25,694 bases of DNA, taken from the IMG/VR virus record IMGVR_UViG_3300037070_002865, positions 1 through 25,694 of that record. One strand, 5' to 3'. The DNA is from a virus. The number at the start of each line of letters is the position of its first letter. Positions within the stretch are counted from its first letter, which is position 1. The notes under the pieces were generated by a model, which was not told the origin of the DNA, did no database searches, and was given only the letters and a program-made list of their open reading frames with translations. Below are positions 1 through 25,694 of this stretch, in pieces. Position numbers and translations under genes: made by a program.

Positions 1-672
1 ACCGCGCGCATCCGTCATGAGGTCGCCAGGCGTGGCCGTGTGCTGGATGCTGCCCACCGCCTGCGGCGCGCCACCCAGCCCCGGCGTCTGCAGCACCTGG
101 CTGGTGCCGCCCGCGTTGACCACGCTGGTCGTCGGCTTGTTCAACTCGGTGAACTTCTCGATCCCCAGCGCGGACTTCTTGAGCAAGTCTTCGAAGCCAC
201 CCGGGGCCTGCAACGCCTGCTGGATGCTCGCCAGGGCCTTTTCCTGCGTGACGCCGCGCGCCGCCAGTTCCGGCCCCAGGATCGGGTCGGCGTGGTTGGC
301 GCGGTGCCATTCCAGATACTGCTCGGGCGTCTTGACGGAGTCGAGGAAGGCGCGGGACTGCTTGAGTTTGGAGTCGACCAGTTCCACCTTGGCCTTGTCG
401 GCCTCGCGCTGGCTCTTGAGGTATTCGCCGGCTTCCTTCACCCGGCCGGTGCTCATGAGGACCTTGTACGGGTCCGCACCAGGCGCAGACAGGCCGGTGC
501 GCAGCGACTGCAGATCCTGCTCCTCGCGCTGCGCCTGCTGCATCTTCATGCCCAAGAGGGCGTTGGTCTGCTGCGCGTTCTGCACCTGCGCCAGCTGCGC
601 ATACTGCATCAGCGGGTTCTCGATCTGCACGGGGCGCAGGCCCTGCTGGATCGATGGGTCGAGGGTAGCCAT
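1..672 (-). CDS. Putative DNA-ejection / internal virion protein (3' end cut by window)
   Basis: The reading frame stays open for 224 codons from an ATG at 672 to the window edge, so the C-terminus is missing. An AGGGAG ribosome-binding site lies just upstream. The protein starts MATLDPSIQQGLRPVQIENP and is then very rich in Gln, Ala and Lys (QYAQLAQVQNAQQTNALLGMKMQQAQREEQ), which predicts long helices or coiled coil and no membrane segment. It follows another ejection-type protein and the tail genes. In P22-like podoviruses this position holds the internal ejection proteins (gp7, gp20, gp16) that leave the capsid with the DNA. The family is inferred from composition and position; no catalytic motif is visible, and a tail-associated structural protein is the alternative. 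Confidence 0.7.
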   Translation of the reverse strand, partial: MATLDPSIQQGLRPVQIENPLMQYAQLAQVQNAQQTNALLGMKMQQAQREEQDLQSLRTGLSAPGADPYKVLMSTGRVKEAGEYLKSQREADKAKVELVDSKLKQSRAFLDSVKTPEQYLEWHRANHADPILGPELAARGVTQEKALASIQQALQAPGGFEDLLKKSALGIEKFTELNKPTTSVVNAGGTSQVLQTPGLGGAPQAVGSIQHTATPGDLMTDARG

Positions 673-685
673 GGCGCTCCCTTGC

Positions 686-1681
686 TCAGTAGCCGAAGGG
701 GCCTGACTGGTAGCCGTACCAGTCCGAGGCCGACGGGTTGAAGACCGGGCTGGGCAGAGGTCCACCGCCGCCGGCTGGGTACATGCGGTTCAGGAGCGCA
801 TTGCCTTGGTAGAGCGAGATCCCTTGGGTAATGCCGTTGTTGATCGCGTTGGCGCTGCCGATCTGCCCCGCCGCTGTGGTGTTGCCCGCGCCGATGATGT
901 TGCTGCCCACCTGCTGGCCGAAGGCGCCCGCAGCGTTCGTGCTGGCGTTGACAGCCTGCTGGCCGGTCCCAGCAAGCCCAGACAGCCGGTTCCAGATGTC
1001 GCTCTGGCCGCTGCGGTAGCGGCTCTCCGCGTTGCCGTACTCCTGCGAGGCCAGGCCGCTGTTGAAGCGCATGGCGTCCTTCAGGTACGCCCCACCGGTC
1101 AGCGAATGCCCTCCGCCGGCCTGCGCGGCGCGCTGCAGGCCCTTCTCGCCCTGCTCGAGGCGGAACTGGTAGCCCGGGTCCGCCGTGAACTGCGTGGCGC
1201 TGAATGGCTTGAGGATCGAGCCGACCAAGCTCGGGTCGATTGTCGGCGCTGCCGCCGCGGCGCCGGTGATGAAGGCCCCGGGCCGCCCCTCGGCCTGCCC
1301 CCACTGCTGGAAGTGCTGCAGGCCGCTGGAAAGCTTGCCTTGGGCGACCTCGGCCGCTACATCCGGATTGGCTGCCAGATAGGCCTGCTCGTTCCAGTTG
1401 TCGCCCCCGCCTGGCATTCGCTGCAACGTCTGCGCCGCTCCCGGTGCCGGCGCATTGGCCGGTAGCCCTGCGTACTGCAGCAGCGCATTCAGCGCCGACC
1501 CTCCCGCTGCGCGCCACGGCTCCTGCAGCTCCAGCTGCTTGTTGAACATGCGCTCCTGCGCCGCGGTAGCGCGGTCGCCCGCTGCTGCCTGCGTGTCGGC
1601 TGCGTCTCCTGCTGCATTGGCGCTGATCAGGGCACCACCCAGAAGCGCCCCGCCTCCGATGGCTGCTGCGAAGAAGGTCAT
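686..1681 (-). CDS. Putative DNA-ejection protein, Ala/Gly-rich (P22 gp7/gp20-like position)
   Basis: 331 aa from an ATG at 1681 that overlaps the stop of the upstream cupin gene (ATGA), so the two are translationally coupled. The N-terminus (FFAAAIGGGALLGGALISANAAG) is hydrophobic and Ala/Gly-rich, as in phage ejection proteins that insert into the cell envelope. A helical Gln/Glu stretch follows (QERMFNKQLELQEPWRAAG). The central block DPGYQFRLEQGEKGLQRAAQAGG recurs in podovirus virion proteins annotated as DNA transfer or internal proteins. The C-terminus is rich in Gly, Asn and aromatic residues (YGYQSGPFGY). The role is inferred from position and composition. The gap to the next gene is 13 bp. 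Confidence 0.7.
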   Translation of the reverse strand: MTFFAAAIGGGALLGGALISANAAGDAADTQAAAGDRATAAQERMFNKQLELQEPWRAAGGSALNALLQYAGLPANAPAPGAAQTLQRMPGGGDNWNEQAYLAANPDVAAEVAQGKLSSGLQHFQQWGQAEGRPGAFITGAAAAAPTIDPSLVGSILKPFSATQFTADPGYQFRLEQGEKGLQRAAQAGGGHSLTGGAYLKDAMRFNSGLASQEYGNAESRYRSGQSDIWNRLSGLAGTGQQAVNASTNAAGAFGQQVGSNIIGAGNTTAAGQIGSANAINNGITQGISLYQGNALLNRMYPAGGGGPLPSPVFNPSASDWYGYQSGPFGY

Positions 1682-2160
1682 GGCAATACCTCGGGTGTTT
1701 CGTGCTTGATCAGGTTGCCGGGGGCGAACATGCCGGCCGGGTCGTCCTCGACCAGTTCGCGCTCGGCTTCTTCCACGGTGGTGGCCTCGCAGACGTGGAA
1801 GGTCAGGCACAACGCGTCGGTTTCGGCGTAGACAGCGCGCTTGGTGCCGGCCTTGCACTTCAGGACACGCGGTCCGGTGATCATCTCCACGCCGTCGTCG
1901 GTGGTGACGGCCACGGTGCCCGAGACGATCACGTAGAAGTGCTCCTTGCGGTGCACCTTGCCTACCACCAGCACGCCGGCCTCGCGCCAGACCTCGCGGC
2001 AGTACATGCCCGCGTGGAAGTAGTGGCTGGTCTTGGGCTCGTACTGCGGCAGTGCGGAGATCTGCTGCTGCAGCCGCTCCACGCGAGCGCGCATGCCCTG
2101 CCGCTCCTCGTCCTGCACCACGGGCGGCTTCCACCACTCGCCATAGCTCACGTGCACCAT
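1678..2160 (-). CDS. Cupin-fold phage protein in the tail/ejection module
   Basis: 160 aa if translation starts at ATG 2160 (MVHVSYGEWWKPPVV). The frame is open 15 codons further upstream, but that extension overlaps the preceding stop and looks non-native. The middle and C-terminal part (HFYVIVSGTVAVTTDDGVEMITGPRVLKCKAGTKRAVYAETDALCLTFHV) reads as a double-stranded beta-helix: the Gly-rich turn and the Pro/Gly-Ala-Gly spacing are typical of cupins. The metal-binding His/Glu set is incomplete, with only scattered His residues, so a binding or structural role is more likely than an enzymatic one. An N-terminal helix (RARVERLQQQISALP) may mediate oligomerisation. It sits between a tail protein and the ejection proteins and is coupled to the latter by ATGA. 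The function is unknown. Confidence 0.72.
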   Translation of the reverse strand: MVHVSYGEWWKPPVVQDEERQGMRARVERLQQQISALPQYEPKTSHYFHAGMYCREVWREAGVLVVGKVHRKEHFYVIVSGTVAVTTDDGVEMITGPRVLKCKAGTKRAVYAETDALCLTFHVCEATTVEEAERELVEDDPAGMFAPGNLIKHETPEVLP

Positions 2161-2165
2161 GGGTT

Positions 2166-2804
2166 TCACCAGGTCGCCTCCGCAATCACCTGCGTGAACG
2201 TCCACGCAGCCGATGTCCCGCCGTTGATGCTCAGGCCAGCGTACAGCCCCGCCAGCGCACTGTTGTCAAAGGCCGAGCTTTGCCCGTTCACGTGGCCCGA
2301 GCTGTCATTGGCAAAGCCAGTGCCGCCCGTGGACGACGCCACCGTACCCGTGTGGTCCCACCACGCAGACATGTGGATGACGCCAGCAGCGCCGACGTTG
2401 CGCACCGTCGCCATGATGTTCAGCGTTCCGATGTCGGCAACGGCCGTCTGCGCGGGCCCGGTCAGCGTGATGCGCACGGTGTCTGCCGTGGTGCGGGCGC
2501 TGCCGATGCGCAGCGCATAGACCGGCGCGGCCACGCCTGCGGCGGTCTTGCTCGCCGCGATGCGCCAGCGAAACATCGTTCGGGCCTGCACCCCGGTGCT
2601 CGGGATGAGCAGGCTGCTGTCGGTCACGTAGGTGTCTGCAGCGAACCCCGACTGGGTGGCGATCGCCGCATTGCTGCTGAAGCCGTTGGCCCGGCCGGTG
2701 TCGTCCTTCCACATGAGGATCTTGGCCGTGGGGTCGATGAAGATGACGCCGTAGCCGGCGGCCGGTGTGGCCGGCGTCTGGTTGGCGAGGACGACATTGC
2801 CCAT
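2166..2804 (-). CDS. Tail protein, probably distal fibre/tip partner
   Basis: 212 aa from ATG 2804 (MGNVVLANQTPATPAAGYGVIFIDP), 4 bp after the stop of the tail fibre gene. The N-terminal motif PATPAAGYGVIFIDPTAKILMWKDDTG is of the kind found in phage tail fibre and tip proteins, where a short beta segment precedes a receptor-facing domain. The rest is beta-rich with many Thr, Ser and Gly and contains AFDNSALAGLYAGLSINGGTSAAWTFTQVIAEA near the end, a jelly-roll-like pattern common in such proteins. An earlier in-frame start at 2864 would overlap the fibre gene and adds Pro/Ser/Trp residues unlike the rest. The assignment rests on composition and position. Confidence 0.68.
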   Translation of the reverse strand: MGNVVLANQTPATPAAGYGVIFIDPTAKILMWKDDTGRANGFSSNAAIATQSGFAADTYVTDSSLLIPSTGVQARTMFRWRIAASKTAAGVAAPVYALRIGSARTTADTVRITLTGPAQTAVADIGTLNIMATVRNVGAAGVIHMSAWWDHTGTVASSTGGTGFANDSSGHVNGQSSAFDNSALAGLYAGLSINGGTSAAWTFTQVIAEATW

Positions 2805-2808
2805 TGAG

Positions 2809-3915
2809 TTATCCCACGATGACGATGGAGCCGGTGCCGTCCAGCGTGAGCACGTCGGTGGCACCCAGAGTCAGCACCAGCGGCTGCACGCGGCCGGTGC
2901 CCGTGGCGATGGTGATGGAGCCGGGGGCATAGGCCGGATCCGCAGCCACCACAGCCACGTCTCCCGAACCCAGCAGGCTGTTGCCGTTGACGGTCTTGAT
3001 GTTGGTGCCCGACACCAGCGGCGCCTGGTAGTCGGTGCCGGCCACTGCCGCCGAGACTGCGGTGCCGTTGCCCTTCAGGAGCCCCGTGATGCTGGTGGAC
3101 AGGGTGATGGCGGGCGTGGTGGTGGCGTTGGCGACGGACCCCGCGAAGCCGTTGGCGCTGACCACGGACACGGTGGTGACGGTGCCGCTGCCGCCGGCCG
3201 TCGCATTGAGCGTGGTGCCGCTCATGGTCAGGCCCGTGCCCAGCGTGATCTCCTCCGGGTCTCCCGCGCCGCCCGCCGCTCCGCGCCCGATCAACTTGGA
3301 CGCCGCCGACACGTTCTGCATCTTCGCGTAGGTGACGGCATCGTTGGCGATCGTGGTGGCAAAGGAGCCGGTCCCCGAGCCCGTGACGTTGCCCGTCAGC
3401 GTGATGGTCTGGTCGCCCGTGTTGGTGCCGCTGCTGGTGCCGCTGAACGTGCCGCTCTGCGTTGCCAGGGTGCCCAGCCCCAGCGTGGAACGCATGGCGG
3501 CTGCGTCCGCGTCATCCAGCAGCGTGCGCGCGAAGGCCGAGAAGTCCGTGACCGCCGCCACGTCGACCCCGGTCCAGTAGATCAGCTTGTTGGCCGCCGT
3601 CGCCGCGCCGGCAACCGCCGTCAGGGTGGCGTCCAGCGGCTGCTTGGTCGCAAGGCCGGCGGTGAGCGCAGCCGTGGTCGCCTTGCGGGTCTCCAGCCCC
3701 TCCAGCGCGCCCTGCGCGTCCGTCTCCGTCATGCCAGCGAACGGTGTGACGACGATGTTCGAGGCCGGAATGCCGCCCAGCATCAGGTCGACTCCGCGTT
3801 TTACGATATCCAGCTCCCGGCTGGCCTCTGGCGTTAACGTGAGGTCCTTGGCGACACACCAAGGCATGCGGCGGAACTTGCCCAGATTCGGTAGCGTGCG
3901 CAAGATCGTCGCCAT
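2809..3915 (-). CDS. Tail fibre protein
   Basis: 368 aa from ATG 3915, whose A overlaps the stop of the gp10-like gene (TGATG). The N-terminal ~60 residues ([21 protein letters not shown]...) probably attach to the tail. The remainder is low-complexity beta-structure rich in Gly, Thr, Ser, Ala and Val, including [36 protein letters not shown] and [20 protein letters not shown]. These blocks recur across many phage tail and side-fibre proteins and fold as trimeric beta-helical or triple-stranded shafts. There is no chaperone or peptidase domain at the C-terminus, which ends [13 protein letters not shown]. It probably contacts the host surface, perhaps together with the protein encoded directly downstream. 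Confidence 0.85.
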
Positions 3916-5330
3916 CAGCCGCCCCTGCCCTTCGCAACGCGCGCATTGGCGCCGAAAATCGCCCGCTTCACGGGATCGGTGATGCTGATCTCGAACGACC
4001 ACGCCCGGCCCTGCCCAAGGTTGTGGAAGCGCACCTGCTTGCCGTACTGCCCGGTCTTGCCGATGCTCTTGGGCTGCCACGTGCTGGGCACCTTGGCATC
4101 GTTGCGGTAGTAGCGCATCAGCAGCTTCGGGTCGGCGCAGTCCGCATTCGCCACGCCCGTCTCGCAGTCGATCTGCAGCTCCTGCATCGTCAGAAGTCGC
4201 CCCTCGTCGTACACGGCCGGAGCGCGCCGGATCAGCGGGATCAGGTCGCCCGCGTCGGTGTAGGCGTCCAGGCGCAGTTCGTACACCTTGCCGGTCTCCC
4301 AGTCGCCCACCAGGTGCTTGCCGGCGGCGAAGACGTGCGTGGCGCTGCGGTGCCGGTGCAGCTCGTTGAAGGCCGGATCGCGCCACAGCCACTCGGCCCA
4401 CAGGCCGGAAGCCGCGTCGAAGAACCAGGTGGCGTCCGCGGTGGGAAACGTGACCACGTAGAAGCTGTGCCCGTCCATCTGGAAGGTGTAGGCGTAGGCG
4501 TCCGCGATGGTCGTATAGGTAGAAATGGCATGCTCCAGCGCGTGGGTGGAAAAGCGCTGCGGGTTGCCGCCCTGCGTGCGGATGAACACGCCGTGGCCGT
4601 CCTTGCTGCGCGACAGCCACACCACCGAGTTGTCGAAGGCGCAGACGGTCCAAGGTGAGACCGTGCCGTACTCGATGAAGCTGGATCCTGAGCGCTGGAA
4701 CGGCTGGTCCGGGTCGGCCACGTTGTCGAACACCTCGCCCGAGTCGGTGCCGATGAACCACATCTGCCCGTGATCGGCCACGCCGCCCACCAGGTCGTCC
4801 GGGTTCCCTTCGACCGCGGCGAAGTCCAGACCGTCCCATGCAATTCCGCTGTTGGGGTTCTCGCTCCAGTGGAACAGCTGGCTGCCGTCGCCCCAGACCA
4901 CGAAGTAGCCGTTGAGAAACGCGGCGTTGGTGACGCCGTTGGGGAAGTCGGGGTCGATGATCTCGGAGAGCAGCGTGCCCGTGACCAGCCAGCCCTTCAC
5001 GCCGTCGACGATCAGCACCTCGGTGCCATTGGACGCCATGCCCACGCGGCCCGTGGAGGTCGTGATGGCGCCGCAGTCGACCACCACGCCCGCGCCGTCG
5101 CGGCGGAAGACGTGGTTGCCGCTGACGAAGTAGCTGTCGTCGCGCTGCTTGAAGGCGCCGCGGTGCGGGCCGGTGCCCATGGTGTGGGCCAGCACGAGGC
5201 CCGGCATGCCGTAGATGCCAGCGGGCGCGCGTGGGCTGTCCGCGGGCTCGACGTAGGCGTTCACGGTGCGCTCGGCATCCGCGTCAGGCGAGCGGGAGGG
5301 GGCACTGGGGCCGATGAACGGGATCTTCAC
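3915..5330 (-). CDS. P22 gp10-like packaged-DNA stabilization / tail accessory protein
   Basis: 471 aa, the same size class as P22 gp10 (472 aa). The N-terminus [28 protein letters not shown], followed by [20 protein letters not shown], matches the conserved start of this family: an opening segment, then repeated beta blades introduced by GxYFVSGNxVFR-type motifs. In P22 the protein forms a hexameric ring that closes the portal after packaging and carries the needle and tailspikes. The gene starts inside the stop region of the upstream gene and its stop overlaps the tail fibre start, so the tail genes are tightly coupled. The family call is confident; details of its assembly are inferred from P22. 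Confidence 0.88.
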
Positions 5331-5674
5331 GGATTGATCCAGTAGCCGTCAGGGGGCATGCCGTAGGGCCAGCCCTGCGTCTCACCCTCGACAAACACGT
5401 AACCCATGGCCAGCGTGGTCGTCACGCCCGCGATCTCGCCCACAAGGCGATACCACGTGCGGCCGACAGAATCATCGGGCACCACGAACTCGGTCCCATA
5501 GGTGAAGGTGGGGGCGCCCTCGCTCGTAACGAAGCGCGCCCCCGTGACCGCAATCGGCGTGGTGTCGCCGTCGTGCTCGTAGACCACCACGGCCAGCGTG
5601 GCCTCGTCGCCTTGCGCCAGGCGGATGTCGCGCCGCTTGCTGCCGTCCAGGGCTACGCTGATGGTCGTGGGCAT
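5327..5674 (-). CDS. Small head-tail or tail protein, beta-rich
   Basis: 115 aa from ATG 5674 (MPTTISVALDGSKRRDIRLAQGDEATLAVVVYEHDGDTTPIAV), with GGAGG a few bases upstream. The frame is open further upstream but there it is a shadow of the neighbouring gene. The sequence is beta-strand-rich with a C-terminal [15 protein letters not shown] tail. The 'LAQGDEATLAVVVYEHDGD' segment resembles the Ig-like or BppU-type N-terminal domains that attach baseplate and tip proteins in other phages, but this is only a resemblance. Its stop overlaps the gp10-like start by 4 bp. P22 encodes gp4 at about this point, yet this protein does not look like gp4. Confidence 0.65.
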   Translation of the reverse strand: MPTTISVALDGSKRRDIRLAQGDEATLAVVVYEHDGDTTPIAVTGARFVTSEGAPTFTYGTEFVVPDDSVGRTWYRLVGEIAGVTTTLAMGYVFVEGETQGWPYGMPPDGYWINP

Positions 5675-5676
5675 GG

Positions 5677-6018
5677 TCAGTACGCCTCCGCGGTGCGCGG
5701 ACCGCTGCGCGGGATGTGGACGTAGGCTTGCAACAGGCGCATGGCCATCTGCGGCCACGTGCTGACGTTCACGGCCGAGGCGAAGTCGTCCGCCCCTAGC
5801 GCCCCGGCCATCAGGAGATACCCCTCCTGCACGTCCACCGGGATGTCCGCGAGCGTCCAGCGCACCAGGCCCTCGGCCTTGAAAACGCCGTGCGCCGCGA
5901 GCAGCTTCTCCAGCGCCTTCTCGAGGTCGGCGCCCTCGGCCGCCTCAGCCTTGTCGAGAACCTGCAGCTTGTGCAGGAGCCGGCTGGCCATGGCGGTCAG
6001 GAGTGGTCCAGCGGCCAT
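5677..6018 (-). CDS. Small head-completion or tail-accessory protein of unknown family
   Basis: 113 aa from ATG 6018. It is predicted to be mainly helical (LLHKLQVLDKAEAAEGADLEKALEKLLAAHGVFKAEGLVRW) and has a conserved-looking aromatic and Gly segment (DVQEGYLLMAGALGADDFA). In P22 the gp4 tail-accessory factor, a helical protein that extends the portal ring, occupies this position just upstream of gp10. This ORF is shorter than gp4 (166 aa) and I cannot recognise gp4 motifs, so only the positional analogy is offered. The gap to the following gene is 2 bp. Confidence 0.65.
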   Translation of the reverse strand: MAAGPLLTAMASRLLHKLQVLDKAEAAEGADLEKALEKLLAAHGVFKAEGLVRWTLADIPVDVQEGYLLMAGALGADDFASAVNVSTWPQMAMRLLQAYVHIPRSGPRTAEAY

Positions 6019-6024
6019 ACTGGG

Positions 6025-6354
6025 TTACCGGCGGGGCTGGCGGCCCTGCTTTTGCGCCTCGGCCCGCTCGGCTTCCGCGGCCTGGCGAGCGGCCTCTGCC
6101 TCGGCGGCCTTCTTCGCCTCGACTTCCGCCAGGGCCGCCTCGGTTGCCTTGTCCAACTCGCTCTTGATCTTGGCGTCCTCCACCTCGTCGGAGGCTTCGG
6201 TCGTCACCTCGAAGTGCGGGTGGTTGGCCAGCTTGCGCCGGGCCATCTCGTTGTTGAGGGTCACGGCCTCCCCGAGCGGGAAATCCTGGCCGTACATGTG
6301 CACGGACGCATGCTGCTCGCCGGGCACGCCCTTGAAAGTTGCCTTCATATTCAT
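6025..6354 (-). CDS. Small virion protein with charged Ala/Glu-rich C-terminal helix
   Basis: 109 aa from ATG 6354; a second in-frame ATG at 6348 is equally possible, and neither has a strong ribosome-binding site. The N-terminal half (MNMKATFKGVPGEQHASVHMYGQDFPLGEAVTL, then KLANHPHFEVT) looks like a small beta domain seen in proteins encoded downstream of major capsid genes. The C-terminal half (KIKSELDKATEAALAEVEAKKAAEAEAARQAAEAERAEAQKQGRQPRR) is a long charged helix ending in basic residues. A head or head-tail connector role is plausible from position. A strong hairpin lies immediately upstream of the start. Confidence 0.68.
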   Translation of the reverse strand: MNMKATFKGVPGEQHASVHMYGQDFPLGEAVTLNNEMARRKLANHPHFEVTTEASDEVEDAKIKSELDKATEAALAEVEAKKAAEAEAARQAAEAERAEAQKQGRQPRR

Positions 6355-6357
6355 TGC

Positions 6358-6379
6358 GGGCCGAGGTTGCCCCCGGCCC
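6358..6379 (-). promoter_or_regulatory. RNA hairpin with GCAA tetraloop between capsid and downstream genes
   Basis: The minus-strand RNA can form a 9-bp stem (GGGCCG plus GGG pairing with CCU plus CGGCCC) closed by a GCAA loop of the GNRA type. It ends 3 nt before the ATG at 6354. There is no U-tract, so it is not a standard intrinsic terminator. It could protect the upstream capsid message from 3' decay or limit translation of the downstream gene. Confidence 0.45.
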
Positions 6380-6386
6380 TTCCGTT

Positions 6387-6803
6387 TCAGGTGTTGCGGG
6401 GCAGGAACGTCACGATGATCGTGATCGTCACGGCAGCGGTTGCGCCGGTGCCGGTCATGCGGATGTCCACCGTGTCGTTGGTCGACAGCACCAGCGGCTG
6501 CGCCGTCGCCGCCGACATGCGAACCACCCCGCCGGTGACGGACGCAGCCGCCGCGACGAAATAGTCCGTGTCGCCGCCGTAGCCCACCTCGAACGCCCCG
6601 GAGGCGCCGAAGCCGCTGTGCACAACCGTCACGTCGGTGATCACCGATCCGGCCTGGATCAGGCCCGACTGGATGATGTCGCCGGAGGCCGGCGCCGCCG
6701 TCGACACGTAGGTCGATGCCAGGACCTTGGCCGATTGGCCGTCGCCCACGCCAGGCATCTGCTCGGTCTGACTGGAGACCTTGGTCGCTTGAAGGATTGC
6801 CAT
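6387..6803 (-). CDS. Putative capsid decoration/cement protein
   Basis: 138 aa from ATG 6803, 12 bp after the major capsid gene. The sequence is small, beta-rich and highly enriched in Val, Thr, Ala and Gly (GDIIQSGLIQAGSVITDVTVVHSGFGASGAFEVGYGGDTDYFVAAAA...; C-terminal TVDIRMTGTGATAAVTITIIVTFLPRNT). Proteins of this size and texture encoded directly after a capsid gene usually decorate or stabilise the head, and homologues in N4-gp56-type operons are commonly uncharacterised. The call rests on position and composition, with no motif visible. Confidence 0.68.
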   Translation of the reverse strand: MAILQATKVSSQTEQMPGVGDGQSAKVLASTYVSTAAPASGDIIQSGLIQAGSVITDVTVVHSGFGASGAFEVGYGGDTDYFVAAAASVTGGVVRMSAATAQPLVLSTNDTVDIRMTGTGATAAVTITIIVTFLPRNT

Positions 6804-6815
6804 GGTGTGTGCTCC

Positions 6816-7964
6816 TTACAGGTCCGCGACCGCAGAAGTGAACACCGTGACGACCCCGTTTTGCACGAGGTTGCCGGTGTCCGTGGTGGTGCTGGTGCCG
6901 AACATGAGCTTTTCGATGCCCCGGATCTCCTGCACGCCCACGCCGTGGCGGAAGTTGTAGTCCCGCACGTCCGTGGTGGACTTCAGCCGCTGCGCCCACG
7001 CGGCGCCCAGCGCCTGCGCACCGCACAGGAAGTTGAAGCCCACGTCGATGCCACCGGCGCCCGCGCCGGCCAGGATGCCGCCGTTGGTAGGCAGGCGCCC
7101 CGTGCTGGCCGGGATCGCTGCATCGAGTTCGGGGATCTCCCGGATGATCACGCCGTCCCACAGCAGCGAGCCGCCGGTGAACAGCGGGTTCGTGTCGGCA
7201 CCGCGAACGCGAGCGTCCCGGTTGGCCTGCACCATGGTGGCGTCGGTGGCCAGGTCGCGGAAGCTGCGCGGGTTGGCGAACATGAGGAACCACTCCTCGT
7301 CCTCCTCGCGCGTGCGCGTGGGCATGATCCGCGGGGAAGCCGACTGCGCCATACGCTTTGCCAGCGACACCACAGCCGGCGTGAGCTTGTCGGCCGTGTT
7401 GTCCACGGTCAGCAGGGCCGTTGCCACCACACCGGACACGCCGTTGGATTTGGCAGAGCCGAACAGCACCCGGTCGGCGTTGGCCACCAGCCAGGCGTTG
7501 CGCTCGGCAGCCGTCGCAGCTTCCCAGGACACCATGGTGCCGGCCGCGTTGGGCACGGACTTCAGCGCCCGGATCACGTCCTCGCGCATGCGCTCCTGTG
7601 CCCAGGTTCGCAGCGCCGGGCGGGCCGCATCGCGCAGCGCCATCGCGGACTTCTGCTCGTCCCAGTCCGTGACCACCACCGCGTTGCGCAGCGGGCTGAT
7701 CGCCACCGTCATGGAGCGGGTGTCCAGTTCGGCCTCGTTGCCCTCCAGCACGGTGTTGCCCGTCACGCCACCCGAGAGCGAGCGCACGGCGCCGAAGGCG
7801 ATGCGGTCGCCCGGCTGTCGGCCCAGCTGCTCGCGCACCTGGATCACGTTGTCGGGCGAGGTGCCCATGTAGCGGCGGAACCGGTTGGTCCGCACGTATT
7901 CCGTGAAGAACTGGTCGTCCCATACCTGGGGCGTCAGTCCTGCACGCGCAGTTGACTCGGCCAT
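6816..7964 (-). CDS. Major capsid protein, N4-gp56 / DUF4043 family
   Basis: 382 aa, close to the ~400 aa typical of the N4 gp56-like capsid family. Features include the N-terminal LTPQVWDDQFFTEYVRTNRFRRYMG, the block IQVREQLGRQPGDRIAFGAVRSLSGGVTGNTVLEGNEAEL and SMTVAISPLRNAVVVTDWDEQKSAMALRDAARPALRTWAQERM. These match the E-loop and spine-helix arrangement of HK97-fold capsid proteins in that family. Later segments (RTREEDEEWFLMFANPRSFRDLA, WDGVIIREIPELD) also fit. It follows the scaffold gene and precedes a decoration-type gene, the usual order. Pairing an N4-type capsid with a P22-type portal shows module mixing. Confidence 0.88.
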   Translation of the reverse strand: MAESTARAGLTPQVWDDQFFTEYVRTNRFRRYMGTSPDNVIQVREQLGRQPGDRIAFGAVRSLSGGVTGNTVLEGNEAELDTRSMTVAISPLRNAVVVTDWDEQKSAMALRDAARPALRTWAQERMREDVIRALKSVPNAAGTMVSWEAATAAERNAWLVANADRVLFGSAKSNGVSGVVATALLTVDNTADKLTPAVVSLAKRMAQSASPRIMPTRTREEDEEWFLMFANPRSFRDLATDATMVQANRDARVRGADTNPLFTGGSLLWDGVIIREIPELDAAIPASTGRLPTNGGILAGAGAGGIDVGFNFLCGAQALGAAWAQRLKSTTDVRDYNFRHGVGVQEIRGIEKLMFGTSTTTDTGNLVQNGVVTVFTSAVADL

Positions 7965-7975
7965 CTAGGCCTCCT

Positions 7976-8716
7976 TCAGTTGTTGAACAGGTTTTCCATC
8001 GGCGTGGGACCTGTGAACGTGGTGCCTCGGGCACCAGCGGATCGCGCGCCGGCCAGGGACTGCGGGAGGTTGGGCGCGGCTGGCGCGGCGGCTGGAGTGG
8101 CTAAGGGGTTGGCGGCGAGTTCGGCGCGCACACGCTCCTCCACCTTCTTGCGGAAGGCTTCGGGGTCCGTGCCGATCTCGTCCATGGCCAGCAGGCGCTT
8201 GCCCTGCTGCACCACCGCGTCCCACGGGTCAGGGCTGCCCACGATCTGCTGGTACAGCGCGGGGTTCTGGGAGAACTCCTGCTGCACCCGCTGCCACGCC
8301 TTGTCCACCGTCTCGGTCCCGTGGTCCCTGCGCGCCGCCCTTTCGGAGGCGTTGAGGACCACGTTCTCCATGCGCTGGACTTGCGCCTGCATCGGATCGA
8401 TCTGCTGCGGCTGCCCTTGCTGGCCCTGTTGCCCCTGCTGGAAGCGCTGCAGCTGCTCGCGCAGCATCCGCGCCTCCGTCTGGGCCTCTGTGGCCTTGCC
8501 CTTCCAGTCGTTGCGTTCACCACGCACTGCCTCCAGTGCGTCGAGCGGGACCTGTCTGTCCGTGCCTGCGGCCGGCGGCGCCGCGGTGCCTGGCTCCTCG
8601 GGCGGCGGGCTGGGGGGCTGCTCTTGCGGCTCCGGCGGCTGCTGCGCGGGGGGTTGGGCTTCGCCCGGATTGGTCTGCTGGCCCTCGGGGGGCAGCGTCT
8701 CAAACACGTCATCCAT
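7976..8716 (-). CDS. Capsid scaffolding protein
   Basis: 246 aa from ATG 8716 with AAAGGA 8 nt upstream; the longer open frame beyond this start overlaps unrelated sequence. The N-terminal ~55 residues are Pro/Gln/Glu-rich and disordered (GQQTNPGEAQPPAQQPPEPQEQ). A helical and coiled-coil middle follows (LDALEAVRGERNDWKGKATEAQTEARMLREQLQRFQQGQQGQQ). The acidic/basic helical C-terminal half contains PEAFRKKVEERVRAELAAN and ends PTPMENLFNN. Disordered acidic N-terminus plus long helices plus position between portal and capsid is the standard profile of phage scaffolds, which direct procapsid assembly and then leave. A GC-rich triple repeat lies upstream. Confidence 0.78.
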   Translation of the reverse strand: MDDVFETLPPEGQQTNPGEAQPPAQQPPEPQEQPPSPPPEEPGTAAPPAAGTDRQVPLDALEAVRGERNDWKGKATEAQTEARMLREQLQRFQQGQQGQQGQPQQIDPMQAQVQRMENVVLNASERAARRDHGTETVDKAWQRVQQEFSQNPALYQQIVGSPDPWDAVVQQGKRLLAMDEIGTDPEAFRKKVEERVRAELAANPLATPAAAPAAPNLPQSLAGARSAGARGTTFTGPTPMENLFNN

Positions 8717-8734
8717 GGTCTCGTTCCTTTCACG

Positions 8735-8820
8735 CGCCCGATTGGCCCGGCGGCGGCATCTCGCTAAACGCCCGATACACCCGGCGGCGGTGGAACGCCC
8801 GTTTTGTCCCCCGGCGGCGG
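8735..8820. repeat. Three GC-rich direct repeats upstream of the scaffold gene
   Basis: Three units at 8735-8756, 8769-8790 and 8796-8820 share the pattern CGCCCG, 5-8 variable bases, then CCCGGCGGCGG on the plus strand. On the coding (minus) strand each unit begins CCGCCGCCGGG. They fill most of the 115-bp gap between the HNH gene stop and the scaffold start. Read as codons they would encode Pro-Pro-Pro-Gly motifs, but stop codons interrupt the frame. They could be regulatory or the decayed remains of a coding segment. Confidence 0.7.
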
Positions 8821-8831
8821 GGTTTCGGCTG

Positions 8832-9296
8832 TTAGCCGTGATTCGCGAAATCGCCGTGCACCATGTCGGCTGCAAGGCAATAGAACTCATGGGCAAGCTG
8901 CGGCGTCTCGAACACGCCGAGGTGCTTTTTCTTGCCGAAGTACCTGATGACAGCGACCGGGCTGCCGGTGCGCTTGTGGATGTAAACGCCCTTGAAGCCG
9001 CTGCGGTTGGTGCGCTGGCGGCCTTGGTTCTGCATGTTCTGGGCGCGAGTGCACACGCGGAGGTTGGCGCGGCGGTTGTCCAATGGATCGCCGTTGCGGT
9101 GATCGATGAACGACCCGTCGCGCGGCTTGTTGCCCAATCCAAGCAGGAACCTGTGGAAGTAGACGCTCCTCTTTTCGACGCGCCCCACAGGCCGTTCATG
9201 GCAGTTCAGCCACCATGTGATCGAGGAAGCGCGGTCATAGTCCTCGTCATCCACGGTGATGACCGAGAGGCTGTCGCGAATCGGAATGGTTTTCAT
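8832..9296 (-). CDS. HNH homing endonuclease with C-terminal AP2-like domain (copy 4)
   Basis: 154 aa from ATG 9296 (MKTIPIRDSLSVITVDDEDYDRA). An in-frame ATG at 9335 is rejected because it would place a terminator hairpin inside the gene. The HNH core runs from His48 (VYFHRFLLGL) through Asp65-His66 (FIDHRNGD) to Asn74 and Asn78 (DNRRANLR), matching the HNH_3 pattern. An AP2-like DNA-binding segment follows (SGFKGVYIHKRTGSPVAVIRYFGKKKHLGVFETPQLAHEFYCLAA, ~99-143). Such proteins nick or cleave intron-less target sites and spread their own genes. This copy separates the portal and scaffold genes and is most similar in layout to the HNH gene at 11359-11835. Confidence 0.85.
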   Translation of the reverse strand: MKTIPIRDSLSVITVDDEDYDRASSITWWLNCHERPVGRVEKRSVYFHRFLLGLGNKPRDGSFIDHRNGDPLDNRRANLRVCTRAQNMQNQGRQRTNRSGFKGVYIHKRTGSPVAVIRYFGKKKHLGVFETPQLAHEFYCLAADMVHGDFANHG

Positions 9297-9302
9297 GGCT
9301 GG

Positions 9303-9328
9303 CAAAAGAAAGCCGCCCGAAGGCGGCT
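9303..9328 (-). terminator. Intrinsic terminator inside the late operon, after the portal gene
   Basis: The minus-strand transcript forms a perfect 7-bp stem AGCCGCC/GGCGGCU with a UUCG tetraloop (DNA 9311-9328), followed directly by UUCUUUU (9304-9310). It lies 21 bp after the portal stop and before the HNH start at 9296. Full expression of scaffold and capsid genes would need antitermination or a downstream promoter. Confidence 0.8.
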
Positions 9329-9349
9329 GGTTCATGGAGTGATCTGTGG

Positions 9350-11356
9350 CTACTGCTGCGGTCCGTTGAGCATTTCGAGCACGGCCTGCTTGGCGATGGC
9401 GGCAATCTGCTCGGGCGTCATCGCTGCGGCCATGGCCTCGGCGTGATCGGCTTCGGCGGTGAAGCGCTTGGTGGCGCTGTCGGCGGCCTTGATCGCCAGC
9501 TCGCCCTGCTTGTTGGCCAGCTGCTGCTGCAGCCCCTTGATCGCCTCGGCCATCTGGGTCATCTGCTGCCCCATGGCCTGCATCTGCTGCTGCGCGGCGG
9601 CCATCTGCGGGTTCTGCTTGTCGTCCTCCCCGCGCATCTTCTTCAGGATCGACTGCTTGTTGCGCAGGCTGGACGCCTCGATGATCGCGTCCGGCGGAAT
9701 CGGCATGCCGGCCTTGGCCAGCCCCGTCAGTTCGCTGAACTGCTCGGACTGCAACGAGCTGATGTCCGGCCCTTCCTCGATCTCGATGTCCACCGCCAGG
9801 CCGTCCGTGCGGTTCTCCACGTCCACAACCTGCTGCAGGCGCGGATCGTTGGGCACCAGTTGCAGCCGGCGAGCTTCGGCTGCCTGCATCTCCGGGGCCA
9901 TGCGCGACAGGCGCTCTTCCAGCGTGACCGGGCGGTTGAGCCCCACGAAGCGCACGTTCTCGTCGTCATCCGTGACACGCACCCAGGTCTCACCGGTCCA
10001 GAACTGGCGCGCTCGCATCCAGGCGGCTGCGTACACGTTGCGCGTCCACGTGCGCAGCTTGTCGTTCTGCGGCTCGATCTCCACCGCGCCGGCCTGCACC
10101 TGGGTTTCCAGGGCGCGGCCGCTCTGCTGCCCCTGCGCCTTGCCAGCCATGGCCGCATTCGGGCCGCTGGCCTGCATCTCGTTGATGGCCAGTTGCAGCA
10201 GCTGCAGGTTGCCCATGCTCATGTCGGTCGTGGGGATGACGCCAACGTCCTGTCCCCACTGTGCTCCGGCATTGAGCTGCAAATGCCCGTCCGGCAGCGC
10301 CAGTTCGGCCTTGGCCTGGTCGACGTCCTCGATCGCCACCTTGTTGCCGAAGGTCTGGCGCGAGTTGATCTGGTGCACGGCCTTGCTGCGCCGCTTGTTG
10401 ATCTCCTCCTGCGTGGAGATCCAGTCGCGCACCGCGCCAAACCGGTTGTTCTCCTGGTCCACATAGGCGGACTGCAGGATCAGCGAGCACGCCGGCTTGC
10501 CCTCGTCGTCCACATAGGGGCTGACCATGGGCGGCTCGATGAAGCCCGCCTTGGTGAAGGTCGCCACCCACCATTCGCCCTCGTACAGGTAGTGAATCTG
10601 CACCACCCGCACCCGCGTGCGCTTGCTGTCCACCCACGCCGTCTTGGGCCGGTCGTCGTAGGTCGCGGAGCCCGAGGAGCGCAGCGTCTCGCCCAGCACG
10701 TCCTGGTCGCTGCGCTTGGCGTCCCGCCAGATCACGATGCCCTTGTAGGTGGCGTCCGAGAAGTCCGCCTCGCTGCTGTGCGGGTCGTAGAACAGGCGGT
10801 CCCACGGCACGCGCTGGACCTTGACCTTGTAGCTGCCGTCGCGCCGCTGCTCCACGGTCACGTCGGCGCCGCCGTAGCCCTCGACCAGCATCTCCTCGTA
10901 GACCTTGGAGCGCGTCTCGTTGAACTTGTTCTGGTCGCCAATGAAGCGCAGGGCGTCCGTGGCCGCGTCCGAGGACGGCTCCTCCTTGGGCGTGCGCGGG
11001 AACGCCTTGGGGTCGCTGCGCATGCGCTGCTCCACCCCGCACATCGTGGCCACCTTGCGCTTGATGTGGTTGCTGGTGATGATCGGCTGGCCGCGGCGCT
11101 TGAGCTTGGCCTTCTCGGCCTCCGTCCACTGAGAATCGTCCCAGTTGTCGTGATACCTGCGATCGCGTTCGCTAAGCTCGCGGGCACGAGTCGTCAGATC
11201 CTCGGACTCTTCAAAGTAGCGAATGAGCATCGTCAGATGCTCCCGCTCATCGACTATCGGCGACGACGCCTCCTGCCCGCTGGCAGGCGACAGAAACGGC
11301 GTGGGCTCGTCCGCAAGGGCTAGCGTGACGTCGATCTTTGGGTTTCTGACTTCCAT
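9350..11356 (-). CDS. Portal protein, P22-type
   Basis: 668 aa; P22 portal is 725 aa. Features include LIRYFEESEDLTTRARELSERDRRYHDNWDDSQWTEAEKAKLKRRGQPIITSNHIKRKVATMCGVEQRMR (about 44-113), RVPWDRLFYDPHSSEADFSDATYKGIVIWRD and a Gln-rich coiled-coil C-terminus (AAAQQQMQAMGQQMTQMAEAIKGLQQQLANKQ), all typical of P22_portal proteins. The dodecamer forms the DNA entry pore and docks the terminase. ATG 11356 is used here but has no visible Shine-Dalgarno site and lies 2 bp after an HNH gene stop. An internal ATG at 11230 with GGGAG upstream is an alternative start giving 626 aa. Confidence 0.88.
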   Translation of the reverse strand: MEVRNPKIDVTLALADEPTPFLSPASGQEASSPIVDEREHLTMLIRYFEESEDLTTRARELSERDRRYHDNWDDSQWTEAEKAKLKRRGQPIITSNHIKRKVATMCGVEQRMRSDPKAFPRTPKEEPSSDAATDALRFIGDQNKFNETRSKVYEEMLVEGYGGADVTVEQRRDGSYKVKVQRVPWDRLFYDPHSSEADFSDATYKGIVIWRDAKRSDQDVLGETLRSSGSATYDDRPKTAWVDSKRTRVRVVQIHYLYEGEWWVATFTKAGFIEPPMVSPYVDDEGKPACSLILQSAYVDQENNRFGAVRDWISTQEEINKRRSKAVHQINSRQTFGNKVAIEDVDQAKAELALPDGHLQLNAGAQWGQDVGVIPTTDMSMGNLQLLQLAINEMQASGPNAAMAGKAQGQQSGRALETQVQAGAVEIEPQNDKLRTWTRNVYAAAWMRARQFWTGETWVRVTDDDENVRFVGLNRPVTLEERLSRMAPEMQAAEARRLQLVPNDPRLQQVVDVENRTDGLAVDIEIEEGPDISSLQSEQFSELTGLAKAGMPIPPDAIIEASSLRNKQSILKKMRGEDDKQNPQMAAAQQQMQAMGQQMTQMAEAIKGLQQQLANKQGELAIKAADSATKRFTAEADHAEAMAAAMTPEQIAAIAKQAVLEMLNGPQQ

Positions 11357-11358
11357 GA

Positions 11359-11835
11359 TCAGACGTGGCGAGCGAACGCGCCGTGCAGTGCTTCAGCGGC
11401 CATCCGGCGGCAGGCTGCGGCAGCCTCAGGGTCGGTGAACGTGCCTAGATAGGTCCGTTTTCCGTGGGCATCGATGTAGGGCTTCCACTTGTTCTGGCCC
11501 GGCTCCTTGAACACCCCCTTGATCCCGCTCCCGCTGGTCGAACGCGTCGCGCGATTGCATTGGTTCTGGCTCCACGTGGCAACACGCAGGTTCTCGCGCC
11601 GGTTGTCCGCGCGGTTCAGGTTGATGTGATCGGCAAACTGCCCATCGCCCTTGTGCAGGCCCAGCAAGTGCCGATGCATGAAGATCGTAGCCTTGCGACC
11701 ACCGCCAATCCTGCGGGTTCGGACGGCGTAGCCGTTACCGTTCAGGTGCCACAGGAAGGCGTTCAGTTCCTCGTAGTCGGCCGCATCCACAGTGATCGCA
11801 TCGCCCTTGCTGGTGTAGATCGTGCGCGTGTTCAT
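11359..11835 (-). CDS. HNH homing endonuclease with C-terminal AP2-like domain (copy 3)
   Basis: 158 aa. ATG 11835 overlaps the upstream stop (ATGA), with GAGG 8 nt ahead. The HNH core contains MHRHLLGLHKGDGQFADHINLNRADNRRENLR, with His54/His56, Asp69-His70, Asn78 and Asn82. The AP2-like part is SGIKGVFKEPGQNKWKPYIDAHGKRTYLGTFTDPEAAAACRRMAAEALHG (~103-152). The N-terminus (TRTIYTSKGDAITVDAADYEELNAFLWHLN) pairs with copy 4, not with the other two copies. The gene lies between a hypothetical late gene and the portal gene and ends 2 bp before the portal ATG, so portal translation may be coupled to it. It acts on DNA in the infected cell. Confidence 0.87.
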   Translation of the reverse strand: MNTRTIYTSKGDAITVDAADYEELNAFLWHLNGNGYAVRTRRIGGGRKATIFMHRHLLGLHKGDGQFADHINLNRADNRRENLRVATWSQNQCNRATRSTSGSGIKGVFKEPGQNKWKPYIDAHGKRTYLGTFTDPEAAAACRRMAAEALHGAFARHV

Positions 11836-12218
11836 GCCGGCACCTCGTCCTCATCGCCGCGGTTGCGCTCGGCGTGCGCGCGCTGCTTGAGCACCAGGCG
11901 CTGTTCGTCCGGCGACAGGACGAACGCCTTGTCATCCGGGCCGGCGCCGCCGACAGCGATGGGAACAGCGGGCAGGATGACCCCGCCATCGCCGGGCGTA
12001 GCCGCAGCAGCAGCCATGCGCTCGCCCTCGGTTTGAAGCTCGCGCAGCAGGCGCGGAATGCGCATGTGCTGTGCCAGCGCCGCCCGGATGAACTTCGCAG
12101 CCAGCGGCGCCGCCTCGGCCACGCGCGCCTCGCCGTGCCGGCCCTCCAGGCACTCGGCCTGCCACTGCAGGTCGGCGCGGGTGAAGCCGGGCAGCACCTC
12201 GAGGTGGGCGGCGCTCAC
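11832..12218 (-). CDS. Hypothetical late protein between terminase and portal
   Basis: 128 aa, starting on an ATGA overlap with the preceding membrane-protein gene and ending on an ATGA overlap with an HNH gene. The N-terminal ~60 residues are helical (FTRADLQWQAECLEGRHGEARVAEAAPLAAKFIRAALAQHMRIPRLLRELQTEGERM). A Gly/Pro/Ala linker and a charged C-terminus follow (LSPDEQRLVLKQRAHAERNRGDEDEVPA). I do not recognise a family. Its place between the large terminase and the portal suggests a packaging or head-related accessory role, but this is only positional. Confidence 0.65.
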   Translation of the reverse strand: MSAAHLEVLPGFTRADLQWQAECLEGRHGEARVAEAAPLAAKFIRAALAQHMRIPRLLRELQTEGERMAAAAATPGDGGVILPAVPIAVGGAGPDDKAFVLSPDEQRLVLKQRAHAERNRGDEDEVPA

Positions 12219-12400
12219 CTGAACCTCCCCACGATCCCCACCGACCCCGTCAACAGATCCACCAGCACCAGGATCGCGATGATGGCGAACACCACCAAGG
12301 CGATCGTGCGGAAGGGTGGCGGCAGCGGGATGATCGTGATCACCCAGTAGATCAGGCCAAGGATCAGGATGATGATCAGCAGGGTGATGAGGATGCTCAT
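12215..12400 (-). CDS. Small two-helix membrane protein
   Basis: 61 aa from ATG 12400, which overlaps the large-terminase stop (ATGA); an in-frame TTG 4 codons earlier is less likely. Two hydrophobic segments, ILITLLIIILILGLIYWVITIIPL (~3-26) and TIALVVFAIIAILVLVDLL (~32-50), are joined by a short Pro-rich turn (PLPPPFR), with a basic C-terminus. The Thivi_2564-type small membrane family and short class II holins both have this shape. No endolysin or spanin is present nearby to support a lysis role, so a holin is possible but unproven. Confidence 0.65.
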   Translation of the reverse strand: MSILITLLIIILILGLIYWVITIIPLPPPFRTIALVVFAIIAILVLVDLLTGSVGIVGRFR

Positions 12401-14028
12401 GCTGTTTTCCAATCGCTTGCTTCGCGGTCTTGATTGAAGGCTCTATCCCACCGGTCCACGTATCCCGCCGCCTTCTTGGCTGGCACCACCGCCGGATGCG
12501 CCTCGGTGATTGCCCGGCCGATCACGCTGGCCGCGTCCACCTCGTCGTCATGCGTGCCGGCGGGAAACTTCAGGTACTGCTCGATCACCTCGTCGCCCTC
12601 CGGCCCCTCGGGGATCCAGACCTTGCCGTTGCTGGCCATCGCCTGGAAGCTCTGCGCCTTGGTGGGCTTGTCGCTGCCGTGCGGCGAGATCGGCTCGATG
12701 CGAACGAAGTTGCCCTCGATTGCCATCTGCCTCTTGATGAACGGCGCCGCTGCCTTCCAGTTGTTGTCGTCCTCAGGGAACCACGCGAACACCCGGTACT
12801 TCTTGATCAGCCCCGTGATCGGCGGCGCGTTCCTCGGCGGTGCCTTGTTGCCCACCGTCTTGTCGGCCACCACGTCCAGTTGGCACTGCTCGCGGAATCC
12901 GTCGAGCATGTACAGGTCGTTCTCCGCGTCCACGCCCCACACGCGCACGCAGTTGAAGTCGCTGTTGTCCTGCCCTGCCGGCGCGTGGTCGCTGGACACG
13001 TAGCGGTTCAGGTGCTTGGGCTCGCTGCCCTTGCGGTAGCGCCGGAACCACTCGCGCTTGAAGAACGTGCCCTCCTGCGGCGCGGGCTTTTGCTGGTACA
13101 GGCTCGTCCACGTCCTTCGGTACTGCTGGAACGGCAGCCAGTGCTCCAGGCTGAACCACTCGGGCCACAGCGTCTCGCCCAGCTTGCGCCCCAGTGGGTC
13201 GTCTGCGCGGTCGGCGATCGCAGGCAGGCAGATCACCTTCCACATGCGCCCATCGCGGCCCTTGATCAGCCCGCTCTCGCCGTCCCACTTCTCCGGCAGG
13301 ATGCGCCCTGCCACATCGTCCTCATGCCACCTGGTCTGGATCAGGATCTGCGGCGCCCCTGGGATCAGGCGCGAGCAGAAGTCGTCGGTGTAGGCCTCCC
13401 AGGTCTTCTTCCTCACCGGCTCGCTCTCGGCCTCCGCGCGCCCCTTGATCGGGTCGTCCAGCACACCCATTGCGCCGCGGTTTCCGGTCAGGCCCGAGGT
13501 CAGGCCGCCGGCCATGAACTCGCTGCCGTTGGTCAACGCCCACTGGTGCGCCGCCTTCTGGTCGCCCTGCAGCCCCATCCCCATCAGGTTGTGGAAGCTG
13601 CGCGAGTTGATCAACTGCCGCGCTCGCCTGCCCTGCTTCTCCGCGATCTCGCCCGCGTAGCTGGCCAGGATCACGTTGCGCCGGGACTTGCGCACCATGA
13701 ACCACGGGATGAACACCACGTCGCTGTAGGTGCTCTTGGCCGACCCCGGTGGCATCAGCACCATCAGGTTGGGGATCCTGCCTGCCTCCACCTGTTGCAG
13801 ATCGCGCAGCAGCAGCGCATGGTGGGCGGCCAGCGAGTCCAGCCGCATCACCGAGAACCGGTCCTCCTCGCTTTCCTCGGTCAGCGGCACGGTGGGGATG
13901 TCCACCATGCACGCGAAGTCAGGCAGGCTGCGCTTGGCTAGCTCCTTGCGCGCGGCCAGGACATCAGCGGGCTTGAACCGGGATGCTGGCGAGGGCGCGG
14001 AGCTGCTCGTCGCTGAGAGTGCTTGCAT
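12397..14028 (-). CDS. Terminase large subunit
   Basis: 543 aa from ATG 14028 (MQALSATSSSAP). A GTG at 14052 would add 8 residues. The start lies 65 bp inside the small-terminase gene. The ATPase half has Walker A MPPGSAKST (~92-100) and Walker B with acidic pair GVLDDP (Asp191-Asp192). The RNase H-like nuclease half has an acidic strand YVSSDHA (Asp347) and the C-terminal HDDEVDAASV (~493-502), which carries catalytic acidic residues. The QTRWHEDDVAGRIL segment is characteristic of phage large terminases. It cuts concatemeric DNA and pumps it through the portal. Confidence 0.93.
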   Translation of the reverse strand: MQALSATSSSAPSPASRFKPADVLAARKELAKRSLPDFACMVDIPTVPLTEESEEDRFSVMRLDSLAAHHALLLRDLQQVEAGRIPNLMVLMPPGSAKSTYSDVVFIPWFMVRKSRRNVILASYAGEIAEKQGRRARQLINSRSFHNLMGMGLQGDQKAAHQWALTNGSEFMAGGLTSGLTGNRGAMGVLDDPIKGRAEAESEPVRKKTWEAYTDDFCSRLIPGAPQILIQTRWHEDDVAGRILPEKWDGESGLIKGRDGRMWKVICLPAIADRADDPLGRKLGETLWPEWFSLEHWLPFQQYRRTWTSLYQQKPAPQEGTFFKREWFRRYRKGSEPKHLNRYVSSDHAPAGQDNSDFNCVRVWGVDAENDLYMLDGFREQCQLDVVADKTVGNKAPPRNAPPITGLIKKYRVFAWFPEDDNNWKAAAPFIKRQMAIEGNFVRIEPISPHGSDKPTKAQSFQAMASNGKVWIPEGPEGDEVIEQYLKFPAGTHDDEVDAASVIGRAITEAHPAVVPAKKAAGYVDRWDRAFNQDREASDWKTA

Positions 14029-14422
14029 CGATCGTCGTCTGGATCGGCCCACCGTCAGCGCCGGTCAACTCGGTGTGCACGCGCTCGCCGTACTTCTTGT
14101 TGGCCAGCTTGGCCGCCCGCCACTGCTTGGACTGCAGCACCACCCGCCCCACATCCGACGCCAGCTTGCGCGTGAGCATCTTCTGCTCGATGTCGCCCAT
14201 GTCCTCGAAAATCACATCGGCCTGACCCTCTCGCGCGCGCGTGTACTTGGCCTGAAATTCGTCGTGCTGCTGCAACCAGAGCAGGACGCTGGCTCGAGAT
14301 GGCATATCTGCTCGGGCACAGATGCGGCGCAGCGAGGTGTCGGAGTTGGCGATCTCCTGACAGATGCGGTCGGCCAGTTCTTCCGTGTAGAGGCTGGGCC
14401 TGCCCGGTTTACCTGCTGCCAC
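13964..14422 (-). CDS. Terminase small subunit, Sf6 gp1-like
   Basis: 152 aa, similar in length to Shigella phage Sf6 gp1 (140 aa). The N-terminus GKPGRPSLYTEELADRICQEIANSDTSLRRICARADMPSRASVLLWLQQHDEFQAKYTRAREGQADVIFEDM matches the helix-turn-helix DNA-recognition domain and first oligomerisation helices of that family. The later WRAAKLANKKYGERVHTELTGADGGPIQT also matches, including the conserved KKYGxxV and GGPIQ motifs. The protein forms a ring that recognises the pac/cos site, often inside its own gene. The large-terminase gene begins inside its 3' end. A tRNA-like sequence lies about 100 bp upstream. Confidence 0.92.
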   Translation of the reverse strand: MAAGKPGRPSLYTEELADRICQEIANSDTSLRRICARADMPSRASVLLWLQQHDEFQAKYTRAREGQADVIFEDMGDIEQKMLTRKLASDVGRVVLQSKQWRAAKLANKKYGERVHTELTGADGGPIQTTIDASTLSDEQLRALASIPVQAR

Positions 14423-14520
14423 GGCTGCGCATCCTGCGGTACGTCACCACCCGGCGCGGAGGCTTGAGGCCACCACACAGGAGGCCGACAGCGATGGCGA
14501 TGGTGGTGAAGTTCATGGGT

Positions 14521-14603
14521 TGGTGCGGCGGCGGGAATCGAACCCAGCGCCTCCGGTCAGTGCATGACGGAACCTGCCGGCGCTCGGCCACGAGCTGCGC
14601 CGC
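14521..14603 (-). tRNA. tRNA-like sequence, probably degenerate (possible GCA anticodon)
   Basis: On the minus strand an 83-nt stretch begins GCGGCG and ends CGCCGC-ACCA, giving a 6-bp acceptor stem, a discriminator A and a templated CCA. It contains the T-arm consensus GGGTTCGATTCCC and a D-arm-like GCTC...GAGC. A loop ATGCACT with U33 would present GCA (Cys) at 14561-14563, on an imperfect stem. The T stem is only 3-4 bp, position 37 is C, and the 5' half is about 7 nt too long. I therefore read it as a weak or decayed tRNA gene, or as a structure that mimics one. Confidence 0.35.
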
Positions 14604-14612
14604 TGGGTTGGG

Positions 14613-15086
14613 CTAAATCGTGCATCCAGGGTGCTCCCGGCGCTTTGCTGCCACGTAGGCTGCGTGTGCCTCCTCGGGCGTGTCGAACCAGCCAAGCCGC
14701 TTCAACTGCCCAGCCGTCTGGATCTGCGCCCGATAACGATTTCGGAACTGAGAGACACCCAACAGCCCGAGCTTGTTGTCACGGTGAGGGCGGCGTTGGT
14801 TCTGCGTGTTGGCCAGCTGGCTCGCTTCCCTGAGGTTGGCGAATCGATTGTTGGTCTTGTCACCATCGCGGTGGTCAAGTCCATGCGCCGGCCAGTTCCC
14901 CGTCACGTACAGCCATGCCAGCCGATGCGCCCGATACCGGTGCCCGTCGACGGAGATGTACACGTAGCCATCACCCTTCTTGGCCGAGGCAGACACTTTC
15001 CGCACGATGGTGCGGCGCGTGAACTCACCCGTTTCCGAGTCGTAATGCAGCAGCTCGCGCAGGCGCGCGGCGGTCAGTTCGGTCAT
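14613..15086 (-). CDS. HNH homing endonuclease with C-terminal AP2-like domain (copy 2)
   Basis: 157 aa from ATG 15086 (MTELTAARLRELLHYDSETGEF), with GAAAGG 8 nt upstream; the longer open frame is non-native. The HNH core is HRLAWLYVTGNWPAHGLDHRDGDKTNNRFANLREAS, with His54, Asp71-His72, Asn80 and Asn84. The AP2-like segment is LGLLGVSQFRNRYRAQIQTAGQLKRLGWFDTPEEAHAAYVAAKR (~106-149). The N-terminal LRELLxYDxETGxF and GYVYIxxDGxRYxAHRLAWLYVxGxWP are shared closely with the copy at 15882-16394, so the two are paralogues. It sits between the late-promoter-like spacer and the small terminase, the classic location for phage HNH genes near cos/pac. Confidence 0.88.
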   Translation of the reverse strand: MTELTAARLRELLHYDSETGEFTRRTIVRKVSASAKKGDGYVYISVDGHRYRAHRLAWLYVTGNWPAHGLDHRDGDKTNNRFANLREASQLANTQNQRRPHRDNKLGLLGVSQFRNRYRAQIQTAGQLKRLGWFDTPEEAHAAYVAAKRREHPGCTI

Positions 15087-15101
15087 GGGATTTGCCTTTC
15101 G

Positions 15102-15134
15102 GCAGAGAGACGACTCTCCCTTGAGAGTCTCTCC
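15102..15134. repeat. Inverted repeat (GACTCTC/GAGAGTC) upstream of HNH copy 2
   Basis: GACTCTC and GAGAGTC form a perfect 7-bp stem around CCTT, extended by GAGA/TCTC with a small bulge. No T-tract follows on either strand. It lies in the non-coding spacer between the zinc-finger gene and the HNH gene and may be a regulatory hairpin in the late leader. Confidence 0.5.
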
Positions 15135-15183
15135 AGGGGCTTTACGGGGCGGACCTGGGTGTCGGGCAGAGAGTCCGCGGTCG

Positions 15184-15233
15184 ACAACTTGAGCAAGTTG
15201 TGGCTCCGCTGGTCGCGATTGTAGCCACAACTT
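15184..15233 (-). promoter_or_regulatory. Candidate late promoter flanked by an 11-bp inverted repeat
   Basis: AAGTTGTGGCT (15195-15205) and AGCCACAACTT (15223-15233) are perfect inverted repeats 17 bp apart. A further ACAACTT at 15184-15190 makes a second palindrome with the first arm. On the minus strand a near-consensus -10 hexamer TACAAT (15218-15223) lies at the inner edge of one arm; no good -35 is visible, which suits an activator- or Q-dependent promoter. It is directly downstream of the Q-like gene and upstream of the late genes. Alternatively the arms form competing RNA hairpins. Confidence 0.45.
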
Positions 15234-15276
15234 CCCGTGATGTGGAACAGCCCTACTGTAAGCCGATGCCGTCATT

Positions 15277-15885
15277 TCAGCCGCCGCGCTTGCATTGGTC
15301 GAGGTACGTGGCCAGGCGCTTGCCGTCCTCGCCATAGGGCGGGCGCAGAGTGCCGCGGCCCTGGCATTCGTGACAGGTATGGGTGGAGGTCACGTTCGTG
15401 CCGGGGATCAGCGGCGCCCCCCTGCCCTCGCAGACCTTGCACGTGGGGTCCAGCCAGTAGCGCAGGACGGTGGCTGCCTTGGCGTCGGCGTCCTCCATGT
15501 CCCAGTGGATGGCCTGCAGCGTGAGTTGCGCGGCTATCACAGGCAGATCGTGCAGGCGGGCGATGGCGGCGACGACGGCGCGGTAGTAGGCGCCAGCCAG
15601 CTCGTGCTTCTCGCGCGTGGCTTGGAGGCGTGCCTGGTCGCGGGTAAAGCCCAAGGCCATGAGTTGGGCGGGCGTGCGGGGGCGACGTCGTGCTGGCTTC
15701 TCGCGGTCCCACTGCGCAACCAGCCGCACAAGCTCGGTGCCAAGGCGCTTCTTGCTCCATGCCATGGCCGCGAGGATATCGGGGGCTGACGGCGGAAAGT
15801 CGGAGTGGCGCATGGTCATGTCGGAAGTGGAGCAGGCCACGTCGTAGCGCTCCATTCGGTCTGGACGATCGGTGTTGAGGCTCAT
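15277..15885 (-). CDS. Zinc-finger protein in the position of a Q-type late antiterminator
   Basis: 202 aa, starting on an ATGA overlap with the upstream HNH gene and with GGAG 7 nt ahead. Residues ~40-145 are helical (LVRLVAQWDREKPARRRPRTPAQLMALGFTRDQ...). The C-terminal third carries two DnaJ-like knuckles, CKVCEGRG (Cys149, Cys152) and CHECQGRG (Cys171, Cys174), which should bind one zinc ion. Proteins with CxxCxGxG knuckles at this place, after rusA-type genes and before the late genes, include phage antitermination Q proteins. That role is supported here by the adjacent promoter-like spacer and by terminators within the downstream operon. The family assignment is by position and knuckle only. 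Confidence 0.72.
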   Translation of the reverse strand: MSLNTDRPDRMERYDVACSTSDMTMRHSDFPPSAPDILAAMAWSKKRLGTELVRLVAQWDREKPARRRPRTPAQLMALGFTRDQARLQATREKHELAGAYYRAVVAAIARLHDLPVIAAQLTLQAIHWDMEDADAKAATVLRYWLDPTCKVCEGRGAPLIPGTNVTSTHTCHECQGRGTLRPPYGEDGKRLATYLDQCKRGG

Positions 15886-16394
15886 AGAACCGCTCCTGCA
15901 TGGAACTCCTCCTTTGCCCGTTGATACGCTGCCTGCGCCTCTGCGGGCGTGCGGAAGCTCCCGAGGTTGTAGTTCTGGTAGAGCACGGTGATCTTTGCGA
16001 CGAATCGGCCGCCGTGGCGGAAGACGCCGATAGGCAACTGCTTCCCGGCTCTGGGCCTGACGGCGTTCTGTGCGTTCAATGAGCAGTCCGCTTCCCGGAG
16101 GTTGGCGATGCGGTTGTCGGTTCTAACGCGGTTGATGTGGTCGACCATCTGCGACGGCCACACACCGTAGACGTAGAGCCATGCCAACCGGTGTGCGAGG
16201 TATCTCACGCCGTCAATGCCGATGTAGACATAGCCAACCTTGCTGTTGGCGCGGACGCCAGTGACGACACCAGCGGGAGCGTTGCTCCCTTTCGAGACCA
16301 GCCATCGAAACAACCCCGTCTCGGGGTCATACGCGAGCAGATCGCGCAGTCGATGCGAGGTCAGTTCCTCGCGGGTTGGCTTGTCGTTCAGCAT
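15882..16394 (-). CDS. HNH homing endonuclease with C-terminal AP2-like domain (copy 1)
   Basis: 170 aa from ATG 16394 with a strong GGGAGG site; it overlaps the preceding small gene by 7 bp. The core HRLAWLYVYGVWPSQMVDHINRVRTDNRIANLREAD contains His68, Asp85-His86, Asn94 and Asn98. The AP2-like part is LPIGVFRHGGRFVAKITVLYQNYNLGSFRTPAEAQAAYQRAKEEFHG-like (~120-166). It is a close paralogue of the copy at 14613-15086, especially in LRDLLAYDPETGLFRW and GYVYIGIDGVRYLAHRLAWLYV. Unlike the other copies it lies upstream of the late region, in the early operon between a small ORF and the zinc-finger gene, with its stop overlapping the next start. Confidence 0.88.
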   Translation of the reverse strand: MLNDKPTREELTSHRLRDLLAYDPETGLFRWLVSKGSNAPAGVVTGVRANSKVGYVYIGIDGVRYLAHRLAWLYVYGVWPSQMVDHINRVRTDNRIANLREADCSLNAQNAVRPRAGKQLPIGVFRHGGRFVAKITVLYQNYNLGSFRTPAEAQAAYQRAKEEFHAGAVL

Positions 16395-16555
16395 GTGCGC
16401 CTCCCGGCGACCTTCTCCCACTCCTCGTAGGCGTGGCGAGGGTTGAAGCCGCAGCCGAAGAGGAAGGGCATGATCAGGTTGCCGCGGCAGTCTTGGATGC
16501 GCACGGCGCAGTACCACAGGCCGTGGTGCAGCAGGATGCGTGGCTTGTGGCTCAT
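16388..16555 (-). CDS. Small hypothetical protein after RusA
   Basis: 55 aa (MSHKPRILLHHGLWYCAVRIQDCRGNLIMPFLFGCGFNPRHAYEEWEKVAGRRTC). Its ATG overlaps the RusA stop (ATGA) and its end overlaps the HNH start. It has three Cys-flanked short strands (LWYCAVRIQDCRG) and the C-terminal FNPRHAYEEWEKV. Similar tiny ORFs accompany rusA in many beta-proteobacterial prophages; I do not know a function. It is too small for the motif to decide more. Confidence 0.6.
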   Translation of the reverse strand: MSHKPRILLHHGLWYCAVRIQDCRGNLIMPFLFGCGFNPRHAYEEWEKVAGRRTC

Positions 16556-16986
16556 GCGGCCTCCGCAGGTTCCATGTGGAACACGGACACGTCCACGCCT
16601 GGCGTCTGCGCATAGCGCTTGCGCTTGCGCACCTCCACGACCTGCACGTCGTCCTTCCAGACCACGCCGTTCAGGCCGTCGAACACGCACTTCTCCACGT
16701 TGTCGATATCGGGCTTGGTGGCTGGGTGAAGGAGACCAGCCAGTGCAGCGGCGCGCCTCTTCTTCGACCAGCTGGTGGGCGCCATGACGCGGATGTCCAG
16801 AACCACCGTGCAGGCGTCCAGCAGGATCGGGCGGCCGGCCATGGCCTGGTGCGCTGCGTGGGCCACCAGCGACTCGTAGTTGAGGGTCTTGGTGGGCGTG
16901 CGCAGCGTGGTGTGACCGGCGAAGGATCGGCCGGCGATGGGGCGCTGCTTGCCGACTGGCGGGCCTGGGATGGTGAAGGAGATCAT
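16552..16986 (-). CDS. rusA: RusA-family Holliday junction resolvase
   Basis: 144 aa; E. coli RusA is 120 aa. The start MISFTIPGPPVGKQRP matches the family opening (xxFxIPGxPxxKxRP). The catalytic region HPATKPDIDNVEKCVFDGLNGVVWKDDVQVVEVRKRK holds the paired acids of the KPDIDN motif (Asp93, Asp95) and the downstream Asp112/Asp113. The enzyme is a dimer that resolves four-way DNA junctions formed during phage recombination and replication. It overlaps the preceding gene by ATGA and lies in the nin-like region between the primase-helicase and the Q-like gene, as in lambdoid phages. Confidence 0.93.
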   Translation of the reverse strand: MISFTIPGPPVGKQRPIAGRSFAGHTTLRTPTKTLNYESLVAHAAHQAMAGRPILLDACTVVLDIRVMAPTSWSKKRRAAALAGLLHPATKPDIDNVEKCVFDGLNGVVWKDDVQVVEVRKRKRYAQTPGVDVSVFHMEPAEAA

Positions 16987-17327
16987 GGCCGGCGGGGGCG
17001 CGAGCCGGTATCGACTGGGTGAAGGGCGCGCTCAGGATCTGATGGGTAGATGGCACAGCCCCGGCCGGTGTATTCATGAACTCCGGGGATTTCGGACAGC
17101 TTCATTGCTTTTGCCGCGAACATCCCCGCGGCGTCGGCCAAGCGCCAGCCGATGGCGTCGGCGTAGCGTTTCGGATCAGCCCGCAGCATCCGTGCCGAAG
17201 CCTCCAGCAGTTCGGCCATTTCGTCGTACGGCGAGTGCGGCAACGCTGCCAGTTCCTCCATGCTCAGAATTTGTATGGGCTGGTTTTCAATCACGGCGCA
17301 CTCCGTTTCCCGTTCCCACTTTCCCAT
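16983..17327 (-). CDS. Hypothetical early protein upstream of RusA
   Basis: 114 aa from ATG 17327 (AGGGA six bases upstream), or 103 aa from GTG 17294 (GGAG seven bases upstream). The second start would overlap the small ORF that precedes it by 8 bp and is just as credible. The shared part (QPIQILSMEELAALPHSPYDEMAELLEASARMLRADPKRYADAIGWRLADAAGMFAAKAMKLSEIPGVHEYTG) is helical with an acidic N-terminal half and ends basic (TGSRPRRP). I do not recognise a family. Its stop overlaps the RusA start, so it is part of the early operon. Confidence 0.6.
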   Translation of the reverse strand: MGKWERETECAVIENQPIQILSMEELAALPHSPYDEMAELLEASARMLRADPKRYADAIGWRLADAAGMFAAKAMKLSEIPGVHEYTGRGCAIYPSDPERALHPVDTGSRPRRP

Positions 17328-17454
17328 CGCGTTTCCCTGATGGGAATTCCCGACCTCGGTTTTCCCATTTCCCACCCCCTTTCAGGGGGTGGGTGGCGAA
17401 ATGGGGAAAAAACCGACTGGTTTTCCCACTGGCAATTCCCATCAGAATTCCCAT
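17287..17454 (-). CDS. Possible small ORF coupled to the primase-helicase gene
   Basis: 55 codons from an ATG whose A overlaps the helicase stop (TGATG); a second in-frame ATG lies four codons on. The product (MGILMGIASGKTSRFFPHFATHPLKGGG...) is basic and Gly-rich with no recognised domain. It covers the long hairpin and TGGGAA repeats, so the DNA may be under structural rather than coding selection. I give it low confidence as a gene. Confidence 0.3.
   Translation of the reverse strand: MGILMGIASGKTSRFFPHFATHPLKGGGKWENRGREFPSGKRDGKVGTGNGVRRD
17360..17410. repeat. Long inverted repeat and TGGGAA-repeat cluster after the primase-helicase
   Basis: CCCACCCCCT (17371-17380) and AGGGGGTGGG (17384-17393) form a perfect 10-bp stem with a 3-nt loop. 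It is extended by TTTTCCCATTT (17360-17370) against AAATGGGGAAAA (17399-17410), interrupted by a 5-nt bulge. The surrounding 17318-17456 region on the minus strand contains about nine TGGGAA- or GGGAA-type words, including GATGGGAATT twice, 10-12 bp apart. No T-tract follows the stem. It could be a replication-related iteron/hairpin region or an mRNA processing or attenuation structure. Confidence 0.6.
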
Positions 17455-19421
17455 CACTCGGTCTCCTTGGTAGTCATGAGGGCGGCGGCGATGTTGTGCA
17501 GATGGATGCGGCCGGCCGACTCGGTGATGGTCTTGCCCGCCAGGCGCTGCAGCGCGCGGTAGATGGGGGAGGTGTTGAAGCCCTGGGACTCCAGCGCCTT
17601 GACCAGATCGCGGCGCAGCATGGTCTGGTTGGGAGCGAAACGCAGCAGCCCGCACAGGGCCACGTCCAGTTCGTTGCCCCGCTCCTTCTTGGCCTTGGGC
17701 GCTGGCTTTTCGTCGGTCAGCTCCACCACGCAGGTGGTGACCGGCTTGCCCCACTGGTCGAGCATGCCCATCTTGACCACGGAGAACTTGGCGGTGATGG
17801 ACTCGCCGCGGGTCGGGAGATCGCGCTGCTTTTTGATGGCGGCGGTGTGCAGCTTGGTGGCTTCCTCGGCCGTGACCTCGATCTCGGTATCGGTGGCGGC
17901 CTTCAGGCTGGAGTGGCCGCGAGAGCCCTTGGCGGCGTCCTTGCCGCTGTGGTGGATGAACATGACATGGGCGGCGGTGGCCGCGCGGATCTGGTCGGCA
18001 TGGGCGATGACCGCGCTCATGTCCTCGCTGGCGTTCTCGTTGCCGCCGGCAAAGGCGCGCGCCAGGGTGTCGATGATGATCAGCGTGACGGGGCAGCCGT
18101 AGTGGGCCTCGACGGCGCGGCAGGCGGCCACCACGCGGCGGGCGTCGGCGTTGGGCTTGAGAAGGTTGACCGCCACCGGCACCACGGCCAGCTTGGGCGA
18201 CAGGTTGTACTTCTGGCGCCAGGCCAGAAGGCGCAGCTTGATGGACTCGGCGCCCTCGCCGGCCACGTACAGGACGGCGCCGGGAACGGTGCGCTTGCCC
18301 AGCCACGGGATGCCGCAGGCCAGGCAGCAGCCCATGTCGCAGGCCAGGAACGACTTGCCGGAGTTGGATTCGCCGTAGATAACAGACAGGCCGCCTTGCG
18401 TGAGGACGTCCTCCACCAACTGCGCCATGACGATGGTGGAGCCGTCGATGGCCTCGGCGAACACCAGTGGCAGGTCAGTGGCCGCGTCATTGGCGGCTGG
18501 CGCCTCCTGCTTTTCAAGGGGATTGATCCATCCCTTTTCCCTGGCACGGAACAGGATGGTCTGGTAGTTGATCGGCTTGTCGCCGCGGGGCTGGAGGGTG
18601 GCCCACTTGTGGGCGGCCTCGCGCGAATCGAAGCGCGGCGACATCTGCCCCCACTCCAACCAGATGCCCCGGCCCACGTCGCCCAGCGCCTTCAGGGCCA
18701 TGCCGAAGTGGATCCACAGGTCGTAGTCGTCGGGATCGAAGTAGGCGAGCGCGGCGCGCAAGTCACGCCGCTGGTTCTCATCAATAGTCTGGACCGACGG
18801 GGCAGCGTCGTCCCGTGGTTCTGCCGCCTCGCCGGCCTGTTGCGTGATCCACGCCTGAAAGGCGGGCGACATGGGCCGCAAGACGTTATCGGCCAGGATG
18901 TTGCCCGTGATGGTCACGAAACCGCTGACGCCGAATAGCTCGAGGTTTCGGTTGGGGCCGTAGCGGTGGTGAGCCTTGCGGGACTCCAGCTGGCCATAGA
19001 CGAGGATGCGAACGCCCCCGCCGCTGGGGCTGAATTCGGTGTAGCTGTCGGCCTCGGTGACGATGGCGGCAGCCTGGGGGATCAGGTCACCGTTCTCCAC
19101 GCAGTTATCGAGGTCGATGGCCTTGACGGGGGAGTTGGGCAGGACTGCGAAACCCACCCCGTCAAAACCACCGGAGCGAAAGCGCGCTAGGGCCGCGGGA
19201 AATTCGACCAGTTGCTCCAGATCGGCCTGGCCGCCCTGCGCGCCGTGGCGCTTTACGCCGCTTGCGTAATAGGGGATCTTGCCCATCTTGCCGCCCTTGG
19301 CCGGCTCGTAGCGCCAGACGACCCATTGGCGGTAGCGGCGGATTTCCTCGGGGACATGCAACTGCAGCCGGTCGGCCAGCGCTTCGACCACCGAGCCGTT
19401 GGAGCCCGGGACTGCCATCAT
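17454..19421 (-). CDS. Primase-helicase: AEP-like primase domain fused to RepA/DnaB-like ATPase
   Basis: 655 aa from ATG 19421; a second ATG follows immediately. Residues ~25-195 resemble the bifunctional primase-polymerase fold (WVVWRYEPAKGGKMGKIPYY, then AIDLDNC with Asp103/Asp105, then FSPSGGGVRI). Residues ~222-298 match the PriCT_2-type linker (LAYFDPDDYDLWIHFGMALKALG...ARFDSREAAHKWATLQP-like). Residues ~330-600 form a RecA-fold ATPase of the RepA/AAA_25 kind: Walker A GESNSGKS (350-357), Walker B LIIIDT (~447-452) and sensor-like FIHHSGKD (~488-494). It should prime and unwind phage DNA. It follows the CII-like gene, where lambda carries O and P. Confidence 0.88.
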   Translation of the reverse strand: MMAVPGSNGSVVEALADRLQLHVPEEIRRYRQWVVWRYEPAKGGKMGKIPYYASGVKRHGAQGGQADLEQLVEFPAALARFRSGGFDGVGFAVLPNSPVKAIDLDNCVENGDLIPQAAAIVTEADSYTEFSPSGGGVRILVYGQLESRKAHHRYGPNRNLELFGVSGFVTITGNILADNVLRPMSPAFQAWITQQAGEAAEPRDDAAPSVQTIDENQRRDLRAALAYFDPDDYDLWIHFGMALKALGDVGRGIWLEWGQMSPRFDSREAAHKWATLQPRGDKPINYQTILFRAREKGWINPLEKQEAPAANDAATDLPLVFAEAIDGSTIVMAQLVEDVLTQGGLSVIYGESNSGKSFLACDMGCCLACGIPWLGKRTVPGAVLYVAGEGAESIKLRLLAWRQKYNLSPKLAVVPVAVNLLKPNADARRVVAACRAVEAHYGCPVTLIIIDTLARAFAGGNENASEDMSAVIAHADQIRAATAAHVMFIHHSGKDAAKGSRGHSSLKAATDTEIEVTAEEATKLHTAAIKKQRDLPTRGESITAKFSVVKMGMLDQWGKPVTTCVVELTDEKPAPKAKKERGNELDVALCGLLRFAPNQTMLRRDLVKALESQGFNTSPIYRALQRLAGKTITESAGRIHLHNIAAALMTTKETE

Positions 19422-19804
19422 CCCTGCCCTTTCAATACCCGCCTGAGTGCTGCAATTTCCTCCTTGGCCAGCCGAAGCTCTTTCTCGGTTTCGGTCTCGC
19501 GCTTGCGCAGTGTGTTGATGTCGTAGCCGCGGTCATGCAGGAGCCACAGAAGCGGCGCGTCGTTGCCGCAGAAGTCCATCAGCTGCAGGAACTTGGGCCA
19601 GACCACGCCCTCCTCGCCCGAGAGCCACCGGGACCACTGCGCCTTGTCCACGGGCTTGCCGGTCTTGGGGTCGCGGATGGCGTCCATGACCTGCTTGGGT
19701 TCGTGCCCTGCGACGCGGGCGCACAGTGCGATCGCGCTACCCAAGGATTTCTCGCGTGCAACTTCCTGCGGAGTGACCTCGGAGGGGAACGCCAGTTGGT
19801 TCAC
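19418..19804 (-). CDS. CII-like DNA-binding regulator
   Basis: 128 aa from GTG 19804, with GGAGG 7 nt upstream. The central segment (AIALCARVAGHEPKQVMDAIRD...DKAQWSRWLSGEEGVVWPKFLQLMDFCGNDAPLLWLLHDRGYD, ~25-97) has the layout of the phage CII/CP76-like and XRE-type regulators, with a helix-turn-helix around QWSRWLSGEEGV. The C-terminal ~30 residues (LRKRETETEKELRLAKEEIAALRRVL) are a coiled coil suited to oligomerisation. It follows a terminator in the lambda tR1 position and its end overlaps the primase-helicase start. An activator of lysogeny is the natural guess; replication initiation is an alternative. Confidence 0.75.
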   Translation of the reverse strand: MNQLAFPSEVTPQEVAREKSLGSAIALCARVAGHEPKQVMDAIRDPKTGKPVDKAQWSRWLSGEEGVVWPKFLQLMDFCGNDAPLLWLLHDRGYDINTLRKRETETEKELRLAKEEIAALRRVLKGQG

Positions 19805-19851
19805 AACGGGCCTCCGCTTGCTTGAGTAGCGTTGAGAGGCTGTGCGACGTT

Positions 19852-19883
19852 AAAAAAAAGGACGGCGAAGCAGTCACCGCCGG
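19852..19883 (-). terminator. Intrinsic terminator between Cro operon head and CII-like gene (tR1-like)
   Basis: On the minus strand CGGCG/CGCCG arms (19863-19867 and 19878-19882) enclose a 10-nt loop, followed by UCC and then eight U residues (DNA 19852-19859). It lies after the membrane-anchored coiled-coil gene (stop at 19907) and before the GTG at 19804, which matches lambda tR1. Confidence 0.7.
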
Positions 19884-19906
19884 CAGGAGACGACATGGCG
19901 GGCATC

Positions 19907-20269
19907 TCAGGCACCCTCGGCACCAGGTGCAGGCTCGGAGGGCGGCGCAGGCCTGGCGCTGGCGGCATCCACTTTGGCCTCCAGCGCATTGATCTCCTTG
20001 GCCGTATCGTCTGCCCACTTATGGAACGAGTCCATCCACCCCTGCAGACCGCGAACTTGCCCCCTCAACTCCGCGATGCCGGAGTCCATGCGCTCGGTGC
20101 GCCGATCGATCTCGGACTGTTTACGGTCACGCTCGCGTTCGGCCGACTCTTTTTCAAGCCTGTCGTGGAGCTTGCGGCAGGAGCTGTAGCCCACCGCGTT
20201 CCCGATGCCGAAGCCGCCGAGGGCACCCATGAGACCTACTACGAGAGCGAAGCCGGAGGAAGCATCCAT
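19907..20269 (-). CDS. Membrane-anchored coiled-coil protein
   Basis: 120 aa. An N-terminal transmembrane segment (FALVVGLMGALGGFGIGNAVGYSS, ~6-29) is followed by a long charged coiled coil (KLHDRLEKESAERERDRKQSEIDRRTERMDSGIAELRGQVRGLQGWMDSFHKWADDTAKEINALEAKVDAASA) and a Pro/Ala tail. It most likely faces the cytoplasm with its C-terminus. It sits between the Cro-like gene and the tR1-like terminator, 3 bp after the former, so it is among the first leftward genes expressed. The function is unknown; small membrane proteins at such places often act in superinfection exclusion, but nothing in the sequence proves this. Confidence 0.75.
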   Translation of the reverse strand: MDASSGFALVVGLMGALGGFGIGNAVGYSSCRKLHDRLEKESAERERDRKQSEIDRRTERMDSGIAELRGQVRGLQGWMDSFHKWADDTAKEINALEAKVDAASARPAPPSEPAPGAEGA

Positions 20270-20272
20270 GGC

Positions 20273-20503
20273 TCACCCCACAGTCGGTGCATCGGCAGTG
20301 GCCGGTGGTTGGTCCTTCGGCCGTTTGGCCAGTTCCTCGCGGTGCACAGCCTGCAGGCTGCGCCAGTTGCGAGACAGCACGTCGTTCACAGCGCCGCGCC
20401 GGATCTTGCTGATGGTGGGTTGCGGGATTCCAGTGCGCTCGGCGATCTGGTCCTGCGTGAGCCCCCAGTCAAGGAGGTCTTGAACGAAGTCGCGGGCTTC
20501 CAT
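20273..20503 (-). CDS. Cro-like helix-turn-helix regulator
   Basis: 76 aa with AAAGGA about 10 nt upstream. The N-terminal half is an XRE-type helix-turn-helix (DLLDWGLTQDQIAERTGIPQPTISKIRRGAVNDVLSRNWRSLQAVHREELAKRP), with the recognition helix around QPTISKIRRG. The small size and lack of a second domain fit Cro. It is transcribed divergently from the CI-like repressor across a 68-bp control region. It should repress the rightward arm and the repressor gene to favour lytic growth. Confidence 0.85.
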   Translation of the reverse strand: MEARDFVQDLLDWGLTQDQIAERTGIPQPTISKIRRGAVNDVLSRNWRSLQAVHREELAKRPKDQPPATADAPTVG

Positions 20504-20525
20504 GGGCGGGCATTCCTTTGCGCCT

Positions 20526-20553
20526 ATGGTACCAGTCCTTTCGGCATATGCAA
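20526..20553 (-). promoter_or_regulatory. Candidate promoter for the Cro-like operon with operator-like palindromes
   Basis: On the minus strand TTGCAT (DNA 20548-20553) and TACCAT (20526-20531) are separated by 16 bp. Two perfect 8-bp palindromes, TGGTACCA (20527-20534) and GCATATGC (20544-20551), overlap these hexamers with centres 17 bp apart. These are likely CI/Cro contact sites. Confidence 0.5.
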
Positions 20554-20566
20554 GCGCGATTAAATA
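20539..20566 (+). promoter_or_regulatory. Candidate promoter for the CI-like repressor, possibly leaderless
   Basis: TTTCGG (20539-20544) and TAAATA (20561-20566) are 16 bp apart, and the ATG at 20572 follows 5 bp later without any Shine-Dalgarno sequence. This arrangement matches the leaderless cI transcript of lambda pRM. The -35 is weak, which would allow regulation by protein bound at the adjacent palindromes. Confidence 0.35.
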
Positions 20567-20571
20567 CGTAC

Positions 20572-21090
20572 ATGGCGCGCGAAGAATGGGACACCCTGGC
20601 CAAGCGGGTAAAAGGCCGGCGGCTGCTGCTCAAGTTCAGTCAGGAGCAGCTGGCCGAGTTTGCTGGCCTGGGCCAGTCCGACATCTCCAAGATCGAACGC
20701 GGGGACAGCCAGCAAACCGCGAAGATCGCGCAGCTGGCGCGCGCGCTGCGGTGCGATCCCCTCTGGCTGGCCACCGGCGACGGGGATCCGCGACCCGTGG
20801 CCACGGCCCTCCCGCAGTCTCAGGAGACATTGCTGGAGAAGTACGGCCGCACGCTGGTGGATCTGGAAGCCATCCCACCTGGCCGGCGGCACCGCATCCT
20901 GGACGAAATTACCGACGAGGCCGACCGGGCGCGTGAGGCGGCGGCGCACTTGGGCGCTTGGCCTGAAGCCACGCCTGCGCCAACGAGCGCCCCACTGGAC
21001 CCTGACGCAACGGCCGCACGGCTGATCGCTGAGGGGCAGCGCCTGGACGAGATCGCGCGGCACAAGCGCACAGGGCGCAGGCTTAAGTAA
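20572..21090 (+). CDS. CI-like phage repressor without a LexA-type peptidase domain
   Basis: 172 aa from ATG 20572 (MAREEWDTLAKRVKGRR); earlier in-frame ATGs at 20518 and 20548 fall within the promoter-operator region. Residues ~6-65 form an XRE helix-turn-helix (LAKRVKGRRLLLKFSQEQLAEFAGLGQSDISKIERGDSQQTAKIAQLARALRCDPLWLATGD), with the recognition helix at QSDISKIERG. The C-terminal part is helical and Ala/Pro-rich and lacks the Ser-Lys dyad region of S24 peptidases, so it should not self-cleave with RecA. Induction may need an antirepressor or another signal. It maintains lysogeny by repressing both arms. Confidence 0.85.
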   Translation: MAREEWDTLAKRVKGRRLLLKFSQEQLAEFAGLGQSDISKIERGDSQQTAKIAQLARALRCDPLWLATGDGDPRPVATALPQSQETLLEKYGRTLVDLEAIPPGRRHRILDEITDEADRAREAAAHLGAWPEATPAPTSAPLDPDATAARLIAEGQRLDEIARHKRTGRRLK

Positions 21091-21165
21091 ATTTCCCACG
21101 GCCGTTTGGCCTGTTAACTATTTCACAACGGAGAGGCATGATGCTAGGGAAAACCTCAACAAGAA

Positions 21166-21402
21166 ATGTTGCTGCAGCTCCTGAAATCTGGGCCGTGTCA
21201 GGAAACGATCGCAATCATCCAGTGGCTGTTGAAACGGGCGCTGAAGGCGGATGTACGGGGGGTGGCCCTGTGCTTTCGCACCGGGGACGATCGCGACGTG
21301 GTGTTCCTCACTGGGATATTCCGGAACAAGCCCGAGGCGGCGCTGGCCGCGGCCGAACGGCTGCACCAAAGGGCCGTGATGCAGCTGGACTTGTTCCCCT
21401 GA
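21166..21402 (+). CDS. Small hypothetical protein after the repressor
   Basis: 78 aa (MLLQLLKSGPCQETIAIIQWLLKRALKADVRGVALCFRTGDDRDVVFLTGIFRNKPEAALAAAERLHQRAVMQLDLFP). The pattern of two amphipathic helices, two strands (RGVALCFRTGDD, DVVFLTGIF) and a helix looks like a real small fold, and short proteins of this pattern occur in many beta-proteobacterial phages. ATG 21166 has no good ribosome-binding site. A strong one (GGAGAGG) lies before ATG 21138 in another frame. Its stop is 2 bp before the lipoprotein frame's GTG. The function is unknown. Confidence 0.65.
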   Translation: MLLQLLKSGPCQETIAIIQWLLKRALKADVRGVALCFRTGDDRDVVFLTGIFRNKPEAALAAAERLHQRAVMQLDLFP

Positions 21403-21404
21403 CG

Positions 21405-21737
21405 GTGCTGGCCATGTGCGGGCTCCTATCGGCGTGCGCCTCTCACACGGGCATCGTCTCTACCGGGCCAGACACCTACCTGCTCGCCAAGCAGGCGGCC
21501 ACAGGGTTCCCGGGCTTGGGCAACCTGAAGGCCGAGATCATCGCGGAGGGGTCGGCCCATTGCCGCACCGCCGGCAAGGAGTTCATGCTGGTGCGCTCCA
21601 GCGAGAGCGCGCCGCCCTATGTGATGGGCAACTATCCGCGTGCTGAGATCGAGTTCCAGTGCCTGCGCGCCGGGGATCCTGGCCTGCAGCGGCCCCGCAT
21701 GGAGCCGGTGCCCAACACGGTCATTCAGGTTCGGTAA
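21405..21737 (+). CDS. Small phage lipoprotein (tandem copy 1), start uncertain
   Basis: 110 aa if translation begins at GTG 21405. The region VLAMCGLLSACASHTG carries a lipobox (LSAC), so the mature N-terminus would be a lipidated Cys, but the signal is short and lacks the usual Lys/Arg. The same frame is open back to ATG 21138, which has a strong GGAGAGG site and would give 199 aa. That extension overlaps the 78-aa gene in another frame and reads as non-native. The mature part (VSTGPDTYLLAKQAATGF...AEGSAHCRTAGKEFMLVRSSES...AEIEFQCL) is paralogous to the next protein. A role in the host envelope, such as lysogenic conversion, is possible. Confidence 0.6.
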   Translation: MLAMCGLLSACASHTGIVSTGPDTYLLAKQAATGFPGLGNLKAEIIAEGSAHCRTAGKEFMLVRSSESAPPYVMGNYPRAEIEFQCLRAGDPGLQRPRMEPVPNTVIQVR

Positions 21738-21745
21738 GCGCCATC

Positions 21746-22027
21746 ATGAAAGCACTTGCACTGAGCATTGGAATGTTGGCCCTGGCCGGCTGCGCAGGCG
21801 TCACCGACGTCGTCGCCACAGGCCCGGACACGTTCATGGTTGCGAGTCACGGCACCATGGGATGGTCCTCGGGCAGCGCGCAGAAGGCCAAGGCGATTCA
21901 GCAGGCCGGCGACTACTGCCGCGAACGAGGCAAGCGCATGGAGCTTGTCCAGGCACGCGAAACGTCGCAGGGCGGTTTCGGCCAGATCGCCGCCGGTGAG
22001 GTCGAGTTTCGCTGCTTGCCGCTATGA
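21746..22027 (+). CDS. Small phage lipoprotein (tandem copy 2)
   Basis: 93 aa from ATG 21746, 8 bp after the first lipoprotein gene. MKALALSIGMLALAGCAG is a proper type II signal peptide with basic n-region, hydrophobic core and lipobox LAGC. The mature part (VVATGPDTFMVASHGTMGWSSGSAQKAKAIQQAGDYCRERGKRMELVQARET...GEVEFRCLPL) shares TGPDT, an A..G..CR/CRxxGK block and a terminal VEFRCL with copy 1, and has two Cys that could form a disulfide. It should be anchored in a membrane leaflet of the periplasm. A strong terminator follows the gene, so it ends a transcription unit. Confidence 0.8.
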   Translation: MKALALSIGMLALAGCAGVTDVVATGPDTFMVASHGTMGWSSGSAQKAKAIQQAGDYCRERGKRMELVQARETSQGGFGQIAAGEVEFRCLPL

Positions 22028-22048
22028 GCGCCTGAGCCGCAGCTGACC

Positions 22049-22074
22049 TGCCCGCCTCGCGCGGGCATATTTTT
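22049..22074 (+). terminator. Intrinsic terminator after the lipoprotein pair
   Basis: TGCCCGC (22049-22055) and GCGGGCA (22061-22067) form a perfect 7-bp stem with a CTCGC loop, followed by TATTTTT (22068-22074). It lies 22 bp after the stop of lipoprotein copy 2 and separates the repressor unit from the recombination operon. Confidence 0.85.
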
Positions 22075-22096
22075 GCGCGCATTTATTCTTTTGCGC

Positions 22097-22127
22097 TTGA
22101 CGCCAGTTATTCCTTGAGGAATACTGG
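22097..22127 (+). promoter_or_regulatory. Candidate promoter of the rightward recombination operon with overlapping palindrome
   Basis: TTGACG (22097-22102) and AATACT (22120-22125) are separated by exactly 17 bp. The -10 and spacer are covered by an inverted repeat, CCAG-T-TATTCC, TTGA, GGAATA-CTGG (22103-22127), that is perfect except for one bulged T. That is a typical operator layout for CI or Cro. Transcription from it would start within a few bases of the ATG at 22133. Confidence 0.6.
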
Positions 22128-22132
22128 AGTCC

Positions 22133-22498
22133 ATGAACACGCAACCGACCCGCCTCCTGATCGACGGCCGTCCCGCGAGAGCCACGGGCAACCACCTCGT
22201 TGCCGCCCAAGACGAACCGGAGTACGAGCCGCGCAGCCGCCTGTGGACGCGCGATGAGTTGGCCGAAGCGCGCCACTCCAACCAGGAGCACGCCGACTTC
22301 AAGACCCGCGCAGCGCGCGCCGAGATCGCGAAGCTGGCGCAGTACATGGACCACCCGCAGGTGATCGCGCTGCTGTCGTCGCTGGTCAACGCCTTCGGCC
22401 AGAGCATGGCGCTGCGGTGCGTGTCGGGGCAGAGCGCGCTGGAGTCGATCCTGGACGCGGTGGGCGTGCTGGAAGACGCAGAGGCGATCGATGGCTAG
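22133..22498 (+). CDS. Hypothetical early protein
   Basis: 121 aa (MNTQPTRLLIDGRPARATGNHLVAAQDEPEYEPRSRLWTRDELAEARHSNQEHADFKTRAARAEIAKLAQYMDHPQVIALLSSLVNAFGQSMALRCVSGQSALESILDAVGVLEDAEAIDG). ATG 22133 has GGAG five bases upstream. The N-terminal third is likely disordered; the rest is helical with RAARAEIAKLAQYMDHPQVIALLSSLVNAF as the main helical block. No family is recognised. It is the first gene of the rightward recombination operon, behind the candidate promoter, and it overlaps the next small gene by 8 bp. Confidence 0.65.
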   Translation: MNTQPTRLLIDGRPARATGNHLVAAQDEPEYEPRSRLWTRDELAEARHSNQEHADFKTRAARAEIAKLAQYMDHPQVIALLSSLVNAFGQSMALRCVSGQSALESILDAVGVLEDAEAIDG

Positions 22499-22655
22499 CG
22501 AGATCACTTTCAGCGACGAGGAGTTCTCCTTCAAGCAGGAGGACGTGATCTACCGCGTGCACACGGAGGTCGGCAACGGCTTCTCGCGAGTGGTGGTCAG
22601 TGAGATGAATGCCAAGGAACAGATGCCACTGGAATCGACAGGAGACGACGAGTGA
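22491..22655 (+). CDS. Small acidic hypothetical protein
   Basis: 54 aa (MASEITFSDEEFSFKQEDVIYRVHTEVGNGF...). ATG 22491 overlaps the preceding stop by 8 bp, and the gene's TGA overlaps the next GTG start (GTGA). The acidic N-terminus and the central VIYRVHTEVGNGFSRVVVSEM strands suggest a small beta fold. The function is unknown. The compact overlaps support translation. Confidence 0.5.
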   Translation: MASEITFSDEEFSFKQEDVIYRVHTEVGNGFSRVVVSEMNAKEQMPLESTGDDE

Positions 22656-22801
22656 TCAAGCCTGTAACGAACCTCTGGGCCGAAGTGTGGCGCCGCGCCC
22701 AGATCGCCTACTACAGCCGCGCGCTGGCGGAAATCTGGCCGCTGCACGAAGACGTCCCGGCCATCGTCCATCGCCTGCACTACCTGCGGAGGGCGAAGTG
22801 A
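22652..22801 (+). CDS. Small basic hypothetical protein
   Basis: 49 aa from GTG 22652 (V-I-K-P-V-T-N-L-W-A-E-V-W-R-R-A-Q-I-A-Y then YSRALAEIWPLHEDVPAIVHRLHYLRRAK), with start and stop both overlapping neighbours (GTGA before, TGATG after); GGAG lies about 8 nt upstream. It is helical, basic and Trp/Tyr-rich. No family is recognised; its reality rests on the end-to-end overlaps. Confidence 0.45.
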   Translation: MIKPVTNLWAEVWRRAQIAYYSRALAEIWPLHEDVPAIVHRLHYLRRAK

Positions 22802-23019
22802 TGTGCGACCCCCACGACTGCCTGCACTGCGCGCAAGGGCGCCTGTGCCCTCGTCGCCTGCACCAAGACGACGGCGGCCACCACATCAGCAACGGGCGCA
22901 GTAAGAGCATCGAAGTCGAGCCCGACCGCTCACGCCTCGCAATCAAGCTGACCGTCTGGCTGGTGGTGTTCTGCGCCATCGCGGAGGTGGTGGGCTTTCA
23001 CCTTGCACTGCTGTTCTGA
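22801..23019 (+). CDS. Small Cys-rich single-pass membrane protein
   Basis: 72 aa (MCDPHDCLHCAQGRLCPRRL..., ATG 22801). The N-terminus has four Cys and two His (C2, H5, C7, H9, C10, C16), a possible zinc-binding knuckle. A charged linker leads to one C-terminal transmembrane helix (LTVWLVVFCAIAEVVGFHLALLF, ~50-72). The ATG overlaps the preceding TGA. The topology would place the Cys cluster in the cytoplasm. The function is unknown. The longer open frame further upstream is a shadow of neighbouring genes. Confidence 0.6.
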   Translation: MCDPHDCLHCAQGRLCPRRLHQDDGGHHISNGRSKSIEVEPDRSRLAIKLTVWLVVFCAIAEVVGFHLALLF

Positions 23020-23048
23020 ACACCAACGCTCAAACGAAAGGAGCACCC

Positions 23049-23468
23049 ATGTCCGCCGAAGCAACGAACATCCTTCCCTTCCACGCCGAGAAGCGCTCTC
23101 TGGAGCAGCTGGTGGCCGCCTGGATCGAGGCCAAGCGCGAGGAGGACACCGCCAACTCCAAGCGCATCGCCATCGAGCAGGAAATCTGCGCGCTGCAGCC
23201 ACCCAAGCAGGAAGGTGCGACCACCGTGGAGGCCGGCGGGTTCAAGCTCACCGTCACCGGGTCGCTCAGCTACAAGGCCGACGACATCGAAGCGCTGCGC
23301 AACATCACCTCCGGCTGGGACGCCAACCTGGTGCCCCTGCGCTCCAAGACCGAGGTGGACCCCACGGGCTGCAAGTGGCTGCGTGCCAACCGGCCCGAGC
23401 TGTGGGAACAGGTCGCCAAGGTCGTCACCGTCAAGCCGGCCAAGCCGTCGGTCAAGGTGAGCGTCTGA
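23049..23468 (+). CDS. Hypothetical protein of the recombination cassette
   Basis: 139 aa from ATG 23049 with AAGGAG upstream. An N-terminal helix (RSLEQLVAAWIEAKREEDTANSKRIAIEQEICALQPPKQEGATTVEAGGFKLTVTGSLSYKAD) leads to a small beta hairpin, then WDANLVPLRSKTEVDPTGCKWLRANRPELWEQVAKVVTVKPAKPSVKV. Homologues with this layout usually precede a Sak4-type ATPase in beta- and gamma-proteobacterial phages and are uncharacterised. Its stop overlaps the ATPase start (TGATG), so expression is coupled. A role in recombination is inferred from position. Confidence 0.72.
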   Translation: MSAEATNILPFHAEKRSLEQLVAAWIEAKREEDTANSKRIAIEQEICALQPPKQEGATTVEAGGFKLTVTGSLSYKADDIEALRNITSGWDANLVPLRSKTEVDPTGCKWLRANRPELWEQVAKVVTVKPAKPSVKVSV

Positions 23469-24235
23469 TGGCCTTCGACCTGAACTCCATCAAGCGCGGC
23501 CAGGACATCCGGCCGCCCCGCCTCTTCGTCTACGGCGTCGAGGGCATCGGCAAGACGACCTTTGCGGCCGGCGCACCGAATGCCATCTTCATCCAGACCG
23601 AAGACGGCCAGGGCGCGCTGGACATCGCGCGGTTTCCGATGGCCACCAGCATCGACCACGTGCGCGAGTACCTGGGCACGCTCTACACCGAGGCGCACGA
23701 CTTTGGCGCCGTGGTGCTGGACTCGGTCGACTGGCTGGAGCAGATCATCGCCCGCGAGATCGATGCCAAGCACGACGCCAAGGATCTGGCTTACGGCAAG
23801 GGAGCGCTCAAGCAGGCCGAGGTCTGGCAGGAGTTGCTGGGCGGCTTCAACGCCCTGCGCAACGAAAAGAACATGGCCGTGATCCTGATCGGCCACAGCC
23901 AGATCAAGCGTTTCGACTCGCCCGAGACGGAGCCCTACGACCGCTACAGCCCCAAGCTGCAGGAGCGAAGCAACGCACTGGTGCGCGAATGGGCCGACGC
24001 CGTGCTGTTCGCCAACTACCGCACCGTGGTCAAGAAGGCCGAGGTCGGCTTCAACAAGGAAGTAGCCCGCGGCATCAGCACGGGCGAGCGGCTTCTCTTC
24101 ACCAGCGAAAAGCCCGCCTACATGGCAAAGAACCGCTACGCGCTGCCAGAGAGCTTGCCGCTCTCCTGGGACGCGCTGTCGGACGCGATCGCCGGGCGCG
24201 TTATCCCGGCGGAACCTGAACTGAAAGCAGCCTGA
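23468..24235 (+). CDS. Sak4-like RecA-fold ATPase (single-strand annealing/recombination)
   Basis: 255 aa from ATG 23468. Walker A is GVEGIGKT (residues 23-30) and Walker B AVVLDSVD (81-88), followed by a DWLEQIIAREI helix and AVILIGHSQIKRF, a sensor-like strand. This is the AAA_24 profile of phage Sak4-type recombinases, RecA-like core proteins that promote single-strand annealing with an SSB partner. There is no second RecA DNA-binding domain. It lies directly before a DUF669 SSB-like gene and a nuclease gene, the expected partners. It acts on phage DNA in the cytoplasm. Confidence 0.87.
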   Translation: MAFDLNSIKRGQDIRPPRLFVYGVEGIGKTTFAAGAPNAIFIQTEDGQGALDIARFPMATSIDHVREYLGTLYTEAHDFGAVVLDSVDWLEQIIAREIDAKHDAKDLAYGKGALKQAEVWQELLGGFNALRNEKNMAVILIGHSQIKRFDSPETEPYDRYSPKLQERSNALVREWADAVLFANYRTVVKKAEVGFNKEVARGISTGERLLFTSEKPAYMAKNRYALPESLPLSWDALSDAIAGRVIPAEPELKAA

Positions 24236-24255
24236 ACCCGAAAGGAATCGAAACC

Positions 24256-24762
24256 ATGGCAAACCTTGCATCTGTCCTCGGCGCCGCATTCGACGCCAAC
24301 TCCGTGCAGCCCGACGAGGGCCGCGACTTCGAACCGCTGCCCGCCGGCCCGTATGAAGTGGAGATCAGCAACAGCGAAGTGAAAGACGCCAAGAGCGGCA
24401 ATGGCTGCTACCTGGCGCTGGAGCTGACGGTCGTCGGCCCGACGCACACCGGCCGCAAGGTGTGGGCGAACGTCACGCTGCGCAACACCAACGCGCAGGC
24501 CGAGCAGATCGGCCAGGCGCAGCTGTCCGCGCTGTGCCGCGCCGTTGGCATCGGCGTGCTCAAGGACACCGACGAGTTGTTCCAGAAGATCCTGCGCGTG
24601 CGCCTGAAGGTGACGCCGGCCAAGGACGGCTTCCCCGCGAAGAACGAAGTCACCGCCTACGAAGGGATGGGGGCGCCGCAGCCGTCGCCCTCCGCGGCCC
24701 GGCCCGCGGCCAATGCGCCTGCGCCGGCTGCTGCGCCGAAGAAGGCTCCCTGGCAGAAGTGA
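24256..24762 (+). CDS. DUF669 family protein, SSB-like partner of Sak4
   Basis: 168 aa from ATG 24256 with AAAGGA upstream. The N-terminal ~135 residues (FEPLPAGPYEVEISNSEVKDAKSGNGCYLALELTVVGPTHTGRKVWANVTLRNTNAQAEQIGQAQLSALCRAVGIG) match DUF669, an OB-fold-like family that in phages occurs beside Sak4-type ATPases and is thought to bind single-stranded DNA. The C-terminal ~35 residues are Pro/Ala-rich and end KKAPWQK, unlike the acidic tail of host SSB. The stop overlaps the nuclease ATG (TGATG). Confidence 0.87.
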   Translation: MANLASVLGAAFDANSVQPDEGRDFEPLPAGPYEVEISNSEVKDAKSGNGCYLALELTVVGPTHTGRKVWANVTLRNTNAQAEQIGQAQLSALCRAVGIGVLKDTDELFQKILRVRLKVTPAKDGFPAKNEVTAYEGMGAPQPSPSAARPAANAPAPAAAPKKAPWQK

Positions 24763-25694
24763 TGGCTGCTGTTCCGCAAGCCCTGCCCGCCACCGTGCGG
24801 GCCATCTACGAGGCATATGAGAAGCGCCGCGCAGATGAGCCCGTGCGGGGCTACTTGGGCGCCAGCACCATCGGCCACGCCTGCGACCGCTACCTGTGGC
24901 TGTCGTTCCGCTGGGCTGGTGCCGAGGCGTTCGAGGGGCGCATGTTGCGCCTGTTCGACCGCGGCCAGCGCGCGGAGGCTCGCTTTGTCGATGAGCTTCG
25001 CATGATCGGCGCCACGGTGCACGACGTAGGCGATGACGGCAAGCAATTCGCGGTAGAAGCATGCGGCGGCCACTTCCGGGGCCACATGGACGGCGCGGCG
25101 CTGGGCCTGCCGGAGGCCCCCAAGACCTGGCACGTGCTGGAGTTCAAGACGCACAACGCTAAGAGCTTCAAGGACCTGCAGGCCAAGAGCGTTCGCGAGT
25201 CCAAGCCGATGCACTGGGCACAGGTGCAGGTCTACATGCTGCTGACAGGCATGACCCGCGCTCTGTACCTGGCTGAGAACAAGGACACGGACGAGATCTA
25301 CGCCGAGCGCATCCACCTGGACAAGGCCGAGGCTGAGCGGCTGATCGAGCGCGCGCAGCGCGTGATCGACGCTAGTGAGCCGCCGCCCAGGCTGTCCACA
25401 GATCCCGCATGGTTCACCTGCAAATACTGCCCGTTTCATGCGCAGTGCCACGGCACCGAGGTGCCGGCGGTGACGTGCCGCAGCTGCGCGCACTCGACGC
25501 CCGAGAAGGACGGTTTGTGGACGTGCGGGCGATACGACAGCTTCATTCCGCCTGCCACGGAAGTCACCGGCTGCAGTGAGCACCGCTACATCCCTGTGCT
25601 GCTGGAGCGCATCGGCAAGCCAGTGGACGCCGATCCCGAGGCGAACAACGTCACGTATCAGACCAGCGACGGCAGCCAGTTCACCAACGGCTTT
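24762..25694 (+). CDS. Cas4/RecB-like PD-(D/E)XK exonuclease with Fe-S cluster (3' end cut by window)
   Basis: 311 codons are visible from ATG 24762 and the frame runs past the window end. The nuclease core includes GHMDG (Asp110), LEFKTHN (Glu127 and Lys129) and QVQVYML (Gln154), the classical D, ExK and QxxxY set. Cys41 (GHACDRYLW) plus CKYCPFHAQC (Cys220, Cys223, Cys229) should bind a 4Fe-4S cluster as in Cas4 and AddB. A second Cys set (Cys239, Cys242, Cys255, Cys271) may hold a zinc ion. It likely resects phage DNA for the Sak4/DUF669 annealing system. No adaptation genes are near, so a CRISPR role is unlikely. Confidence 0.87.
   Translation, partial: MAAVPQALPATVRAIYEAYEKRRADEPVRGYLGASTIGHACDRYLWLSFRWAGAEAFEGRMLRLFDRGQRAEARFVDELRMIGATVHDVGDDGKQFAVEACGGHFRGHMDGAALGLPEAPKTWHVLEFKTHNAKSFKDLQAKSVRESKPMHWAQVQVYMLLTGMTRALYLAENKDTDEIYAERIHLDKAEAERLIERAQRVIDASEPPPRLSTDPAWFTCKYCPFHAQCHGTEVPAVTCRSCAHSTPEKDGLWTCGRYDSFIPPATEVTGCSEHRYIPVLLERIGKPVDADPEANNVTYQTSDGSQFTNGF

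Follow-up and report, generated by a model that had tools for sequence, protein, structure and literature searches.

What do four adjoining genes at the very end of a viral contig do for the phage that carries them? The window analysed here, the entire IMG/VR record IMGVR_UViG_3300037070_002865 (25,694 bases), closes with four same-strand open-reading frames (ORFs) at 23049-25694, which encode a DUF7173 protein, a Sak4 (AAA_24) ATPase, a DUF669 SSB-like protein and a PD-(D/E)XK nuclease. We regard them, with considerable confidence, as a putative single-strand-annealing cassette of a temperate phage. The direct evidence lies in the order of the genes, the families to which their products belong, the conservation of catalytic and cluster residues, the repeated occurrence of the module in other loci, and an integrase gene downstream in a second phage contig, L009, which is 100% identical to the window over 8,224 bases. 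The features of the locus are as follows.

23049..23468, + strand: DUF7173 protein, 139 aa (PF23791, E 8.8e-10; phrog_2480, E 1.4e-16)
23468..24235, + strand: Sak4-like core-RecA ATPase, 255 aa (PF13479, E 6.4e-44; phrog_124, E 1.6e-40)
24256..24762, + strand: DUF669 SSB-like protein, 168 aa (PF05037, E 2.8e-16; phrog_6015, SSB, E 2.6e-30)
24745..24759, + strand: C-terminal Pro-Trp tail APWQK of the DUF669 protein
24762..25694, + strand: Cas4-type PD-(D/E)XK exonuclease, 311 codons, no stop (phrog_1990, E 4.5e-110)
24882..24884, + strand: nuclease Cys41, first predicted Fe-S ligand, invariant in 63/63
25419..25448, + strand: nuclease Cys220-x2-Cys223-x5-Cys229, other predicted Fe-S ligands, invariant in 63/63
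25476..25583, + strand: second Cys/His cluster of the nuclease (C239, C242, C255, H274), invariant in 63/63

Layout of the cassette and its continuation

The original prediction described four overlapping or closely spaced genes, and both ORF positions and profile matches agree with it. One-base TGATG overlaps join the DUF7173 gene to the Sak4 gene and the DUF669 gene to the nuclease gene; 20 bases separate the Sak4 and DUF669 genes. Profile searches place the ATPase inside Sak4, as had been proposed, with no sign of a position outside that family. The PF13479 match spans residues 16-224, and the protein is a core-only RecA ATPase with a Walker A motif, GVEGIGKTT, and a Walker B-like motif, AVVLDS, both identified by eye in the translation. 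Among Sak4 proteins of the phage collection, the nearest shares only 48% identity. Assignment of the SSB-like protein to DUF669 is borne out by its PF05037 and phrog_6015 matches; its top PHROG match, phrog_2300 (E 2e-45), is a family of unknown function.

The system had also been called complete, and this part of the claim does not stand. The contig end truncates the nuclease gene, so the cassette is incomplete in the window, and the linked genes run on for at least one more beyond it. Contig L009 supplies the full nuclease (349 aa), followed by a gene for a 74-aa Cys-rich protein and, further on, the integrase. No SF2 helicase was found in the 4.4 kb after the L009 nuclease, whereas one follows the nuclease in many relatives; this counts against the annealing-cassette reading. 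A candidate tRNA 3' end after the L009 integrase was rejected: ARAGORN calls none, and the Rfam tRNA score is 19.7 against a threshold of 29.

A recurrent module and its proposed action

Sak4, DUF669 and nuclease genes occur together in 74 of the 80 best viral loci, which were found with Sak4 alone; DUF7173 is also present in 50 of those 74. The six remaining loci lack the nuclease, and their contigs stop less than 600 bases after the last gene found. Co-occurrence of the three genes is far beyond chance. The cassette belongs to a phage recombination module that is widespread and of a kind already known.

Pseudomonas phage 73 (PA73) and Burkholderia phage KL1 have DUF7173, Sak4, a Pro-Trp-tailed SSB and an exonuclease in the same order as the window (PA73 ORF033 is the DUF7173 homologue; PF23791, E 2.8e-44). 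They differ in what follows, namely an SF2 helicase, a small protein, a sliding clamp and a polymerase, and in carrying an SSB-like tip on the clamp. A window-like order of upstream gene, Sak4, DUF669 and nuclease is also seen in Pseudoalteromonas phage C7, the Moraxella Mcat phages (with a small ORF intervening in Mcat30) and Synechococcus phage Yong-M3-232; among these, the upstream gene scores above the DUF7173 cut-off only in Mcat30 (E 1.3e-13). Unlike in the window's phage, the nuclease gene of these phages has a helicase gene after it, immediately so in C7 and Mcat30 and beyond two intervening genes in Yong-M3-232. The combination of an exonuclease of PD-(D/E)XK fold with an annealing protein is shared with lambda Red (Gam, Bet, Exo), which also lies near the integrase. 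Lambda Bet is not a RecA-fold protein, however, lambda Exo is without the Fe-S cysteines, and lambda Red is without a phage SSB.

In phage HK620 (HkaL Sak4, HkaK DUF669 SSB, Abc2, HkaM), Sak4 adjoins the DUF669 SSB in the order seen in the window and an integrase lies about 4 kb away, but the 12 kb of HK620 examined contain no Cas4-type nuclease and have Abc2 instead. Staphylococcus phage phi11 likewise pairs Sak4 with a cognate SSB, the two acting together; the available excerpts of its description do not mention a Cas4-type nuclease (PMC5499656). The original prediction held such systems to be less studied, which is only partly so: the HK620 Sak4 and DUF669 SSB have been purified and assayed (PMC5928155), and a 2012 paper suggested that Sak4 and the exonuclease, as paired in KL1 and its relatives, may form a conserved system for recombination (PMC3483164).

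We propose that the Cas4-type Fe-S nuclease would resect duplex DNA ends, both activity and direction being presumed. DUF669 would coat the resected single strand, and Sak4, loaded on the DUF669-coated strand, would use ATP to anneal a complementary strand. The outcome would be repaired or concatemeric phage DNA, with exchange with related DNA as a by-product. DUF7173 is probably a co-translated accessory factor. C-terminal tails, Pro-Trp on DUF669 and an acidic PF tip on a partner, may tie the components to one another or attract SSB partners of the host. In HK620, recombineering reportedly dropped 10-fold once NDYPPF was removed from the SSB end, and Sak4 no longer bound ssDNA coated with the SSB; the same paper adds that annealing by Sak4 is stimulated by the SSB via this tail, and that the two proteins bind each other on ssDNA only, not in solution (PMC5928155). 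Replication of phi11 is described as requiring sak4 and ssb, with concatemers reduced in the mutants (PMC5499656). The HK620 loading step is not simply transferable to the window's phage because its DUF669 protein does not have the acidic tip through which Sak4 is stimulated in HK620. A matched set of nuclease, annealase and SSB might be tried as a recombineering kit in bacteria where lambda Red works poorly.

C-terminal tails of the SSB-like protein and its neighbours

Where the HK620 SSB ends in NDYPPF, the DUF669 protein of the window has an Ala/Pro-rich linker followed by APWQK. The HK620-like acidic PF tail is missing here and from DUF669 in all 170 nuclease-bearing loci (0/170). That tail is an HK620 feature rather than one common to the DUF669 family. 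Scored as [PAV]W within the last 12 aa, a Pro-Trp tail is present on DUF669 in 168/170 loci with the nuclease versus 1/120 without it; non-redundant counts are 80/81 and 1/13. There are few exceptions. Locus L068 has the tail and no nuclease, and its contig stops 578 bases past DUF669, so the nuclease may have been cut off by the contig end. The DUF669 end in L091 reads ..RLWARR.., and L002 DUF669 is annotated as two pieces, the second of which ends TPPWKR. We found no earlier description of this DUF669 and SSB-tip tail pattern in the literature, and it may be new.

In the window's phage and its relatives, the acidic PF tip with which bacterial SSB ends often appears on other proteins: the nuclease, a small Zn-ribbon-like protein, an SF2 helicase or, in PA73 and KL1, the sliding clamp. 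We define this tip as acidic residues, then hydrophobic-Pro-Phe at the extreme C-terminus after a variable linker. Under the strict pattern it is found on 50/171 nucleases and 13/75 helicases, counted over redundant loci of the relatives. The window's own nuclease does not match the pattern. A small Zn-ribbon-like protein encoded just past the window end terminates WQFDAIPF, which has one acidic residue and satisfies only a relaxed pattern, where a single acidic residue suffices and Cys and a trailing G are allowed. The relaxed pattern also admits doubtful tips, such as ..LEKAPF in L165 and ..EWQLYIPF on the small protein of Vibrio vB_VhaS-tm. In one nuclease-less locus (L291), Sak4 itself ends ..DPELPF.

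The tip tends to have one bearer per locus. Nuclease ORFs running off their contig and rows more than 80% alike were left out of this count; DUF6511 proteins ending ..PEVPF (one tested, in L118) and the PA73 clamp were counted as other bearers. Among the 89 non-redundant loci, 52 have one tip ORF, four have two (L005, L010, L015 and L178, with any same-strand ORF counted) and 33 have none; we say usually one bearer, not exactly one, because of those four. In none of the 89 does the tip occur on more than one of the nuclease, the small protein and the helicase, where 6.8 such loci would be expected naively, and none of 20,000 random draws, equally naive in ignoring descent, gave zero such loci. 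This exclusivity is partly trivial because a helicase match is absent from 14 of the 16 loci with a nuclease tip.

A tentative reading of these patterns, less likely than not, is that the recruiting tip of SSB was moved off the strand-coating protein onto usually one neighbour (nuclease, Zn-ribbon-like protein, SF2 helicase or clamp), while the phage SSB bears a Pro-Trp docking tail. Sak4, or SSB-binding proteins of the host such as PriA, RecO, DnaG or chi, would thereby be drawn to the enzyme working at a DNA end or fork instead of to all coated ssDNA. It is quite plausible, if somewhat short of an even prospect, that the tails are lineage markers without shared function, the Pro-Trp tail being inherited and the PF ends being separate family signatures. 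A DUF669 tree of 94 rows shows only four changes in nuclease presence and four in tail type, with two supported independent pairs and a median sign-test p of 1. These changes and pairs are too few for a statistical test of the association of tail and nuclease; few independent events underlie the correlation, and we do not claim independence. Moreover, only two scans, an HK620-type one (80) and a Streptococcus-type one (35), supplied 115 of the 120 nuclease-less DUF669 proteins. The nuclease tip is confined to one clade, in 13 of its 20 rows with four changes, and the loci with no tip ORF or two are also what lineage markers would allow. The tip patterns were defined post hoc, on data already seen, and the PF end of the Zn-ribbon-like protein could be structural. 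Mere descent is harder to reconcile with the composition of the tip itself. Phe and Pro are kept in all 15 non-redundant tip nucleases, Ile in 12 and Asp at -5 in 12/15, and the last two positions hold 4.3 bits versus 0.9-2.3 at -7 to -30. Furthermore, the same end type occurs on four different neighbourhood proteins, and on none of 4,579 opposite-strand ORFs of those loci.

The tail pattern offers a concrete handle on annealase-SSB-nuclease coupling, since a six-residue tip or the Pro-Trp tail could be deleted. Were the tip to recruit SSB partners of the host, phages would have a way to choose where the host's proteins for repair and restart go, by shifting a single short peptide from protein to protein.

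The nuclease and DUF7173

The nuclease had been predicted to be an Fe-S enzyme, and the signature is there rather than absent: C41, C220, C223 and C229, the ligands of a predicted cluster, are invariant in all 63 aligned sequences. So are H104, D110, K129, Q154 and Y158, with E127 nearly so; the catalytic and cluster roles given to these residues are those usual in the superfamily. The second Cys/His cluster, beside which C271 is nearly invariant, is predicted to be Zn-ribbon-like, with the metal presumed. The protein matches PF12705 (E 2.3e-07), and its phrog_1990 match covers residues 3-282. A structure model of the L009 nuclease (pLDDT 96.4) has Cas4 SSO0001 as its top Foldseek match (E 4.2e-07), with LHK-Exo (Z 13.3) and lambda Exo (Z 12.3) as other PDB neighbours. 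Its profile found nothing better than E 0.25 among PDB sequences, and we found no biochemistry of this nuclease branch in the literature consulted. The score against CRISPR Cas4 (PF01930) is 16.7 bits, under the family cut-off of 22.7; in fold the enzyme is Cas4-like. No cas1 or cas2 is annotated beside the nuclease in seven phage regions, where many neighbours are hypothetical.

It is unlikely that this nuclease instead serves host DNA degradation, counter-defence or CRISPR spacer misdirection, with the Sak4/DUF669 neighbourhood a general early replication block. Such roles have been proposed for phage Cas4-like proteins, namely spacer acquisition in Campylobacter phages and the restriction or breakdown of DNA that is unmodified or belongs to the host (PMC7504290, PMC5704561). 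In Rhizobium phage 16-3, several genes separate the nuclease from Sak4. However, the clustering in 74 of the 80 best loci and the one-base overlap of the DUF669 and nuclease genes argue for a joint role. The fold neighbours also include lambda Exo, described as the partner of an annealing protein, and LHK-Exo, which works with one too. No cas1 or cas2 is annotated beside the nuclease in seven phage regions, where many neighbours are hypothetical.

That DUF7173 is a Mu-Gam-like end-binding protein shielding ends from RecBCD, making the cassette analogous to lambda gam-bet-exo, is unlikely: a weak phrog_491 match (E 0.0055, residues 5-38), the Gam annotation in the record of the MiCath DUF7173 protein and the Mu gam-like genes listed upstream of sak4 in Firmicutes phages (PMC8093625) point that way, but direct comparison of the DUF7173 profile with one Mu Gam sequence did not uphold the match (probability 2.6%, E 0.018, 38 columns in a different region), a score that beats three unrelated controls (E 0.43-0.72) yet falls far under the 90-95% of true relatives. 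The AF2 model of DUF7173 (pLDDT 92.6) has a long N-terminal helix, a beta-hairpin and further helices. Foldseek gave no PDB match at E <= 0.001, and the best Z score in a separate comparison, for VIA, is 3.2 (rmsd 2.4 over 39 aligned residues), which also speaks against Gam, and the profile reached E 0.25 or worse among PDB sequences; predicted viral structures gave eight matches at E <= 0.001, to uncharacterised or unnamed proteins. DUF7173 is present in 54 of the 80 best viral Sak4 loci, mostly upstream of Sak4; in Salicola CGphi29 it lies downstream.

Cassette layout and surroundings

The window, a 25,694-base virus record from IMG/VR, carries four genes in one direction at its right end, with further genes of interest to their left.

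Genes of the cassette and to its left
23049-23468, + strand: DUF7173 protein (gene 1)
23468-24235, + strand: Sak4-type AAA_24 ATPase (gene 2)
24256-24762, + strand: DUF669 SSB-like protein (gene 3)
24762 to contig end, + strand: PD-(D/E)XK nuclease (gene 4)
20518-21090, + strand: CI-like HTH protein (phrog_4 repressor, E 1.8e-16)
20273-20503, - strand: small HTH protein
17454-19421, - strand: primase/helicase
16552-16986, - strand: RusA-like Holliday junction resolvase (PF05866, E 2.7e-30), in the opposite operon

The stop codon of gene 1 overlaps the start codon of gene 2 as TGATG, and gene 3 overlaps gene 4 in the same way; the two members of each pair are therefore probably co-translated. 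Another contig of the same phage (L009), identical over 8,224 bases, supplies the full-length nuclease (349 aa, ending ..WRKELGARIAR). The match stops at 25691; the final three bases of the window (25692-25694) differ, perhaps through an assembly-end error. Downstream of the nuclease, L009 encodes a 74-aa Cys-rich protein, a possible HNH nuclease as judged by eye, and small ORFs, followed by a tyrosine integrase (PF00589, E 2.3e-08; phrog_1, E 1.1e-31). With the CI-like repressor on its left and the integrase on its right, the cassette therefore lies between repressor and integrase, as do the lambda red genes. The RusA-like resolvase could complete recombination begun by the cassette. Four HNH_3 endonuclease ORFs, perhaps homing endonucleases, fall within 8 kb between the structural and the replication genes (8832-9335, 11359-11835, 14613-15335 and 15882-16613, all on the - strand).

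The Sak4-SSB-nuclease module

The original prediction of a Sak4, DUF669 and Fe-S nuclease cassette was to fail if the ATPase fell outside Sak4 or the nuclease lacked a cluster. Profile searches place the ATPase in Sak4 (PF13479, E 6.4e-44; phrog_124, E 1.6e-40), and the predicted Fe-S cysteines of the nuclease (C41, C220, C223 and C229) are invariant in 63/63 aligned sequences, L009 and 62 relatives; neither adverse outcome therefore appeared. H104, D110, K129, Q154 and Y158 are likewise invariant in all 63, and E127 nearly so. A second invariant set after the Fe-S motif (C239, C242, C255 and H274, with C271 nearly invariant) looks like a Zn ribbon. The best Foldseek match in the PDB to an AlphaFold2 model of the nuclease (pLDDT 96.4) was SSO0001 (E 4.2e-07; the entry title gives only this name), a Cas4 protein. 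VIA-align also superposed the model on LHK-Exo (Z 13.3, with 179 residues aligned at rmsd 4.0) and on lambda Exo (Z 12.3, with 177 aligned at rmsd 3.5). Because its score against the CRISPR Cas4 family profile (16.7 bits) is under the 22.7-bit cut-off, we name the protein a phage Cas4-type exonuclease rather than Cas4.

A tblastn search of a phage collection with Sak4 returned 195 records, each below 60% identity, the top at 48% (Synechococcus phages). Sak4, DUF669 and the nuclease occur together in 74 of the best 80 viral loci found with Sak4, and the remaining six stop less than 600 bases past the last gene found. A scan with the nuclease as query contributed 80 further loci, taken from at least 592. 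The order Sak4-SSB-nuclease recurs in named phages including Mcat30, Yong-M3-232, C7, PaMx25, PA73, KL1 and MiCath; in all of these a helicase, of SF2 type or annotated as such, lies further downstream. DUF7173 is present in 54 of the best 80 Sak4 loci. It lies upstream of Sak4 in PA73 (ORF033; PF23791, E 2.8e-44), is matched below cut-off by the gene upstream of Sak4 in Pseudoalteromonas phage C7 (E 8.3e-05), and follows Sak4 in Salicola phage CGphi29. Its confident model (pLDDT 92.6) found no useful structure match in the PDB. A reading of DUF7173 as Mu Gam was not upheld on comparison with Mu Gam.

The cassette was correctly recognised and its reading mostly stands; as a system it belongs to a known type. 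Work on HK620 (Hutinet et al., 2018; PMC5928155) identified its DUF669 protein as an SSB, found that up to 80% of sak4 genes adjoin an ssb, and showed that Sak4 binding to SSB-coated ssDNA and most of the recombineering gain depend on the SSB tail NDYPPF. The same paper quotes DDDIPF as the C-terminus of E. coli SSB. Replication of phi11 requires Sak4 and Ssb, with concatemers reduced in the mutants (PMC5499656), Sak4 with an exonuclease was suggested to form a possibly conserved system in some Burkholderia phages (PMC3483164), and the neighbours of sak4 in Firmicutes have been catalogued (PMC8093625).

C-terminal tails and SSB-like tips

The possible news lies in where such tails are placed, which is cheap to test. 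In 170 loci (L002-L171), the sequence PW occurs among the final 12 residues of 151/157 complete DUF669 proteins, versus 183 of 11,951 other ORFs. Across loci up to L308, DUF669 ends in a [PAV]W tail in 168/170 loci with the nuclease versus 1/120 without, and in a ..PF tail in 0/170 versus 55/120; the 120 nuclease-less loci are highly redundant (80 from an HK620-type scan, 35 from a Streptococcus-type scan). In a non-redundant set, [PAV]W is found in 80/81 loci with the nuclease and 1/13 without. Tail type and nuclease presence make only about four joint switches on the DUF669 tree, so shared descent could explain their association.

An SSB-like tip, meaning an acidic ..PF C-terminus as in bacterial SSB, is carried by 50/155 nucleases (e.g. 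NDDIPF, FNDPIPF). On the nuclease the tip falls in one clade, in 13 of that clade's 20 rows. Where the nuclease lacks it, the tip is often on a small Zn-ribbon-like protein, a helicase or a sliding clamp instead. Small-protein tips include HDDVPF and WDEIPF; helicase tips are DLDDDIPF (PaMx25), AYDDDIPF (MiCath), LDDEVPF (16-3) and LDDMPF (Mcat30).

Tip-bearing clamps and small protein
L309 (KL1), 2180-3340: DNA polymerase III beta-like sliding clamp ending DMDDDIPF, a near-copy of the E. coli SSB tip
L173 (PA73), 7689-8831: DNA polymerase III beta-like sliding clamp ending NYEDDIPF, likewise a near-copy
L009, 8377-8601, just beyond the window end: 74-aa Cys-rich small protein (phrog_23504, function unknown, E 8.8e-05) ending ..CEGWQFDAIPF

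The tip-bearing gene of the window's phage is outside the window. Its relatives in window-like phages adjoin the nuclease or sit a few genes downstream, and one nuclease among the complete ones compared weakly matches the small-protein profile (E 0.0003). The FDAIPF end of the L009 small protein has a single acidic residue, and the small protein's PF may be the structural end of its Zn ribbon.

With tip patterns defined after the data were first seen, the available sequence of 89 non-redundant nuclease loci has the tip on the nuclease in 16, the small protein in 20, the helicase in 10, another ORF in 10 and none in 33; in 0/89 do two of nuclease, small protein and helicase carry it. This exclusivity is partly trivial, because 14 of the 16 nuclease-tip loci have no helicase match. 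When every ORF on the same strand is considered, a single tip ORF occurs in 52 loci, two in four loci and none in 33. In the 62 loci with at least 3 kb downstream, the counts are 10 (nuclease), 18 (small protein), 8 (helicase), 9 (other) and 17 (none).

Strict tip pattern (ORFs of at least 60 aa, redundant loci)
Nucleases: 50/171
Helicases: 13/75 in nuclease loci, 0/38 elsewhere
DUF669: 0/170 with nuclease, 7/120 without
Sak4: 0/166 with nuclease, 1/45 without
Other same-strand ORFs: 17/3,844 in nuclease loci, 1/2,226 elsewhere
Opposite-strand ORFs: 0/4,579 and 0/2,453

Full-text literature searches, some directed at SSB-type tips in phage proteins and some at DUF669, found no description of a phage nuclease, helicase or clamp with such a tip, nor of the Pro-Trp tail of DUF669; because the searches covered few subscription papers, this silence is weak evidence of novelty.

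Other PF ends were also seen. HkaM, a small protein adjoining HK620 Sak4 (L172, 5754-5942), ends ..PSELPF, a second PF end in the HK620 module, and its close relatives in many of L181-L230 end ..SELPF. In a clade of tip-less nucleases, a candidate tip bearer often ends ..EVPF; it is encoded at L118 4935-5321 (there DUF6511, E 2.5e-23) and by similar ORFs in L112-L166, mostly about 1.1-1.6 kb past the nuclease.
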